From: a bacterium A37T11
GTDB lineage: Bacteria; Bacteroidota; Bacteroidia; Sphingobacteriales; Sphingobacteriaceae
DNA: 64,000 nt
Assembly (NCBI GenBank): GCA_900109895.1
Contig: FOBR01000003.1
Span: 62,001-126,000, forward strand
Direction: 5' to 3'
Below, piece by piece: positions 1-64,000 of the stretch (its first letter is position 1; every line of letters starts with the position of its first letter). Below the pieces are notes generated by a model. It was given only the letters and a program-made list of their open reading frames with translations. It searched no databases and was not told where the DNA came from. Position numbers and translations under genes: made by a program.

Positions 1-557
1 AATTTGGCATTACCCATGTATCCTCTCCCCACGCAAATCCACAGTTTGTTTCAGTAGGCGACCAGAGCTTAATATCCACACGGACGAACCATTTGCTGGA
101 CAATGGTAAAAGACTGGGAGATTATATACCCTTTTATTTTGGCGCAAGGACACCCATGCTATTTGTCATGCAAAGGGGATTTAACAACGTGCCGGCAACG
201 GCACCCGAGGATATTGTATATTGCGTAAGTACCTTACAGAAAATAGTTGATCTCAGCCTTGATTTTGTATTTACAGATGGGCATGCGATCGATTCTTTTA
301 GCTCATTATACTATCCGGACAACATTGATGATATTAATAATTTGTTGGACTTTGATGCCATAAATGCCAAGTATTGGAGAGATGAGGCAGATTTAGACAG
401 GAAAAGACGAAAAGAAGCAGAGTTCCTGGTGTTGGGAGACATTCCTTTAAATGCTATATCAGGCTATATTGTGTACAATGAACAGGCAAAGGCCAAGTTG
501 ATGGAGTATGGCATCGGCGAAAGATTTGTGGTTATTAAAAATAATTTTTACTTTTAA
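1..557 (+). CDS. darT: DarT DNA ADP-ribosyltransferase toxin (5' truncated by window edge)
   Basis: The reading frame is open from base 3, so the gene starts before the window. Visible family blocks are ITH near the beginning, DYIPFYFGARTPML, FVFTDGHA, a YW pair and DRKRRKEAEFLV, whose Glu in AEFLV matches the catalytic Glu of DarT. The family transfers ADP-ribose from NAD+ onto thymidine in single-stranded DNA and blocks replication; this follows from family knowledge. Only about the first 20-30 residues of a roughly 210-residue protein are missing. The stop is 3 nt before the darG start, so the two form an operon. Some apparent ATG/TTG starts inside the frame are not the real start. Confidence 0.9.
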   Translation, partial: FGITHVSSPHANPQFVSVGDQSLISTRTNHLLDNGKRLGDYIPFYFGARTPMLFVMQRGFNNVPATAPEDIVYCVSTLQKIVDLSLDFVFTDGHAIDSFSSLYYPDNIDDINNLLDFDAINAKYWRDEADLDRKRRKEAEFLVLGDIPLNAISGYIVYNEQAKAKLMEYGIGERFVVIKNNFYF

Positions 558-560
558 CAC

Positions 561-1595
561 ATGATTCACTACGATTCGGGAAATCTTTTGGAGAGTAAGG
601 CAGAGGCCCTGGTGAACACTGTGAATACGGTAGGTGTGATGGGTAAGGGGATTGCATTGCAATTCAAAAACCAATTTCCTCATAATTTTAATGTCTACGA
701 AAAAGCTTGCAAAGACGGAGAGATCGGCATAGGCAAACTTTTGGTAACAGAAGATAAATCCCTCCTTGGGGGAAAGAAAATAATTATCAATTTTCCGACA
801 AAAACGAATTGGCGAAAACCGTCTGAATATAGTTATATAGAAGCTGGTTTGATTGATCTGGTCCGCATCATCAACGAAAAAAACATTAAGTCTATCGCCA
901 TACCACCACTAGGTGCTGGTAATGGTGGGTTGGATTGGAATATTGTTAAATCATTGTTGGAAAAGTATTTGTGCGGACTAAACCGTGATATTTATATATA
1001 CGAGCCAAACCTGTCCATACAGGAGGCCCTTAAAAAAGAACGGGTAAAATTGACCCCCGCCAGGGCAATGTTATTGAGTGTACTATACGACTTGGTAAAA
1101 AATGGCGAGTTCGTGTCGGAATTCGCTGCCGAAAAGGTAGCCTATTTTCTTCAGCGCTTTGGTGCGAAAGAATACTTTAAGCTCCAGTTTCAGCCCAACT
1201 TTTATGGGCCTTATTCCGGCAAGGTCAAGCACGTGTTATATTATATGAATGGCAGTTATATAACGGGATATAATGCCAAAGACAAAAGACCTTTTGAAGA
1301 ATTAAGGCTTGTTCCGGACGGGGAACATGACGTGAATAATTTCCTGAAAAAGAAAGAGAATCTTGCCTTGAAGGAGACGGCCGAAAAAACCAAAAAATTC
1401 CTATCCGGATTTTACTCCCCCTTTGGATTGGAATTATTATCTACCATTGATTTTATAATGACGGAAAATAAGGTCGATTCCCTCCCGGAAATCACCAACC
1501 ATCTTGAAAATTGGAGTGACCGGAAGAAAACGATGTTTACCAATCCAAAATTTATCAAGATTGCCACCAAGAATATTAAGGAGTATTTGGAGTGA
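561..1595 (+). CDS. darG: DarG macrodomain antitoxin
   Basis: Residues 1 to about 155 form a macrodomain, with the start IHYDSGNLLESKAEALVNTVN, the GVMGKGIALQFK loop and the IAIPPLGAGNGGLDW block that bind ADP-ribose. In DarG this domain removes ADP-ribose from DNA. The remaining part (about 160-344) corresponds to the C-terminal domain that in characterised DarG binds and neutralises DarT. The length of 344 residues fits DarG, not a stand-alone macrodomain. It follows darT by 3 nt. Its last 20 nt overlap the 3' end of the convergent jetD gene, which places this module at the edge of the leftward defence cluster. Confidence 0.92.
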   Translation: MIHYDSGNLLESKAEALVNTVNTVGVMGKGIALQFKNQFPHNFNVYEKACKDGEIGIGKLLVTEDKSLLGGKKIIINFPTKTNWRKPSEYSYIEAGLIDLVRIINEKNIKSIAIPPLGAGNGGLDWNIVKSLLEKYLCGLNRDIYIYEPNLSIQEALKKERVKLTPARAMLLSVLYDLVKNGEFVSEFAAEKVAYFLQRFGAKEYFKLQFQPNFYGPYSGKVKHVLYYMNGSYITGYNAKDKRPFEELRLVPDGEHDVNNFLKKKENLALKETAEKTKKFLSGFYSPFGLELLSTIDFIMTENKVDSLPEITNHLENWSDRKKTMFTNPKFIKIATKNIKEYLE

Positions 1596-2499
1596 TATTC
1601 AACATCTTCAAGAGGTTGTTTGACTCCTCTATAATCCATTGATTATTTTGGGCTAGGCGTTTAATGATATCTCTTTGTGTATGGGTTAATAGATAGTCTA
1701 TATTTCTATCCTTAATAGTCCATTTACTATTATGGCCCGTTTCCTCAATCCCTCTTGGGGCTCCGTTCGGCGTGAGTAGTCGAATCTCTGGTATTTTATC
1801 TTTTACCAGAGGATAAATGATAAATAAGCCGTCAAAATCCCAATCACAGGAATAATAAATGGGTAAACTTCTTGTATCAGCATAATCTAGTTTACCTATG
1901 TTTTTACCACCCGCATACCAAAGCTCTATACCGTGTTGACGAGGTTTGTCAGGTTTGGTGAGGAAATCGAGATTTTCACATAGGACAATGGCCTTAGGAT
2001 TATGGCATTCCAACTTATAAATGTATTGCTGGTCTTTTTCATTGGCAAAATGTTCGATTTCCAATATCTGTTTTAAGGCATCAATCAGGGAGGATTTATT
2101 ATCCAGATATTTCTCATTCTTAAAAAACATTAAGGAAACTCCTCGTAAAGATTCATCTGAAGCGATGATCTGTTTCCTTAATTCTTCCAATATGCCTTCA
2201 TTTTTCCAGGTTTGGATATTCATCAATATTTTGATGTCATTTTCTTCAAAACGAAGTTGGGGTTTTAACAGCCCATTTTCTAGTAAGAAATCCTCATAGC
2301 TAGTATACCTTTCTAAATATTCCTTTTCATATATATCAGTAAATCCATTCAAAGTAAAGAGTTTATTATGTGACCTGTCAAGTATCCTCAGGGAGTTGAT
2401 CAAATAATTGATTTCACCACTTTTTGCTAAGGTATTATTCAGTTTTATCTCACCATTTGTATATAGATTATTTAATGCTCTTAGCTCAATCCAATTCAT
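1576..2499 (-). CDS. jetD: JetD, Wadjet Toprim nuclease subunit
   Basis: This 307-residue protein has a helical N-terminal half and a C-terminal Toprim-like domain. The Glu-containing block AIVLCENLDFL is followed by the acidic motif SCDWDFDGLF, which fits the DxDxxG metal site of JetD and topoisomerase VI-like nucleases. In Wadjet, JetD cuts circular plasmid DNA after loop extrusion by JetABC (family knowledge). The start overlaps the jetC stop by 4 nt (ATGA), so it is translationally coupled and last in the cluster. The stop overlaps the darG stop region convergently by 20 nt. At about 300 residues it is short next to classical type I JetD, so a type II or III subtype is possible. Confidence 0.85.
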   Translation of the reverse strand: MNWIELRALNNLYTNGEIKLNNTLAKSGEINYLINSLRILDRSHNKLFTLNGFTDIYEKEYLERYTSYEDFLLENGLLKPQLRFEENDIKILMNIQTWKNEGILEELRKQIIASDESLRGVSLMFFKNEKYLDNKSSLIDALKQILEIEHFANEKDQQYIYKLECHNPKAIVLCENLDFLTKPDKPRQHGIELWYAGGKNIGKLDYADTRSLPIYYSCDWDFDGLFIIYPLVKDKIPEIRLLTPNGAPRGIEETGHNSKWTIKDRNIDYLLTHTQRDIIKRLAQNNQWIIEESNNLLKMLNITPNTP

Positions 2500-5400
2500 T
2501 GCGCAATTCTGTTTATATAGATGTTCAGATCTTCATTGCTATCCTTTGTTTTAAAATAAGAAGCTGAAGGGCAATAGTTGATATTATCATCCTCTTTTCC
2601 CATAATCAAATGATGTGCATACCATTCATCGGACATGCCAATGTTAAATGTGTGGGGAGCCATTGTTATAATCTGGCACTGAAATTCCTCTGCAATGGCA
2701 GGAAAAGTATTAAAATTTGTATTATCGAGACTTCCTAATTCCTCCAAAATGATAAACCTTAAACCCTTACGCTTTTCTTTTTGAACGGCAGAGAGCCTTG
2801 CGATACCCAGCAATGCGATAGCAGAGTAAGTTTCTCCGGTACTGCCGGGAACCTCTGTTCCAAACTGATCCGTGAGCTTAGCTGACAGTTCAAAATATGT
2901 TTTTGGATTTAGCAAATTCTCAATTGGAACTTTGTTTTTAATTTTTGCATGCTTTTTGAAAAAATCTTCAATGAAGTCTATTATAGATTGTCCAAATTGT
3001 AATTCCCCCTTTGTCGCTGTATTCCTAACCTCATAGGCCATCTGTTTGATATCATCAATCTTTATTTCCTTGTTGCCATCAAATTCGAGTTTGAAATAAA
3101 ATCTGCCACTAATTTTTCGGTCAATAAAGAACGCATTTATTCTTTTTACTTGGTTATCATATTTTTCGTATCGCTCAGTAGTTTTATTGAATATCTTAAT
3201 CATATTATCCCTGATTCCATTAGCTATGGTTGTTCGGGTTTGATTAGCTTCATCTAACGCAGTAGTGATATCATCAGTAGATTTGATTTTGTTGCCCAAT
3301 AATGCTTCTTCCAAAACCCTGAATGAAAAATCCTGGTGTTTAATCGTTAATTGTACTGCCGGATTCTTCTCATCACTCGTTTCTTCAAATAAATTCGAAA
3401 TGCCAATAAATGCTGTTTTATATTCTTCCCACAGCCCATTATAGGCTTGCTCCAATTCCTCAGTGTTCCTAGGTATTAAAGGAAAGTCTGTTATGTTCTC
3501 TTGGAAATGTTGGTAATAAGCATTATTGAACGTAGTGAATTCTGTTTGCTTCTTAGTTAGATTACCAGTGATTCTCTGCAAGTCTTGTTTATCATCTTTT
3601 ATTTTACTTTCCAGAGATTTGAACTTACTTTGTTTAGCTCCTTTTTCTTCATAAAACTTATCTTTCTTATCGCTCCATTCTTTACGAACCCTCAATAATT
3701 CCTTTTTTATGACTTCCGGCTCATCATATTCAACTTTAAATCGGTTTTTAATTGTACATAATTCTTCTTCCTCTCTTTTCTTTTGCGATTGTAATTGCGA
3801 AATCTTTTCATCAATTTGTAAGATACAGGCTACTGCGCTTCTTAGTTTTTCTATATCGCCATTTTCAACAATAGCTATGTCAAAACAATAGTCAAAAAGA
3901 TTAATATCGTAAGGCTTTGCATCCGCAATGCTTGCTAATGCTTCCAGTTTACTATCTATCGTAGAGGTTTCTGTGTTCAATTTTTGAATTAGTTGATTCA
4001 CAGATTGCTCCAAATTCGTTCTGTGTCCCAACAGTTCTGCATCGGAGTTGAATTGGATGAACTGGTGCAATGCACCCAACTTTAGCCAAAAACCATCCTT
4101 GGATGGGTTAGCATTAAAACCATCAATCAATTCATCAGGATTGATATATTGAGATGAATTATCAGGATTAGTAATTTCAGAAATAGGTATGGTTGCGTAG
4201 TGCAAAACAACTTGTAATTGTTCGTCGCCTAATTTTGGTAAATTCTTGATATACCAATGCAAAAGACCATTTTCATCATTCTTTTGCAATAGCGATAATA
4301 GTTTTTCCTTGGTTGTTTTCTCCTTTTTCAAGGATGATTTCAATTCACCCAAGATCTCTGATTGCTCTTTTCGGATTGTGACAATATTTTCAAGTGTTTT
4401 ATACTTTTCCAAATAAGGTTTTGCCAAAGCAATTACTCTTTTTATATCCTGATTATTTCTGTTTGAAATATCTAATCTTTGTATCCCATTTTTCCAACTT
4501 TCATCTACTTCTGGAAGTATAAGCACTTTAAGCTCGTTGATCTCTTCACCTAACTTTTCTATGCTATACGATAAGTCTTGATAACGGTTGAACATATTAA
4601 AATTTTCATCTGCTTCCTCGTAACTCTTTTTTATTATTTCTTCTTCTGCTGGAAGATTTTCGATAGCCGTTTTTAGTTCAGCAAATTCAGTTTCTTGGTT
4701 CCTTATCAGTGCCTTTCCTTCTGATTCTCTTTGTTCTAATTGCTTTAGTTCTATATAGGCGTTTTGTAATTCAGCTTCTTTAAAAGATCTAAATTTCACT
4801 TTGTAAGACTGTTCCAACTCTCGTAAACTGGTTAACCTCTTTTGCTTGTTGGACAAATTTTGAATGTCTTTATTAAGACTTTCATATTCTCTTAATATCT
4901 TTTCCAGTTCGGATTGCTCTTTTTGAAAGTTGGCAAGAATATCTTCATCGGATTCTTCAAAGAGAAATTCTTTTAAGTTTCTGGAAGCCTGGTTACCGCT
5001 TAAATTTAGTGTTTTAGCTTTTGAAAAGGATTGTATGACCTTAGCAAAAGCTTTTAGATTTTTGTCCTGGCTAAGATTCAGAGGTAATACATTTTTGTCA
5101 TAAAGGAACTTGTAATAAGTGTTGACAGTTTCATTGTTACTGAAGAAGTTCAATCGAAGTCCATGCTTTTCATAAAGGAATGTTGCTAAATCCTGTATGT
5201 CCTCTATTTCTTTCTCCCCAGATTCCTTTTGTTTTAATAAATCTTTGGCGAAAATCAGTTCTTCTTTTTCAAGAGCCAGTTCATTTATTTTTAGGTTTAT
5301 ATCTGCCTGCTTGGTGATGACAAAAGGAATAATACGCTTGCCTTTCTGACTGTTTATCTGTATTCCGGTGATAATAAATTTACCGGAATTTACCTCAATA

Positions 5401-5657
5401 TTCAAAAAACAGTAGGCACATTTTGTTTTATAGGGAAGTGTATTGATTTGTCGCTCTTCTTTCTTTACCCCATCAGTCCCGAATTTGATAAGGTCTTTAT
5501 CATACACAAAAATCATTTGGAGTAAATCGGCAATAATGGATTTTCCGACACCGTTTGCGCCAACAAAATCTGTTCTTGTCGGATGAAATAGATAATCGTG
5601 TATATAGTGTTTCAGAATACCAACTGTGGATAAGGAATAGATTCTTGGATAACTCAT
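2496..5657 (-). CDS. jetC: JetC, SMC/MukB-like ATPase of Wadjet
   Basis: A 1053-residue SMC-like ATPase. A Walker A site (GANGVGKS, residues 33-40) lies next to the N terminus. A long middle region is rich in Lys, Glu, Gln and Leu with coiled-coil character. The C-terminal ATPase half holds an ABC signature-like GSTGETYS and a Walker B block RFIILEELGSLD (about 967-978). This layout is typical of MukB/JetC and not of RecN or SbcC. With JetA and JetB it should form the DNA-loop-extruding motor that detects small circular DNA. The gene starts in a 4-nt ATGA overlap with jetB and ends in a 4-nt overlap with jetD. Confidence 0.9.
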   Translation of the reverse strand: MSYPRIYSLSTVGILKHYIHDYLFHPTRTDFVGANGVGKSIIADLLQMIFVYDKDLIKFGTDGVKKEERQINTLPYKTKCAYCFLNIEVNSGKFIITGIQINSQKGKRIIPFVITKQADINLKINELALEKEELIFAKDLLKQKESGEKEIEDIQDLATFLYEKHGLRLNFFSNNETVNTYYKFLYDKNVLPLNLSQDKNLKAFAKVIQSFSKAKTLNLSGNQASRNLKEFLFEESDEDILANFQKEQSELEKILREYESLNKDIQNLSNKQKRLTSLRELEQSYKVKFRSFKEAELQNAYIELKQLEQRESEGKALIRNQETEFAELKTAIENLPAEEEIIKKSYEEADENFNMFNRYQDLSYSIEKLGEEINELKVLILPEVDESWKNGIQRLDISNRNNQDIKRVIALAKPYLEKYKTLENIVTIRKEQSEILGELKSSLKKEKTTKEKLLSLLQKNDENGLLHWYIKNLPKLGDEQLQVVLHYATIPISEITNPDNSSQYINPDELIDGFNANPSKDGFWLKLGALHQFIQFNSDAELLGHRTNLEQSVNQLIQKLNTETSTIDSKLEALASIADAKPYDINLFDYCFDIAIVENGDIEKLRSAVACILQIDEKISQLQSQKKREEEELCTIKNRFKVEYDEPEVIKKELLRVRKEWSDKKDKFYEEKGAKQSKFKSLESKIKDDKQDLQRITGNLTKKQTEFTTFNNAYYQHFQENITDFPLIPRNTEELEQAYNGLWEEYKTAFIGISNLFEETSDEKNPAVQLTIKHQDFSFRVLEEALLGNKIKSTDDITTALDEANQTRTTIANGIRDNMIKIFNKTTERYEKYDNQVKRINAFFIDRKISGRFYFKLEFDGNKEIKIDDIKQMAYEVRNTATKGELQFGQSIIDFIEDFFKKHAKIKNKVPIENLLNPKTYFELSAKLTDQFGTEVPGSTGETYSAIALLGIARLSAVQKEKRKGLRFIILEELGSLDNTNFNTFPAIAEEFQCQIITMAPHTFNIGMSDEWYAHHLIMGKEDDNINYCPSASYFKTKDSNEDLNIYINRIAQ

Positions 5658-6328
5658 AGTGCTTCATCATTTTTAAGTTGCTGACTAAATAACTCAAAAT
5701 TATGAAGTTCTTCCTGATACAGTTTGGTTAAACGGTGAATAGCGGGTCTTATTTCAAAACCCAATTCTTCATTCCTTCCAGATTGCTTTTCTACCCAGCC
5801 TAATTTATCAAAACGGTCTATCGTTTTACCAAATTTGTTTTCTACTGTACTCCATTCTTTTGCATCATAAGAATCCCTTATATCATTGAACAAAATTCTT
5901 TTGTATGCTTCCTGATGGTCACTCTCGAGGATTTGTGTTTTGATGTCATTCCAGTGAATAATCTTTTCCTCGTCAAAATACTTTTGGTAATACATATCCA
6001 AAAGTGTCAATCCAATCAGTGTTTGTAATTCGGTTAGCTCTTTATTGCGGCTTGCGTCGCTTAATTTTCCTTTCCCGTTTTCCGTGAAATCGAGATAATA
6101 ATATCGACTTCTATCAGAAATATCAGCAACAAGATTAAGCCTGTATAGGCTGCTGTAAAAATTTCTCCACTGTGCCTCATGGCTTTCTAATACGGTATAT
6201 TCTGCATAATACTTGTGGTCAATATGTTTGCCCGACAACAGCAGAATATTGATGTCTGCAAAATGCTTTTCAACGCTTTCCTCTGACAGAAAAGAATAAT
6301 CGCTTATTTCATAATTTTCATTTTCCAT
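5654..6328 (-). CDS. jetB: JetB, MukE-like subunit of Wadjet
   Basis: A 224-residue, mostly helical, acidic and aromatic-rich protein without enzymatic motifs. It is called JetB from size and position between the MukF-like and SMC-like genes, the invariant place of the MukE/JetB (KITE) subunit. Two winged-helix-like halves would be expected; the segments HYYLDFTENGKGKL-like (residues about 80-95) and RFDKLGWVEKQ (about 170-182) look like wing turns, which is inference. It overlaps jetA by 25 nt and jetC by 4 nt, so stoichiometric coupled translation is likely. Confidence 0.78.
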   Translation of the reverse strand: MENENYEISDYSFLSEESVEKHFADINILLLSGKHIDHKYYAEYTVLESHEAQWRNFYSSLYRLNLVADISDRSRYYYLDFTENGKGKLSDASRNKELTELQTLIGLTLLDMYYQKYFDEEKIIHWNDIKTQILESDHQEAYKRILFNDIRDSYDAKEWSTVENKFGKTIDRFDKLGWVEKQSGRNEELGFEIRPAIHRLTKLYQEELHNFELFSQQLKNDEAL

Positions 6329-7674
6329 AGGGATAGATTTTCTTGTGATAAGGAAATGATTTTTCGCTCTACATCGATCAATACATTGCTATTCTCCGAA
6401 GTGTAAGCTGTCATACGGGATGCTACCTGGTAAGCGATAGACAGGTCTTTTTCTTCATCCACGATACTATTCATAAGTTCATCTAAAGTCAACAGCCCTT
6501 TGCTTTCCAGAATATCTTTGGCTTTGTCAACCCATTGATTGATGATTTGCTGACGGTTGATTTCTTTTGCTATTTTCTGCTTTTCGTTACGTTCATACGT
6601 TTCATCAACTTCAACGTTTACAATAATATTAGGTTTTGGAGGCTCAAACTCGTAATATCTTGGGTACAACATTCGGACAGGCTCATATACCACTTGCTTT
6701 AGCGGAAAATTGTTACTAAACCTGACACCTTCAGGAGTGTATTGCGAGCTTTCCAAGACTGTCCGATGCAGTTTTTTTATTTGTAACCTAAAAAAGGCTC
6801 GTGCAGAAAACTGTTCCTGTAACTCCGTCAGTTTTTCACTGGCGTGGTTGATTTGTCTGCGGATAATATGTACTTTACGGTCTACTGAATTGAAGAACTC
6901 CCTGATATCTGCATATATTTCCTGTGCTTTTTCCCAATCACTTTTACTTTTCTGTACATTGTCAGTATCGAATTTCCCATCGTCTTCCATCTTTCCATAA
7001 AAGTTATCGACCACATTTTGCAGGTCACCAAGAAATTTGTCTTTGGAAATGATGGCTTCCGTAATATCTTCCGCTCGTTCTCCAAACTTCCTGAAAACAA
7101 CAGTAAACTCTCTGACCAAAGAAGTTGCACTTTGTTCGTCCTCTTTGCGAAGAATATCATTTAGCTCTTTATAAGCTTCCCTTAATTCATCTTCCAACGC
7201 TTCTAAATGATCAGTAATGATTTTCTTTGAGCCCTGAATAAATATTCGTCCAAATTTTCGTTCAAGTTCTTCAATGGTCTTGATTTCACCATGACGTATG
7301 GTAAAGGAGTCCTGAACGCTTTTTTTCAGTGGATGGTTCTTGTATGGGTTCTCTAATTTGCTTATCATCAAATCCACTACACTTTTGGCATAATCTGTCA
7401 GACAATATTTCCAAACTTCATCAGGATGGCTTCGTAGGAAATAGTGGAACAGGTTATCTTTAATGTTGTTCCATGGACGAATCGATTCCAGATTAAATTC
7501 AGCTTTTATATCCGTAAGTATTTCGTTGATTTCCTTTTGTGTAAAATATTCTTCGATTTCACGGTTTTTGATTTGTTCATAAAGAGCAATAATCAAATAG
7601 CCTCCATCAAATTTTGAGGGAAGTAGGAGGTCGTATTTGGTGTATAGTTGTTGCTCTTTCAAAATATCAATCAC
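6304..7674 (-). CDS. jetA: JetA, MukF-like kleisin subunit of Wadjet
   Basis: A 456-residue helical protein starting the jet part of the cluster. It has an N-terminal winged-helix-like region, a central coiled-coil stretch (about 170-300) with many charged residues, and a C-terminal helical part, as expected for the kleisin JetA. The frame has no ATG near its 5' end. The likely start is GTG at 7674, because a stop codon (that of the nitrilase gene) lies only two codons further upstream. Only 6 nt separate it from the nitrilase gene, linking Wadjet to the RT/nitrilase pair in one transcript. Naming rests on context and fold-like features, not on a clear motif. Confidence 0.78.
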   Translation of the reverse strand: MIDILKEQQLYTKYDLLLPSKFDGGYLIIALYEQIKNREIEEYFTQKEINEILTDIKAEFNLESIRPWNNIKDNLFHYFLRSHPDEVWKYCLTDYAKSVVDLMISKLENPYKNHPLKKSVQDSFTIRHGEIKTIEELERKFGRIFIQGSKKIITDHLEALEDELREAYKELNDILRKEDEQSATSLVREFTVVFRKFGERAEDITEAIISKDKFLGDLQNVVDNFYGKMEDDGKFDTDNVQKSKSDWEKAQEIYADIREFFNSVDRKVHIIRRQINHASEKLTELQEQFSARAFFRLQIKKLHRTVLESSQYTPEGVRFSNNFPLKQVVYEPVRMLYPRYYEFEPPKPNIIVNVEVDETYERNEKQKIAKEINRQQIINQWVDKAKDILESKGLLTLDELMNSIVDEEKDLSIAYQVASRMTAYTSENSNVLIDVERKIISLSQENLSLWKMKIMK

Positions 7675-7680
7675 TATTCT

Positions 7681-8907
7681 TTATAAAACGGATTCATTAT
7701 TTATTCTTTTTAACACATCATCCAGTGAAAATTCCGGCGGAAGAGGTTTGAATGTCTTGTCGTCTTTTGTTGTCATATAAAGTTCTGTTTGAAACTCTCT
7801 TAATGTCTTAAGATTAATTTTACCCACTAAAATGGTGTCATTATCACCTCCTTTAAGTTTAAGAATATCTTTTCTCTCCGTTTTAGAAGGCTGGGTAATT
7901 CTGGTGTCTCCAAATTGACTCGTGTTTACTTGAGCAACATAAACGTGGAGGTCTCTTGAAATGGACTCAATAATATTGGAAAAGTAATTTGTATCAGAAT
8001 TCCATTCAGAGGCTATTAATAAGTCTATTTTCCCTTTGAAGAGGCTCCTATGCTTAACATCAGCCAGTTCAAAACAGTAATATGGAGCTAAATAAATTCC
8101 TCTCCATATAAACAAATCGTAGATATACTGCGTTGGATGAGGCACTTTATAATGATTTGTTTTAATCATTAATGCTTCAGCATGGGAGTAATGATTTTTT
8201 AACCGATACACCACAACAGCGTCTTTAATTCCGTCTTTTTCAAAAGGCAAAATAGTAACAATAAAATTAAAAGAGACTCCATCAATAGTAACGTGTTCTA
8301 ATCCTGTTACAACAAGCTTCTGCTCATTCACTGCGTACCAAGTAATTCTATCGAGTAATTCAATGGGTACGAAGCATTCCGGAAATATAAGTATATCAGC
8401 TTTTTCTTCTTTTGTTTGTTGAAAAATTCTATAAAGAGTATCAAATCTAGTTCCTTCAAGATTTGGTGTTCCCCTCAGACTATTTTTAATATTCTCTTCT
8501 AAGACTTTGGTATTTGCTACGGCAATTTTTGGAGTCGATAATTTTGTAGAATTATTGACTATAAATTCCTGCTTCAAAATAAAATGAGGTTTATTTCTAT
8601 TTTGTCTAGGCCTTACCGTTCTTTGGTATAATTCATTCTTGTATGACTCTATATTCTCAAATTCATACGACGGGCGATGCGGCCTATTTGCTAATACATA
8701 ATAGTTGAACGCTTTATCTAAATAAAATAATGATTCATCTTTATCAAGAACTAAATCATTTATGTTAACTTTTGAATCGTTTTCATCAGAGAACTGTCGG
8801 TCCTGCCTAAACTGACTTAAATTCTCATAGAATATGGCTAAACAACATTCCCAGAACTTTAATGCCCTAGGAGAGTGTTTTATTTTGTCATCATTTATTC
8901 TGTACAT
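7681..8907 (-). CDS. Nitrilase-fold protein paired with the reverse transcriptase
   Basis: A 408-residue protein. Residues about 125-400 form a carbon-nitrogen hydrolase domain with all three catalytic positions visible: Glu177 in ADILIFPE, Lys237 in VVYRLKNHYS and Cys278 in APYYCFEL. The first 120 residues are a helical extension with no recognised domain. In DRT type 1 (UG1) defence RTs a nitrilase domain is fused to the RT; here it is a separate gene sharing a TGATG stop-start with the RT gene, so one protein was split or never fused. The substrate is unknown. It sits 6 nt before jetA. Confidence is high for the fold, moderate for the role. Confidence 0.8.
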   Translation of the reverse strand: MYRINDDKIKHSPRALKFWECCLAIFYENLSQFRQDRQFSDENDSKVNINDLVLDKDESLFYLDKAFNYYVLANRPHRPSYEFENIESYKNELYQRTVRPRQNRNKPHFILKQEFIVNNSTKLSTPKIAVANTKVLEENIKNSLRGTPNLEGTRFDTLYRIFQQTKEEKADILIFPECFVPIELLDRITWYAVNEQKLVVTGLEHVTIDGVSFNFIVTILPFEKDGIKDAVVVYRLKNHYSHAEALMIKTNHYKVPHPTQYIYDLFIWRGIYLAPYYCFELADVKHRSLFKGKIDLLIASEWNSDTNYFSNIIESISRDLHVYVAQVNTSQFGDTRITQPSKTERKDILKLKGGDNDTILVGKINLKTLREFQTELYMTTKDDKTFKPLPPEFSLDDVLKRINNESVL

Positions 8908-11015
8908 CAGAAAGGGATTTTTAGGTTAGTATAATTTTGATAGTCTCTTTTTCTAACAGTTGTATAGGACAATAATGGCTGTGATACATAATGGTGTCTT
9001 ATGAGATTGGATTGTCTGTATCTTGTAATGAAATAAGAATCTTCATCAGTAGGACTGTATTTGTCTTTGTAAAAAGACAAATCATTCTTTAAGGCATTGA
9101 AAGAGAAGTGATAAGTCCTTTTCACTCTTTGAACTTCTGATAAAAATTTGGGGTGAAGCGATAATGTCAATTCATTTGCGTTATCGAGATGTTCTAATAC
9201 ATTTGCTTGATAGTCGTCATTTGAGATGGTCGATAGACTATCTTTACAGCGTATTCTCTTAATTGCTTCACAACAATTTAAATAAAAGTGAACATATGCT
9301 TCAGGTCTATTATTCACAAGCAGAAATACAAAAACCCGTTCCCATAGTGAATAAAGGTTAAGAGCATTTTCACCTTGAAAGAATTTGACTATTTTGCTTG
9401 CTTCATCTTCTGAAATTTTATCGGCTCTGCGAAGCGAATTAAATATCCTTTTTGAGAGGAAAACTGATAAGCCAAATTTGTCTTCTTTATAATCCTTAAG
9501 CGTTCGGACTTTGCCTTCAGTTCCATCATATAATAAGTGGTACGCACTTTCTTCAAAATCTTCAAGATCCTCTTCGTCATTATAGTTTCTAAATTCGCTT
9601 GACTTTTCTTCAAGGTCTCGTTTCAGTTTGTCTATTACTAAAGAAGATTCATCCTTATCAAAATAGTAAAGTAATGTTTTGTCACTTTGACAATATAATC
9701 TGGGGAAACTATTTAGCTTGAAAACCTTTTCCGTTCCTTTTTTAGAGTTATCTATCCCCAATATTGCGGGCTTATCAATTACAGAAATAATGGGATGGAA
9801 ATTCAATAAAATAAATTGCTCTATATCAGAGAGATTGTTTTTAAAATCAGTTGTGGTTAAAACTTCGTCTTCTCCAAACAATATTTGCTCTTTGTTATCG
9901 TATCTCGGCTTTTCATTATTTACCCAATCACGATATTGCTCAAAGTTGAAATTTAGTTTCGGGATGGGATCGTCTTCATATTTTTCCGGTAAAATTGGAT
10001 TCGCTATCACCATTAATATGTCATCTACATATCGACCATAATACAAAGGCCTTGCATGTTTCAAAACTCTGCTATCAAAATCTTTCAGGTAATGATTAGC
10101 AAGAATGAAAGAGGAGAGAAGCCCTATAGGTAATATATAATGGGTCAATTCTTTTTGTTTATTTGATACTTCATGAACAAAATTATAAGGAGTATGGTAC
10201 CTCAATAATTTTTGAGTGAAGGTTTTATGTATTTCCTCAAATACAAGATAGAGATTGTTTATTGATTGAAACATTTTCTTTCGCCTACCATTAGCGTACG
10301 GTGATTGTATAGTCTTTGGATCTAATCTTACAGAGTAGAAAAAATCCTTTATATCCAAGTTGAGAATCAACACATCTTTATTCCTATCTAAATGTTCACG
10401 TGCGACCTTTACTGATTCATCCCTCCATTTTTGATATTGTTTTGGATAGGGCTTAAATAACCCAGATCCCTGAACTACCTTGTCCTCTTCTTTATTAAGA
10501 ATTAATCTGTTACCAAAACAGTTATCAAATAATGTCCTGTCAAGCGTTACTCCTTCCTTTAATATCCACAAAACAGAAGTTAAGTGAATTTCTATTGGCG
10601 CATCTATGAATACAGTTGACCTTTCAATATTATACTCACTGTTAGTGCGTTTATTTGTGATAATTTGAGATTCTGATCTAGTGCCGATTATTTTCTTAGG
10701 AAGAAACTTTGTTTTTATACGGCCTAAAAAACGTTCAAAAAATTTGGGATTCTCATGAAAAGTGTTCAGTGCTACTGTAAATATTCTTAGCTTCCTTTCA
10801 TACAAAGCTATATCTTCATCATCCTCAATATCAACATCGTATTCTTTTGCAAATCCATTATATTCTCCTATGACTACAAATAAGTCGTCACTATCGGCAA
10901 GATTGGTTTCAAAAATTGCCAATTGCTTCCGCATAAACAAATTAGTTGAATCATAGTAGATATATGTTTTCAACTTTATATATGCTTCAAGAACTTCTTC
11001 GTATGTGTATTCCAT
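8907..11015 (-). CDS. Defence-type reverse transcriptase (UG/Abi-like, DRT1-like)
   Basis: A 702-residue RT. Polymerase motif A is LDIKDFFYS with Asp221, motif B is LPIGLLSSFILAN (295-307) and motif C is YVDD (329-332). All catalytic Asp residues are intact. The N-terminal 120 residues and the 300-residue C-terminal part look all-helical, as in UG/Abi RTs. There is no maturase, HNH or thumb-domain signature of a group II intron, no nearby retron msr/msd and no DGR repeat pair. The adjacent nitrilase gene points to the UG1/UG5/UG6-type families. The gene follows the helicase by 6 nt and shares TGATG with the nitrilase gene. Antiphage DNA synthesis is the likely role, by inference. Confidence 0.85.
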   Translation of the reverse strand: MEYTYEEVLEAYIKLKTYIYYDSTNLFMRKQLAIFETNLADSDDLFVVIGEYNGFAKEYDVDIEDDEDIALYERKLRIFTVALNTFHENPKFFERFLGRIKTKFLPKKIIGTRSESQIITNKRTNSEYNIERSTVFIDAPIEIHLTSVLWILKEGVTLDRTLFDNCFGNRLILNKEEDKVVQGSGLFKPYPKQYQKWRDESVKVAREHLDRNKDVLILNLDIKDFFYSVRLDPKTIQSPYANGRRKKMFQSINNLYLVFEEIHKTFTQKLLRYHTPYNFVHEVSNKQKELTHYILPIGLLSSFILANHYLKDFDSRVLKHARPLYYGRYVDDILMVIANPILPEKYEDDPIPKLNFNFEQYRDWVNNEKPRYDNKEQILFGEDEVLTTTDFKNNLSDIEQFILLNFHPIISVIDKPAILGIDNSKKGTEKVFKLNSFPRLYCQSDKTLLYYFDKDESSLVIDKLKRDLEEKSSEFRNYNDEEDLEDFEESAYHLLYDGTEGKVRTLKDYKEDKFGLSVFLSKRIFNSLRRADKISEDEASKIVKFFQGENALNLYSLWERVFVFLLVNNRPEAYVHFYLNCCEAIKRIRCKDSLSTISNDDYQANVLEHLDNANELTLSLHPKFLSEVQRVKRTYHFSFNALKNDLSFYKDKYSPTDEDSYFITRYRQSNLIRHHYVSQPLLSYTTVRKRDYQNYTNLKIPF

Positions 11016-11021
11016 ATTTGC

Positions 11022-14000
11022 TTATTTACTCGTTATTACTTTAAGGTTAATATCTGCAAATTCCTTAATGTAGGTAGCCGTAACACCTAATAATGTTAAA
11101 ATATCATTAGACGCTTTTGCCTTCGATAGCCCTGGTTGGACAATTAAAATTTCATACTCCACAGGAATTTCATTTTTTAATATCCCCAACAATTTTACCA
11201 AATCATTTCTGTCACCTTTTTCAAGTCGGGAACTGAACAGGCCGTTCTTTGATTTAGTTTCCCGTCTAAGGAGATGATTAATGAAGTCCTTGCCGGATTT
11301 ATGTTTCCAATGCACAGACTTTTGAGCTTGTCCACAGACTTCATAAAAATTCTTGATCTGGTTACTGACCACACCATCCAAAGCAAACTTTAAGTGATAG
11401 AGCTTTATTTCAATTTTATCACTATGTGCTTTAATAGTCACAACATCAGCAGCTTCACCGGAATAGTCGTCATCATAGATGATATCGAAATCTTCTTTCT
11501 TTAGTTGTTCAATGACTTTATACTGAATAGAATCAACTTTCTTAGGTTGTATACCTTGTGCTTCGTTTCTTAGATTCACATCATCCCAATTCCAGGATAT
11601 AAGTTCGTCTTTAGGGTAGATGCCTATTTGCTGTTTGAGTTCATAGTATTCGTTTCCTGTAAGGGCAGAACCATCAGCATACCAAACAGTAGGAATGAAT
11701 TTTTCAAAGAAAGTAACGCCATCAATTTTAACACGTCCAAACTGAACTTCTACAGGTTCTTTTGATTGTTGAGTTATTTTAAAGTCCGCAAACGACTCAT
11801 CGCCGTCTTTCTTTTCAAATAGTTCCAGCTTGAAAACAGCTTCTTGTGTTTCGGATTTAAGAGAGAATAACAAATCGCCATCTGGAGATGGATTGACTAA
11901 GCATAATTCTATATTGGAAAGGTCGTATTTTACTCCGTTTATAATGAAATTATATTTGGTTTCGACATCAAGGTAAATATCCGTATCCCAATCTATCCAT
12001 ACAGGAAATACATTTGGAAGCTCTGTTTTGAGCGTTGGAATGAGAGTTTCTCTAAGTATTTGATTAGGATCAATATTTTCGTCAACTAACTTATCTCCTA
12101 ATGCTATGCACCAATTTTTAAACTGTTTTAAATCTCCTTGAAGCTTTGTCCATATCCTTCCCTTGTATGAAGCCCCAATATTAACAGGTTTACCTACTTC
12201 AAAACCGGTACCCATCACGAAGGCTTTTTCACCCCTTTGTTTTTCGGCAAGGCTCAGGGCTTCACCGACATCACTTCCTACCATCATCCTAAAGCGGATG
12301 TTTTTACCTAAAAACTGCCTTAATCCGACGTTTTGTAGCTTTACTCTTTTAATATTGTAAAAAGTCTTAAAAACATCTATTCCTTTGACAAGCTCAGCAT
12401 TATCGCCTATTATTGCTTGCGCCAATTCGGTATAAAGGCTTCCATTATCCGAGCTATTTATGAATAGAAGATTATTTTTGGTTTCCCAATAAACTATAAT
12501 GATGTCCCACTGAATATCATAAATTTCCCGTTTATCGTGAACCCATTCTACTTCAAATCTTTTTCCTGTGACTATAACGAGCATATTATGCTCCCGATTG
12601 ATATCGTGGAATTTAAATTCAAGGTTCTCATAGCCAGGAATTCCTTTTTGAAAATTGCCAGGAAACCAGGCATCGGTTTTATTCTTATAGACAACTGTGC
12701 TTAGTTTAGGCCTGATATTTTGGAAAGGAATGTTGGCATTGTTCAATTTCTTAAAACCATTCATGAAATCCTTGAATTCTACCTGCTCATTCACTTGTCC
12801 TGAACTTGCGTCTGAGAGAATCTCGTTCCAGTCCGCATCCGTAGCATATAAATCTGCTAATTCTACTCTCACTTCCAGATCTGCGATATTGGCAATGAAA
12901 GATGCATCGCCAAGTTCTTCATCGTATTTGGTTCTTGTGAAACGACCTGCCAACTGTAATGTAATAGGAAGGCTCTTTCGAATATCATGAAATGCCGCTA
13001 TTTTCAATTCCGGCAAATCAAAACCTTCACCAAGCATATCAACACAAACAATTATTCTCGTCTGCTTCTGAAGTATTTGGTTATATGTTTCTTTAAAATT
13101 AGAAGCTCCCGAATAAATTAAAACAGGATTGAGATCCTTATGGACTTCATAAAGTTTATAAATTTCATCCGCTCGATCCTTTGTGGCACAACGAGCCATA
13201 AGAATGTGATTGTAAGAATCTGCTAAGTCTGAACGTAAGCGTTCAACAGCCACTTTAGCGATTTCTTGATCCGCTTTTTCTTTCTCATATTCACGGATAG
13301 AAATAAACTCTATCTTTTTATAATAACCTTGTTCCTGTGCTTTCTTTAAAGGGAAATTGGAAATAATTTTCCCATCCAGCCTTTTCCCGTCATTTCTAAA
13401 TGGGGTTGCTGTAAATTGGATGATTTTTTCACTATCGAATTTATTCCGGAACTCATTCCAGGAAGAAGCTTTCACGTGATGAGCTTCATCAATAAATACA
13501 TGGCTGAACGTTTTGGCAAAAAGCTTTTGAGTCTCGTTATCCTGATTGGTAAGCCAACTCATCGTAGTTACGACTACATTGCATTTTTCTAAAAATTCAG
13601 TAATATCTTGAATACTCTCAAACTTATTCTTGATAATACCAACAATTGGATATAATGACTTTTCGCCGATAATACCGAATCGTTTTAGTAACCCTAAATT
13701 GAAAAACTTTCCAGCAATCTGATTACGCAAAGAATCAGAAGGCACTGTTACCAAAAGCCTCTTACACCTGTTGGCTACCAGAGTAGTTAACATTGTTTCC
13801 GTCTTACCGGTACCTGTCGGCATTACTACTGTCGCCGCATCTAAAGGAAGTTTCAAATGCCCCATAATCATATGTAAGGCAGCAATCTGAGGTTGTCTTA
13901 ATCCGGGCTCGTTTTCATCTTCTTCCTTATATAGAAAATCATTTTTCCATGATTCAATAATCTCACTGGGTGAATAATATTTTAATAGAGGATGCTTTGC

Positions 14001-14273
14001 CCATCCTTTTATGATTATTTTATCTTCTTCTAATCGTTGTTTATTTGGAAGTACATTAGTAAGAAGAGCATATTCAATTCCTTTGGGAATATATTCTTCT
14101 TTTGTTGAAAGACATATTTGGCCTTTTTTCCCCTCAATAATTACACAATGCCGATCTTGTTCCAAGATTATAAGTTGAAGCTTTTGGGAAAGGGTAATAA
14201 GCTGGAATACTCTGTTTTGGCTTCCAGGCCTTTGGTAAACTAACCGGCTACATTCTGGCAATTTTATTTCCAT
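11022..14273 (-). CDS. SF2 DEAH helicase with possible C-terminal PD-(D/E)XK nuclease domain
   Basis: A 1083-residue protein. Helicase motifs in order are Q-like GLRQPQIAALH, Walker A MPTGTGKTE (151-159), VVVTTMSWL, DEAHH (262-266), TATPFRND (288-295), a second RecA lobe with IVCVDMLGEGFDLP and motif VI QLAGRFTRTK. A long middle region (about 480-920) is unassigned. Near the C terminus Asp943 is followed by the strand KIEIKLYHLK with Glu955-x-Lys957, which resembles the D...ExK active site of restriction-like nucleases; this part is inference. It is the first gene of the seven-gene cluster. It could belong to the RT part or to the whole set. Confidence 0.82.
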   Translation of the reverse strand: MEIKLPECSRLVYQRPGSQNRVFQLITLSQKLQLIILEQDRHCVIIEGKKGQICLSTKEEYIPKGIEYALLTNVLPNKQRLEEDKIIIKGWAKHPLLKYYSPSEIIESWKNDFLYKEEDENEPGLRQPQIAALHMIMGHLKLPLDAATVVMPTGTGKTETMLTTLVANRCKRLLVTVPSDSLRNQIAGKFFNLGLLKRFGIIGEKSLYPIVGIIKNKFESIQDITEFLEKCNVVVTTMSWLTNQDNETQKLFAKTFSHVFIDEAHHVKASSWNEFRNKFDSEKIIQFTATPFRNDGKRLDGKIISNFPLKKAQEQGYYKKIEFISIREYEKEKADQEIAKVAVERLRSDLADSYNHILMARCATKDRADEIYKLYEVHKDLNPVLIYSGASNFKETYNQILQKQTRIIVCVDMLGEGFDLPELKIAAFHDIRKSLPITLQLAGRFTRTKYDEELGDASFIANIADLEVRVELADLYATDADWNEILSDASSGQVNEQVEFKDFMNGFKKLNNANIPFQNIRPKLSTVVYKNKTDAWFPGNFQKGIPGYENLEFKFHDINREHNMLVIVTGKRFEVEWVHDKREIYDIQWDIIIVYWETKNNLLFINSSDNGSLYTELAQAIIGDNAELVKGIDVFKTFYNIKRVKLQNVGLRQFLGKNIRFRMMVGSDVGEALSLAEKQRGEKAFVMGTGFEVGKPVNIGASYKGRIWTKLQGDLKQFKNWCIALGDKLVDENIDPNQILRETLIPTLKTELPNVFPVWIDWDTDIYLDVETKYNFIINGVKYDLSNIELCLVNPSPDGDLLFSLKSETQEAVFKLELFEKKDGDESFADFKITQQSKEPVEVQFGRVKIDGVTFFEKFIPTVWYADGSALTGNEYYELKQQIGIYPKDELISWNWDDVNLRNEAQGIQPKKVDSIQYKVIEQLKKEDFDIIYDDDYSGEAADVVTIKAHSDKIEIKLYHLKFALDGVVSNQIKNFYEVCGQAQKSVHWKHKSGKDFINHLLRRETKSKNGLFSSRLEKGDRNDLVKLLGILKNEIPVEYEILIVQPGLSKAKASNDILTLLGVTATYIKEFADINLKVITSK

Positions 14274-14615
14274 ACAAAAACCACATTGAGATTATTTAAT
14301 TATAGAGATTATTCGCCTGATAATTATCTAACAACGTCACTCTGCTAAATTATATTACTGCCATAATAAGGTAAATATCGCCATTCCCCTTACGGTTTCC
14401 CGTAACCACTTTCTCACACTTTACACGCCTCATACCCATTATTCACCGCATCAGCCTTGCTTACCTTCATCTGGCTTCTGGACAAATACCGACATGACGC
14501 TCCTCGCTAGTCTTGCTAATATATAAGCCAGTTTCCTTTTGCTGTAGCGTCTGCACTTCCGCCGCCTGGCTCTTTCCGGGATAGCAGTCAACAACGGGTT
14601 AAGTCCAACAAATGG
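14274..14615. other. Upstream region of the defence cluster, no gene recognised
   Basis: AT-rich sequence that should carry the promoter for the leftward helicase-RT-Jet cluster. On the minus strand TTG followed after about 20 nt by TAAT-like sequence is only a weak match to the Bacteroidota promoter, so none is called. Around 14398 GGTTTCCCGTAA is the inverse of the TTACGGGAAACC block found in the dispersed repeats. From about 14450 to 14615 there is a low-quality reading frame on the minus strand that I do not accept as a gene. Confidence 0.4.
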
Positions 14616-15110
14616 CAGCAATGATCTGATCATGGATAAGGTATTTGTTTATATTGGTTAATGTTATCGTAAATTTATTTCAATCCAAATACTTTTTAGT
14701 TTCAGTTTATTATCTGCGATTAAAGGTAAAGATACAAATTCAGAATTGCAAGAAAAATTTTCTAGTTTACGCGAATTGGCATTTTTTGGTGGTGAATAGC
14801 CCAATTTCCGTGGCGAAAGGTTATTTTCTGTGGCGAACGGGCTATTTTCCGTGGCGAAATGAAAAGACGCTTGCGCCAGGCGCGGATATACGGGTTTTAC
14901 TGCTTTCATGAAGCAAATGTACAGGTCGGGTGTGTGGATACCTTACGGGAAACCGGAAAGCAAGGTGAAAGGAGGTGTAGATCTATGAGGAGGTTCAACC
15001 GTCCGGAAGGAATACTCCTTTAACCGGGAGGAGTACTCCTATGCGGTATTTCCGTATAGAAACGCCGCACAGGAATACGCCGATGGTTTATACCATGCTC
15101 CTTTACGGTG
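14616..15110 (+). repeat. Dispersed composite repeat, copy A (most complete)
   Basis: Modules in order: a 13-bp palindrome ATGATC-T-GATCAT; a TTTATTTCAATCCAAAT block; a GATTAAAGGTAAAGATAC...TTGCAAGAAAA block; three imperfect tandem units ending in TTTCCGTGGCGAA; a GCGCC-A-GGCGC palindrome; the block GGATACCTTACGGGAAACCG; a Shine-Dalgarno plus micro-ORF; and the start of a 21-bp minisatellite. The same modules recur in the same order in copies B to I between 15.6 and 25.8 kb. The right end runs into the COG2865 gene fragment at about 15110. No transposase gene or target-site duplication was recognised. Confidence 0.85.
14968..15023 (+). promoter_or_regulatory. Perfect Shine-Dalgarno plus 12-codon micro-ORF inside repeat copy A
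   Basis: AAAGGAGG (14968-14975) lies 9 nt before ATG at 14985, which opens MRRFNRPEGILL and stops at 15021-15023. The same arrangement is kept in copy C (ATG 17915, MRRFNRPGGILL) and copy G (ATG 22311, MRRFNSPEGILL). A strong Shine-Dalgarno is unusual in this genome, which makes the site stand out. Whether it is translated is unknown. Confidence 0.4.
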
Positions 15111-15619
15111 ATGTGCAGATCAAAATTTTTGACCAGCAGATCAGGTTTTATAATCCGGGCAAATTATATGGGTCGGTAACCATCGACGATCTAAAGGAAG
15201 ATAACTACACATCTGAACTTAGAAACAAACTGATAGCGGAGGCATTTTACCTGACTAAGGATATTGAAAAATACGGAACTGGTTTTTTCCGTATCCGTAA
15301 CGAGGTTAAAAACTATCCCACCATGACTTTTGAGTACCATGAGCAAGGGAATGGCTTTGTGACCTCGTTGGGTTATGCGGAACAGAAGATCAGTACCGAG
15401 GTAAAGGTAGGTGAAAAGGTAGGTGAAAATCTTTCTTCTAATCAGCTAAAGATAGTAGATGCCATGAGGGCGAATGACAAGGTTACCTTTTCGGAATTAT
15501 CTCATATTGTGGGTATTTCTGAAATCAGCATTCACCGGAATGTACGTGTTTTAAGGAAAGATAATGTGGTAAAACGGGTTGGCCCGGCCAAAGGTGGTCA
15601 CTGGGAGGTGAATATATAG
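15041..15619 (+). pseudogene. 3' fragment of COG2865-type regulator (HATPase_c_4 + winged helix)
   Basis: Residues from about 24 onward match the second half of AlbA_2/HATPase_c_4 regulators: FDQQIRFYNPGKLYG, RNKLIAEAFYLTKDIEKYGTGFFRI, then a C-terminal winged helix (about 130-192). The N-terminal AlbA_2 domain is absent. The first about 23 residues come from the minisatellite of repeat copy A, so the apparent ATG at 15041 is repeat-derived, not native. I read it as a gene cut by the repeat. It may still be translated as a fusion. A homologous fragment lies at 17101-17626 and a related one at 18600-19037. Confidence 0.7.
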
Positions 15620-15663
15620 GTCTGGTTCTTTACCGGGACAACAAACAGCAACAAGCTAAACCC

Positions 15664-15833
15664 TGCAAACAGCAATGATCTGATCATGGATTAGTGATTT
15701 GTTTATATCAAATTATCTTAACGGTTTACGCGAATTGGCAATTTTCCGTGGTGAAATTAATTGGTGCTTGTGCCAGGCGCGGATATACGGGTTTTGCTGC
15801 TTCCATGAAGCAAATGTATGGATCGGGTGTGTA
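15664..15833 (+). repeat. Dispersed composite repeat, copy B (internally deleted)
   Basis: Starts with GCAAACAGCAATGATCTGATCATGG, skips the middle modules, resumes at GTTTACGCGAATTGGCAATTTTCCGTGGTGAAA, keeps one CCGTGG unit, the GTGCCAGGCGCGGATATACGG block and TTCCATGAAGCAAATG, and ends at GATCGGGTGTGT. It lacks the micro-ORF and minisatellite. It follows the COG2865 fragment, just as copy C follows the second fragment. The rest of the gap to 15954 holds no gene. Confidence 0.75.
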
Positions 15834-15954
15834 ATCAGGAGGAGAATCATGATCATGGATCACCCTGTAGATGAGTAGACGATGGCCGATGCCTGATCCC
15901 TAAAATTTACTACCTTTGGTTTTATAATGTGGCACTAATTTATAATAGGAAATT

Positions 15955-17103
15955 ATGAAAGTTTTTTCGCGTGTAATTTTTACTCTTTTGCTGGTAGGTC
16001 AGGGGATATATTTATTTGGCCAAGACAGTTTTGAAATAACCGGCACCACGGGCGTCACTTGTAATAAGGTTTATTTGAGATACCATGATGCATTATACGA
16101 TAAACATACAGATTCTGCCTCGGTATTAGACGGACGATTCAGCTTTAGCGGACAAATTGCAGAACCTTATTATGCGACGCTAGACATAAGAAATGCAGCA
16201 GGAAGGCAGGTGGTTTACCAAGGCTTTTTCCTTTGCCCGGGTGAAACTAAAATAAATGTAGTTGACAGTTCCGGGATTGCGACCATTGAAGGGGGGCCGG
16301 AACAAAAGGTGTTTCACGATTTCGAATCGGGTGTTTCAAATTTAAAGAACGTTTTTCATGAAGAAAAGTGATGGACGGCTTTGCGAGCAGAATTGGTGGC
16401 TCTTAGAAAGCAAGGCCAGGCCGACGATGCACAATTTAATGCAAAAAAGAAAACCTATGATAGCTTAAGTGTCATCTGGGCAGCAAAAGAACAAGATCTG
16501 TACACCACATTTGTTAAAAAACATCCTAATTCGTTAGTGAGTATACATTCAATTAATTACTTATTGATAGATATAGATTATGAGGATGTAGCACATTTAT
16601 ACGCTGGCCTGAGCCCGGGAGTTCAGGCCAGTAAAGGGGGAGTATTCATTAGACAATATGTTGCTCAAAGACGAAGCACAGAAATTGGGAAGGACGCTTT
16701 ATCTTTTAAGCAAGCGGATGCACTGGGGCAATTGATCGCATTGAGTGACTTTAAAGGAAAATACGTCTTACTTGATTTTTGGGCAAGCTGGTGTATACCC
16801 TGCCGGCAGGAAAACCCGAAAGTGCTTGAGGCATATAATAAATATAATAAAAAGGGACTGGAAATACTGGGTATATCACTTGACGACAAACGGACAGACT
16901 GGCTAAAGGCAATTGCCGATGATGCACTACCATGGAAACAAGTATCAGACTTAAAAGGCTGGAATAATGAGGTATCTGTTTTATATAGCGTTTATTCCAT
17001 CCCGCAGAATTTTTTAATAGATCCTCAGGGAAAAATTATTGCTAAAGATCTCCGTGGTCCGGAGTTGGAGGCCGCCTTATCAAAAATATTCGAAGGAAAG
17101 TGA
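15955..17103 (+). pseudogene. TlpA/ResA-like thioredoxin lipoprotein-type gene with in-frame TGA
   Basis: One continuous frame is interrupted by TGA at 16369-16371. The 5' part (138 codons) has a signal peptide and a DUF4369-like beta domain. The 3' part, from about 16372, has a helical linker and a complete thioredoxin domain with the active site FWASWCIPCRQ, the EILGISLD segment and a cis-Pro region SIPQNFLID. Such proteins reduce disulfides in the periplasm and are common in Bacteroidota. No shift of frame occurs, so a single nonsense change explains the break; readthrough or a sequencing error are the alternatives. The stop is directly followed by the second COG2865 fragment. Confidence 0.8.
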
Positions 17104-17626
17104 AATTTCGTTCATCGGTACAATTCCGGATAAAGTGTTTGACAATAAGATCACCTTCTATAATCCTGGTGCTTTATATCGTGGGATTACGTTATCGGAA
17201 TTAAAGGGCGATCATTACCAGGCTCAGGCTCGTAATAAGCTGATTGCAGAAGCGTTTTACCTGACTAAGGATATTGAGAAGTATGGTAGTGGGTTTTCCA
17301 GAATTCGTCAGGAGGTGGCCACCTACCCAACCATGGAATTTGTGTATGAAGAAAAGACGTATGGTTTTTTTGCTCAGTTGGCATACCGTGTTCAAAAGTC
17401 AACCACCGACCCTGTTGAGTTGGGTGAAAAGTTATCTACAGTCCAAGTACAGATTATTTCAGCAATGAAAGCGAATGCTGCTATTACCCAAACCGGGCTA
17501 TCGGTCCTTGTTGGGATATCAACTACGAGCATAGATAACAATATCAGAAAGCTGCGTAAAATGGGTATAATAAAACGTGTAGGACCGGCTAAAGGCGGAC
17601 ATTGGGAGATATATATAGCGAACTAA
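17101..17626 (+). pseudogene. Second 3' fragment of COG2865-type regulator
   Basis: From codon EISFIG onward the sequence parallels the fragment at 15041: VFDNKITFYNPGALYRG, RNKLIAEAFYLTKDIEKYGSGFSRI and a winged-helix tail ending VKRVGPAKGGHWE-like (here IKRVGPAKGGHWEIY). The AlbA_2 half is missing and there is no credible start codon; the frame runs in from the end of the TlpA-like gene. The two fragments are clearly paralogous but differ at many residues, so this is not a recent duplication of the gene part. It is followed within 15 nt by repeat copy C. Confidence 0.75.
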
Positions 17627-17628
17627 GC

Positions 17629-18535
17629 TCCGCAAACAGTAGCAATGATCTGCTCATGGATAAGGTATGTGTTTATATCGGTTAATGTTAACGTAAATTT
17701 ATTTCAATCCAAATGCTTTTTAGTTTCAGCTTACGCGAACAGGCATTTTTTGATGGTGAATAGCCCAATTTTTGTGGCGAATGGCTATTTATTATAATGA
17801 ACGGGCTATTTTCCGTGGTGAAATTAAAAGATGCCGGCGGTGGGGATGGTATAGATCGGGTGTGTGGGTACCTTACGGGAAACCGGAAAGCAAGGTGAAA
17901 GGAGGTGTAGATCTATGAGGAGGTTCAACCGTCCAGGAGGAATACTCCTTTAACCGGGAGGAGTGCTCCTATGCGGTATTTCCGTATAGAAACGCCGCAC
18001 AGGAATACTCCAATGTGGTATTTCCGTACTCCTTGGCTTTGCGGGAATACTCCTTGGCAGTAAAGGAATACTCCTTTACCACATTTCCGTACTCCTTTAC
18101 GGTGTTTCCGTATAGAAACGCGGCGGAGGAATACTCCAATGACGTATTTCCGTAATCCTTGGCTTTATAGGAGTACTCCATAGCGTTGAGGGAATACTCC
18201 TTTACCGCATTTCCGTACTCCTTTACGGTATTTCCGTATAGAAACGCAGCGGAGGAATACTCCAATGCCATATTTCCGTACTCCTTTACGGTGTTTCCGT
18301 ATAGAAACGCGGCGGAGGAATACGCCGATGGTTTATTACGATGCTCCTTTACGGGGGTATATAATAGATTTACGGTAATGAAAAAGCGTTTTTTGGGGGT
18401 AAATGGGTTGATTTCCGTGGTGAAATGAAAAGATGCATGTGGCGGGGATGGATATACGGGTTTTACTGCTTCCATGAAGCAAATGTATAGATCGGGTGTG
18501 TGGTTGCCTTACGGGAAACCGGAAAGCTAGCAAGA
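17629..18535 (+). repeat. Dispersed composite repeat, copy C (expanded, double)
   Basis: Contains the palindrome module (here ATGATCTGCTCAT), the CAATCCAAATGC block, the CCGTGG units, the micro-ORF with its Shine-Dalgarno (17898-17953), a long minisatellite to about 18345, then a second set of TTTCCGTGGTGAAA, GGATATACGGGTTTTACTGC and CCTTACGGGAAACCGG modules to 18535. About 120 nt around the micro-ORF are nearly identical to copy A (14938-15060), far closer than the flanking gene fragments, suggesting recent copying or constraint. Confidence 0.85.
17935..18345 (+). repeat. 21-bp minisatellite array
   Basis: About 19 head-to-tail units of 21 bp, the commonest beginning TACTCCTTTACGGTATTT and ending CCG; variants begin TATAGAAACGC, TACTCCAATG or TACTCCTTGG. 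Unit length is a multiple of three, so one strand reads as 7-residue repeats around KEYGNTV/KEYSF and the other as TPLxxFR. There are no unique spacers, so it is not CRISPR. Copies A, G and I have only 1-4 units, so copy number varies. Confidence 0.85.
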
Positions 18536-18599
18536 TGTAGAATTTGAAAAAAAGCCGCTAGCACCTTAATAAGGCTATAGCATAATAGTAGCTTTCCTC

Positions 18600-19037
18600 C
18601 TATTTATAAGAAAGGGTGTCCAGCACATCTTCAAATTTTTTGGACAGGTAATACCCACCAGATCGGGGCGCTCCTGAAAAACTGACAATATCCTTTAGCT
18701 TTTGCATATCCCTGCGTATTGAGACCTCACTGGCGGCTATTTTCTTAGCGATGCTATTTGACCGCATTCCCGGATGCTTTCTTACGAGCAGGACGATTCG
18801 CGCCAACCTTTCCCCAACTTGCTTGCTCACTTGGTTCTCTAGTAATTCATTTATTTTGTCGGCAACCAAAGTTACTGTATCAGTTACTGTATCAGTTATT
18901 CCCCCCCTCTTTGTCGGTACGAGCGGGATGATCATCCGGAATGCGGCTTCTTCAACAAACTGGGCTTGGGCGCCAGGGGTATAGAATGGGGTGAGCCGGG
19001 TGACGTTGAGTACCCCGGACAGCAATGATCTGATCAT
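18600..19037 (-). pseudogene. Third COG2865-like 3' fragment with winged helix
   Basis: 145 codons. The first about seven (MIRSLLS) are encoded by the palindrome module of repeat copy D, so the start is repeat-derived. AQFVEEAAFRMIIPLVP resembles the end of the HATPase_c_4 part of COG2865 proteins, followed by a low-complexity TDTVTDTV linker and a winged-helix domain (ARIVLLVRKHPGMRSNSIAKK, SEVSIRRDMQKL). The rest of the gene is missing. Orientation is opposite to the other two fragments, but it again abuts a repeat. It could be expressed as a small DNA-binding protein, but truncation is the simpler reading. Confidence 0.6.
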
Positions 19038-19240
19038 GGATAAGGTGTCTGTTTATAGTGGTTAATGTTATCGTGAATTTATTTCAATCCAAATGCTTTT
19101 TAGTTTCAGCGTACGCAAACAGGCATTTTTTGATGGTGAATAGCCTAATTTCTGTGGCGAATGGCTATTTGGCGGGGGTGATCGGGCGGTTTTCTGTGGT
19201 GAAATTTAAAGATGCCGGCGGTGGGGATGGTATAGATCGG
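19021..19240 (+). repeat. Dispersed composite repeat, copy D
   Basis: Palindrome ATGATC-T-GATCAT, GGTTAATGTTATCGTGAATTTATTTCAATCC, TACGCAAACAGGCATTTTTTGATGG and two CTGTGG units, GATGCCGGCGGTGGGGATGG and ATAGATCGG; it stops before the TTACGGGAAACC block. It shares the GCCGGCGGTGGGG variant with copies C and H in place of the GCGCC-A-GGCGC palindrome of A and E. Confidence 0.8.
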
Positions 19241-19329
19241 AAAGCATGGGAGCGGTATAAAATAATGAGGGGGTAATCGTTGCATACCAGGAGACCATTG
19301 CATATATTTAGCTTTTAATAATCTTTATT

Positions 19330-19902
19330 ATGATTAAAACCAAGTTTAACAGGGCCGTTCTTTGGGATTATTTAAATTTAGTGATGAGGGTATGGCTGGC
19401 ATTTACGTTGTTAAGATATGGTTGGAGTAAGCTAACCGGCGGCCAATTCGGCGTAACGGAGGCTACCATGCATCAGCCGTTAGAAAAAATTGATCTGATG
19501 AGGCTTTCCTGGTTCCTGGCAGACCACGAACCATTTAGATCATTTATTGGCATTTCCCAGCTAATAACTGCGGGATTGCTGGTTTACAATCGTACGGCTA
19601 TTATTGGCGCGTTTATGTCAATCCCCATATGGTTGAATATTTTAATATGGGACATGAGCTTTATGGGACTTTATACCCCGTTTACAATAAGTATTTCCTA
19701 TTATTTGGTGATGACCTTCCTGATTATTTTGCATGACAGAAGTAAGGTTCTATTTGCGCTGCGAACCCTTCTTAAAGATACATCGGCCAGGTTTAAGTTT
19801 CCTGTATGGGCTTATTTGCTGTTAATCCCGGTTGGGCTTATCTTAGAATTAATGGGCAGGATCCCACAGGTTCTTAACTATATGTGGCATATGCTCAAAT
19901 AA
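19330..19902 (+). CDS. DoxX-like integral membrane protein
   Basis: 190 residues with about five hydrophobic segments. The N-terminal part LRYGWSKLTGGQF and the amphipathic tail resemble the DoxX/DoxD-like group, whose members are small membrane proteins of poorly known, often redox-related function. The start ATG at 19330 is preceded by an AT-rich leader with TATATTTAG. The gene is intact and flanked by repeat copies D and E, so it looks like cargo between repeats. Assignment rests on topology and weak similarity. Confidence 0.55.
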   Translation: MIKTKFNRAVLWDYLNLVMRVWLAFTLLRYGWSKLTGGQFGVTEATMHQPLEKIDLMRLSWFLADHEPFRSFIGISQLITAGLLVYNRTAIIGAFMSIPIWLNILIWDMSFMGLYTPFTISISYYLVMTFLIILHDRSKVLFALRTLLKDTSARFKFPVWAYLLLIPVGLILELMGRIPQVLNYMWHMLK

Positions 19903-19917
19903 CGGTTTCCCGATGGA

Positions 19918-20115
19918 TGCTGGTTTACGCGAATAGGCATTTTTTGGTGGTGAATAGCCCAATTTCTGTGGCGATTGCTTATTTGCCGCGGTAAATGGGC
20001 GATTTTCCGCGGTGAAATGAAAGGATGCTTGCGCCAGGCGCGGATATACGGGTTTTACTGCTTCCATGAAGCAAAGGTATAGATCGGGTGTGTGGATACC
20101 TTACGGGAAACCGTA
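19918..20115 (+). repeat. Dispersed composite repeat, copy E
   Basis: Begins at GGTTTACGCGAATAGGC only 16 nt after the DoxX-like stop. It contains three CCGTGG/CCGCGG-type units, the GCGCC-A-GGCGC palindrome, CGGATATACGGGTTTTACTGC, GAAGCAAAGG and CCTTACGGGAAACCG. Palindrome module 1 and the micro-ORF are absent. Confidence 0.8.
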
Positions 20116-20169
20116 TGGCATGGGGTGCCCACCCCCCCGGAAGGAATACCCCTTTGTATGATTTTTGTA

Positions 20170-20177
20170 TATATTTG
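20170..20177 (+). promoter_or_regulatory. Possible -7 element TATATTTG, decides short leader
   Basis: TATATTTG fits the Bacteroidota -7 box and lies 9 nt before the ATG at 20186, so the message would be leaderless or nearly so. A matching -33 TTG at the right distance is not seen, hence low confidence. Confidence 0.3.
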
Positions 20178-20185
20178 GCTTTAAA

Positions 20186-20632
20186 ATGGCAAGTCACTAT
20201 ACAGATATGGGAGATGCACAGCTGAAAAGATCGTCGGCGGTTGTGCTATTGGTTTCGGTGGCCGTTTTGGATTTTTTGGGTATGACTTTATTTAGTATAT
20301 TTTTTGGTTATCTCAATCAATCCAGCGATACCAAAGCTGAGGATAGGCTGACATTTGGCAATCATTTGTTTCCTTATATGTTATCAGCATTTTTTTTGTT
20401 CTACGTGCCTATCACCTATGCACTGTGGGGCAAACGTAGCGCTACTTCCGTCAATTGGGTAAAAGGGGTTCTGATTGCAGCGGCAGCTGCAATGGCCATT
20501 CCGTGGCAAATAAGGTACATCAATTGGGGGCTGCGGCCTCATGGTGATGATTTTGTCGTCGGCATTTTTTCTTTGGCGACGTGTTTTACCCTGATCTCTG
20601 TGATAGTGGCGATACAAAGACTTTTCAGGTAG
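20186..20632 (+). CDS. Small integral membrane protein, unknown function
   Basis: 148 residues from the ATG at 20186; the frame is open a few codons further upstream, but those codons lie in the putative promoter. Four hydrophobic segments are visible (about 20-42, 68-90, 98-116 and 122-145). I recognise no family. It lies between repeat copies E and F and appears intact. Confidence 0.55.
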   Translation: MASHYTDMGDAQLKRSSAVVLLVSVAVLDFLGMTLFSIFFGYLNQSSDTKAEDRLTFGNHLFPYMLSAFFLFYVPITYALWGKRSATSVNWVKGVLIAAAAAMAIPWQIRYINWGLRPHGDDFVVGIFSLATCFTLISVIVAIQRLFR

Positions 20633-20660
20633 GGTAATATTGGCTGAAGGCTCTGCTTAA

Positions 20661-20768
20661 CTGTTTACGCGAATTGACATTTTTTGGTGGTGAATAACCT
20701 TATTTCTGTGGCGAATGGCTATATGCTGTGATGAACAGGCGATTTTCTATGGTGAAATTTAAAGATGT
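20661..20768 (+). repeat. Dispersed composite repeat, copy F (short)
   Basis: GTTTACGCGAATTGACATTTTTTGGTGG followed by three diverged units ending CTGTGGCGAA, CTGTGATGAA and CTATGGTGAAA, then AAGATG. Only the central module is present. It starts 28 nt after the membrane-protein stop. Confidence 0.7.
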
Positions 20769-20822
20769 GTGCTTTCGAATTCTCCGTTGATAAGAAAGAT
20801 TAATTAATTATTAAGGATAAAA

Positions 20823-21281
20823 ATGATCAATATTGACGTAAAAGAGTACATTGACAAAAGTGTTTTGAGTTGGCTGGCTACGGTTGGTGAGGATAGTGTA
20901 CCTAATGTTTCACCGAAAGAAGTGTTTGCTTATTATGATCAAACAACGCTTTTAATAGCAAATATCGCTTCGCCCGGTAGCGTAAAGAACATACGGTTAA
21001 ATCCCAAGATCTGCGTAAGTTTTGTGGACATCTTTGTTCAAAAGGGATACAAATTGAAAGGAACTGCTAAAATCATTGACAGATCTGACGGTTCATTTTT
21101 GGAGAAGGTTAGCCTCTTGACAGGCCTTTTCACGGATAAATTCCCGATAAACGAGATCATAGAAATAACGGTATCGAAGGTAGAGCCAATCCGTGCTCCG
21201 AGCTATTTATTCTTTCCCGGCACACAGGAAAGCAAGCAGGTTGAAAGCGCCATGGAAACGTATAATGTGAGGCCACGATAG
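20823..21281 (+). CDS. Pyridoxamine 5'-phosphate oxidase-like FMN-binding split-barrel protein
   Basis: 152 residues with the split-barrel pattern: SVLSWLATVGEDSVPNVSPKEVF (strands 1-2), LLIANIASPGSVKNIRLNPKICVSFVD (flavin phosphate-binding region) and YKLKGTAKII. Family members bind FMN or related cofactors and act as oxidases or reductases; the substrate cannot be told. The ATG at 20823 follows AAGGATAAAA, a weak Shine-Dalgarno. The gene is intact, between repeat copy F and the methyltransferase. Confidence 0.8.
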   Translation: MINIDVKEYIDKSVLSWLATVGEDSVPNVSPKEVFAYYDQTTLLIANIASPGSVKNIRLNPKICVSFVDIFVQKGYKLKGTAKIIDRSDGSFLEKVSLLTGLFTDKFPINEIIEITVSKVEPIRAPSYLFFPGTQESKQVESAMETYNVRPR

Positions 21282-21308
21282 CAGCTTTGGTAATGCTTTT
21301 AATAGCAT

Positions 21309-22112
21309 TTAATTCGGCTTCTGGCCACTAACCGCCAATAAGCATAATTTCATGGACTGCCCCTCTTGGTGGATCCACCGTTCATAGTCATGAATAGCCC
21401 GCAGCCGCAATTTTTCATCGATATAACCATCGGCCACGAGCTGCTGGCCCCTGGTTTCGGCTACTTTGGTCCATATGCCAGCTTCTGCTGCAAAACCTGG
21501 GGTTTTCCGATCGCTGATTTCGGAGTGATCTGCTACATGAATTTGGCCGAGCCCGTGATGGGCAAAGATTTCGCTGAGGTGATCTGCCATAGCATTGTCC
21601 ATGCCTGCGTCAGCCCGCCACTTCAGAAAGGCATAATAAAATAATTGCATGCTTTCCGGGGGCATGGGATTCCACTCGATCTTACAGTGGTTGTAATCAA
21701 GGATGCTGAGATAGCCTCCTGAGCGCACAAGTGCCACCATATGGCCTACTGCTTCGTCAGGATTGGCGAGCCACTGCAATACACGTGCAGAACTGACCAC
21801 ATGAAAGGGTGCTGAACTGTGGTAGTGCCGGAGTTCGATAGCTTCAAAGTGAAGATTGGCTAAATGGCTGTGCTGCTGCCGGGCCAGATCAATAAGATGG
21901 CTGCTGCTGTCGATGCCAAAAACATGGCCAGTTACACCGACCAGCTCTGCCATGCCAGCTGTAATACTCCCGGAGCCACAGCCCACATCCAGCACGCGCT
22001 GCCCTTCTTTAAGAAGCGGCAACAGGTTACGGTTAGCATTAAATACGGTTCGCCGGTCCAATACGGCCTGTGTTCCTTTAGGCATTTTGGCCCGTTGTTC
22101 TGCTGTTGACAT
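21309..22112 (-). CDS. Class I SAM-dependent methyltransferase
   Basis: 267 residues. Motif I is RVLDVGCGSGSITAGMA (residues about 39-55), followed by the acidic motif II region VFGIDSSSHLIDLA and the post-I strand FHVVSSARVLQWLANPDEAV. The layout is that of UbiE/Methyltransf_11-type small-molecule methyltransferases. The substrate is unknown. It converges with the PPOX-like gene and is followed upstream by repeat copy G. It is G+C-richer by eye than the neighbouring repeats. Confidence 0.85.
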   Translation of the reverse strand: MSTAEQRAKMPKGTQAVLDRRTVFNANRNLLPLLKEGQRVLDVGCGSGSITAGMAELVGVTGHVFGIDSSSHLIDLARQQHSHLANLHFEAIELRHYHSSAPFHVVSSARVLQWLANPDEAVGHMVALVRSGGYLSILDYNHCKIEWNPMPPESMQLFYYAFLKWRADAGMDNAMADHLSEIFAHHGLGQIHVADHSEISDRKTPGFAAEAGIWTKVAETRGQQLVADGYIDEKLRLRAIHDYERWIHQEGQSMKLCLLAVSGQKPN

Positions 22113-22168
22113 TAGGCTAAGATAGGCTTATTTTGGAAAATGGTTGTTATTTAATCAAAACTTTTTTT

Positions 22169-22390
22169 TAAGCGAACAGGCATTTTTTGGTAGAGAACAA
22201 ACCAATTTCCGTAGTGAAATTAAATGATGCCTTCGGTGGAGAGGGAATAGATCGGGTGTGTGGATATCCTACGGGAAACCGGAAAGCAAGGTGAAAGGAG
22301 GTTTAGATCTATGAGGAGGTTCAACAGTCCGGAAGGGATACTCCTTTAACTGGGAGGAGTGCTCCAATGCGGTATTTCCGTACTCCAATG
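22169..22390 (+). repeat. Dispersed composite repeat, copy G
   Basis: Starts AAGCGAACAGGCATTTTTTGG, keeps one CCGTAG unit, then GATGCCTTCGGTGGAG, ATAGATCGGGTGTGTGGAT, TACGGGAAACCGG, the Shine-Dalgarno plus micro-ORF (22311-22349) and three minisatellite units. It lies upstream of the first toxin-antitoxin remnant; the rest of the 22113-22446 gap has no gene. Confidence 0.8.
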
Positions 22391-22446
22391 GAGAACAGGA
22401 TGAACTGTTGTTTTTCTGAATTTCTTTATTTAAGTTTGTTTATTGA

Positions 22447-22683
22447 ATGACAACGATGACTACATTAACCGTAAATATCAAAGATCGGTCGTCTGAACAG
22501 GCGGCAAAGGCCTTTTTGGATAAAATGGGCTTGGAATATTCCATTGGCAACACGTCGGAATATAATTGGTGGGAGGATAGTACGGTGATCGCTGACCTGG
22601 ACAAGCGTTCGGATGATCTTAAATCAGGAAAGGATAAAGGCTATTCTTTCGCTGATATCAAGCAGGAATTGCTGAACCGTTAA
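22447..22683 (+). CDS. Small antitoxin of a RelE/ParE-type module
   Basis: 78 residues with a beta-rich N terminus (TLTVNIKDRSSEQAAKAFLDKMGLEY) and an acidic helical tail ending SFADIKQELLNR, typical of small Bacteroidota antitoxins placed before ParE/RelE toxins. The next reading frame, 15 nt on, is a decayed toxin of that family, which supports the call. A second possible start is the ATG at 22456. The gene itself is intact and may persist as an orphan antitoxin. Confidence 0.6.
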   Translation: MTTMTTLTVNIKDRSSEQAAKAFLDKMGLEYSIGNTSEYNWWEDSTVIADLDKRSDDLKSGKDKGYSFADIKQELLNR

Positions 22684-22698
22684 TGTTCATCTACCGCA

Positions 22699-23037
22699 GT
22701 GGCCTATTCTGTTATTATTTCCTCGGTTGCCAAGGTTGAGTTGCAGGATTCGTACGATTGGTATGAGGAACAACTGGAAGGTTTAGGCGAACGATTCCTC
22801 AACTTAATTGAAGGTTCCCCGGAAGCCATCGCCAAATAACCACTTTTTTACCCCGTAAAGGTAGGGGCCTACCGCCAATACGTTGTCCCTAAATTTCCGT
22901 TTGTGATTGTTTTTGAATTTCTACCCCAGGAAGACCTGATTTATATTCTGCATATTTTTCATGCAAAGCGGGATCCAGAGAGGAAGACGAGAAATTTAAG
23001 AACGATAGACATCTGCGCCAGGACATTGTTTTTGTGA
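22699..23037 (+). pseudogene. RelE/ParE-family toxin, broken by an in-frame TAA
   Basis: One frame reads VELQDSYDWYEEQLEGLGERF, then TAA at 22837-22839, then YPVKVGAYRQYVVPKFPFVIV, YILHIFHAKRDPER. Both halves match the ParE/RelE fold of mRNA- or gyrase-targeting toxins (WYEEQ helix, KRFPY-like strand, HxxRDP end). The only starts are a GTG at 22699 or an out-of-frame ATG at 22683 that overlaps the antitoxin stop, so a second lesion near the start is possible. The single nonsense codon removes the catalytic half. Confidence 0.8.
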
Positions 23038-23056
23038 AACCCTTTGTCTATATTTG
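23026..23056 (+). promoter_or_regulatory. Bacteroidota-type promoter before DUF433 gene
   Basis: TTG at 23026-23028, a 20-nt spacer and TATATTTG at 23049-23056. The ATG of the DUF433 gene is 5 nt further on, so the transcript would have almost no leader. Confidence 0.45.
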
Positions 23057-23061
23057 TCATT

Positions 23062-23289
23062 ATGGAACAATTCTCATCCTATATATCAATTGACCCCAAT
23101 ATTCGTTTTGGGAAGCCTTGTATCAAGGGTACGCGCATTGCTATTGTTGATATTCTTCAATGGCTGGCTTCCGGTATGAGCAATACTGAAATATTGGAAG
23201 ATTATCCCTTATTAAAACAAGAACATATTCTGGCCGCCCTTGCGTTCGCTGCGAACCGGGAGTCTTTTATCAAAATCGTAGCTGCTTAG
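23062..23289 (+). CDS. DUF433 antitoxin-like protein
   Basis: 75 residues from the ATG at 23062. The DUF433 core is complete: SIDPNIRFGKPCIKGTRIAIVDILQWLASGMS-like sequence followed by EILEDYPLLKQEHILAALAFAA, a homeodomain-like fold. DUF433 genes commonly pair with DUF5615 PIN-like toxins, and such a remnant begins 1 nt after this stop. The upstream codons in the same frame lie inside the promoter, so I use the shorter start. Confidence 0.85.
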   Translation: MEQFSSYISIDPNIRFGKPCIKGTRIAIVDILQWLASGMSNTEILEDYPLLKQEHILAALAFAANRESFIKIVAA

Positions 23290-23290
23290 C

Positions 23291-23467
23291 ATGAAACTGC
23301 TGTTGGATGCAAATTTATCCTGGCGGCTGACAAAAAAACTTAAAACGCATTTTGACGATTGCTTCCATGTGGATTCCATAGGGCTCATTGTGCCCGCTGC
23401 CGACATTGACATTTGGAAGTATGCATTGGCCAATGACTTAGTCATCGTCACGAACGATGATGATTAG
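23291..23467 (+). pseudogene. DUF5615 PIN-like toxin, truncated
   Basis: Starts MKLLLDANLSWRLTKKL and continues to DIDIWKYALANDLVIVTNDDD, then stops at TAG 23465-23467. The first half of the PIN-like domain with its Asp residues is present; normally 45-60 more residues follow. Beyond the stop a short stretch (GELKSIALE) can be read before further stops. It is the usual partner of the DUF433 gene just upstream. Probably inactive. Confidence 0.8.
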
Positions 23468-23501
23468 GGCGAGTTAAAGTCCATTGCCTTAGAATAACTG
23501 G

Positions 23502-23654
23502 GGCGCTAAAAAATGGAGTGCCATCAATGTCGTGCTGGACGAGGCTATTATTATTGAGATTAACGGAAATCTTGCCGACACCTATGCCGAGATTGACGCA
23601 TTTCCCAGCGGAGGAACCCTGCATATGCTCGCTCGCTCTTCAAAAGCTCCGTAA
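23502..23654 (+). pseudogene. Possible VapC-type PIN toxin fragment
   Basis: A 50-codon frame reads WSAINVVLDEAIIIEINGNLADTYAEIDAF-like sequence (AINVVLDEAIII, NGNLADTYAEIDAFPSGG), similar to the central part of VapC PIN domains that precedes the second acidic cluster. Start and both catalytic ends are missing. Recognition is by pattern only. Confidence 0.45.
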
Positions 23655-23658
23655 TCGC

Positions 23659-23943
23659 CTACAACAATATACAAGGCTTAGAGGCAACGGTTAAAAATGT
23701 AGATCGCTCTCGCGCTCTTGTTGCTCCAACTCTAAGTAGATAACGTGATTCCATGATTTCCTTTTCATTGGCTTCCGGCCTAACCAAGGGATTGTAAAAG
23801 TCTTCCCAAACGAAAACTTCATCAAATTCTTTACCCTTTGATTTGTGAAGAGTCATTACGTGAACACCTTTAAATGACTGTTGGGTCGCGATAAAATGTT
23901 CCTGAAGTAACGCGTCTTCAATGGCGCACAGAACAACTTGCAA
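23659..23943 (-). pseudogene. UvrD/Rep-like helicase, 3' fragment
   Basis: 94 codons containing helicase motif V/VI neighbours: GVHVMTLHKSKGKEFDEVFVWEDF and the arginine-finger region YLLRVGATRARE. This is the C-terminal end of a UvrD-type ATPase of several hundred residues; Walker A and B are missing. The 5' side runs straight into the TTGCAAGAAAA module of repeat copy H, which probably replaced the rest of the gene. Confidence 0.8.
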
Positions 23944-24116
23944 GAAAATTTTTCCGGTTTACGAGAATAGGCATTTTTTGATGGTGAATAGCCTAATTTA
24001 CGTGGTGAATTGGTATTTACTATGGTGAACGGGCTATTTTCCATGGTTAAATTAAAAGATGCCTGCGGTGGGGGAAGGTATAGATCGGGTGTGTGGATAC
24101 CTTACGGGAAACTGGA
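23935..24116 (+). repeat. Dispersed composite repeat, copy H
   Basis: AACTTGCAAGAAAATTTTTCCGG, then GTTTACGAGAATAGGCATTTTTTGATGG, three diverged CGTGG units, GATGCCTGCGGTGGGG, ATAGATCGGGTGTGTGGATACC and TTACGGGAAAC. The left end marks the break of the UvrD-like gene. Confidence 0.8.
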
Positions 24117-24161
24117 ATCCAGCAGTTGGTGCCTACTCTTTAAGAGTAAGTTAAGTAGCTT

Positions 24162-24320
24162 TATTCTTGTTCCGGGTGTTCGTTGAGTTGATCTTCAATA
24201 ACACCCCGTAATTCTTCTTCATTGGGTAGGAATAATTGGTATTTGCTCACAAACAATTGGGATGATACGTTGTGCATGGCATATTGGATAAGCAATTCGT
24301 CTTTCTCTTTAGCTAGTGAT
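24162..24320 (-). pseudogene. YhcG-like (DUF1016/COG4804) PD-(D/E)XK nuclease, C-terminal tail
   Basis: The minus strand reads KEKDELLIQYAMHNVSSQLF, VSKYQLFLPNEEELR and a short acidic tail to TAA at 24162-24164. The pattern of LLIQYAM followed by SKYQLxLP is that of the end of YhcG-type nucleases. The nuclease core upstream is missing. It lies antisense to the beginning of the reading frame at 24222. Recognition is from the tail only. Confidence 0.55.
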
Positions 24321-24642
24321 GTAAAATATGCGGTCAAAAAGGATACGCAACTATTCCTGGGATCTGACGACCTTTTTTATGTAAATAGTTACAAGTATAA
24401 AACGGCTCAGCATAGGCCTTTGATTATTTTCAAAAATGGCCAACAAGAGAAGAGATTAAGGGGTATTAACAACATTCAAACCATGGGAGGGCAATTACTT
24501 TTTTATGATGACAGGATCGCGGAATACAACAAGTGGGCTGTAAATACGGTGGTGGTTAAAATTGTATGACCATAAAACAGTAGAAGTAAATGGTAAAAGG
24601 CTGATTGTGGTAAATGGAAAAGAACCTAAAGATAGATTTTAG
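24222..24642 (+). pseudogene. Unrecognised protein fragment with a frameshift
   Basis: From about 24320 the frame has coding character (QLFLGSDDLFYVNSYKYK, PLIIFKNGQQEKRLRGINN), stops at 24567, and continues one base out of phase as YDHKTVEVNGKRLIVVNGKEPKDRF to TAG at 24640-24642. The beta-strand-rich, charged text is real-looking, but I recognise no family. The part before 24320 is antisense to the YhcG-like tail and probably not coding. No native start is visible. Confidence 0.4.
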
Positions 24643-24998
24643 CCACATGCAAGTTACGGGCGGCACAGTAAACTACTTAAATGGCATATCTGGCTTTAAA
24701 AAATATGGGTTAAAAGGGATGTTTGGAGTGATCGATGTGCATGGGGATGATTTGAAATATTTTAAAACCACCCCCGATGTTCAATTATTGCAAGAAGCAT
24801 TATAAATGCATCTACAGCGACACCGGCATCCCCAACACGCTTGACAACGCCGTGAAGAAGGGATTCAATACAGAAGTTATTAAAGTGTGTCGTTGGTCTA
24901 CAGAATCGCCGCTTATAGGCATTGAAATCGGTGATATAGCCATTCCTTTTAGACGAAGACTTCTTAAAAGGCATCTTCGCGAAGAAAATAAAGCAAAA
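24643..24998 (+). other. Coding-like debris, no intact gene
   Basis: Two short frames with protein-like text follow each other: SHMQVTGGTVNYLNGISGF ending at 24805, and DTGIPNTLDNAVKKGFNTEVIKVCRW running on toward the lipoprotein. Neither has a recognisable domain or a convincing start. They probably belong to broken genes of the same scrapyard. Confidence 0.3.
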
Positions 24999-25758
24999 AT
25001 GAGCTATACGATGATGTGCCAAAATTTACTATTGGCAGCCTTAATGATGTTCAGCTGCTCAAAAGAATCGGAAGGAGACCAAATACCGGTTTTGGAAGAA
25101 CAGCCTGCTTTGGCCGTTGTGGATGGTAGGGCAACTTTTACGCTGTCAGGCACTGAATATTATGTAAACGTCATGGGAAACCATTCCCAGGATGCCTGTT
25201 TTTCCATCGTTATCCACGAAACCCGGAATAGCTAGAGGTTATGTGGCAGACTTAACCGGCAAGCCATTAAAGGGGGCGCATATCGCGGTATCTTCGACCA
25301 TGGACGGAGGATGGTATTCCAGTGGTTCGGCACTGACGGATGAAAATGGTTATTATGAATTTACCATCCCGGCTGGCGCAGCTTATTTTTTCGGAACGGC
25401 TACCACGATCACCTACAATGAAACTCAGACGGTGGTAGCCTTATATCCTGCTGGAGGGAAGACTTCTTTTCCTTCGGGAGAAGGTGTCGTACGGAATTTT
25501 ACCTTGCTGTCTTACGGGCCGGCCAATCCGGATGAGGTTGCTCAACAACCTAACAATGAAAGTAATTACTACGGGGGGGCTTTGTCCTTTTCTTTCCACA
25601 TCAATTATAAGGACGATGGATATCAGGTTCCTGAATACCTGCCGGAAGATGGGGTGATCGATATGGAACTGATTCCTATCGGGTCGGGGCTTTACGGAGA
25701 GACTAAATCGTTCAAAATCAGCAAACAGATAGGCAATACAATGGTCTTTATAATTTAA
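24999..25758 (+). pseudogene. Lipoprotein with carboxypeptidase-regulatory-like domain, frameshifted
   Basis: MSYTMMCQNLLLAALMMFSC is a lipoprotein signal peptide with lipobox Cys, followed by a beta-rich start. Between about 25190 and 25240 the frame changes: the first frame ends at TAG near 25233, while the second continues with GYVADLTGKPLKGAHIAVSS and TDENGYYEFTIPAG, a typical CarboxypepD_reg beta-sandwich, to TAA at 25756. One missing or extra base explains it. The protein would be an outer-membrane-anchored surface lipoprotein. Repeat remnant I follows at once. Confidence 0.65.
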
Positions 25759-25838
25759 GGAGTATTTTGTCCTAACAATGGGGAGTACTTCATAGAAACG
25801 CTGCGCAGGAATACGCCAATGGCATTAGCGCGTTGTAT
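25756..25838 (+). repeat. Minisatellite remnant, copy I
   Basis: AAGGAGTATTTTG, GGGGAGTACTTCATAGAAACGC and GCAGGAATACGCCAATGGC are diverged 21-bp-type units, as in copies A and C. The other repeat modules are missing. Confidence 0.55.
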
Positions 25839-25868
25839 TTATAATATGCTTTATCTTTATTTGTGACG

Positions 25869-26150
25869 ATGGAAGCAATGACACTAAAAGAACTTGCCCG
25901 CAAAGGGAGCAATGCTGTGCGATTATTGAGGAAAACGCGCCTTAATAAAGATTTGCCTTTTATGATCAACAGTAGCGATCTGGATGATGGTGTTTGCTAC
26001 CTTGAATACCCCGATGGCAAGATACAATTAGTGGAACAGTCTTCAGATGGCACTGATTTCAAACTTTTGAAAACACTTAGCAGTATGGTAGCTACCTATT
26101 TTCCCAATAAAGGTGGGCAATGGAAAATATTGAAGAAAAGTGACTTTTAA
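25869..26150 (+). CDS. Small hypothetical protein
   Basis: 93 residues from the ATG at 25869. The N terminus MTLKELARKGSNAVRLLRKTR is helical and basic; the rest (ICYLEYPDGKIQLVEQ-type strands) is mixed. No family recognised. A TTTATTTG box just before the start suggests its own promoter. It ends 17 nt before the SDR gene and marks the right border of the repeat-rich region. Confidence 0.5.
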   Translation: MEAMTLKELARKGSNAVRLLRKTRLNKDLPFMINSSDLDDGVCYLEYPDGKIQLVEQSSDGTDFKLLKTLSSMVATYFPNKGGQWKILKKSDF

Positions 26151-26167
26151 ATTTGTATTTTTAGCAG

Positions 26168-26914
26168 ATGAAGATAAACTTAACGGGCAGGAAGGCGTTG
26201 GTGTGCGGAGGCTCAAAAGGAATAGGGGCTGCTACCGCCACCTTACTTGCAGAGGCTGGGGCGCAGGTCGTAATAATGGCAAGAAGTGATGGGCTTACGC
26301 ATCCATATATCGCGGCCGATTTTACAGACCCGCAGGCAGTGGCACACAAAGTCCAAGCCTATATAAACACCAACGGCAATTTTGATATACTCATAAATAA
26401 TACGGGTGGTCCGGCGCCTGGTGTACTGCTGGACGACACGCCGGAAAAGTTGGAAATGGCATTCCGTCAGCACATCGTGGTTAGTCAATTACTTACACAA
26501 CTCGTGGTGCCGGCGATGAAAGAAAAGGCCTTTGGCCGTATTATCAATATCATCTCTACCTCGGTAAAAGCACCTATACCAGGTTTGGGCACCAGCAACG
26601 TGATACGCGGGGCGATGGCTTCCTGGAGCAAGACCCTGGCTACGGAACTGGCACCTTTTGGCATTACCGTCAATAATGTATTGCCTGGAAGTACCGAAAC
26701 CGACCGGATCCATTCCATGATCAGCCAGCAGGTGGCACAAACAGGGAAAACCCCCGAAGCAGTGCGAAGGGAGATGGAAAGCCAAATTCCGGCGGGCCGG
26801 TTTGCCCAACCGGAAGAAATAGCCAATGCGGTGGTATTCCTGGCATCCCCGCAGGCTGCTTATATAACAGGAATTAGCCTGCCGGTTGATGGAGGTCGGC
26901 TACCCTCTTTGTAA
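26168..26914 (+). CDS. SDR-family oxidoreductase with atypical active site
   Basis: 248 residues with a Rossmann fold: the cofactor motif VCGGSKGIGAATA (TGxxxGxG type), NNTGG (in place of NNAG), and the PG motif NNVLPGSTETDR near the nicotinamide. After the Ser strand IINIISTSV the usual YxxxK is replaced: the stretch LGTSNVIRGAMASWSKTLA has Ser/Asn where Tyr stands and Arg where Lys stands. This LGxSNxxR variant forms its own SDR subgroup with uncertain chemistry. It starts 17 nt after the small hypothetical gene. Confidence 0.8.
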   Translation: MKINLTGRKALVCGGSKGIGAATATLLAEAGAQVVIMARSDGLTHPYIAADFTDPQAVAHKVQAYINTNGNFDILINNTGGPAPGVLLDDTPEKLEMAFRQHIVVSQLLTQLVVPAMKEKAFGRIINIISTSVKAPIPGLGTSNVIRGAMASWSKTLATELAPFGITVNNVLPGSTETDRIHSMISQQVAQTGKTPEAVRREMESQIPAGRFAQPEEIANAVVFLASPQAAYITGISLPVDGGRLPSL

Positions 26915-27524
26915 ATGATAAATTATGGTGGTGGGTACCATAAAGTGCATTTCGGTTAAGTGGGATGTAATTTAAATATTGACATTTGTACTTGGAGTAA
27001 AGAACATGTATGATGGTGAAGTATAAATTAATAAGTGAATGGCGTCAGGCTTGGCAACTGCCAAGGCCAGTACATCCGCTAATAAATGTGATTAAAGTAG
27101 ATTTCGTTGTTAAGATGCACGTTGGGGATAAATTTGCGTCTTTTTGCAAACTGCCAGCATTTTGTAAAAGTGAAAGGACGGCATAACACAATTCAAACCC
27201 CTCCGAACTCCCGGCTTTAGCAACAATTTCTCCAGCAATATCACTGACTGATATGGCGGTCTTTCATCGCCAAATATGGCGGTTATAAGTGTATTAGAAT
27301 TACGATAAATAGTATCAATAGGGTTTATATTGACAGGCACTTACCTTAATTAATACCTCCACTTGTATTTTAATGTAGGCTTTTTCACTACATCAGGCGG
27401 TGTAGAAAACTATGCAGTACAGATAGTGAAATATTTGGGATCGCACAATGAAAATAAAATTTAATTTTTCCATGGGAATTGTCCATATCATATTTCCATG
27501 GAGTCGATATTTGGTCATTAATAA
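26915..27524. other. Intergenic region, no gene accepted
   Basis: 610 nt between the SDR gene and the end of the GH20 gene. A 58-codon plus-strand frame (27010-27186) and a 76-codon minus-strand frame (27110-27340) exist but show no recognisable domain. The stretch 27450-27520 is AT-rich with a TTTCCATGG repeat (27466 and 27495). Confidence 0.4.
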
Positions 27525-30035
27525 TCAATGATTCACTATTAGTACCTTCTTGCCAAACCGGCCTTCTTGGTTGAATACCCGAAATATGATGGTTCCTTTT
27601 GCCTGAATGGGGCCTTGATATAACGCACTGTTCATATTCGGGTCAGCACCATTTGTGGTGTAGCGGATCGTCAGGCCAGGATAAAGTACGTTTGCATAAA
27701 TACTGTCTGCAATACGTATGACACCCGGCTCCGGGATGCGATACGCATATCCGCCTTTATAATGATCAAGTCTGGGTAGCTCATGCTGCCCAACTTTGTT
27801 AACAAATACAGCCCAGGCTTGGTCATATTCGGGGCTGTCCAGCACCGGTGCTGGGCTAAGCGCCCACTCAGGAGACGCAGCCCAAGCCCGTTCAGCCATC
27901 CCTAATAATTTAGGCAACAGCATATACTCCAACAGTCCTTTACGATTAATCGTTTCAGACCATAAAGCCCCTTGAATACCCGTTACATTGGCTTTTCCCG
28001 TTGCGGTAAGCCCAATTTTGTCTTTAAAAGTAGTAGGAGGAACAAGTTCACCATATTCGTTTTCTTTCGTAGTGCGGAAATAATCGAATGGGATAAAATA
28101 AAACGGTTTGTCCACATCCACAAAGCCGGCCCAATTCATGCCATGCTCGTTAAAACTCTGATTATAGGCCATGTCAAAATATAAGTTGGTTACATTGGTC
28201 AGTACCACTTTAAATCCCGAGTTGGCCATCCGGTAAGCCAGGTCTTCGGCACCTGTACCGATAATATTATTCCAAATGTCAGTATGGTAGTTCCGGCCGC
28301 TCACAAGCGGGTCGGCCACCCATTTTTTATGCCCATTTTCATAAATTTTTTTCATTCCAATCTCTTCCCAACCAGAAAGATAGAGATGATGTTTCTGAAG
28401 TATTCTATTTACTCGGGCAAAGTAATAAGTCCAAAGATCATTCACAGAAGACAGCGCAGGATCACTGGCTAATACCTTCTGAACAATGGGAGATCCTTGC
28501 CATGCCCCTTCGGGAACCTCATCCCCTCCCATATGGATAGTTTCAAGCGGAGCACCAGCGTCACGGTACATTGACACTAATTCGCTTATTACCTTTTCAA
28601 GGAAAGCGTAAGTAGAAGGCCTGGCTACGTTCATCACATTATCATTCCAACCCTGTACAGATCGGTAGGTAGAAGTGTCTGCCAGGTCGCTCAACAAAAA
28701 CTGCTTAGCCAGCCTGTCAAGGCCTTTGATATGATATGATTCATACCGTGCATCCATTGATTTAATTGCAGCCCTGGCATGTCCTGGGCTTTCAATTTCA
28801 GAAATTATCCGGATATGACGGTTTTTGGCATACGTCAGGATGTCTATAAAATCCTGCCTGCTATAGTAGCCACTTCCATAAGCATCATTACTATCCGGCC
28901 CTGACCCGTATGAAGGCGGGAGCATGCGAAGTGCTTGGGTTGAGTAACCCCTACGTCCTCCCACCTCCGTCAATTCAGGAAGCCCCGGAATTGCCAACCT
29001 CCAGCCTTCATCATCATTTAGGTGCAGATGCATTACATTTAATTTGTATAATGCTAACAAGTCAATCAGCTTTAACACCTGTTTTTTTGACTGAAAATTG
29101 CGAGCCACATCTAGCATAAATGCCCTGTGCTTAAACCTTGGTACATCATAGACATCTACACTTGGAACCCGGATCATCTTTCTTTTAGCAGCCCATGTAT
29201 TAATCGGAAACAACAATTTCAGTGACTGGATGCCATAAAAAATCCCTTCGGGAGTACTTGCAGTAATCGTGATACCTTGCGGATTGGTGAGCAATTTGTA
29301 ACCAGAAGCGGGGACACACCCTTTTTTCAAGGTAATAGAAAGGGCAGTATGCCTGCGTGAAATGGAAGTCGCATATCCAAAGACCTCCGCTAGGTCATCT
29401 GCCAGCAAACGAGCCTCGCTATCAAAAATGGGGTCGGTCACGATAACTGTACCCTTGCGTAGGTAGAATTGGCCATCTAGCTTTTTATATACCGAAGGGG
29501 TAGGCAGAATGAGGGGCAATGCATCAACAGCTAATTTCTTTATATTTTTATTTTTATAAAATGTATGGGCGGCAATACGCGATTCAATACTATCTGGTAT
29601 AGCATCTTCACAAGGTATAAGGTGCCCATGGCCCAAATCATGTTTATAAACTATATAAAATCCTGAGGGGAGCTCTGTGTAATTTCTTATGGTTGGGATT
29701 TCTATGCCGATGGTAAGTTCCTCCCCTTGTTCCAAGCTACTAAATATAGGGCCGGCTTCCAGCGAAAACAAGTCACCATTGACATGGGTCAACCTTATGG
29801 TTGAGTCAGACCCAGTGATAGAAGGCCTTTTTATAGCATTAAAATATATAATCCAACCAGTACCAGACAACGCTTGTTTGCCTGAGTTTTTAAGCCTGAA
29901 AATAGTTTGATTGGTGTTGCCTTTCAGTGTGATTTGCCAGCTATAAGTTAATGAAACAAGCGGCGGGATTTTTGAAGCCTTCGGTGAAACAGACAGAAAC
30001 AAGACAGCACTTAAAAATAGGATTATATATTTCAT
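27525..30035 (-). CDS. GH20 beta-N-acetylhexosaminidase with chitobiase-type N-terminal domain
   Basis: 836 residues from the ATG at 30035. It has a signal peptide (MKYIILFLSAVLFLSV), an N-terminal CHB_HEX-like carbohydrate-binding domain, a GH20b domain (about 170-300), the catalytic GH20 barrel with HMGGDEVPEGAW (the Asp-Glu pair of substrate-assisted catalysis) and a C-terminal Ig-like domain. It removes terminal GlcNAc or GalNAc in the periplasm. The frame extends ten codons upstream, but the signal peptide favours 30035. It lies just downstream of, and in the same direction as, the HTCS regulator. Confidence 0.92.
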   Translation of the reverse strand: MKYIILFLSAVLFLSVSPKASKIPPLVSLTYSWQITLKGNTNQTIFRLKNSGKQALSGTGWIIYFNAIKRPSITGSDSTIRLTHVNGDLFSLEAGPIFSSLEQGEELTIGIEIPTIRNYTELPSGFYIVYKHDLGHGHLIPCEDAIPDSIESRIAAHTFYKNKNIKKLAVDALPLILPTPSVYKKLDGQFYLRKGTVIVTDPIFDSEARLLADDLAEVFGYATSISRRHTALSITLKKGCVPASGYKLLTNPQGITITASTPEGIFYGIQSLKLLFPINTWAAKRKMIRVPSVDVYDVPRFKHRAFMLDVARNFQSKKQVLKLIDLLALYKLNVMHLHLNDDEGWRLAIPGLPELTEVGGRRGYSTQALRMLPPSYGSGPDSNDAYGSGYYSRQDFIDILTYAKNRHIRIISEIESPGHARAAIKSMDARYESYHIKGLDRLAKQFLLSDLADTSTYRSVQGWNDNVMNVARPSTYAFLEKVISELVSMYRDAGAPLETIHMGGDEVPEGAWQGSPIVQKVLASDPALSSVNDLWTYYFARVNRILQKHHLYLSGWEEIGMKKIYENGHKKWVADPLVSGRNYHTDIWNNIIGTGAEDLAYRMANSGFKVVLTNVTNLYFDMAYNQSFNEHGMNWAGFVDVDKPFYFIPFDYFRTTKENEYGELVPPTTFKDKIGLTATGKANVTGIQGALWSETINRKGLLEYMLLPKLLGMAERAWAASPEWALSPAPVLDSPEYDQAWAVFVNKVGQHELPRLDHYKGGYAYRIPEPGVIRIADSIYANVLYPGLTIRYTTNGADPNMNSALYQGPIQAKGTIIFRVFNQEGRFGKKVLIVNH

Positions 30036-30110
30036 GTACAAAACTACAGCTTTCACCAAGATCAAATTTTCCTATGATCCCAATTATTGGTAATACGGTA
30101 CCCACATGTC

Positions 30111-33100
30111 CTAATGAGTGCTGGCGGAAGCCTTCCCTTTTAGGGAATTTATATACTCTTTTGGAGTAACCTGGTATTGTTTTACAAAACTCTTGGAAAA
30201 ATAAGAAGGGGTGGCAAAACCAACTTCATAGGCTATTTGGCTGATGTTTAGTTTTCCTTCTTGCAATAGGTGGATTGATTTTTTTAAACGGATGTTTTTA
30301 ATATAATCATGCACTCCCATACCGGTTAGGGTTTTGAACTTTGCATACAGTACTGACCGGCTCATGGCCGTATACTCGCATATTTTTTTATAATCAAGGT
30401 CGGTTCTGGAAATATTTTCTTCGATATACGTAGTCATTTTTTCCAGAAATTCCTTGTCCACTATATTATAGTCTAGGCCTTCAGGGATCAGTTGGTCAGT
30501 AACGGCAAATTTTTTCCGCATTTTTTCCCTATTCTGGATAAAGTTGTAAATGATATGGAACAGCATTTTGCGGTTTATCGGTTTGGCCAAATACATATCG
30601 GCCCCCGCTTCGTAGGCAGATACCTGACTTTCTTCAGTCGTTTCGCCGGTAAGCAACAAGATAGGTATATGACTAGTTGCGATATTTTGTTTGGCCTCGG
30701 TGCAAAACTCCAGCCCATTCATGACCGGCATGATTAAATCTGTAACGATGAGATCCGGCTGAAATTCAATAGCGGCCAGGATACCCTCCCGTCCATCCCC
30801 TGCCTCCAGGATCTTAAAAACTTTTGCAAGCAACTTTTTTAAGAAACTACGTACATCTAAGTTATCATCTACTATCAATATCTGTTTGCCTTTTAAGAGT
30901 GCTTGTTGCGATTCAGAAAGCGGATAAAAATTGTCTGTCAACAAGTCAAAGGCGATATTAGCAGTTGTAGAAGGGGCAATTTCATGATTGAGACCCGCTG
31001 GTTCATTTTTCGGCAGCCGGATGCTAAACACAGACCCTTTACCTACCATACTATCTATATCGAGTGACCCACGATGTACTTTTATAAAATCCTGGCATAT
31101 CTCAAGTCCAAGACCTGTACCTGTTTCTCCAGCAGTTCCAGAAGAGACATATGCTTGTGAAGACCTAAGTTGCGTGAGCTGTAGGGCAGACATTCCAACA
31201 CCCGAATCTGCAATGGACAATACTAATTCATTATCTGTATTTGTAGCTGTCACGGTGATACTACCGCTAAAAGGAGTAAATTTAATGCTATTTCCCAGAA
31301 TATTCCTGATAATGGTATGGATCATTTGATAATCTGCATACCACGTTAGGGCCGGATCAATTTGAACCTTGCAGCTGATGTCTTTAGCATTTAGTTGGGT
31401 TTGGGCCAGATAAACATTTTTCATCACCAATTCATGCAGATTTAGCGACACAGGATGGTATTGCAGGATTTTGGATTGAGTTTTGGCCCAATCCAGCAAG
31501 TTAATGACCAAGTGATGCACTGATTCAGTAGAGCGGCTTATATCAGCCGCATAAGCACCTATCTCTGCCTGGGTGAGTTGCATCAGTCGCGTCTTAAGTA
31601 GGTTAGCGAGCCCGCTTAAGGCTCCTATCGGATTTTTGAGATCATGTGCCAGGATAGAAAAGAATTTATCTTTCGCGCGGTTGCTGGTCTCCAGTTCACT
31701 GACCGTAGACTCCAGCTGCTTGTTTTGCATCACAATGTGTTCCTGCTGTTCTGATAATTGCCTGGTGCGTACGGCAACCTTTTTTTCCAAAAGTTTATTT
31801 CGGGTTCTGACTGCAGACAGACGCAGGTAAAATATTCCTATAATGATGCTTGTGACGATTAAGAATAACAACGTATTAAACCACCATGTTTTCCAAAAAG
31901 GAGGAGTAATTACAATAGTCACCATTGCTGTCCTAGTAGACCACCGCCGCTCGTTGTCCAAACCTTTTACCTTTAATAAATAGGTGCCTGGATTCAGGTT
32001 CGTATAGGTTAGATTATTGCGGGTACCTAGCATATGCCAGGTTTTATCATATCCCTCAAGCTTATATACATATTGCTTTTTTTGGTTGGCGGTGTAATTC
32101 AGAGACGCAAATTCAAAAGAGAACACAGACTGCTTGTGCGATAAGACAATTTTCTTAAACTGCCCCACATGCACATCCTGATTAAAAAGCTGAAAATTGG
32201 TAAATATGATGGGTGGGTCAAAAGGAACCGCTTTTATTTGACCTGGCGTGAACACGTTAAAACCGTTGCTGCCTCCAAAATACATACGACCATGACTATC
32301 AAGGCATTTGGCGTACCTGAACTCATCAGCCTGAAGGCCATCAGCTGTTGTAAAGTTTTCAAAATTACCCTTAGCAGGATCCATTTTGCTCAAACCCTTA
32401 TTTGTACTGATCCATAGATAGCCTGACGGATCACCCAATACAGCACCAATGACATCATTGGCCAAGCCATTTGTAGCAAAATAAGATTTATTATCTAACC
32501 TATCTGGTTGAAATCGGTTTAAACCAAAACGAGTGCCCAACCATAAGTAGCCGGCCTTATCTGCATAGATAGAGTTTATAATATTATTGCTTAATTTATC
32601 TCCAGCTTTAAGCCGGGTTTTGTCGCTATAAGTAATAAAATCCTGTGTGAGTTCATTAAACATATTAAGACCGCCACCGTCAGTACCTATCCATAACCGA
32701 CCTCGGCGGTCCTCCTGTATACATAATATATAGTTACCGCTAATGCTTTTTAAATTGTTTGCCTCGTTTACATAGTGAGTAAACCGACGTTTTATAGGAT
32801 CATATAGATTCAATCCACCACCATACGTGCCCACCCACATTCTGTTTTTATGATCCTTATATACTGCAAAAGCATAATTATTGCTGATGCTGCCCGGATC
32901 AGCAGGGTCATTTTTTAAATGAATTAACTGGCCACCGGTATGGTCAAAAAGTACTACCCCATCCCCCCAAGTACCCAACCATAGCTTACGCTCAACGTCC
33001 TCGCTTATACTAAGCACATAATTACTGTGCATATTAGTTGCACCTTGATTCAGGCTGAAATGTTTGAATGATTTGTTTTTCGGAACAAACAAATTTAACC

Positions 33101-34229
33101 CGCCACCATCTGTGCCTATCCACACCCGTTTGCCGCTATCTTCAAAAATGCTGTTAACGATATTATTACTGAGGCTGGGCTGTTGCTGTTCATATTTAAA
33201 ATGAGCGAAACGTGTTTCATCAATGCTGATCATTGAAATACCCGCATTAGACGTGCCTAGCCACATATTTCCCTTTGAATCCCGTTTAATGCAATTGATC
33301 GTATTACTTCCAATACTTTGTTGGTCATTGTCTACATGTCTATAGGTCGTTGAAGCAGCAGTTTCTGGCCTGTAAATAAATAAACCAGCATTTTCAGATC
33401 CAATCCAGAGGTTTCCGCTGAGGTCTTCCTCCATGCATAACAAAAAATCCATCTGATGATTCTCGTTGCCTGTGCTATAAACTATGTGGTTGAAACGCTC
33501 ATTTTTTTGGTCAAACTGAAACAGCCCTCCGCCGTAAGTCCCTAACCAGAGTCTATTTTTACTATCTTCAAAAATAAAGGAGATGTGATCGCTTGTAAGA
33601 CCATGTTTCTGCGCACCATTGTGGCTGTATTGGAGCTTAAGACGGCCATCCGGATAAAATACGCTGACTCCGTCCTGGCTTGTGCCAACCCAAATATTTC
33701 CAAAATAATCCTTAGTTATACCAGAAACAGCAGAGCCCATCGGATACTGCCTGAATGTTGAATCACGCAGATTGTAACGGTAAAGTTTCTTATTACTGCC
33801 TATCCAGATATGTTGCTTTCCATCTTTATACAAATTTAGAATATTTGGACTGATCGATTTAACAGTATCCGTTGTATGAATAAATATTCCCGTTTGAAAG
33901 TTTAAAGTATTGACTCCCCCCTGAATAGTGCCTATCCAAAGCTGATCACCATGCTGCTGTAAAGCTTTAATGTCATTTGAATTAACAGAATTACCCAAAT
34001 GGGGTAATTTTCTATATACTGTAAACTGGTACCCATCGTATTTGTTAAGGCCATCACGGGTGCCAAACCACATAAAACCTGTGTTATCCTGAAAAATGCA
34101 CTGAACGTTTCCCTGAGAGAGACCTTCATTCGTGCCCAATTGTTTAAATTTAAGGTTTTGAAATTGACAATTTGCTTCTCCTACGATTAAATATAGGCAA
34201 AAAATCAGCAATATCTTTTTATTATTCAT
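30111..34229 (-). CDS. Hybrid two-component system (HTCS) regulator
   Basis: About 1372 residues. Order: signal peptide (MNNKKILLIFCLYLIVGEANC), two-bladed set of Reg_prop beta-propeller repeats (many WxGTxGGGLN motifs), a Y_Y_Y domain, one membrane segment (WWFNTLLFLIVTSIIIGIFY), HisKA with FFSILAHDLKNP (His near residue 850), HATPase (GTGLGLEI), a receiver domain with DLIVTDLIMP and an AraC-type HTH (YEVGFATPSYFSKSF). It senses a glycan in the periplasm and directly controls the polysaccharide locus. The start at 34229 is chosen because the signal peptide begins there; an earlier in-frame start would bury it. Confidence 0.95.
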   Translation of the reverse strand: MNNKKILLIFCLYLIVGEANCQFQNLKFKQLGTNEGLSQGNVQCIFQDNTGFMWFGTRDGLNKYDGYQFTVYRKLPHLGNSVNSNDIKALQQHGDQLWIGTIQGGVNTLNFQTGIFIHTTDTVKSISPNILNLYKDGKQHIWIGSNKKLYRYNLRDSTFRQYPMGSAVSGITKDYFGNIWVGTSQDGVSVFYPDGRLKLQYSHNGAQKHGLTSDHISFIFEDSKNRLWLGTYGGGLFQFDQKNERFNHIVYSTGNENHQMDFLLCMEEDLSGNLWIGSENAGLFIYRPETAASTTYRHVDNDQQSIGSNTINCIKRDSKGNMWLGTSNAGISMISIDETRFAHFKYEQQQPSLSNNIVNSIFEDSGKRVWIGTDGGGLNLFVPKNKSFKHFSLNQGATNMHSNYVLSISEDVERKLWLGTWGDGVVLFDHTGGQLIHLKNDPADPGSISNNYAFAVYKDHKNRMWVGTYGGGLNLYDPIKRRFTHYVNEANNLKSISGNYILCIQEDRRGRLWIGTDGGGLNMFNELTQDFITYSDKTRLKAGDKLSNNIINSIYADKAGYLWLGTRFGLNRFQPDRLDNKSYFATNGLANDVIGAVLGDPSGYLWISTNKGLSKMDPAKGNFENFTTADGLQADEFRYAKCLDSHGRMYFGGSNGFNVFTPGQIKAVPFDPPIIFTNFQLFNQDVHVGQFKKIVLSHKQSVFSFEFASLNYTANQKKQYVYKLEGYDKTWHMLGTRNNLTYTNLNPGTYLLKVKGLDNERRWSTRTAMVTIVITPPFWKTWWFNTLLFLIVTSIIIGIFYLRLSAVRTRNKLLEKKVAVRTRQLSEQQEHIVMQNKQLESTVSELETSNRAKDKFFSILAHDLKNPIGALSGLANLLKTRLMQLTQAEIGAYAADISRSTESVHHLVINLLDWAKTQSKILQYHPVSLNLHELVMKNVYLAQTQLNAKDISCKVQIDPALTWYADYQMIHTIIRNILGNSIKFTPFSGSITVTATNTDNELVLSIADSGVGMSALQLTQLRSSQAYVSSGTAGETGTGLGLEICQDFIKVHRGSLDIDSMVGKGSVFSIRLPKNEPAGLNHEIAPSTTANIAFDLLTDNFYPLSESQQALLKGKQILIVDDNLDVRSFLKKLLAKVFKILEAGDGREGILAAIEFQPDLIVTDLIMPVMNGLEFCTEAKQNIATSHIPILLLTGETTEESQVSAYEAGADMYLAKPINRKMLFHIIYNFIQNREKMRKKFAVTDQLIPEGLDYNIVDKEFLEKMTTYIEENISRTDLDYKKICEYTAMSRSVLYAKFKTLTGMGVHDYIKNIRLKKSIHLLQEGKLNISQIAYEVGFATPSYFSKSFVKQYQVTPKEYINSLKGKASASTH

Positions 34230-34372
34230 ATCCGTATCCAAAAATATTGAAATTAATTTGTAAAAATGGTTATTCGTTAATATTGGCGGATATTGATTGA
34301 AAAAATATTTCATTTATCAGGTTGATTTTTGAAAGAATTGCGAAATTACAAATTTTCAGGACTATTGGAAAT

Positions 34373-34401
34373 TTTGGGACGTTGTCCATGACCTATACTT
34401 G
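34373..34401 (+). promoter_or_regulatory. Possible promoter of the GH16-SusCD-sulfur operon
   Basis: TTTG at 34373-34376 and TATACTTG at 34394-34401, separated by 17 nt, lie 37 nt before the GH16 start. One mismatch from TAnnTTTG. The divergent gap to the HTCS gene would also hold the HTCS binding site. Confidence 0.3.
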
Positions 34402-34437
34402 CATTATAAATAATTTGAAGTAAAGCAAAATATATAA

Positions 34438-35241
34438 ATGCGGATAGCAATAAGTAGTGTAGGATTAATTTGTTGGATTCTTTCGGTACAAGCCCTACAT
34501 GCACAATCATTTTTTGATGATTTTACCGAAAAAAAACTAGATGGCTCAAGTTGGAAGAAAGTGAACAAAAAATGGGGTGAGAATGTGCTTAAAGGGACGC
34601 ATGGCGGAGTAATACCAGAAAATGTCTTTATAAAGGATGGCAATCTGGTCATAAGAGCCCACGGAGATGGGTATACTGGAAATATCTGGGGTCATGGTCA
34701 GCAAACCAAGGTAGGTGGTGCCGTTTTTAGCCGAAAGAAGTTTGCTTCTGGATGCTATGAGATCCGGGCCAAAATCTGTCCACAAGTGGGCGCCTTATCT
34801 GCATTCTGGACTTATCACTATGAAAGCGACACCTGCAATCATGAGATCGATTTTGAATTTCCAGGACACAATCAGCCTCCTAAAAGGCCTGAAACATCCG
34901 ATATTACGTGGGGCTTAATGACCAATTGGCGAGGGGTGAGCGATGCCATGCATAGAAATGCAGACGTCTATTTTGGCAATCAGCAAGACGGCCATTATCA
35001 CCTATATCGTTTTGAGTGGCACACCGGAGGAGAGGGGATTAAACCCAGTGTATCCTGGTATTACGACGATCGGCTGATGCATACGTCCTACGAAATGATA
35101 CCCACAATAGCCTCGGAGCTTTGGCTTGGCGTATGGTTCCCAAATTGGATCGGACAAGCAAATTTTGCAGTAGACTATATGTATATTGATTGGGTTAAAA
35201 TAACCGAATACCACGAGCCAGCTGATAAATGGACAAAGTGA
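34438..35241 (+). CDS. GH16 family glycoside hydrolase
   Basis: 267 residues: signal peptide ending around HAQS, then a jelly-roll GH16 domain. The catalytic motif ExDxE is visible as HEIDFEFPG, with upstream FWTYHY and downstream FEWHTGG and SYE strands. GH16 enzymes cut beta-1,3/1,4-glucans or galactans, including sulfated galactans such as agars, porphyrans and carrageenans; the exact substrate cannot be told. It is first in the rightward operon, 21 nt before the SusC gene. Confidence 0.92.
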   Translation: MRIAISSVGLICWILSVQALHAQSFFDDFTEKKLDGSSWKKVNKKWGENVLKGTHGGVIPENVFIKDGNLVIRAHGDGYTGNIWGHGQQTKVGGAVFSRKKFASGCYEIRAKICPQVGALSAFWTYHYESDTCNHEIDFEFPGHNQPPKRPETSDITWGLMTNWRGVSDAMHRNADVYFGNQQDGHYHLYRFEWHTGGEGIKPSVSWYYDDRLMHTSYEMIPTIASELWLGVWFPNWIGQANFAVDYMYIDWVKITEYHEPADKWTK

Positions 35242-35262
35242 ATAACTTAAACTACAAACTAT

Positions 35263-38200
35263 ATGAGATTACGTAATACAACTAAAAACAGATACTGTAA
35301 GCGGATCATGAAGGCATGGCCTATCACGCTATCCGTGGGATTGCTGATGACGAGTATGACGGCTCCATGGACATTGCTGCAGGTCAAAGCGAGACCGTTT
35401 ACGTTAGGACATCCCCAGCAAAGGGAGATCAAAGGTACCGTCACAGATGAAGAAAACAACGTATTGGCCGGTGTAACAGTCAAGATTAAAGGGTACAAAA
35501 ACGCTACCACGACAAATGTAAATGGACAATACCGCGTTCAAGCTGTTGCCGGGAGTATTCTGGTCTTTTCAATGGTAGGCTATACCGACAAAGAGCTGAC
35601 CGTAGGAAAGGATGATAAGGTTGACGTCAAACTAAGTCTTATGGGTAATCAATTGGACGAAGTTATGGTAGTGGGTTACGGGTCAAAAAATAAAAGTAAG
35701 TTTACAGGATCTGCGATCACATTGAACGCAGAAAATTTGAACAACTCTTCCTTATCACTGGCCAATATGCTACAAGGCAGAGCCGCGGGCGTCTCGGTAA
35801 GCCAAAATAACGGAACGCCAGGAGCGCCTTTGTCCATCCGGATCAGGGGAACTAATTCGCTAAATGCAGACAGTGAACCCCTCTATGTGGTGGATGGTTT
35901 TCCGGTAAACAATGGAGTTGGATTTACACTTAACCCCGATGATGTAGCCTCGTTAACTATTTTAAAAGATGCGGCTTCCACGGCGATATATGGTGCCCGA
36001 GGAGCTAATGGGGTCATTTTAGTCACGACCAAAACAGGATCCAACAAAAAAAGCAGCTTAATCTTTCATGGCTATGGTGGTTTTCAAAAGGTCATTAATC
36101 GTTTCAACCTCATGAACGGGTATGAAAACGCATTGCGGCTAAATGAAATTGATCGTCAAGAAGGCAATACTCTTGCCTACAAAGAAGGACGTCTCGATTC
36201 CCTGAAGCAGGGACTGTTAGGTACCAACTGGCAGGATCAGGTATTTCAAACCGCCAGCGTGCAGAATTATCACCTAAGTGTAGAAGGCGGAGGACCAAAA
36301 ACGAATGCTTTTTCAAGTTTCGATTATATGGACCAGTCGGGCGTAGTTGTGCATTCCAACTATAAGCAACTTGGCGGCAGGGTAAATATCAACCACGAGG
36401 TCAATGATCAGATCAAGATGTCTGCCCGCGTATTTGGAAACTACGGCATACAAAACGATTTGCCACTTGCTCCTTCTACCGTCAATGGATTTTTAAAGCA
36501 AGTATTAAAAGCTAATCCCGCTTCCACCTTTGACAGCGGTATCTCTCCAGAGCGCGATGCTCAAAATCCACTGCATTTTTTTGAGGCTGAAGACCGTGAA
36601 AATACAGCATACCGTACCCAAGCCTATTATTCGCTGCAATACGAGCCTATTAAAAATCTGGTTTTTAAATCTGATTTTGGAGCAGATCTTACCCGGTCGG
36701 AAATCGACTATTTTGCACCATCCACGGTTCCCAATGCTTCGGCCACCAATGGTAAAGGGTCTATCACCAATATCAGTGAGCAGGAACTGCTGATCAACCC
36801 AACTGCAAATTATAAATTTACTGCCGAAGACCACCATGCATCAATCATGTTGGGCTACAATGCGCAAAATTATACCTATAAAGAAGCAGGAACTACGGCC
36901 ACAAACTTTAGTAGTGACGCGCTCGGGTATGACAACTTAGCCACAGCACAGCAATTTTCTTCGTATTCCGGCAAATCCAGGATAAAACGTAAAAGTTGGT
37001 TTGGCCGTGTTGACTACGATTATAAAAATAAATATATCTTTACCGGTACCTATCGCATAGATGGTTCCTCTGTATTTGGAGATAACAATAAACTGGGGTA
37101 TTTCCCATCCGCAGCAGTAGCCTGGAATTTTTCAGAAGAGGAATTTATGAAGGATGTACCTGTGCTAGGAAAAGGAAAACTCAGGGCCAGTTATGGTATT
37201 ACTGGAAATGATCGTATTAGTTCGGGTATTTCACTAGCAACTTTTGCCAGCGATAATTCGACCAAATATACCTTTGACGGAGGATCAACCGTATCCGGCA
37301 TTGCCATCACCCGCCTTTCGAACCAGTATCTCAAATGGGAAAATACCCAAGCACTTGATGTAGGATTAGACCTTGGACTTTTCAATGACAGGCTTTCCTT
37401 TGAAATAGATTATTACCACAAAAACACCAATGATCTGCTATTGGACAGAAGTATTGCCCCATCTAATGGCTTTAAGTCACGTTTTGGAAATTCAGGCGAG
37501 GTAGCCAACCAAGGGTGGGAGTTTTTTGTGCAGTCTACCAATATTCAGCACGGAGGATTTAGCTGGAAAACCACACTTTCCTTTGCCATTAACCATAATA
37601 AAGTAAAATCGTTGGGAACAAACAACTCTGATATTTATGTAGGCACATTTAAACCCGATGGTTCGGCTAACTTTGAGTCTCCTTTTATTATTCGTGTAGG
37701 GGAGCCAATAGGAGCGATCTATGGTTATATATACGATGGTATCATTCAAGAAAATGATCCGGTACTTGCCACGACCCATCCTAATTCCACGGCAGGCGAC
37801 CCCAAATTTGTGGATCTGAACAACGACGGCATCCTAAATGCCGACGATCGCAAAATACTAGGAACTGGCGTGCCAAAGGCCAATATCGGCTTTACCAACA
37901 GTTTTGCCTACAAAGGATTTGAAATGGAAATCGTCATGCAGGGGCAAACGGGCGGAAGCTTGATAAACGTACAAAAGGTAGATCTATTAAATCCCGTCAG
38001 CCGGGGCAACGGCCTAAAACAATTGGCCACAGATACCTGGACGACTACCAATACAACTGGGTCCATTCCCACTAAAGGATTTTATGGAACGTCCCATGGC
38101 GGCTGGGTTAACTCAAGATTTGTAGAAAGTTCAGACTATTTGCGTATTAAAAATATTACGTTAGGCTATACCTTACCCGAAAGATTAACCAAACGATATG

Positions 38201-38391
38201 GATTGTCTGTCCTTAATTTTTATGTCAATGCGCAGAACCTCATAACATGGACCGGTTACAGCGGGCTGGATCCGGAGGTTGGCAATCTGGCCGACAATTC
38301 ACAACTAAGCAGGAATGTGGCCAGGGGTATCGACTTTAATGCGTACCCAGTGGGAAGAATGTATGTATTTGGGGCTAAAATCACGTTTTAA
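35263..38391 (+). CDS. SusC/RagA-type TonB-dependent outer-membrane transporter
   Basis: 1042 residues. After a signal region comes a CarboxypepD_reg-like domain (IKGTVTDEENNVLAGVTVKIKG), the SusC signature DEVMVVGYGSKNK (TonB box/plug start), the plug domain with LYVVDGFPVNN and GARGANGVILVTTK, then a 22-strand barrel. It ends in a Phe-terminated strand (VFGAKITF), the BAM signal. It imports oligosaccharides with the SusD partner 10 nt downstream. The N terminus is long; a start at the Met of MKAWPITLS (35308) is an alternative. Confidence 0.95.
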   Translation: MRLRNTTKNRYCKRIMKAWPITLSVGLLMTSMTAPWTLLQVKARPFTLGHPQQREIKGTVTDEENNVLAGVTVKIKGYKNATTTNVNGQYRVQAVAGSILVFSMVGYTDKELTVGKDDKVDVKLSLMGNQLDEVMVVGYGSKNKSKFTGSAITLNAENLNNSSLSLANMLQGRAAGVSVSQNNGTPGAPLSIRIRGTNSLNADSEPLYVVDGFPVNNGVGFTLNPDDVASLTILKDAASTAIYGARGANGVILVTTKTGSNKKSSLIFHGYGGFQKVINRFNLMNGYENALRLNEIDRQEGNTLAYKEGRLDSLKQGLLGTNWQDQVFQTASVQNYHLSVEGGGPKTNAFSSFDYMDQSGVVVHSNYKQLGGRVNINHEVNDQIKMSARVFGNYGIQNDLPLAPSTVNGFLKQVLKANPASTFDSGISPERDAQNPLHFFEAEDRENTAYRTQAYYSLQYEPIKNLVFKSDFGADLTRSEIDYFAPSTVPNASATNGKGSITNISEQELLINPTANYKFTAEDHHASIMLGYNAQNYTYKEAGTTATNFSSDALGYDNLATAQQFSSYSGKSRIKRKSWFGRVDYDYKNKYIFTGTYRIDGSSVFGDNNKLGYFPSAAVAWNFSEEEFMKDVPVLGKGKLRASYGITGNDRISSGISLATFASDNSTKYTFDGGSTVSGIAITRLSNQYLKWENTQALDVGLDLGLFNDRLSFEIDYYHKNTNDLLLDRSIAPSNGFKSRFGNSGEVANQGWEFFVQSTNIQHGGFSWKTTLSFAINHNKVKSLGTNNSDIYVGTFKPDGSANFESPFIIRVGEPIGAIYGYIYDGIIQENDPVLATTHPNSTAGDPKFVDLNNDGILNADDRKILGTGVPKANIGFTNSFAYKGFEMEIVMQGQTGGSLINVQKVDLLNPVSRGNGLKQLATDTWTTTNTTGSIPTKGFYGTSHGGWVNSRFVESSDYLRIKNITLGYTLPERLTKRYGLSVLNFYVNAQNLITWTGYSGLDPEVGNLADNSQLSRNVARGIDFNAYPVGRMYVFGAKITF

Positions 38392-38401
38392 TAAAATCGC
38401 T

Positions 38402-39976
38402 ATGCAATTAATAAAATATAACCATCGGAACTTTCTTTTAGCTATTGTCGCATTGCTGGCATCGGCATGCACCAGTGGATTAGAAGACGAGACCTATTCC
38501 GTATATGATGCCAATACACTTACCGACCCCAATAGCGGTGAACTCGCCGTACGTGGGACCTACGCAAGCCTTAAAGACAATGGAGGCTTTGGTTACTATG
38601 CCGGCTACCTATACTGGCTTAATGAATACCCGGGCGAAGTGGTATCTGCAACATTAACCTCCAGGCAGGGAGTGCAGCTGGACCAGTTAACTTATGATGC
38701 CAGCAATTCAACGATCAATGACGTTTGGTCAAGTATCTACCGATTGATATCAAGAGCCAATGAATCAGAAGCCTTGATTTCCGCCATTGACTACGTAGGA
38801 AATGGCTCTTCTGCTGCGCTTAAGGCACAACATTTAGGAGAGGTTCGTTTCTTGCGTGCGCTAGCTTATTACGATGCAACCTCTCTTTGGGGAGGTGTAC
38901 CGTTGCTGAATAAACCCTCTTCAGAATCTAAAGAAGCAGATGAAAACCCGGCAATCACTGACCAGGCTACCATAGAAGATTTTATAATCAGTGACCTGCA
39001 ATTTGCAGAAGCTAATCTGCCGGAGTCATTTGAAGCAGCACAGATTGCCAGGGCCACCTCAGGTGCCGCAAAAGCCCTGTTAGGCCGTTTGTATTTGCGG
39101 CGGATGGAATGGCAAAAGGCAGCTGATAAGCTACAGGAGATTATAGGCAAAGGGTATGACCTGCGTACGAGAGCTGAAGGGGGCATAGTGTCGTTGTTTG
39201 ATAAAAGCAACCGCTCAGACAATGAGTTCATCTTTGTGTTGAAATCCTCCAATGAAAGTGGTTCTTACACCATAAATTCAAATAGTTTTGGTATCAATTC
39301 TACACCCTGGGATTATAATCGGGGATGGGGGAATTTTCCTATCCTTCTGAACTTTTATGCCTTATTTGATCCGACAGATGATCGCAGGAAACTACTTACT
39401 GGCAAATATACTACCATTTATGGGCAGATTGAAGCCGTTTCTAAGGAGTATGGTGGGGAAGCTACCGAAGCGGGTAAGGATACCATTATCGCAAAATACG
39501 TGTATAACCTCAAATACCCGCAAGCCGGCAATTATGATTATGCCGGATTTAATAATGTGCCCATCATTCGTTATTCTGATGTGCTTATGATGCGTGCAGA
39601 AGCTCTTAATGAGCTAAATGGTATTAACCAAGAGAGTGTCGACTTGCTCAATCAGGTAATTAACCGCAGCGGTTTGCCTTCATATAGTTTGGCTGACTTT
39701 GCCAATACTGACGCATTGCGGGATGCTATTTTTGAAGAACGCAATAAGGAGTTCTTTATGGAAGGACGAAAGCGGGATGATTTGATTCGGTGGGGTAAGT
39801 CAGCCAGTCATGGGACAGATCCACTAATTAAATTTAAGGAAAAGGTAGTACCCACTCTCACCAATGCTAGCAGTTGGTCAGACAACGTCAATTATATGTA
39901 CTATCCTTACCCCCAAAGCGAAATACAGAGCAATACTTCGCTAGGCGCAGATATAAACAAAGGAAGGGTAAAATAA
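38402..39976 (+). CDS. SusD/RagB-type glycan-binding lipoprotein
   Basis: About 524 residues from the ATG at 38402, where a lipoprotein signal (LLAIVALLASAC) begins. SusD features include VRGTYASL, the helical TPR-like part FLRALAYYDATSLWGGVPL, RATSGAAKALLGRLYL and the C-terminal IFEERNKEFFMEGRKRDDLIRWGK. It caps the SusC barrel outside the cell and binds the glycan. The frame is open further upstream within susC, but the lipobox fixes the start. 30 nt separate it from the arylsulfotransferase. Confidence 0.95.
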   Translation: MQLIKYNHRNFLLAIVALLASACTSGLEDETYSVYDANTLTDPNSGELAVRGTYASLKDNGGFGYYAGYLYWLNEYPGEVVSATLTSRQGVQLDQLTYDASNSTINDVWSSIYRLISRANESEALISAIDYVGNGSSAALKAQHLGEVRFLRALAYYDATSLWGGVPLLNKPSSESKEADENPAITDQATIEDFIISDLQFAEANLPESFEAAQIARATSGAAKALLGRLYLRRMEWQKAADKLQEIIGKGYDLRTRAEGGIVSLFDKSNRSDNEFIFVLKSSNESGSYTINSNSFGINSTPWDYNRGWGNFPILLNFYALFDPTDDRRKLLTGKYTTIYGQIEAVSKEYGGEATEAGKDTIIAKYVYNLKYPQAGNYDYAGFNNVPIIRYSDVLMMRAEALNELNGINQESVDLLNQVINRSGLPSYSLADFANTDALRDAIFEERNKEFFMEGRKRDDLIRWGKSASHGTDPLIKFKEKVVPTLTNASSWSDNVNYMYYPYPQSEIQSNTSLGADINKGRVK

Positions 39977-40006
39977 GAGAATTTTGCTTATTTTGCAGCA
40001 AAAAAA

Positions 40007-41419
40007 TTGAATAAAAAACACTTGTTCATTACGGTGGCAGTCTTGCTGGTTGCTGGATTATCACTACTTTTTCGTCAGGAGCTCAGGGATCTGTTCGGAC
40101 CTTTACGCATCAGTCACATGGAATTGGTTAAATCTCCAGCTAACAGGCTGCGATTTGAAATTAAGGTAAATACCACCAGGGCGTGCAGGACGCAACTTAA
40201 GTACTGGATAAAAGGTAGTCATGATACGCTATATTCAACAGTATCTGCCGAAGGAAAGATACACCGGTTGTTTATGAGCAATACCAGGGCCCGGAAGCAT
40301 TATTCATTTTGTGTGTTGGCTACTAACGGCAAACGACGGGTTGCCAGTAAAATATACCCGGTTGAAACGCAACCGATATATCAGGCTACTCCTTATTTCA
40401 CGCTAGCCTATTCAGACCCGTCCATTGCCGGTGATCTGGCCCATACATATTTTCTTACCCAAATTCTCACTGAGCCCGGATCTGTTGTCATTATTGACCA
40501 CCAAGGCGATATTGTGTGGTACGAAGCCTTTTTAAAGGGTGTGAAGGTGAGTCATTGGACTAAGGACCGCACCGTATTATGTATTGTGGGACCAGAAAGC
40601 ATCCCATCTTCAGGAGGTGATGAGATTGTGGAATTAGGGCTTGACGGAAGAGTACTGCTCCACCTAAAGAAAGGCGAGGGCGACATGGATAAATTGGTGC
40701 ACCACGAAGTAAGGAAAGACCGCGACGGTAATATATATGCCATGACCTTTACCGCTAAGGTTGCCGATTTGTCGTCGGTCAAAGGGCTTCGCCAGGATAC
40801 GGTCAAAGGCGACGGCATTGTCCTGTTTAATAAACGAGGTAAAAAGCTTTGGGAATGGTCAGCACTAGACCACCTTGATCCATTAAGTAACCCAAATATA
40901 ATGATAGATAAAAAAGATTGGGGGCATGGCAACGCGCTGTTCCGGCTTGAGGATGGAAATTTTTTGTTCTCTTTTAGAGATCTTAATCAGATTTGGAAGG
41001 TCGCCTATCCTTCTGGTAAGGTGTTGTGGAAGTTCGGAGAACAGGGCGACTTTCAGATGGATCCCAATTCCATGTTCAGTGCCCAGCACTCCATTCACAT
41101 CACAGCCGATGGGCATTACATGCTGCTAGACAACGGCGATAAAACCAAAATCTCCCGGGCTTTGGTATTTGACCTTGATACGGTAACTAAAGAAGCTAAA
41201 ACACTGCATACAGTGACTTTACCTGCAGAATACTACAGTACTGTAAAGGGGAATACCGCCCTTTTTGGTAAAAATCGCGTGCTTTTTTGCCTGACAGACC
41301 CACGGGCTTTTCTAATAACAACAATGGACGGGCATGTCTTGTGGAAATTACAAGTCGGGGGAGATCCATACCGGTTAGAAGAAATCCCCGGTTTTGAAAT
41401 TACTAAACCCGCATTTTGA
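40007..41419 (+). CDS. Arylsulfotransferase (ASST) family protein
   Basis: 470 residues with one N-terminal membrane or signal segment, then a six-bladed beta-propeller of the ASST family. Key blocks: HHEVRKDRDGNIYAM, WEWSALDHLDP, DWGHGNALF, FSFRDLNQIWKV and the FSAQHSIH block whose His corresponds to the sulfated catalytic His. ASST enzymes move sulfate from a phenolic sulfate to another phenol without PAPS, in the periplasm. The start appears to be TTG at 40007. It overlaps the ChrA start (TGATG). Placement behind a SusCD pair is unusual. Confidence 0.85.
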   Translation: MNKKHLFITVAVLLVAGLSLLFRQELRDLFGPLRISHMELVKSPANRLRFEIKVNTTRACRTQLKYWIKGSHDTLYSTVSAEGKIHRLFMSNTRARKHYSFCVLATNGKRRVASKIYPVETQPIYQATPYFTLAYSDPSIAGDLAHTYFLTQILTEPGSVVIIDHQGDIVWYEAFLKGVKVSHWTKDRTVLCIVGPESIPSSGGDEIVELGLDGRVLLHLKKGEGDMDKLVHHEVRKDRDGNIYAMTFTAKVADLSSVKGLRQDTVKGDGIVLFNKRGKKLWEWSALDHLDPLSNPNIMIDKKDWGHGNALFRLEDGNFLFSFRDLNQIWKVAYPSGKVLWKFGEQGDFQMDPNSMFSAQHSIHITADGHYMLLDNGDKTKISRALVFDLDTVTKEAKTLHTVTLPAEYYSTVKGNTALFGKNRVLFCLTDPRAFLITTMDGHVLWKLQVGGDPYRLEEIPGFEITKPAF

Positions 41420-42651
41420 TGGAGATTCAAAAACCTGTCAGTCTTTCATACCTTTTCCTCACGTTTCTAAAAATTGGGGTAGTGTCTTTCGGTGGCCACA
41501 TGGCGCTTATCGCCATTATCCAGCGCATTATGGTTGAAAAAGACCAGACCACCAATGCCGGACTCATCCTGAAAAGCATCGGGATAGCCAGTCTATTACC
41601 CGGGCCGTTGGCCGTCAATGTCGTTGGGCAAGTAGGCTATGGCCTGCGGAAAGGCCCTGGAGCACTGGTCAGTACGGTAGCCGTCATCCTGCCCGCATTT
41701 TTGCTCATGCTGCTATTGTCATGGGCATATTTTTCCTATCAGGAAACCCTGAACTGGAAGGATGCCATGACCTACGTTGGTGGCGTCGTGACTGCCATTA
41801 TCGTGGCCTCCGGCATCCAACTATCTAAAAATACAGTCAATAACAATCCCAAGAAAATAGCCATATGCCTGGTAACCTGCGTGCTGTTGCTTATTTTTGA
41901 TAGTTATTTGCTTACAGTTGGTCTATTGATAGCCGGTGGTGTAGCAGGTATATGGCTTCAAGTGGAGGGTACGGCAGCGGGAACACCATCCGTCAGCACC
42001 CCGTCACCCAGCTATCCAGACAATGAGCAGCAGGGTAGGAGCTGGTGGAGCAAGCTTACCTTGCTAGCCCTACTCGTTAACGAGGCGCTGTTTTTGATGA
42101 ATGCCTATAAAGGTATCGACAATGGGAAACTTAAGCTGCTGCTCATTTTTTCAGGAATCAGCCTTTCATTGTTTGGGGGCGGATACGTAATGGTTCCTAT
42201 TATGCAGACCCTGTTTGTACAGGATCTGCAATGGCTTACCAGCAAAGAATTTGTAGATGCCATTGCATTTGGACAAGCCACCCCTGGCCCCATCCTCATC
42301 AGTGCCACATTTATTGGGTATAAAGTGGCCGGAGTAGTCGGAGCTACAATAGCCACAGCAGCTATATTCTTCCCTTCGGTTTACCTGGTCATCAGCGTAA
42401 CCTCCATCTTTGATAAATACCAGCACAATCAGTGGCTTCGTCAGGCATTAGGAGGTATTAAAGCCGCCGTAGTGGGACTCATTCTGGCATCAGCCTACAA
42501 GGTAGTTGCCCACGAAACTTGGTCGCCCCTATTTATAGCCGTCATCACCGTATCGTTTATTATAAATTTCCGATTCCGCATTAGTCCCGTATACCTTATT
42601 ATTGGGGCCATCTTGCTGGGAATCTGGATGCACCATTTCAACTATAAATAA
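41419..42651 (+). CDS. chrA: ChrA-family (CHR) anion transporter
   Basis: 410 residues with two homologous halves: FLKIGVVSFGGHMALI and LLPGPLAVNVVGQVGY in the first, FSGISLSLFGGGYVMVPIMQ and FGQATPGPILISATFIGY in the second, around 10-12 membrane segments. The long bidomain form matches chromate transporters. Chromate mimics sulfate, and every neighbour handles sulfate groups, so sulfate or a related anion may be the real substrate (inference). The ATG at 41419 shares one base with the upstream stop; the next gene starts 1 nt after its stop. Confidence 0.88.
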   Translation: MEIQKPVSLSYLFLTFLKIGVVSFGGHMALIAIIQRIMVEKDQTTNAGLILKSIGIASLLPGPLAVNVVGQVGYGLRKGPGALVSTVAVILPAFLLMLLLSWAYFSYQETLNWKDAMTYVGGVVTAIIVASGIQLSKNTVNNNPKKIAICLVTCVLLLIFDSYLLTVGLLIAGGVAGIWLQVEGTAAGTPSVSTPSPSYPDNEQQGRSWWSKLTLLALLVNEALFLMNAYKGIDNGKLKLLLIFSGISLSLFGGGYVMVPIMQTLFVQDLQWLTSKEFVDAIAFGQATPGPILISATFIGYKVAGVVGATIATAAIFFPSVYLVISVTSIFDKYQHNQWLRQALGGIKAAVVGLILASAYKVVAHETWSPLFIAVITVSFIINFRFRISPVYLIIGAILLGIWMHHFNYK

Positions 42652-42652
42652 T

Positions 42653-43696
42653 ATGCACACATCATCAGGCATACAAATTATTGGCACACAACGGTCAGGA
42701 TCAAACCTGCTAAGGGTCATTCTGGACCAATCGGCAGAAATTGCCTCACCCCATCCACCACACACATTGACCACATTTATGCCTTTATTGCCGTTATATG
42801 GCAAATTGAATGCTGAAAGTTACCGGACGTTGGTGAGCGACGTGGTTGATTATGTCTCTGTAAATCCAGTGCCTTGGGAAGGAGTGGATCTGGATAAAGA
42901 TGCCATATTCTTTCATTCCACTCGTTATTCTCTGATGGAACTCAACAAGCTGATCTATGAAGCCGCCGCTGCCAGTAAAAATGCCACTTATTGGTGTTGT
43001 AAGAGCATGGGCAATGTCCATTATGCCCGAGAACTGGCCACAGCGTCGCCACAGTTGAAATATGTATTCTTATACCGGGATGGCAGGGATGTGGCTGCAT
43101 CCTTTAAAAAAGCGGTCGTTGGTGAAAAGCACAGCTATCACCTAGCCCTTCAATGGAAAAAAGACCAGCTGGCTTGCATCCATTTGCGGGAAAAACTCCC
43201 GGCCGATCAGTTTTATGCGCTCAATTATGAGACTTTGATCGCCGATCCAAAACAAACCGTTCAAGAACTGTGTCAATTTCTAGGAATAAAGTATGTAGAT
43301 TCCATGCTGAATTTTTACGAGTCACGTACTTCCAAGCTAGCGGCAGAGGCTGGTGAGATGTGGAGCAACTTGAAAAAACCCATTATGCCGCACAATAGCG
43401 GCAAGTACAGAGAGGTATTTAATGGAGATGATTTGGCCATCTTTGAGGCCGTTGCGGGGGAAGTACTGCAAAAGTTAGGCTATGCTCTTCACAGCGATAT
43501 CTGGGCATCAAGCTCGGCCACACGCGAAGCCCTCCTTACAACAGAAAAGCATGCACATTACGCTACTATCAATGCCCGATTAAAGGCAGAGGTGCTGGAG
43601 AAAGCTAACCCAGCCGATCTAGCCAACCGCCTCCCCCAGGAGCAGATCATAAAGCGAATAAGAATGAGGAACGGCGCCTTAAACCAACCGATATGA
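42653..43696 (+). CDS. PAPS-dependent sulfotransferase
   Basis: 347 residues. The 5'-phosphosulfate loop is IIGTQRSGSNLLR (residues about 9-21) and the 3'-phosphate motif is FLYRDGRDVAASFKKA, with the following Ser of the family fold. The family transfers sulfate from PAPS to a hydroxyl of a carbohydrate, lipid or other acceptor in the cytoplasm. There is no signal peptide. The ATG at 42653 is 1 nt after chrA and the stop overlaps cysQ by 4 nt (ATGA), so PAPS use and PAP removal are coupled. Confidence 0.88.
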   Translation: MHTSSGIQIIGTQRSGSNLLRVILDQSAEIASPHPPHTLTTFMPLLPLYGKLNAESYRTLVSDVVDYVSVNPVPWEGVDLDKDAIFFHSTRYSLMELNKLIYEAAAASKNATYWCCKSMGNVHYARELATASPQLKYVFLYRDGRDVAASFKKAVVGEKHSYHLALQWKKDQLACIHLREKLPADQFYALNYETLIADPKQTVQELCQFLGIKYVDSMLNFYESRTSKLAAEAGEMWSNLKKPIMPHNSGKYREVFNGDDLAIFEAVAGEVLQKLGYALHSDIWASSSATREALLTTEKHAHYATINARLKAEVLEKANPADLANRLPQEQIIKRIRMRNGALNQPI

Positions 43697-44442
43697 AGCC
43701 AAACGCGGAGATTTTGTCGGCCATAGCTGTAGCGGCCGGAAAGGCGATTATGACGGTCTACAACGGGCCGTCCGTTGAGGTATGGGTTAAAGAAGATCGG
43801 TCGCCCCTTACCCTTGCCGACCAGTTGTCACACGAAGTTATTGTATCGGCATTAAAAGCGCATTATCCAGATGTGCCGATCCTTTCAGAAGAAGGGGCAT
43901 CTATTCCTTACAGCGAGCGAAAAAACTGGACTGAATTCTGGTGTGTTGACCCCCTGGATGGCACGAAAGAATTTATAGGTCGGAATGGCGAATTTACGGT
44001 GAATATTGCGCTGATAAGAAAACGGATGCCTGTATTTGGTGTTATTTATGTTCCCTGCCAGGATTTGTTGTATTATGGCGATGCGGACGGTTGTTATAAA
44101 CAAGTTGCCGGCGGGGAGGTGGTGCGTATACATACAGACCAGACCTCAAGTTCATGGACCGCTGTCGGGAGCCGCTCGCATGCGGATCAGGCCGAGCAGG
44201 ATTTGTTAAAGAAATACCCTGTTGACCGGCAGGTAACTATTGGCAGCTCGTTGAAATTTTGTCTGATCGCAGAAGGCTCTGCACACCTCTATAACCGGAA
44301 AGGGCCAACAATGGAGTGGGATACTGCGGCCGGCCAAGCCATTGCAGAAGCCGCTGGTGCGGTCATGGAAACAGACCTGCATACACCGCTCTGCTACAAT
44401 AAAGAGTCTTTAACCAACGGAAGTTTTATTTGCCATGTGTAG
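43693..44442 (+). CDS. cysQ: CysQ, 3'(2'),5'-bisphosphate nucleotidase
   Basis: 249 residues of the inositol-monophosphatase superfamily. Metal and substrate motifs: LSEEGA, DPLDGTKEFI and the C-terminal EWDTAAGQAI. CysQ converts 3'-phosphoadenosine 5'-phosphate, the by-product of sulfotransferases, to AMP. Its ATGA overlap with the sulfotransferase gene makes functional sense. The last 33 nt overlap the 3' end of the convergent cysC gene. Confidence 0.93.
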   Translation: MKPNAEILSAIAVAAGKAIMTVYNGPSVEVWVKEDRSPLTLADQLSHEVIVSALKAHYPDVPILSEEGASIPYSERKNWTEFWCVDPLDGTKEFIGRNGEFTVNIALIRKRMPVFGVIYVPCQDLLYYGDADGCYKQVAGGEVVRIHTDQTSSSWTAVGSRSHADQAEQDLLKKYPVDRQVTIGSSLKFCLIAEGSAHLYNRKGPTMEWDTAAGQAIAEAAGAVMETDLHTPLCYNKESLTNGSFICHV

Positions 44443-44976
44443 CCTTGCCATTACCGCTTGAAAAATGTCGTTGGCACAAGCCTCCGGCGAATCCAAGTTG
44501 GTGTGAGCGGTGTGATGGGGTGTTGATGGCGGTTCAAAGGAGGAACTGATACCCGTAAAATTAGGTATAAGCTGTTGCATGGCTTTTTGATATAGGCCTT
44601 TCGCGTCTCGTGCTATGCATTTTTCAAGTGGGCAGTCTACGAAAACTTCCCAATAGTTTTCTCCCAAAATGTTGCGTGCAATACAACGGTGACTGGCCAT
44701 CGGGGTAATAAGGGAGCAGATGGTGATGATGCCGTTTTTACTTAATAAATGGGCAATTTCGGCGGTTCTTCGTACATTCTCTGCTCTTGATTCTTCCGAA
44801 AATCCTAGGTCTGCATTTATTCCATGCCTTAGCTCATCGCCGTCCAGGCGTACACATACATACTGTTGAGTGCTTAATAACTCGTCAAGCAATTTGGCCA
44901 GCGTAGTTTTCCCTGCCCCGGATAAGCCCAAAAGCCAGATAACAATTCCCTCTTTCTGTGTTGTGGATTTATTCAT
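44410..44976 (-). CDS. cysC: CysC, adenylylsulfate (APS) kinase
   Basis: 188 residues. Walker A is WLLGLSGAGKTTLAK; further APS-kinase motifs are LDGDELRHGINADLGFS, SRAENVRR and FVDCPLEKCIARDAKGLYQKA. It phosphorylates APS to PAPS, the donor for the sulfotransferase encoded opposite. It is convergent with cysQ and overlaps its 3' end by 33 nt, so the two cannot be fully transcribed at once without collision. No ATP sulfurylase (cysDN or sat) gene is in the window. Confidence 0.95.
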   Translation of the reverse strand: MNKSTTQKEGIVIWLLGLSGAGKTTLAKLLDELLSTQQYVCVRLDGDELRHGINADLGFSEESRAENVRRTAEIAHLLSKNGIITICSLITPMASHRCIARNILGENYWEVFVDCPLEKCIARDAKGLYQKAMQQLIPNFTGISSSFEPPSTPHHTAHTNLDSPEACANDIFQAVMARLHMANKTSVG

Positions 44977-45333
44977 GCTTCTTGAGTAATTAGATACTGT
45001 TTCTTCTTCGGATTTTATGTCGTAAATTTAAAAGATCTTAATTTTATTTGCCAAGTATATCTATTATAGCAAATGTTATGGATGGCCGACGGCTGTCAGG
45101 AGTGCCCTTTTTACCTGAAGTCGGGTCGGCCGCTAATAGTACAAATATCCATATTTTTAATTGAGGGACATTTCCTATAATCCTAAAAATTTGTAATGAT
45201 ACCTTAATCGAGAATATAATTCCCTTCTATTTATTAATAATGAACCATATGCTCATATAAATTTGGGCTTTGGGCCAATTAAATTTATCGTAGAATAGAT
45301 CAATTTTGTGAAATAAAATAAAAACGATCTGAA
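44977..45333. other. Divergent intergenic region, no gene
   Basis: 357 AT-rich nt between the divergent cysC and SDR genes. It should hold promoters for both; the sequence before 45334 (TAGAATAG ... CAATTTTGTG) shows no clean consensus. A long motif such as a riboswitch was not recognised. Confidence 0.4.
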
Positions 45334-46122
45334 ATGAGTAAAACAATTTTAATTACTGGTGCTGCAAGTGGTTTTGGAAAAATCGCTGCATTTGAGTTGG
45401 CGAAAAAAGGACATCGTGTTATTGCAACGACTCAGGTATATCCCCAAATGAGTGATTTAATAAGGGAAGCAGGAGAAAAGGGAATAGAACTGACCGTGGA
45501 TAAACTCGATGTGACAAATGCCCGAGACATTGCTTATGCCCACAAAAAATACGATATTGATGTGCTGATCAGCAATGCGGGAATTATGGAAGGTGGTCCA
45601 ATTGCGGAACAACCGCTAGAATTGATCCGTTCCATGTTTGAAATAAATGTATTTGGTGCTTTAGAGCTGGCTCAAGGGTTTATTAAGAAATTCGTGGCAA
45701 AACAATCAGGAAAAATAGTTTTTACCACGTCTATGGGGGGGCTATGGACGGTGCCTTATGTGGCGGCCTATTGTGCGTCAAAACATGCGCTTGAAGCTAT
45801 AGCAGAGGGTCTTAAGACCGAATTGGCACCTTTTAATATTAAAATAGCTACGTGCAATCCGGGGGTATTTGGTACAGGGTTTAATGACCGGGGAGTTGAT
45901 TCTATCGCTCATTGGTATGATCCTGAAGTCAATTTTACTCCTAAGGCTGCCTTTAATGGTGTAGCCGAATCATTAGCCCACCAGTTGGATCCGCAATCAA
46001 TGGCCGAAGTCATCGTTCATGTGGCATTGGATGACCAATCCAATTTCCGGAATGTTCATCCCAAAGAAACCGAAGAGTTTATTAAAAAAGTGCAGGCAGA
46101 AGCTTGGACGGCAAAAAGCTAA
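45334..46122 (+). CDS. Classical SDR oxidoreductase
   Basis: 262 residues with ITGAASGFGKIAA (NAD(P) loop), SNAGIM, the catalytic Ser in TTSMGG and the intact YCASK (Tyr and Lys). The C-terminal part is slightly longer than in acyl-carrier reductases, as in the 17-beta-HSD-like group. Substrate unknown. First gene of an operon with the HbpS-like and AraC genes, 17 nt and 18 nt gaps. Confidence 0.9.
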   Translation: MSKTILITGAASGFGKIAAFELAKKGHRVIATTQVYPQMSDLIREAGEKGIELTVDKLDVTNARDIAYAHKKYDIDVLISNAGIMEGGPIAEQPLELIRSMFEINVFGALELAQGFIKKFVAKQSGKIVFTTSMGGLWTVPYVAAYCASKHALEAIAEGLKTELAPFNIKIATCNPGVFGTGFNDRGVDSIAHWYDPEVNFTPKAAFNGVAESLAHQLDPQSMAEVIVHVALDDQSNFRNVHPKETEEFIKKVQAEAWTAKS

Positions 46123-46139
46123 GCATAAAAAGAGGTAAG

Positions 46140-46541
46140 ATGAGTATACGGTATAAAGACGCAGCATTGGTGTTAGCTGCTGCTATAGAAAAAGCCAAAC
46201 AACAAAACATTCCAGTAAGCATTGCGGTAGTGGATTTGGGTGGGCATTTGGTCGCTTTTGCACGGGTAGACAGTGTACCTGGAGTTGTTGATTTTGCCAT
46301 CAGGAAGGCCAGGACTGCGGTTATGTTTGGTGTGGATAGTGAGGAAATGGGCACGATCATTTCAGGTGCAGGTATGCAGGGGTATGGGATGATCAATTCC
46401 AATGACGGTTTACTAACCATTGCAGGAGGGGTGCTGATAAAGGACAAAAATGACCTTTGTATAGGAGCAATCGGGTCATCTGGAGGGGCACCAGCACAGG
46501 ATAAAGAAATTGCCCAGGCGGGAGCTCTTGCACTAACTTAA
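46140..46541 (+). CDS. HbpS/GlcG-like haem-binding family protein
   Basis: 133 residues with the whole GlcG/HbpS pattern: IPVSIAVVDLGGHLVAFARVD, DFAIRKARTAV and GGVLIKDKNDLCIGAIGSSGGAPAQDKEIAQAG. Members bind haem or small ligands; activity is often unknown. The start at 46140 is preceded by AGAGG (46131-46135). It lies in an operon with the SDR, suggesting a role in the same reaction or stress response. Confidence 0.88.
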   Translation: MSIRYKDAALVLAAAIEKAKQQNIPVSIAVVDLGGHLVAFARVDSVPGVVDFAIRKARTAVMFGVDSEEMGTIISGAGMQGYGMINSNDGLLTIAGGVLIKDKNDLCIGAIGSSGGAPAQDKEIAQAGALALT

Positions 46542-46559
46542 AAATGAAGATATTTGTAT

Positions 46560-47363
46560 ATGGAAGAAACTTCAGAGATCATATTTGACAAATTGGTATA
46601 TGCTTGTGCCTTCGAAAAGCATAGGGGACATGAAGAATTTATCCCTGAACACTTTTTGGGTTTTCAACTGTCTGGGGAAACACATGCCTTCCATTCACAG
46701 GGTAATACGGTGATCACTGAAAATACGGTGGTGCTGGTGCGCAAAAATCAGCTGATTCGGACCATTAAATATCCTTCAAAAGCTGGAAAATACCAATTTC
46801 TTTCTATCACGCTGGATAAGGAAACTTTACAGCAATATGCCATGGAAAATAAAATTGTGGTGGAAAACCGTTATTCGGGCAAACAGAAGCTTTTTTTTGA
46901 GGCGGATGAATTTCTGGAGAGTTATTTTCGTTCCTTGGCACCATATATTGACAAAAAAAAGGAAGCCACTCCAAAATTGGCAGCATTAAAAATCAGGGAA
47001 GCTATTGAACTGTTGTTACAGAGCAAACCTGATTTTAAATGCTTTTTATTTGATTTTTCTGAACCTTACAAAATTGATTTGGAGGAATTCATGAATCAAA
47101 ATTACACGTTTAATGTACCATTGCAATCATTTGCGCGGTTGACTGCGCGCAGCCTTTCTGCCTTTAAGCGTGATTTTTCAAAAATATTTGGTACCTCTCC
47201 TAAACAATGGCTCCGTGACAAGCGCTTGGAGGAGGCGTACTACCTAATTAAACATAAGCAGCAACGGCCTGCTGATATCTACTTGGACCTGGGTTTTGAA
47301 AACTTGTCACATTTTTATACTTCTTTTAAGGAAAAATTTGGTATAACCACCTCGGAGGTGTAA
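46560..47363 (+). CDS. AraC-family transcriptional regulator
   Basis: 267 residues. An N-terminal cupin-like sensor part is followed by an AraC HTH in the last 95 residues (FNVPLQSFARLTARSLSAFKRDF, then ADIYLDLGFENLSHFYTSFKEKFG). The ATG at 46560 follows ATATTTG, so start and promoter may almost touch. Likely regulator of the SDR operon and perhaps of the cytochrome gene behind it. Confidence 0.9.
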   Translation: MEETSEIIFDKLVYACAFEKHRGHEEFIPEHFLGFQLSGETHAFHSQGNTVITENTVVLVRKNQLIRTIKYPSKAGKYQFLSITLDKETLQQYAMENKIVVENRYSGKQKLFFEADEFLESYFRSLAPYIDKKKEATPKLAALKIREAIELLLQSKPDFKCFLFDFSEPYKIDLEEFMNQNYTFNVPLQSFARLTARSLSAFKRDFSKIFGTSPKQWLRDKRLEEAYYLIKHKQQRPADIYLDLGFENLSHFYTSFKEKFGITTSEV

Positions 47364-47396
47364 AAAGCTTTCCCATTGAGCTTTATTTAACAATAG

Positions 47397-47429
47397 TTGG
47401 TTATTATATCTGCTTAAAAACTATATTTG
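47397..47429 (+). promoter_or_regulatory. Bacteroidota-type promoter of the cytochrome c gene
   Basis: TTG at 47397-47399, spacer of 22 nt, and a perfect TATATTTG at 47422-47429. The leader would be about 80 nt before the ATG at 47518. Confidence 0.5.
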
Positions 47430-47517
47430 TATTTCGAAAAATATAGTACGTCGAATAGCCTGATTATGTGTTTTTTTAAAATTTTCCACCTGCTTTTAAC
47501 AAATTAAACTAAATAGG

Positions 47518-48495
47518 ATGAAAATAATTAAATACCTAGGAATTTTTTTGGGATTCTTGATCCTGTTAATATTGGTTTCCGGAGCCTATATTCGTTTATT
47601 TAAGCCCGATATGGAGAAACCAACTAACCTGAAAATCGAAAGAACTGCTGCGCGCGTAGAACGTGGAAAATACCTTGCCAACCATGTCACTGTGTGTATT
47701 GACTGCCATAGCCGACGCGATTGGAGCCTTTTCAGTGGTCCTGTCGTCAAAGGTTCTGAAGGGAGTGGTGGGGAAAAATTTGACAGGAAGGCAGGTTTTC
47801 CGGGTACTATTTACGCTACTAATCTGACACCATATCAATTGTCTTCCTGGACGGATGGGGAAATATATAGGGCAATATCTGGTGGTGTTGGAAAGAATGG
47901 GCGGGCGCTCTTTCCATTAATGGGATACCACCGATTTGGCAAAATGGATCGGGAAGATATTTTTAGTATTATAGTTTATCTTCGTACACTATCCTCCATT
48001 GCTAACGATGTGCCCGACGCCGTACTTGATTTTCCAGTAAGTTTACTAAACAGATTATCTCCGCAAAAGCCTATGCACCAGAAAATACCTGCACCTGGAG
48101 ACTCCGTAAAATATGGTGGTTACATAGTGAATGCGGCCGGTTGTGTTGAATGTCACAGCAAGCAGGATAAAGGTAAGATTGTGCCCGGTACGGAGTTTGC
48201 CGGTGGAATGGAATTTCGTCAGCCTGTGGGCATTATTCGCGCACCCAATATTACAATGGACCCCCAAACAGGGATAGGCAACTGGGACCGTGAACTATTT
48301 GTGGCTAAATTTAAGGCTTATGCAGATACCAGCCATCGTTTGCCGCCGGTACCAAAAGGTGAGCTCAACTCGCCTATGCCCTGGGGAATGTATGCAGGGA
48401 TGAAAAGGCAGGATATTGAAGCGATTTATACGTATTTAAAAAGTATTAAACCTAAAGTATCTTCTATAAAAGTAAGGAGTTATAATAATGATTGA
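47518..48495 (+). CDS. Dihaem cytochrome c, membrane anchored
   Basis: 325 residues. One N-terminal membrane segment (LGIFLGFLILLILVSGAYI) is followed by two cytochrome c domains with haem sites CIDCH (about residue 61) and CVECH (about residue 214), and Met ligands candidate in LFPLMGYHRF and GMYAGM. Similar proteins deliver electrons from alcohol, aldehyde or gluconate dehydrogenases to the respiratory chain. No dehydrogenase gene lies beside it. It has its own promoter. Confidence 0.9.
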   Translation: MKIIKYLGIFLGFLILLILVSGAYIRLFKPDMEKPTNLKIERTAARVERGKYLANHVTVCIDCHSRRDWSLFSGPVVKGSEGSGGEKFDRKAGFPGTIYATNLTPYQLSSWTDGEIYRAISGGVGKNGRALFPLMGYHRFGKMDREDIFSIIVYLRTLSSIANDVPDAVLDFPVSLLNRLSPQKPMHQKIPAPGDSVKYGGYIVNAAGCVECHSKQDKGKIVPGTEFAGGMEFRQPVGIIRAPNITMDPQTGIGNWDRELFVAKFKAYADTSHRLPPVPKGELNSPMPWGMYAGMKRQDIEAIYTYLKSIKPKVSSIKVRSYNND

Positions 48496-48534
48496 CTTAT
48501 TATCACCGTATGCAGGTTTTCCCGTCTGGAGTTC

Positions 48535-51500
48535 TTATCCACTTTTCACCTTCAACAGATCTCCTGTTTGAACAATAAATCCATGTTGGAGGCTGTGTCC
48601 TAAAGCATTTAGGATGGAACTGCGTATATCTTCTGTTGTCCTGGAAAATCCCAAAGTTTTGGCAACCAGAGGTACAATTTTCTCTGTGTGGATGGCAAAA
48701 GAACTTTTCACTACTTCCTGAATGGCTAAGGCAATTTCTTCCAGGGCAATGTATTGTATTTTTTTGGATCCGGCTGGAAAATTACGGCGGTCTCGCAGTG
48801 TCGGTTTGTCCATGCCCGGGTGCCAAAGGAAGTCTCCTTTAATCGCGACGATACCTTCATTTTGGGCAAAAATGGCTGCATCTGCCAAATGTTGGCGGAT
48901 TTGGCCACTAATTTTATTAAGTCCTGCTGCAGTAACCAGGCGGCGTGCCACCTCATCTACGTGTACAGGGCTTTCTACCCGAACAACTTCTTCTATCCAA
49001 GCCGCCATCCGACCAACGGGATGAAGCAAAAAATCACGGATGCCTATATTACCACTAAGTGTTCCGAATTTATATAAGGGCATTTCTTTGATAGCCTCAG
49101 TTGGTTGTTCACGCTTAAAAGCAACCCGCTCAAGCGTTTGTTCCACTACTAATTCATCATCTTCCATGTCCTGTTCAGAAGCGGTATCTTGGGCTTTCCG
49201 GATGGCCTCTGCCAATCGCTGGTACTCACGTTCGGGATTGCGGTACCAATCAGTGCACCAAATAGCATAGGTATTCCAGCCAATGCCGTTAAGTACTTGA
49301 ATACGTAGCCTGTCGCGGTCTGTGGCTGATTTTGCGCCGGCATAATTTACCCCGTCACACTGAATACCGAGCAAATAGCGTCCCGGATGTTCAGGATCTA
49401 CAATGGCTAAATCTATATAAAAACCGGAAGATCCTACTTTTCTGCGAACGATATAGCCGTCGGTCTCCAGCCTTTCGGCAATGAAGTCTTCAAACGGCCG
49501 GTCCTCGGTAGGAATGATAGTTGGGTCAGCTTCAAATACACCATGTTGTGCAAAGTAAAGAAAACTCTTAAGCGCACGTATGCCAAATTTTGTGTTGGGG
49601 GTTACACGCATATCCTCGGAAGTGATATTGGCAAATACTTCACAGCGGTATTTGGCACGGGTGATGAGTACATTTAGCCTGCGTTCCCCACCATCGTTGT
49701 TAAGTGGGCCGAAACTCATGGGCACCTTACCGTCTTCTATGCGTCCGTAACCGATGCTGATAAACATTACGTCGCGTTCGTCGCCTTGAACATTTTCAAG
49801 GTTTTTAACAAAAAAGGGTTCATTGGGATGGGCCCTAAAAAAGGTTTCTAATGCTGTGTTTTGACGCCTTCTGATCTCTAGCTCATGTTGTATGGCCTGC
49901 ATTTGCGAGGTACTAAAGGCTGCTACACCCAGACTTTCATGCGGGCTGTGCTGGGCATGCGCTATGATGGCATCGGCTACGGCTGCTGCCTCAACAGGGT
50001 TCGTGCGGGTCTTCCCTCTCTCATACACGGCTTCAGGCAAATGATGAAAGGCTAATCCCAACCGTCGTCTGGATCCGGGGCTCGGGAAAATGACGAGCTT
50101 GTTTTCGTAAAATTCATGGTTTGATAGGCTGATCAACGATTCATGGCGACTTCTATAATGCCACCGGAGCATCCGCTCAGGCGTGCCTTTACTATTGCAC
50201 ATGCCCAGGATACTTTGTAGGTCTGCGGTCTCATTTTCGTCATCTTCTTCCGCTTCGGCATTTAGTTTATCAAAAAAACTGGTTGGTGGCAATTGCCGGG
50301 AATCGCCTACGACTACAAGTTGTTTTCCGCGCATAATAGCTCCCAATGCTTCCACTGGCCTCACCTGGCTGGCCTCATCGAATATAATGAGATCAAAAGT
50401 GATGCTTCCGGGGGGCAGAAAATTGGCGATAGACAGGGGGCTCATCATAAATACGGGCTTAATGGCTTGTATCGCTAAGCCGGCTTCTTGCATTAGCTTG
50501 CGGATGGGCATATGTCGTGATTTTTTATTGAACTCCGTGCGTAGTACATTCAACTGGCCTCCTCCTTCTTGACGGGGGAGAATTTGGTAATGTGTTAGCG
50601 CGACGCGCGCCCGATTGTATTGCTGGTTCAATTCATCTAAACGCCTAAATTTGGCAATAAGCGTTTCATGACTGCTGCGTTCAAAACGTTTTAAGGGATC
50701 GAACAGGGTCATGGCTTGCTCAATCAGGTATTCATACCACGATTTTTGCAAGGCCATTTTTAAGAATTTTCCGGCTTCTTTCCAAGTTAATGCGGCTTCG
50801 GGAAGCATACCAAATCCGGCATTTTGGCTGGTTTCAACCAGGTTGTTCCAGGCTATGGCCAGGTGAATTTGGGTTAAGCCTTCCTGCCATTGCTGTAGTT
50901 GCTGAAATTGTTCTTTGAAAAATGGTGCAGAATGTTTACGATGATAATAGGCATCCATTTCCAGTTTTTTAAGCACCTGAGTCCATAATTCAAGATGCTT
51001 TGCCAATTTCTGGCCAAGAATGGATGAGTGCTTTACGGGGCTGTCTTTGTCTATGCTTCCCAAATAGTCGAGGAGTTGATGAGGTAGTGTTCCCTCGGTA
51101 ATACGCTGGTGCGTTTGACTTAGGTACGTAAAAGTATCCATTAACACGGGCCAGTTTGACCGCTGTTTACTCCATCGGTAACCAAAAAGCATGTTCCCCA
51201 AGGAGTCTGATTCATGAAGGGTATGCATTAGCCGCTGGCCTTCAAGGACGGCATCCACGAGTTGCAATTTTTCGTGGGTGCCGGCTGGTATTAATTGTTT
51301 GCAATAGGCAGACAACTGCTTAACAGCACGTTTATAATCCCCAATTAGGAATTTATACCACTTGTGTCCATGGGTAATGATTTGCTGACGGATCTCGAGC
51401 ACGGGCTGGTCCCAGGCTTCTGGCAGCAGTATATGATCGTATTGCAGGTGTAAGGCAGATAAGCGCTCGCCGGCATCCAATAATTCATGGATGTCTGCTT

Positions 51501-53204
51501 GCTGCAATAGCCAGGTGCGGTTATTGATATCAATATCGGTGAGGTCAGGCCTTTTCTCTACCCATGAAAACAATTCAATGAATGAATGAACGGAATCTTC
51601 ATTGTCAGGAATTTGCACCCCTATTTGGGGTGCTAAGTTTGCCGTGTAACTCATGAGCGCTTCACAAGCTTCAGCCGCAGTGGACAATATTTCTAAAAAA
51701 AAAGTCTGTTCATGGGGATGAAATACGGTCAGTTTTGTGCCGTAAAATAATAATTCAACAGGTTGCCCAATATCCTTCAGCCTCGCTTGTATGTTGTCAG
51801 CTATATCTTCTGCACGTCTCATCCGTTCAGAATCCCATGTTTCGGGATGGTCAATGGGAATTTTAGGAAGTTCATGTTGACCCCGCTGTTGTTCAATGTT
51901 TAACAGGTTACCCATGATCTGTTGGGGGGATAACGCACTTTTTTGAAAAGTGGTGTTTACGGCGTCACAGTAAGCATTCAGTGCTGTTTTATAACCATCG
52001 AGTAACTGTACTTCAGCTTCAAGTTGGGCTAAAGTAGGTTTCCCTAATTCAAGTACACGCTTCAATTCATCATGCAGGTCACGCTTATTGGCTTTGTGGC
52101 TGTGTAGTTCAAGGCACGCCTCTCCTAAATGGATGCTATCCATCCGCCTCTTGACCACCTCCAGTGCGGCCATTTTTTCAGCAACAAACAACACTTTCTT
52201 TCCATGGCCAATGGCATTCGCTAAAATGTTGGTAATGGTTTGTGACTTTCCGGTGCCCGGAGGCCCCTGTATGACCATGTTCCTTCCCTCATGCACTGCA
52301 AGCATGGCTAAAACTTGGGAACTGTCTGCATCGACTACTTGAAAAAGCTGGTCTGCGATGGTATCCCGGTCAATATGATCTTCATCCGAAGCGGTGGGCT
52401 GCGGCTCATTAAACCCATCGCCAAATAAAGCGCTGATGACTCCGTGCTTTTCAGGCTTTTGTTCATCTGGCCAATTATCTTGGTCAAGATCATTGTATAT
52501 CATGAATTTACCAAAAGAGAAAAATCCAAGTTCAATATCGTCTCCCTCCACACTCCATCCGTTTTCTTTCCGTATCCGCTCGGCAATATCTTGATAATAA
52601 GCGTTCACATCCAGGTCCTCCACATCCGGCAATTCAGGGATGGTCATGTTATATTCTGCCATCATTTTGGCTTGTAGCGATAGGTTAGCCCCAATTTCGC
52701 TACCAGCGTATTTTAGCCTGAACCGCTCACTGGCGCTTGACCTTTCTAACGTGACAGGTATAAGGATGAGTGGGGCTTTCCTAATCTCTTTTTCATTTCC
52801 TTTTTCATACCAGTTGAGCATTCCCAAAGCGAGGTAAAGTATATTTGTTCCTTGTTCTTCAATACTGGTCCGCGCAAAATAATAAGTATTCAGAATTTTC
52901 GCTTGTAGTTTGCTTTCGGATGCATTGGTCTGGAGTCTATTGTCAAAATAGGCATCACGTTGCTGCTCATCAGATAGGGGGGTAAGGACGGTAATGGGCC
53001 ATTTTCTGTTTCCTCAATAGTATCCGGCCTTCCAAGAAAGGTCATGGATTTAGTTAATTTAACAAGAATATCAAAGATGGCCGCAGATTTTTCCTGGACG
53101 ATGTGAAGTCCCCGGGCTTTTGGAATTTTATAATTAAGCAGGCTATTTCTCATACTGAGATCCAGCAACTCTTTTCTCGAAGATTCTAATTTTGGGGAAA
53201 TCAT
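48535..53204 (-). pseudogene. Large DUF4011/UvrD-like helicase-nuclease (DUF3320), one-base frameshift
   Basis: Two frames make one protein of about 1556 residues. The first 75 or so codons (from 53204, ESSRKELLDLSMRNSLLNYK) are DUF4011. The second frame begins with DEQQRDAYFDNRLQ and EEQGTNILYLALG, then ATPase motifs GPPGTGKSQTITN, LIIFDEASQVRPVEALG, VVVGDSRQLPPTSFF, LENVQGDERDVMFIS and NVLITRAKYR (SF1), a Vsr/MTES_1575-like nuclease domain (GSSGFYIDLAIVDP, LLGIQCDG) and DUF3320. The shift lies in a G run at 52977-52982. Such proteins are widespread in genomic islands and are suspected defence factors. Sequencing error, phase variation or true decay are open. Confidence 0.85.
52977..52982 (-). 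other. Homopolymer tract where the helicase gene shifts frame
   Basis: Six G on the plus strand (C6 on the coding strand). With seven, codons LPPL would lead straight into SDEQQRDAYF and restore the full protein. With six, translation ends at 52890. Confidence 0.8.
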
Positions 53205-53221
53205 GGTATCATTGCCGCCGT

Positions 53222-53282
53222 TCAGCTTGTTAACCGCGATTAAAGGTATAAATACAAATGCAGAATTGCAAGAAAATTTTTG
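53222..53282 (+). repeat. Detached fragment of the dispersed repeat, copy J
   Basis: GCGATTAAAGGTATAAATAC followed by AAATGCAGAATTGCAAGAAAAT matches the second module of copy A (14718-14763). It sits 18 nt upstream of the large helicase gene, 28 kb away from the main cluster of repeats. Confidence 0.7.
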
Positions 53283-53396
53283 GTAATCAGATCCTTTTAT
53301 GTTCTGGAACAGCTTTGCCTGATAAACAGAAGCGTTAAATTTTTGTTAAATACCTGAGTTTTAACAATAATTAACAGTGAAACAGGCGACCACCTA

Positions 53397-53427
53397 TTGT
53401 ATTTGAATTAAGTCATTCGTAATTTTG
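53397..53427 (+). promoter_or_regulatory. Bacteroidota-type promoter of the HtrA gene
   Basis: TTG at 53397-53399, 20-nt spacer, TAATTTTG at 53420-53427. The ATG is at 53483, giving a leader of about 48 nt. Confidence 0.5.
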
Positions 53428-53482
53428 AATAAGAAATTTTTCAAGATTATTAAAAGGGTTTAATTTAAAAATACGTATAGAT

Positions 53483-55045
53483 ATGAAAAAAATAGGAATG
53501 ACCGTTTTCGCTGCCTTGCTTGGCGGTGTAATGGCGTTAGGAGGGTATAAACTCTTAGAAACTAAACAACATGCAACTATTATAGCCGCTGAAGAAGCAC
53601 AAAAAGCGCATTTTGCCAGTAATGTGAAAATTCCAACTGCCCCGGTTGGGTCTGTTGCATTTGCGGCAGCGGCATCTAATGTGACGCCAGCCGTTGTACA
53701 CATTAAAACGACTTACGAACAAAAGGCCCGTTCAAACGATGATCAAACAGATATTTTTGAACAGTTTTTCGGCGTGCCTCAAGGGCGGATGCAGGAACAA
53801 GCACAACCGGCACAAGCTTCAGGTTCAGGAGTGATTATTAAGGAAGATGGTTATATCGTGACCAATAATCATGTGATTGAAAACGCGGATAAGATTGAAG
53901 TAGTTCTTCCTGACAAACGTATGTTTGAAGCAAAAATCATTGGCCGAGATCCAAATACTGACCTCGCATTGATTAAAATCGATGCTAAGGGCCTTCCTAC
54001 AGTACCTGTTGGCAATTCGGATGCAGTTCAAATTGGTGAATGGGTATTAGCAGTGGGTTATCCACTGAGCCTTGAATCGACGGTTACTGCCGGTATTGTG
54101 AGTGCTAAAGGACGCAGTATTGGAATCATTGACCAAAAGGAACGTGAAAAAATGCAACAGGGATTTGGATTTCAGCAACAGCAAAACCCAAATAAGCAAT
54201 TGGTCACGAATGCCATTGAATCATTCATCCAGACGGATGCTGTGATCAATATGGGAAATAGCGGAGGTGCTTTGGTCAATACCAATGGAGAGCTGGTAGG
54301 AATCAATTCAGCCCTGGCTTCACCCAGTGGTTATTATGCCGGTTATGGCTTTGCAGTTCCATCCAATCTGGTAAAAAAGATTGTAGAAGACTTTGTAGCA
54401 TATGGGCGGGTAAACCGTGGCTTGGTCGGATTGACCTTTAACGAGCTAAATCCGGATAATGCCAAAGAACTAGGCATTACGGATGTTAATGGATTATATG
54501 TAAATGAGGTTGTAGCAAATGGGGCTGCCCAAAAGGCAGGTATCCGCAAGGGTGATATTCTGACGAAGATTAATGGCAATGTGATCAACGAATCCTCCGA
54601 TCTTCAGGAACGCGTATATCGCCTTCATCCGGGAGATAAAGTGACGCTAACTTATAAGCGTGATGGCAAGCTGCACGATGCAACGGTTACATTAATGGCT
54701 GATAAATCTGCTGATAAATCCTCAGCTGCGAAAAAGGAGGCCAGCCGTAGCGCTACCATGATCTATAATGATTTGGGAGCAGGGTTTGTGCCAGCACCGG
54801 AAGCACAGAAAAAAAGGTTCCATGTGTCCTCAGGCGTATTGGTCACTAAAGTGAATACGGATGGCCTGTTTGATTATTATAGTGTGCCTGAAGGTATGCT
54901 GATTACCCAAATAAATGGTCAGGCGGTAAATAATGTGGATGATGTGGAGAGCGCTCTGGGTAAAGGAGATCATGGCATGATCCGCATGAAAGGATATTCG
55001 CCGGATGGTGAACTCATGGAAATGCGATTTCCTTCTGGCAAGTAA
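53483..55045 (+). CDS. HtrA/Do-family periplasmic serine protease
   Basis: 520 residues: signal/anchor segment (GMTVFAALLGGVMALGGY), trypsin-like domain with the triad His in NNHVIE, Asp in NTDLALIKI and Ser in GNSGGAL (preceded by NM instead of the usual NP), and two PDZ domains (GLVGLTFNELN and LYVNEVVANGAAQKAGIRKGD; second near the end, TKVNTDGLFDYYSVPEGMLI). It degrades or refolds damaged envelope proteins. It has its own promoter and a strong terminator. Confidence 0.94.
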   Translation: MKKIGMTVFAALLGGVMALGGYKLLETKQHATIIAAEEAQKAHFASNVKIPTAPVGSVAFAAAASNVTPAVVHIKTTYEQKARSNDDQTDIFEQFFGVPQGRMQEQAQPAQASGSGVIIKEDGYIVTNNHVIENADKIEVVLPDKRMFEAKIIGRDPNTDLALIKIDAKGLPTVPVGNSDAVQIGEWVLAVGYPLSLESTVTAGIVSAKGRSIGIIDQKEREKMQQGFGFQQQQNPNKQLVTNAIESFIQTDAVINMGNSGGALVNTNGELVGINSALASPSGYYAGYGFAVPSNLVKKIVEDFVAYGRVNRGLVGLTFNELNPDNAKELGITDVNGLYVNEVVANGAAQKAGIRKGDILTKINGNVINESSDLQERVYRLHPGDKVTLTYKRDGKLHDATVTLMADKSADKSSAAKKEASRSATMIYNDLGAGFVPAPEAQKKRFHVSSGVLVTKVNTDGLFDYYSVPEGMLITQINGQAVNNVDDVESALGKGDHGMIRMKGYSPDGELMEMRFPSGK

Positions 55046-55069
55046 AGATATAATCAACCAATTTTTAGT

Positions 55070-55102
55070 CCCCCGTCTGGAAAGTTCAGGCGGGGGTTTT
55101 TT
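55070..55102 (+). terminator. Rho-independent terminator after HtrA gene
   Basis: CCCCCGTCTG and CAGGCGGGGG form a ten-pair stem (one G-T pair) with a 7-nt loop, followed by six T (55097-55102). It starts 25 nt after the stop codon. Confidence 0.9.
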
Positions 55103-55170
55103 AGTTTCTCCAAAAAGGTTGCAATGGGTTATTATTTTTGTTATCATTGATAAAATTTTCAAAGTCGGAA

Positions 55171-55896
55171 ATGGATATTGCAATTTATGCACTGAGCGAG
55201 TATGCGGTGACAATGGAATTTTCCGTGGTTATCGATGGCAGCGTAGCTGATTTGATCAGTCGTTTTAATGCGCATTTATTACAGCATCCATTCCCGGGCT
55301 TGCAAACATTAGTGCCGGCATACGGGTCACTTACCATTGTATTTGACCCCTTAGTGGTAGTGCAGGCAACAATCCTTCCGGGATCAGATTGCCTGGAGAA
55401 AGTTTCTACTTTTTTAAAGGTATCTTTCAACCAATTTGATCAGGAAACTGTTAGGAAGTCAGCTGCGGTAATTAAAAATATTCCAGTTTGTTATGGTGGA
55501 GGCTATGGCCCTGACCTGGACTATCTGGCCAGCATTCTCGCGCTTACCACAAATGAAGTGGTCCAGCTGCATAGTTCCGCCATTTACCGTGTTTTCATGA
55601 TCGGATTTGTTCCGGGCTTTGCTTATTTAGGCGGCTTGGATCACCGTTTGGAGATTGCTAGAAAAGGAACTCCCAGGAATTCTGTGCCTGCGGGATCTGT
55701 GGGGATAGCTGGAAAACAAACCGGTATTTATTCGCTGGAAACGCCAGGAGGTTGGCAAATTATTGGCCGTACGCCTTTGCGGATGTTTGACGCAAACCGA
55801 AAAGAGCCTGTTTTGTTAAAAGCTGGTGATAGGGTTTCGTTTACGACAATAACTGAAAAAGAATTTAATCAATACAAGGAGGCCAGGTGCGAATAA
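55171..55896 (+). CDS. pxpB: PxpB, 5-oxoprolinase subunit (KipI family)
   Basis: 241 residues from the ATG at 55171; a TTG 33 nt earlier is less likely. The family core is clear: IPVCYGG.YGPDL, TNEVVQLHSSAIYRVFMIGFVPGFAYLGGLD, and RNSVPAGSVGIAGKQTGIYSLETPGGWQIIGRTP. With PxpC and PxpA it forms the ATP-dependent prokaryotic 5-oxoprolinase that opens pyroglutamate to glutamate. The stop overlaps pxpC by 10 nt. Confidence 0.93.
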   Translation: MDIAIYALSEYAVTMEFSVVIDGSVADLISRFNAHLLQHPFPGLQTLVPAYGSLTIVFDPLVVVQATILPGSDCLEKVSTFLKVSFNQFDQETVRKSAAVIKNIPVCYGGGYGPDLDYLASILALTTNEVVQLHSSAIYRVFMIGFVPGFAYLGGLDHRLEIARKGTPRNSVPAGSVGIAGKQTGIYSLETPGGWQIIGRTPLRMFDANRKEPVLLKAGDRVSFTTITEKEFNQYKEARCE

Positions 55897-56900
55897 AGTT
55901 CGTTAAGCCTGGATTATTAACCACCATTCAGGACCAGGGGCGGTGGAATTATCTGGCGCTGGGTGTGCCTGTATCAGGAGCAATGGACGCGCTTGCGGCC
56001 AACATGGCAAGCATCGTATTGGGTAACGAGAAAGGGAGTGCCGTGTTAGAGTTTACCTATGCGGGCGCTTGCTTTGAAACAGAGACAGCTATACTCATGG
56101 CTTATGCGGGCGGGGGGGCAGTAATGCGTATAAACGACCGTGATCTGCCTATTCTTAGGCCTGTATATGTGCCAGCTGGTGCCTTAGTTACACTGATTAA
56201 AAGCCCCGAAGGTTGCCGCACGTATATGGCAGTGGCAGGTGGTTGGAATATTCCGGTAGTGCTTGGCAGCAGAAGCACATACTTGCCGGCTCGTTTTGGC
56301 GGTTATCAGGGGCGGGCTATACAAGCAGGTGATGTAATTGGCGCTGTCCGTAATTTCTCGGATAGTACACGGCAGATTTTGAAATCGTTGCAGGGCAATT
56401 TGTTAAAATTTACGAGCTGGAGTATGGCAGCCCAACAATTCCTGCCGGCCAATCGATTTCAGATACGTGTGGTGCCCGGCCGAGAGTTTACTTGGTTTGA
56501 AGGGGGGTCATTGGTCAGTTTTTTAACAAAGCCTTATACATTGGATTTAAGGAGTGACCGGATGGGGTACCAATTAAATGGCACGCAGATGTTGCGTTCG
56601 GTAAAAAAAGAACTGCTTTCAACAGCTACATTGCCTGGCACTATTCAAGTAACTGGGGATGGCAGGCTGGTAATTCTGATGGTCGATGGTCAAACCACAG
56701 GCGGTTACCCGCGAATTGCGCATGTGGCAATGGTCGATTTGCCTTTATGTGGCCAGCTTAAACCGGGTGACCAAATTCAATTTAGTGAAATAAGTGCTGT
56801 GGAAGCAGAAATTTTGTGGCTGGATCGATCCTATCAACTACAAAAATTGGAAATTGCTTTAACTAATAAATTAAATAATAGAGATAATTTATGGAGATGA
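55887..56900 (+). CDS. pxpC: PxpC, 5-oxoprolinase subunit (KipA/biotin-dependent carboxylase-like)
   Basis: 337 residues, starting with GTG at 55887 behind a strong AAGGAGG (55876-55882). Motifs: KPGLLTTIQDQGR, GVPVSGAMD, GGAVMRINDR, AVAGGWNIPVVLGSRST and the C-terminal DGQTTGGYPRIAHV. Partner of PxpB in the ATP-using half of 5-oxoprolinase. The 3' end overlaps pxpA. Confidence 0.93.
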   Translation: MRIKFVKPGLLTTIQDQGRWNYLALGVPVSGAMDALAANMASIVLGNEKGSAVLEFTYAGACFETETAILMAYAGGGAVMRINDRDLPILRPVYVPAGALVTLIKSPEGCRTYMAVAGGWNIPVVLGSRSTYLPARFGGYQGRAIQAGDVIGAVRNFSDSTRQILKSLQGNLLKFTSWSMAAQQFLPANRFQIRVVPGREFTWFEGGSLVSFLTKPYTLDLRSDRMGYQLNGTQMLRSVKKELLSTATLPGTIQVTGDGRLVILMVDGQTTGGYPRIAHVAMVDLPLCGQLKPGDQIQFSEISAVEAEILWLDRSYQLQKLEIALTNKLNNRDNLWR

Positions 56901-57673
56901 CCATTGATTTAAATTGTGACATGGGTGAGGCTTTTGGTAATTATAAAATGCCCAATGATGAGGCCTTACTTGATATTGTGACCTCTGCCAGCATAGCGTG
57001 CGGCTTTCATGCCGGTGATCCGCAGATAATGCAGCAAACGGTGCAATTAGCACTAAATAAAGGAGTCGCTATTGGTGCTCATCCTGGTTTACCTGATCTG
57101 CAAGGGTTCGGTCGTCGGGAAATGCATGTTTCTCCTAGAGAGGTTTATCAAATAACACTTTATCAAATAGGGGCCTTGCATGCGTTTGTTAAAGCTGCCG
57201 GTGGCAGGTTGCGCCATGTAAAGGCGCATGGGGCGCTCTATAATATGACAGCAAAACGCGTATTGCTGGCAGATGCGCTTGTGCAGGCTATACTTGATTT
57301 TGACCCTGGTTTAATGCTTTACGGCCTGGCAGGAAGTGAGCTGGTCAAAATAGCTGATAGCAGGGGGGTTTTCACGGTATCTGAGGTATTTGCTGACCGG
57401 AGCTATCAAAATGATGGTACCTTAACCCCCCGAATACAAAGTGAGGCAATTATTAATGACAAACAGCAGGCAGTACATCAGGTATTAACAATGCTGAAGG
57501 AAGAACAAGTACGTTCAATTACCCATCAACCGGTGCCTATCCGCGCAGAGACGATCTGCCTGCATAGCGATGGTTCGGATGCACTGGGATTTGCCAAACT
57601 GATAAAAGACAGCCTTGAGCGCGAAGGGATTCGTTTGAGAAATCCTCGTAAGCCTTCTTCCCTGTTAACTTAA
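56891..57673 (+). CDS. pxpA: PxpA, 5-oxoprolinase subunit (LamB/YcsF family)
   Basis: 260 residues with IDLNCDMGEAFGNY, ASIACGFHAGDP, GAHPGLPDLQGFGRR and VKAHGALYN, the TIM-barrel-like LamB/YcsF pattern. Two starts are possible: ATG 56891 (10-nt overlap with pxpC) or ATG 56897 (an ATGA overlap, MTIDLNCD). The gene ends in a 4-nt convergent overlap with the DUF5686 gene. Confidence 0.94.
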   Translation: MEMTIDLNCDMGEAFGNYKMPNDEALLDIVTSASIACGFHAGDPQIMQQTVQLALNKGVAIGAHPGLPDLQGFGRREMHVSPREVYQITLYQIGALHAFVKAAGGRLRHVKAHGALYNMTAKRVLLADALVQAILDFDPGLMLYGLAGSELVKIADSRGVFTVSEVFADRSYQNDGTLTPRIQSEAIINDKQQAVHQVLTMLKEEQVRSITHQPVPIRAETICLHSDGSDALGFAKLIKDSLEREGIRLRNPRKPSSLLT

Positions 57674-60240
57674 AAATCAAACTTCAACCTGGCGCGGATA
57701 CCCCATTCGGATATTCCGGGATTGTCCAGGTAAGTGAGTCGTTTTACCACGTCTACCCGCAGGATCTTAAAGATGTTTGCTACGCCGACGCTGGCCTCCA
57801 TATACGGGTCTTGGTGGAGTTTATAGGTAATGTCTTGCCCATTCTCGTCTTTCGGAAATTGATAGACCCCATTATTATACATGGGGTTATTTTCATCACG
57901 CAGACGTCCAACCAAGCCTTTGAAGCTAAAAACCTCCCGAAGCTTCAATTTTTTCAATAAAGGTATCTTGTTAAACAGAAAACCGTTCATATAGTACTGC
58001 AAATTGATAGCCGCGTAGTGGTCACTCACAAACTCCAGAAAGTTCATCAGGTTGTAGGAATTGAGTTGATAAGCATAGGTCTGGTTAGCCCGATGAATGG
58101 ATAACAGTGGGAAAGAAAGATTCTTCCCAAAGATATAGCTTCCTTCCAGCCCAATGTCTGCATAACCCAGCTGCGAGAGATATAGGCGTTTGTCTGCCGT
58201 TGCGATGAATTTTTGATAGGTGTTTTCGCCACCCAGAAAACCATTCAGGCCCAAATAATAACCCAAGCTGAAAATTGGATATTTGTTGTATAATGGTGTC
58301 CTATATAATTTGCCCTGATAAAACTGTTCATGCGGTGCATATCGTAATATTAGACTAGCTTCAGAGTTTTCAAGCTGCTTGATCTGGGAGATCTGTCCTA
58401 AGGAATTCGGGAGATTGTATTCCAAAATCCCTGTAGGCGACTGCTTCCAATGAGTAAACTTAGCCTTGTAGGAAAAGTGGCTCGTAAATTCATGAACGTA
58501 TTCCAGGTTAAACTCATCATTATACATATAACGACGATTGTCTCCACGTTTGAATGATAACAGGAAATTGTCTTCTTGCACAAATTGCAATTCCTGACCG
58601 GGAATCTTAGTGTCACGCTGATAACTAGCTCTAATATAATTAAGCGGAAAATGATAGATCGATTTATTATTGAGCGAATACGTTCCGCTGAGAAAATATT
58701 TCCATTTCTTATCACGGAATCCATAAGCCCCGTAAGTTTCCGCGTACCAGCGTTTGCTCAGCTGGGGTGTAGTTCTGCCACCGAGGCGTAGCCTGAAACC
58801 TTCTATTGGGTTAAAGCTATAGAACGTATTGGCAGGCCCTATTTCGAAAGGCCCAACACTTTTATATCCCGCTAGTAATAACGTAGCAATGTCCATCGTT
58901 CGCCGGAAAGAGGGGATGGTCTGAAGGGTGTCCACATTGCGGTATATATCTTTTTCAGAAGGGGACAATGGCTCATGCCTGATGGATGACCAGTAGCTCT
59001 CATCCGGTTTTTCACCCTCTTCGGGTTCTTTATAGGCAACTTGGACAGCAGGTCCGCTATAAACGCTGTCCGGACGGGGTTGGTTAACCTTGTAGTCCTT
59101 ATAGGAAACAATGCGGTTACCCTGCAGCCCTCCACCGTTTTTGCTCAAGGCAAACTCCATATTGAGCGAACTCCGTTTCAGGAAGTAACGGCCGTTGTCA
59201 TCCTTTTCAAATTCCAGCAGCGCATCCATATCGCGCATAAAATTTAAGTTGATGTCTTTGCCAACCGTCAGGTAGGCATTTTGTACCGCGTAATGGCCAT
59301 CCAGAGTAATATACAGCTTGCCTTCAAAAAGGAGGTCTGTTTTGTTACGAGGTACAAAACCCAGTTCTACCAACCAGGGCTGTTGGGTTTTGATGGTATC
59401 GCGTATGTAGAACTTATAAAAAGTAGGCGATGTGCCCGCAATAGGGCTCAACAGCAGGTTTGTGGCGATCGGAATGTCATTTTCGTAGATATCGATCTGC
59501 TCATAAAGCTTATTGGTATAAGCACTGATCCCGTCATTGTCCAGAAAACGGGGGTCAAATTCGGCCTTTCGCTCGGCTAAAACCACTTCCTTTTTCTTGT
59601 AAGGATCCTTACGGAAGTATACCTGCTCTACCTTTTCCTGCATGTAAGCCGGAAGAATGTTTTTTCCACCCACGGCACTCGAGTCCTGTTCTTTAAACAG
59701 AAACTGATAATTGCGGAAAAGGCGTTTGTTCCTGAAACGGTCAGAAAGGTTGCTGAGCGCCATGGTTAGCTTTTCATATTGCTGGTACTCTACAAAATCA
59801 TTGTAGGTAAGCCGGTTTTCGTCCTTGTGGGCAATAACTTTGCGTATCAGTTCTACGGCAGGGTTGTTTTTATTCCGGTACTTCTGTTTTTTGCCAGTGA
59901 CTACTACTTCATCGAGCATGTTCTGATCAACTTGCAAACTGACATCTATTTTTTGTTCTGCACCGGGTGTGATCACGGTATCCAGCGTTTTGTAGCCAAC
60001 ATAGCCAAAACGCAGGCGCGTATGGGCTCCTGTTACAGTAATGCGGTATTTGCCGTCATCATCGGCAGAAGTGCCGAAGGTGGTGCCGGGCACTGAAATA
60101 CTAACATAGGGCAGGGTTTCGCCGGTGCGGGCATCTTTAATAGTGCCCGTAACAATAGTGCTTTGTGCATTTGTAACCAGTGAATAAATCAGCAGAATGC
60201 AGGATAGCGAAACTAATTTATAGATATGATTTAATGGCAT
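57670..60240 (-). CDS. DUF5686-family outer-membrane protein with CarboxypepD_reg domain
   Basis: 856 residues. Signal peptide (to about NAQS), an N-terminal carboxypeptidase-regulatory-like domain (VTGTIKDARTGETLPYVSISVPG, residues 30-115), a link DEVVVTGKKQKYRNKNNPAVELIRKVI, then a long beta-rich DUF5686 region and barrel ending IRARLKFDF with terminal Phe. The family is specific to Bacteroidota and abundant in the outer membrane; its role is not known. Convergent with pxpA. Confidence 0.9.
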   Translation of the reverse strand: MPLNHIYKLVSLSCILLIYSLVTNAQSTIVTGTIKDARTGETLPYVSISVPGTTFGTSADDDGKYRITVTGAHTRLRFGYVGYKTLDTVITPGAEQKIDVSLQVDQNMLDEVVVTGKKQKYRNKNNPAVELIRKVIAHKDENRLTYNDFVEYQQYEKLTMALSNLSDRFRNKRLFRNYQFLFKEQDSSAVGGKNILPAYMQEKVEQVYFRKDPYKKKEVVLAERKAEFDPRFLDNDGISAYTNKLYEQIDIYENDIPIATNLLLSPIAGTSPTFYKFYIRDTIKTQQPWLVELGFVPRNKTDLLFEGKLYITLDGHYAVQNAYLTVGKDINLNFMRDMDALLEFEKDDNGRYFLKRSSLNMEFALSKNGGGLQGNRIVSYKDYKVNQPRPDSVYSGPAVQVAYKEPEEGEKPDESYWSSIRHEPLSPSEKDIYRNVDTLQTIPSFRRTMDIATLLLAGYKSVGPFEIGPANTFYSFNPIEGFRLRLGGRTTPQLSKRWYAETYGAYGFRDKKWKYFLSGTYSLNNKSIYHFPLNYIRASYQRDTKIPGQELQFVQEDNFLLSFKRGDNRRYMYNDEFNLEYVHEFTSHFSYKAKFTHWKQSPTGILEYNLPNSLGQISQIKQLENSEASLILRYAPHEQFYQGKLYRTPLYNKYPIFSLGYYLGLNGFLGGENTYQKFIATADKRLYLSQLGYADIGLEGSYIFGKNLSFPLLSIHRANQTYAYQLNSYNLMNFLEFVSDHYAAINLQYYMNGFLFNKIPLLKKLKLREVFSFKGLVGRLRDENNPMYNNGVYQFPKDENGQDITYKLHQDPYMEASVGVANIFKILRVDVVKRLTYLDNPGISEWGIRARLKFDF

Positions 60241-60419
60241 TTCTTTGTAAATTCAAACATGTAACTTGGCAAGTGGCCGGTTTTAATATAAACAGGACCT
60301 GCAATAACTTTTGACCAATTTGTGGAGAAAGTCAAAAATAGAATATTTAATCTGATTTTTCTGTCTCCGAAAAGTCAATATAACAAGCTTGTCTTTTACT
60401 TGACAATTTAACATTAAGT

Positions 60420-61163
60420 TCATGCTCTCTTTGCACTGTTTTCTCCCAAAACCCACAAAGGTTTAGGGATCTTCTTAAGTTTTAAATGCAGCCGAGTTAT
60501 TGCATACTTATTAATATGTTCAACAGCTAGTTCAACCGAATCCGTAAAAAGGATCAGTTCCATGTCTTCCTGGCTAATGGTTTTTTCCTTTGCCATGGTG
60601 TCAATATGATCCATGATGCCCTGGTGAAAAGCTGTATCCAGCACAACGATCGGAAAACGTTCTGTTTTGTGGGTTTGGATAAGCGTGACCGTTTCAAAAA
60701 ACTCATCCAATGTGCCAAATCCCCCCGGCATGATCACAAAGGCAAATGAATATTTGCGCAGTAATTCTTTACGCACAAAGAAATAATCTATGTTAACGCT
60801 GCGGTCAAGATAGGGATTTTGATGCTGTTCGTGGGGCAACACAATGTTGCAGCCAATGGATAGGCCGCCGCCTTCCTTAGCTCCGCGATTAGCTGCTTCC
60901 ATAATTCCAGGGCCGCCTCCGGTCATGATTGCGTAGCCTTGGGTTGCCAGGCGCCTGGAGGTTTCCCGGGCGAGCTGATAATATGGATGATCTTCGCTAA
61001 AGCGAGCAGAACCAAATACGGTTATACATGGACCTATAAAGTGGAGTTCCCGAAAGCCCCGCATAAATTGTGTAAAGACACCCAGTGTATATTTTAGTTC
61101 ACGCCACCGGGCCCTGGGACCTTTCATGAAGCTTTTTTCTTCACTAACAAATTTGTTGCTCAT
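60420..61163 (-). CDS. LOG-family protein (nucleoside 5'-monophosphate phosphoribohydrolase-like)
   Basis: 247 residues with the two LOG motifs: MTGGGPGIMEAANRGA and VIMPGGFGTLDEFFE, and the FGSARF start of the Rossmann-like fold. Family members split AMP-type nucleotides or cytokinin nucleotides into base and ribose phosphate. There is an N-terminal helical extension of about 45 residues, which is common in Bacteroidota members. It is divergent from ybaB. Confidence 0.9.
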   Translation of the reverse strand: MSNKFVSEEKSFMKGPRARWRELKYTLGVFTQFMRGFRELHFIGPCITVFGSARFSEDHPYYQLARETSRRLATQGYAIMTGGGPGIMEAANRGAKEGGGLSIGCNIVLPHEQHQNPYLDRSVNIDYFFVRKELLRKYSFAFVIMPGGFGTLDEFFETVTLIQTHKTERFPIVVLDTAFHQGIMDHIDTMAKEKTISQEDMELILFTDSVELAVEHINKYAITRLHLKLKKIPKPLWVLGENSAKRA

Positions 61164-61288
61164 ATTGCTCTTCCCGAAAACAGTGCAAAGAAAGCGATAA
61201 TTCCTAAATGTGGCAAAATGTTCGTAATTTGCATAACAACGGAAACATCTGTAATTTGCGGCTGTTAACAGTAAAAATAGATAATATT

Positions 61289-61582
61289 ATGTTTGACAAA
61301 TTATTTGAAGCGCAACAAAAAGCGGAAGAAATAAAAAAAAGATTGGATAATGTCGCCGTTAGTTCCGAGGTACAGGGCGGCTTGATCCGTGTAGAAGCGA
61401 CCGGTAATAAAGAGATAAAGTTGATCAGCATCGATCCCGTATTTTTGGGTAATGCTGATAAGGAAGAACTGGAGGAATTATTAGTAGTGGCAGTAAATAA
61501 GGCCATAGCACAGGCGGATGCTGTTAGCAAAGCGGAAATGGAATCAGCAACAAAGGATATGTTTGGAGGATTTTTATCATGA
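61289..61582 (+). CDS. YbaB/EbfC-family nucleoid-associated protein
   Basis: 97 residues from the ATG at 61289; the frame is open 27 codons further upstream, but MFDKLFEAQQKAEEIKKRL is the normal beginning. The body shows VEATGNKEIKLISIDP and the GF-rich tail FGGFLS. The family binds DNA as a dimer. Usually it lies beside dnaX or recR; here it overlaps a metal hydrolase by 4 nt (ATGA). Confidence 0.9.
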   Translation: MFDKLFEAQQKAEEIKKRLDNVAVSSEVQGGLIRVEATGNKEIKLISIDPVFLGNADKEELEELLVVAVNKAIAQADAVSKAEMESATKDMFGGFLS

Positions 61583-62262
61583 AAGCAACTTACTTTGGAC
61601 AGTCGTGCGTCCAGCTCGAATTGAATGGGGCGACCGTTTTATTAGACCCATTTATCTCGTATAACCCATTAGCAAAGGAAATCGATATAGATACGCTGAT
61701 GCCCGATTATATCTTTTTGTCTCATGGCCATGGCGACCATGTTGCTGATGTGGTACACATTCAAAAAAACAGCGGTGCACAGGTAGCCGCTATTGTAGAA
61801 ACAGCTGCTTGGGTAGGCAGGCAAGGAGTAGATGAGGCCAAAATTACCAGCTTTAATTTTGGAGGTACGCTTCAAACTGCATTTGGATCGGTTAAAATAG
61901 TATATGCATTGCATACCAATCAAACCCCGGATGGCCAGTATGGTGGTGTAGCTGCAGGTTTTGTCTTTAAAAGTGGCGGCAAAACCATCTACTTTGCAGG
62001 AGATACCGCATTGACGCTTGAAATGAAGCTGCTGGAACGCTATCAAATAGACTGGGCCTTCCTTCCCATTGGCGGGCACTATACCATGGACGTCGAGGAT
62101 GCCATTATTGCAGCAGATTTTATTCGCTGTAAAAATATTGTCGGCATTCACTACAATACCTTTCCGCCCATTACGATAGATACACAGTCCGCAGTTGCTG
62201 CTTTCGAAAAGGCAGGATTGACGCTTCACCTTCCTGCCATAGGAGGCTCATTGAATTTATAG
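61579..62262 (+). CDS. UPF0173-type metal-dependent hydrolase (metallo-beta-lactamase fold)
   Basis: 227 residues. Zinc ligands: SHGHGDHVAD (HxHxDH), His in LHTNQTPDG region, AGDTAL and GIHYNTFPPI. The short, compact form matches the UPF0173 hydrolases of unknown substrate. Translationally coupled to ybaB by ATGA. Confidence 0.92.
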   Translation: MKATYFGQSCVQLELNGATVLLDPFISYNPLAKEIDIDTLMPDYIFLSHGHGDHVADVVHIQKNSGAQVAAIVETAAWVGRQGVDEAKITSFNFGGTLQTAFGSVKIVYALHTNQTPDGQYGGVAAGFVFKSGGKTIYFAGDTALTLEMKLLERYQIDWAFLPIGGHYTMDVEDAIIAADFIRCKNIVGIHYNTFPPITIDTQSAVAAFEKAGLTLHLPAIGGSLNL

Positions 62263-62268
62263 CCAGCA

Positions 62269-62293
62269 GGAGAAAGACTATATGCCTTTCTCC
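62269..62293. terminator. Hairpin between convergent genes
   Basis: GGAGAAAG (62269-62276) pairs with CTTTCTCC (62286-62293) around a 9-nt loop that includes the stop codon of the minus-strand gene. No T tract follows, so it may be a weak bidirectional terminator or chance. Confidence 0.3.
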
Positions 62294-63414
62294 CGCTTAA
62301 TGCGCACGTTGTAAAACTCCAAAAGTCCCGAGTTGAGGGAAGGGAAGGCATCCGCTGAGATGGTAAACATATCCGTAATATATTCACCACTGCTGTAGGA
62401 CGGGATCCAGTATGGGATAGTCCGAAAAGCCTGTAACAAGATATGGTCTGCGATTTTGTTGGCAAACGTGCTATCTGCGATGATTTCCAAAGGCAAGCCG
62501 CTCTTGCTTACCTTTATCTTGACGATCACATGCTGGGGATCCAGCGACGTAGCATCGTAGCCAGAGAAAGAGACTTCTAGCCGCTTTCGCAGATATTCAT
62601 TAAAACCTTCATGGTCATCCACATTGCAGTTTTTGCTTGTAAGTTCTTCCGCACGGGAGAATGACTCTGGTGGAATATAGCTAGTCCTCACCTTATCATC
62701 ATATTCTTCCCCCGTATAATTATCAAAGCCATCCAGCATAATACCATTTTTAAATTGCTCATAACCGGCATCTTCTTTTTTCCCGCCAGGAAACAAGTAA
62801 TCGATGTTCCAGAAGCCATTGGGTACGCCATCTTTAATCCGCCCTCTTGATTGGATGAAGGTGTAACCATACTCGTTGAAGTCGATAGCTTTAACAGCAA
62901 ACTGGTATTTGCCATTCCCTTCGGTCACCTCTTTATTCCCGCGGTTATTCCAATAGCTTACCAAAGCAGCCTTATTATTCTCAAAACTGATTTCCTGAAA
63001 GGGACGGCCGTCCGGATAATAATAGCGCCAAAGGCCTGTGGGTTGATTGTTTTCAAAGGCACCTTCCCATTTGGTCTTGCCATTGTTGTGGTAAGCCTTA
63101 AAGGGGCCTGACTTAATTCCATGGGCGTAATTCCCTTCCAAAATCAGGTTGCCATTAGGTCCATAATCTTCAAAGTGGCCTTCAAATACCCGGTCCAGCG
63201 CATTAAAGTTTGACAAACGTTCAATTTGGGCATATTGACAGTTCTTATCTGCAAGATAATACTGTTCGTCATAATAGAAACGTGTTTTGCCACTATCAGC
63301 CGGTTCAAAATAAATAGGGGCAGGCAGGCTGTCAACCAGCGTGTCGGCCGCTTGCTGTATTGGCAATAGGTTGGCTGCTGTCAATATATATGAAAATAGC
63401 GTGGTTACAATCAT
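62278..63414 (-). CDS. MORN_2-repeat periplasmic protein with TonB-C-like end
   Basis: About 378 residues from the ATG at 63414 (a TTG lies 6 nt earlier). A hydrophobic N terminus is followed by several YwqK-type MORN repeats (GHFEDYGPNGNLILEGNY, GPFKAYHNNGKTKWEGAF, GLWRYYYPDGRPFQE) and a C-terminal TonB-C-like fold (VIVKIKVSKSGLPLEIIADSTF). The role is unknown; similar proteins sit in the periplasm. It begins 2 nt after the polA stop. Confidence 0.8.
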   Translation of the reverse strand: MIVTTLFSYILTAANLLPIQQAADTLVDSLPAPIYFEPADSGKTRFYYDEQYYLADKNCQYAQIERLSNFNALDRVFEGHFEDYGPNGNLILEGNYAHGIKSGPFKAYHNNGKTKWEGAFENNQPTGLWRYYYPDGRPFQEISFENNKAALVSYWNNRGNKEVTEGNGKYQFAVKAIDFNEYGYTFIQSRGRIKDGVPNGFWNIDYLFPGGKKEDAGYEQFKNGIMLDGFDNYTGEEYDDKVRTSYIPPESFSRAEELTSKNCNVDDHEGFNEYLRKRLEVSFSGYDATSLDPQHVIVKIKVSKSGLPLEIIADSTFANKIADHILLQAFRTIPYWIPSYSSGEYITDMFTISADAFPSLNSGLLEFYNVRIKREKGI

Positions 63415-63416
63415 GA

Positions 63417-64000
63417 TCAATGGGCTTCCAGCCAGTTTTGTCCTTCGCCTATTTCTACCACGATAGGCACTTGTGTCTCAATAGCATGGCGCATACGCTC
63501 CCCGATGATCTCCTTAAAGGCAAGCACTTCCCCCTGTGGAACGTCAAACACCAGCTCATCATGCACCTGCATGGTCATATGGCCCTTTAGCCCTTGCTGC
63601 TTAATGTCGTCGTGGATGCGGATCATCGCGATTTTGATCATATCTGCAGCCGAACCTTGTATAGGCGCGTTGATCGCGTTACGTTCCGCAAAACCACGTA
63701 CGGTCATGTTGGCGGAGTTGATATCACGCAGGTAACGGCGCCGTTTTAATAAGGTCTCTACATACCCATGCTCTTTGGCAAAGGCAATCGTATCACTCAT
63801 GTACTGCCTGATACCGGCATATTGTGAAAAATACTGTTCAATCATATCGGCTGCCTCCTTTCGGGCAATTCCCAGGCTTTGCGACAAGCCAAATGCAGAC
63901 TGTCCATAGATGATGCCAAAATTCACCGCCTTGGCATTCCGCCGTTGCGAGGAAGTCACCTCTTCCAGCGCAATGCCATACACACGGGCAGCGGTTGCGG
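63417..64000 (-). CDS. polA: DNA polymerase I, C-terminal part (cut by window edge)
   Basis: The frame is open to the right edge. It holds the finger helix O and following motifs of family A polymerases: RRNAKAVNFGIIYGQSAFGLS, TLLKRRRYLRDINSAN, NAPIQGSAADMIKIAM and the motif C MQVHDELVFD. Only the last about 195 residues of a roughly 930-residue protein are present. Replicative repair and Okazaki-fragment maturation are its known roles. The stop is followed 2 nt later by the MORN gene. Confidence 0.97.
   Translation of the reverse strand, partial: ATAARVYGIALEEVTSSQRRNAKAVNFGIIYGQSAFGLSQSLGIARKEAADMIEQYFSQYAGIRQYMSDTIAFAKEHGYVETLLKRRRYLRDINSANMTVRGFAERNAINAPIQGSAADMIKIAMIRIHDDIKQQGLKGHMTMQVHDELVFDVPQGEVLAFKEIIGERMRHAIETQVPIVVEIGEGQNWLEAH

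Follow-up and report, generated by a model that had tools for sequence, protein, structure and literature searches.

We analyzed a stretch of 64,000 nucleotides (the window) from a Sphingobacteriaceae bacterium. Comparison of ORFs in and around the locus with Pfam and NCBIfam profiles confirmed all ten genes named in an earlier sequence-only reading, and their family assignments hold. These genes are tightly packed and arranged as follows (coordinates in the window):

27525..30065, minus strand: GH20, hexosaminidase-type enzyme, accessory and variable in relatives (PF00728, 3e-86)
30111..34313, minus strand: HTCS, hybrid two-component regulator (Reg_prop, Y_Y_Y, HisKA, HATPase_c, Response_reg and AraC-type HTH, HTH_18)
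34438..35241, plus strand: GH16 enzyme, accessory, with an E136-I-D-F-E140 motif (PF00722, 1.3e-10)
35263..38391, plus strand: SusC, module A (TIGR04056, 836.7 bits)
38402..39976, plus strand: SusD, module A (PF07980, PF14322); ORF listed from 38315, likely ATG start at 38402
40007..41419, plus strand: ASST, module A, predicted exported PAPS-independent-type sulfuryl transferase (PF05935, 84.1 bits, cut-off 24.2; PF14269, 79.4 bits)
41416..42651, plus strand: ChrA, module B, CHR transporter (PF02417, 254.9 bits, two stretches; TIGR00937, 243.2 bits, cut-off 171.7); possible start at ATG 41419
42653..43696, plus strand: ST, module B, PAPS-dependent-type sulfotransferase (PF13469, 105.4 bits, 6.8e-30; PF00685 also over its cut-off)
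43693..44442, plus strand: CysQ, module B, PAP phosphatase (TIGR01331, 273 bits, cut-off 228.8)
44410..44976, minus strand: CysC, module B, APS kinase (TIGR00455, 188.4 bits, cut-off 138.7)

The gaps are 21 nt between GH16 and SusC, 10 nt between SusC and SusD (provided that SusD starts at ATG 38402), 30 nt between SusD and ASST, whose start codon is TTG, and 1 nt between ChrA and ST. The reading frames of ASST and ChrA overlap, ST and CysQ overlap by 4 nt, and CysC, on the opposite strand, overlaps CysQ tail to tail. The claimed gene content, the tight spacing (gaps of 30 nt or less, or overlaps) and the convergent CysC were thus all borne out. PAPS synthesis at the locus was claimed as well; the APS kinase is indeed present, but ATP sulfurylase is absent from the locus. 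Similarly, no sulfatase is found among the ten genes and their scanned neighbours, as had been stated, but the genome has at least 23 matches to PF00884, a family that also includes enzymes other than sulfatases.

Relatives were examined in two samples. The first, from the window's family, comprises 201 genomes, 15 of which carry ST according to a profile search (ST+) and 186 of which do not (ST-). The window genome (assembly 97% complete) is the sole member of its own genus. The second, from another family (f8), provided 13 ST+ loci, and 26 of its genomes entered the APS kinase test, the 13 ST- ones being hand-picked from 105. The relatives' stretches were at most 20 kb long, several of them ended by contig ends, and their ORFs were the longest non-overlapping ones from a simple caller. 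In a phylum search, the ST profile matched 6 of 395 at 1e-30, namely the window genome, one f8 genome (G248) and four distant ones (L047-L050), which were excluded from the cassette counts and in which ST lies, by eye, amid glycosyltransferase genes. No ST relatives were found in a search of viral contigs.

The locus is a conserved two-module system, composed of module A (SusC-SusD-ASST) and module B (ChrA-ST-CysQ-CysC). ASST and SusD lie near ST, and ChrA adjoins it, at all 15 ST+ loci of the family (one contig ends before SusC), while CysQ and CysC are present at 14 of them. SusD orthologs with 62-75% identity were found in nine other family genomes, all ST+ (10 of 201 including the window). 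A chance neighbourhood was rejected, as the order recurs in Sphingobacteriaceae, Flavihumibacter, one Sphingobacteriales MAG and partly in the second family. The sequence-only reading had proposed looking in other Bacteroidota for the same gene order and had named separation of the sulfur genes from the SusCD pair as one contrary outcome; since the sulfur genes stay near SusCD-ASST in every ST+ genome of the family sample, that outcome is absent there. In f8, ChrA adjoins ST or sits one gene away in 12 of 13 loci, ASST occurs in 9 of 13 ST+ stretches, SusCD was not seen at some ST+ loci, and no ASST was found within 20 kb at L125 and L131. No CysC or CysQ homologs were seen in the 13 ST+ stretches of this family.

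The two modules also occur apart. SusC-SusD-ASST is found without ST in 11 family genomes (all those with ASST but not ST); its neighbours in L072 are genes for GH123_N, DUF5107 and SoxA/TsdA-type cytochromes, and the other ST- loci look alike by eye. Conversely, two conjugative plasmids of Serratia carry, near transposase genes, the order ATP sulfurylase/APS kinase-TauE-ST-CysQ-ChrA, with no ASST or SusCD beside ST-CysQ-ChrA. The description of the locus as a fused operon and pathway is therefore too strong. The glycan enzymes, which had been counted as part of the system, are outside the conserved core: homologs of the window GH16, GH20 and HTCS differ from locus to locus and were not detected in any of the five variant-2 stretches, whereas the sulfur genes are retained. 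GH20 homologs adjoin the cassette in L036-L039. E136, D138 and E140 of GH16 are invariant across nine aligned sequences, and its PDB sequence matches are mostly beta-glucanases; its structure model is poor (pLDDT 68).

Several features of module B bear on the direction of sulfate transfer. IQIIGTQRSGSNLLR and RDGRDVA-x-S are invariant across 18 aligned ST sequences, and we take GTQRSGSNLLR and RDGRDVA within them to be PAPS-binding motifs. In one relative (L022), ST and CysQ are fused into a single protein. The window genome has a single match to PF01583 (APS kinase), which is the cassette CysC, and APS kinase at E<=1e-30 was counted by hand in 15 of 15 ST+ and 30 of 186 ST- family genomes (p 2e-11), with a second strong match in three of the ST+ genomes (G056, G115 and G172). 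This possession of its own APS kinase, together with the ST-CysQ fusion, indicates that the direction is the addition of sulfate; module B most likely adds sulfate, and the earlier suggestion that the locus puts sulfate on something is thereby supported. A role of CysC and CysQ in ordinary assimilation was judged unlikely, because only 45 of the 201 family genomes have APS kinase at E<=1e-30 (79 at E<=0.001, many of these matches being weak and partial), and PAPS is thus seemingly not needed for assimilation in the family. In f8, APS kinase is present in 25 of the 26 genomes tested, including all 13 ST+ ones. An adjoining pair of PF01507 genes lies on contig 20 of the window genome, away from the locus, and is presumably CysH and CysD, judging by size.

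The cassette ChrA is a clade apart from ordinary ChrA. Scores above 200 bits were obtained in all 15 ST+ and none of the 186 ST- family genomes (Fisher p 6e-23, the genomes not being independent), with cassette scores of 207-881 bits and a best score of 90.5 bits for any other ChrA. In a tree, 30 cassette ChrA sequences from several families and Serratia form one set with a branch support of 99 against 17 others (15 from the window's family and two from plasmids); the method was a quick one and gave long-branch warnings that include the Synechocystis, P. putida, L046 and Serratia rows. Fixed residues that differ from those of ordinary ChrA lie beside both PGP motifs: N68 follows one of them (Q or E in 16 of the 17 others) and K303 the other (mostly L or Q). 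ChrA and ST distances, shared ancestry included, agree only moderately by rank (Spearman 0.58); near-duplicates L018 and L038 were left out of the tree and all distance correlations. No chromate-resistance partner gene is present in the window operon, and the window ChrA had no match at 1e-40 among plasmids. ChrA of Synechocystis pSYSM, which lies near sulfotransferases, was not counted, its immediate neighbours being ArsR, an FAD oxidoreductase and DUF302. As for cargo, we somewhat favor import of inorganic sulfate by the cassette ChrA, and export of the sulfated product appears rather improbable. An engineered parallel is E. coli carrying SULT plus cysDNCQ, in which sulfate starvation resulted (PMC6731281).

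The window ASST was modelled with a pLDDT of 91.4 as an N-terminal hydrophobic helix (residues 3-21), an N-terminal beta domain and then a beta-propeller. Among the solved structures compared, Cpz4 is closest (Z 35.1, versus about 31 for E. coli ASST, 3elq), and it is closest in sequence as well; E. coli ASST is not among the best 50 Foldseek rows. H307-x-N309, R324 and Q360-H361 have the same letters in the Cpz4 alignment, and residues were matched to E. coli His356, Asn358, Arg374 and His436 by motif rather than by residue-level superposition. At the R324 position, Tyr replaces Arg in the four variant-2 rows and L024 has Phe, and within an H232-H233-E234 motif both histidines are invariant in 17 sequences. 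Relatives have a hydrophobic anchor or a lipobox, and the window ASST is predicted to be exported. Anchor type was rejected as a marker of ST+ or ST- loci, as each set contains both the lipobox and the membrane-anchor form; two lipobox flags look spurious. ASST distances correlate with those of ST (Pearson 0.83, Spearman 0.70) and more tightly with those of SusD (Pearson 0.93), shared ancestry being included in these values.

Taken together, gene content and conservation make it reasonably probable that the locus adds sulfate and consists of two modules controlled by a regulator of nutrient uptake. APS from a housekeeping ATP sulfurylase would be converted by CysC to PAPS, from which ST would move the sulfuryl group, in the cytosol, to a small hydroxyl compound or a glycan precursor. 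CysQ would destroy inhibitory PAP, and the dedicated ChrA-family carrier would move an anion for the pathway. SusC-SusD would import an outside ligand, the exported ASST may transfer sulfate from one small molecule to another within the periplasm, and the HTCS presumably switches the set on upon sensing the imported ligand. Several observations count against this scheme: the ST-less module A of 11 genomes, the Serratia cassette and the ASST-less L125 and L131 suggest that the two modules are possibly mere neighbours, CysC lies on the opposite strand in the window, three ST+ genomes have a second strong APS kinase match, and the ChrA-ST rank agreement is only moderate.

In an extension of this scheme that we advance only tentatively, the cytosolic ST makes an aryl sulfate that is exported, perhaps by ChrA, and ASST transfers the sulfuryl group of this compound either to the ligand that was imported or to a molecule at the surface. 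The Cpz4-like fold and sequence of ASST allow such a relay from cytosol to periplasm, and the presence of ASST at all family ST+ loci and most f8 stretches, as well as the ASST-ST correlation, is consistent with it. However, ASST follows SusD more closely than ST, and no type III PKS, which would make a carrier, was found among the scanned genes that flank the cassette (26-53 kb). The ST-less module A of 11 genomes and the ASST-less Serratia cassette also speak against the relay. Alternatively, ST might sulfate a toxic phenol taken up together with the nutrient, and ChrA might export the conjugate, as in phase-II-like detoxification. Carriage of a module B relative on conjugative plasmids near transposase genes is typical of adaptive traits, and ChrA keeps its place by ST also in stretches in which no CysC was seen; this reading is nevertheless unlikely, as nothing points to a toxic substrate and, to our knowledge, export of a bulky organosulfate by a CHR carrier would be unusual.

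Two further readings seem very unlikely. In sulfate scavenging, SusCD would import sulfated compounds, ASST would strip off the sulfuryl group, ChrA would take up sulfate, and CysC and CysQ would take part in ordinary assimilation. The ST-less module A beside the genes listed for L072 fits this reading, yet ST defines the loci considered here, only 45 of the 201 family genomes have APS kinase at E<=1e-30, and ASST-type enzymes transfer rather than hydrolyse (PMC13426309). The other reading is a polysaccharide utilization locus (PUL) that degrades a sulfated glycan and in which the sulfur genes are passengers; GH16, GH20, HTCS and SusCD are all present, yet it is the first three whose homologs vary or were not found and the sulfur genes that are kept.

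Our preferred reading, a sulfate-adding locus, would connect the uptake of nutrients with the attachment of sulfate in environmental Bacteroidota; their uptake loci are usually interpreted in terms of desulfation and degradation. Retention of a near-complete sulfation gene set in a nutrient-import operon by several Bacteroidota suggests that sulfate is added when the operon is on. A "chromate transporter" clade that follows a sulfotransferase would change the annotation of such genes, and the compact cassette, once seen on plasmids, offers a handle for finding unknown sulfated metabolites. The locus also offers a system for studying two-step, PAPS-fuelled sulfation in bacteria other than actinomycetes. 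Should the tentative relay be true, it would be one in Gram-negatives wired to TonB-dependent uptake, combining a cytosolic ST with its own PAPS cycle, a CHR carrier and a Cpz4-like ASST beside SusCD, and the CHR clade would have a new transporter function as a sulfation-dedicated carrier of sulfate or organosulfate.

Searches of the open-access literature gave no match for ASST with SusD and PAPS, ChrA with a sulfotransferase in a Bacteroidetes operon, or SusD with a sulfotransferase and APS kinase, and nothing judged relevant for SusC paired with arylsulfotransferase. The closest published relative is the cholesterol-sulfation cluster BT_0411-BT_0416 of Bacteroides, in which putative genes for PAPS synthesis and a proposed importer of sulfate accompany a sulfotransferase (PMC9417993). 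The likeness is one of description rather than sequence, and the passages on that cluster name no SusCD, ASST or ChrA; in the window genome, CysC lies in the locus and ATP sulfurylase elsewhere, and the carrier at the locus is a ChrA-family protein that may move sulfate. Caprazamycin sulfation in Streptomyces, as outlined in PMC6731281 and PMC13426309, likewise proceeds in two steps with a PAPS-dependent ST (Cpz8) and a PAPS-independent ASST (Cpz4), a pairing of types also seen in the window. That antibiotic pathway uses a triketide pyrone carrier, whereas the window locus shows no carrier gene among the genes scanned and is tied to TonB-type uptake and ChrA.

With bacterial ASST/AST enzymes such as E. 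coli ASST, the window protein shares the PF05935 propeller, conserved His residues and predicted export (it resembles B. vulgatus AST by family rather than by sequence comparison), but its gene lies in an operon with SusCD and a PAPS-ST cassette. The window ChrA resembles chromate transporters in having PF02417 in two halves and a TIGR00937 score over cut-off, and differs from them by its own clade, the residues after both PGP motifs and the lack of a chromate-resistance partner. Finally, the SusC/SusD pair, CAZymes (GH16 and GH20) and linked regulator (HTCS) give the locus the composition of a PUL, while its conserved part is sulfate handling rather than glycan breakdown.

Matches to Pfam and NCBIfam bore out the names that the sequence-only reading had given to ten genes, and the tight packing it described was confirmed: GH16 through CysQ are co-stranded, with intergenic gaps of ≤30 nt and several overlaps. 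CysC (APS kinase) is convergent to CysQ (PAP phosphatase), their 3' ends overlapping, and GH20 and a 1400-aa hybrid two-component regulator (HTCS) lie divergently upstream of GH16. The window genome (5.09 Mb, 60 contigs, completeness 97.5%) belongs to a sampled family of 201 genomes that also takes in Pedobacter and Mucilaginibacter. By sequence search, the PAPS-dependent-type sulfotransferase (ST) is present in 15 of these genomes, the window's own counted, and stretches around the 14 other ST genes were inspected for gene order. The gene order that places sulfur genes beside an uptake pair recurs in other Bacteroidota, both at the family ST loci and in named relatives. Ten of the 15 loci read SusC-SusD-ASST-ChrA-ST-CysQ-CysC, where ASST is the PAPS-independent-type sulfuryl transferase, predicted to be exported; among them, the contig of L028 stops short of SusC, an additional GH16 separates ST from CysQ in L029, and neither CysQ nor CysC was seen in L030, which has an APS kinase on the same contig ~14 kb off ST. 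The other five (L031-L035) have ChrA-ST-CysQ-CysC followed by a SusC-SusD-ASST set with ~33% identity to that of the window. In L032, one more gene separates ST and CysQ, and the ASST runs past the end of the stretch, its presence being confirmed by the ASST search of family genomes. The full set was also found in named records (two similar Mucilaginibacter, Flavihumibacter and one Sphingobacteriales MAG), and a Cyclobacteriaceae MAG has SusC-SusD-ASST-ST, with ChrA absent from its 11-kb contig. The locus is real, conserved and more than a chance arrangement.

In the Sphingobacteriales MAG, ST and CysQ form a single 621-aa fusion protein (L022:9962-11827, + strand), strong evidence that the two work together. 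GH16, GH20 and HTCS are regarded as accessories because homologs of the window genes were found at only 5, 5 and 9 of the 15 loci, respectively (stretches up to 20 kb, some ended by the contig). A lipoprotein-like protein lies close to seven cassettes, two being near-duplicates (L020:12423-13217, - strand; L026:7434-8255, + strand; L037:16377-17264, - strand); the L020 and L026 copies contain a GH16-like ExDxE motif (HEMDIEF), and the L020 copy has no Pfam match.

The locus consists of two separable modules, SusC-SusD-ASST (module A) and ChrA-ST-CysQ-CysC (module B). A SusD search of the 201 family genomes gave 12 matches at E≤1e-60, including 10 of 62-100% identity, all in genomes with ST; the remaining two (36-38% identity) fall in one genome with ST and one without. 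The ASST search gave 26 matches at E≤1e-15, 15 in genomes with ST and 11 in genomes without. In all 11 of the latter a SusC-SusD pair precedes ASST (both genes by BLAST in 10; in L075, BLAST gave SusC, and SusD was recognised by eye), and homologs of ChrA, ST, CysQ and CysC are absent from their stretches; therefore, module A exists without module B. These sets (L071-L081) represent ASST-bearing uptake loci without PAPS genes; in L072, genes for a SoxA/TsdA-type cytochrome c, GH123_N and DUF5107 come after SusC-SusD-ASST, and the others resemble it by eye. Relatives of module B without module A are plasmid-borne in Serratia JSRIV004 and JSRIV002, in the order ATP sulfurylase/APS kinase, TauE/SafE, ST (40% identity), CysQ, ChrA:

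L136:6988-13029 and L140:1897-7938, cassettes on conjugative plasmids of river-water Serratia, with transposase genes near

The JSRIV004 cassette is flanked by transposase genes, one annotated as IS30 and that on the left recognised by eye, and the Serratia set is possibly a mobile PAPS-sulfation cassette. The two-module division fits the pairwise distances, in which shared ancestry is uncorrected: Pearson (Spearman) correlations are 0.93 (0.83) for SusD-ASST, 0.93 (0.89) for ST-CysQ, 0.87 (0.58) for ST-ChrA and 0.83 (0.70) for ST-ASST.

ChrA, a CHR-family (chromate-transporter-like) protein, occurs together with ST. The window ChrA has 15 near-full-length matches in the 201 genomes (207-881 bits), all at ST loci, and the next-best reaches 90.5 bits; strong ChrA is thus present in 15/15 genomes with ST and 0/186 without. 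In a second sampled family (f8), ST was found at E≤1e-50 in 13 of 118 genomes, and ChrA adjoins it or sits one gene away at 12 of the 13 loci, the 13th being at a contig end. ASST lies within the stretch at nine f8 loci; L125 and L131 have none within 20 kb, and the stretches of L127 and L135, also without it, are ended by the contig. SusC and/or SusD homologs occur in eight of the 13 stretches, and no CysQ or CysC homologs were seen in any (four are <13 kb). Since f8 ChrA accompanies ST without CysC/CysQ, it is tied to ST and not to PAPS synthesis as such. In L127-L130, L132, L134 and L135, a sugar-nucleotide-epimerase-like gene recurs a few kb or less from ST, its block also containing clpX-like and often lpxB-like genes (gene names assigned by eye).

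A 47-sequence tree (quick method, long-branch warnings) separates 30 cassette ChrAs (17 from the window, its family and named relatives, 12 from f8, and Serratia) from 17 others with branch support of 99. Residues fixed or nearly so in cassette ChrAs and rare in others flank both PGP motifs:

First PGP motif, P62-G63-P64: V67 and N68 downstream
Second PGP motif, P290-G291-P292: I293 and K303 downstream
Further diagnostic residues: G178, S249 and G255

This sulfation-linked clade is the most surprising element of the locus. Chromate is a sulfate analogue. According to PMC6731281, E. coli with SULT and cysDNCQ appeared sulfate-starved, and PMC9417993 proposes a sulfate importer for the Bacteroides cholesterol-sulfation cluster. 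On these three points, we favour the reading that cassette ChrA would import sulfate rather than export the product.

APS kinase was detected at E≤1e-30 in 45 of the 201 family genomes, namely 15/15 with ST versus 30/186 without (hand count; Fisher p 2e-11). In f8, 25 of 26 genomes tested have one (13/13 with ST, 12/13 chosen without). On the simplest reading, the cassette supplies CysC in lineages that otherwise lack an APS kinase. The window genome has a single match, and three other genomes with ST have a second strong one. APS would be supplied by a PF01507 gene pair on contig 20 of the window genome, CysH/CysD by size. The claim that sulfatase is lacking holds for the locus; across the window genome, 23 PF00884 matches exist, and each of the 15 family genomes with ST has at least one. 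The reading that the locus adds sulfate is based on the PAPS cycle present and not on the absent local sulfatase.

Elsewhere in the window, a defence-type block (93-14273) and two further features were observed:

Within 93-14273: DarT and DarG (PADLOC 2e-41 and 1e-120)
Within 93-14273: SMC-like ATPase of a four-gene set, weak LmuB/JetC matches; the other three genes have no PADLOC match
Within 93-14273: UG5-type reverse transcriptase and separate nitrilase gene, a single fused protein in the model
Within 93-14273: helicase
48535-52827, - strand: 1430-aa helicase-nuclease with DUF4011, MTES_1575 and DUF3320 domains (PADLOC PDC-S37, 1843 bits; Hhe)
17969-18475, - strand: ORF of repeated EYGN/EYSS-type units seen in the ORF list, probably a tandem repeat

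PAPS-ST clusters, PULs and ASSTs are known kinds, here combined in one locus; no such combination was found in the open-access literature searched. The two TRANSFERASES were compared with solved proteins, ST by sequence and ASST by model and HMM alignment. ST carries motifs of PAPS enzymes, and the solved proteins nearest to it in sequence are the CurM sulfotransferase, protein-tyrosine sulfotransferases and a polyketide synthase entry. In structural comparison, the ASST model (pLDDT 91.4) scores highest against Cpz4 (Z 35.1, 34.1); E. coli ASST comes second at Z 30.8-31.4, and the next match falls to 22.8. The mechanism outlined for E. coli ASST in PMC13426309 has His436 transiently sulfated, with His252, His356, Asn358 and Arg374 close by. 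H307-x-N309, R324 and Q360-H361 are retained in the HMM alignment with Cpz4, and the conserved Arg is replaced by Tyr in aligned ASSTs of the second gene order. A sulfate relay from ST to ASST is attractive but unproven: the best fold match to Cpz4, with residues retained, would suit it, whereas the free-standing occurrence of each module argues against an obligate one. Its model is the Cpz8/Cpz4 system, in which, according to PMC6731281, an intermediate sulfated by PAPS-dependent Cpz8 is the sulfate donor of Cpz4; there a PAPS-dependent enzyme feeds a second transferase, and the window pairs ST with a Cpz4-like ASST.
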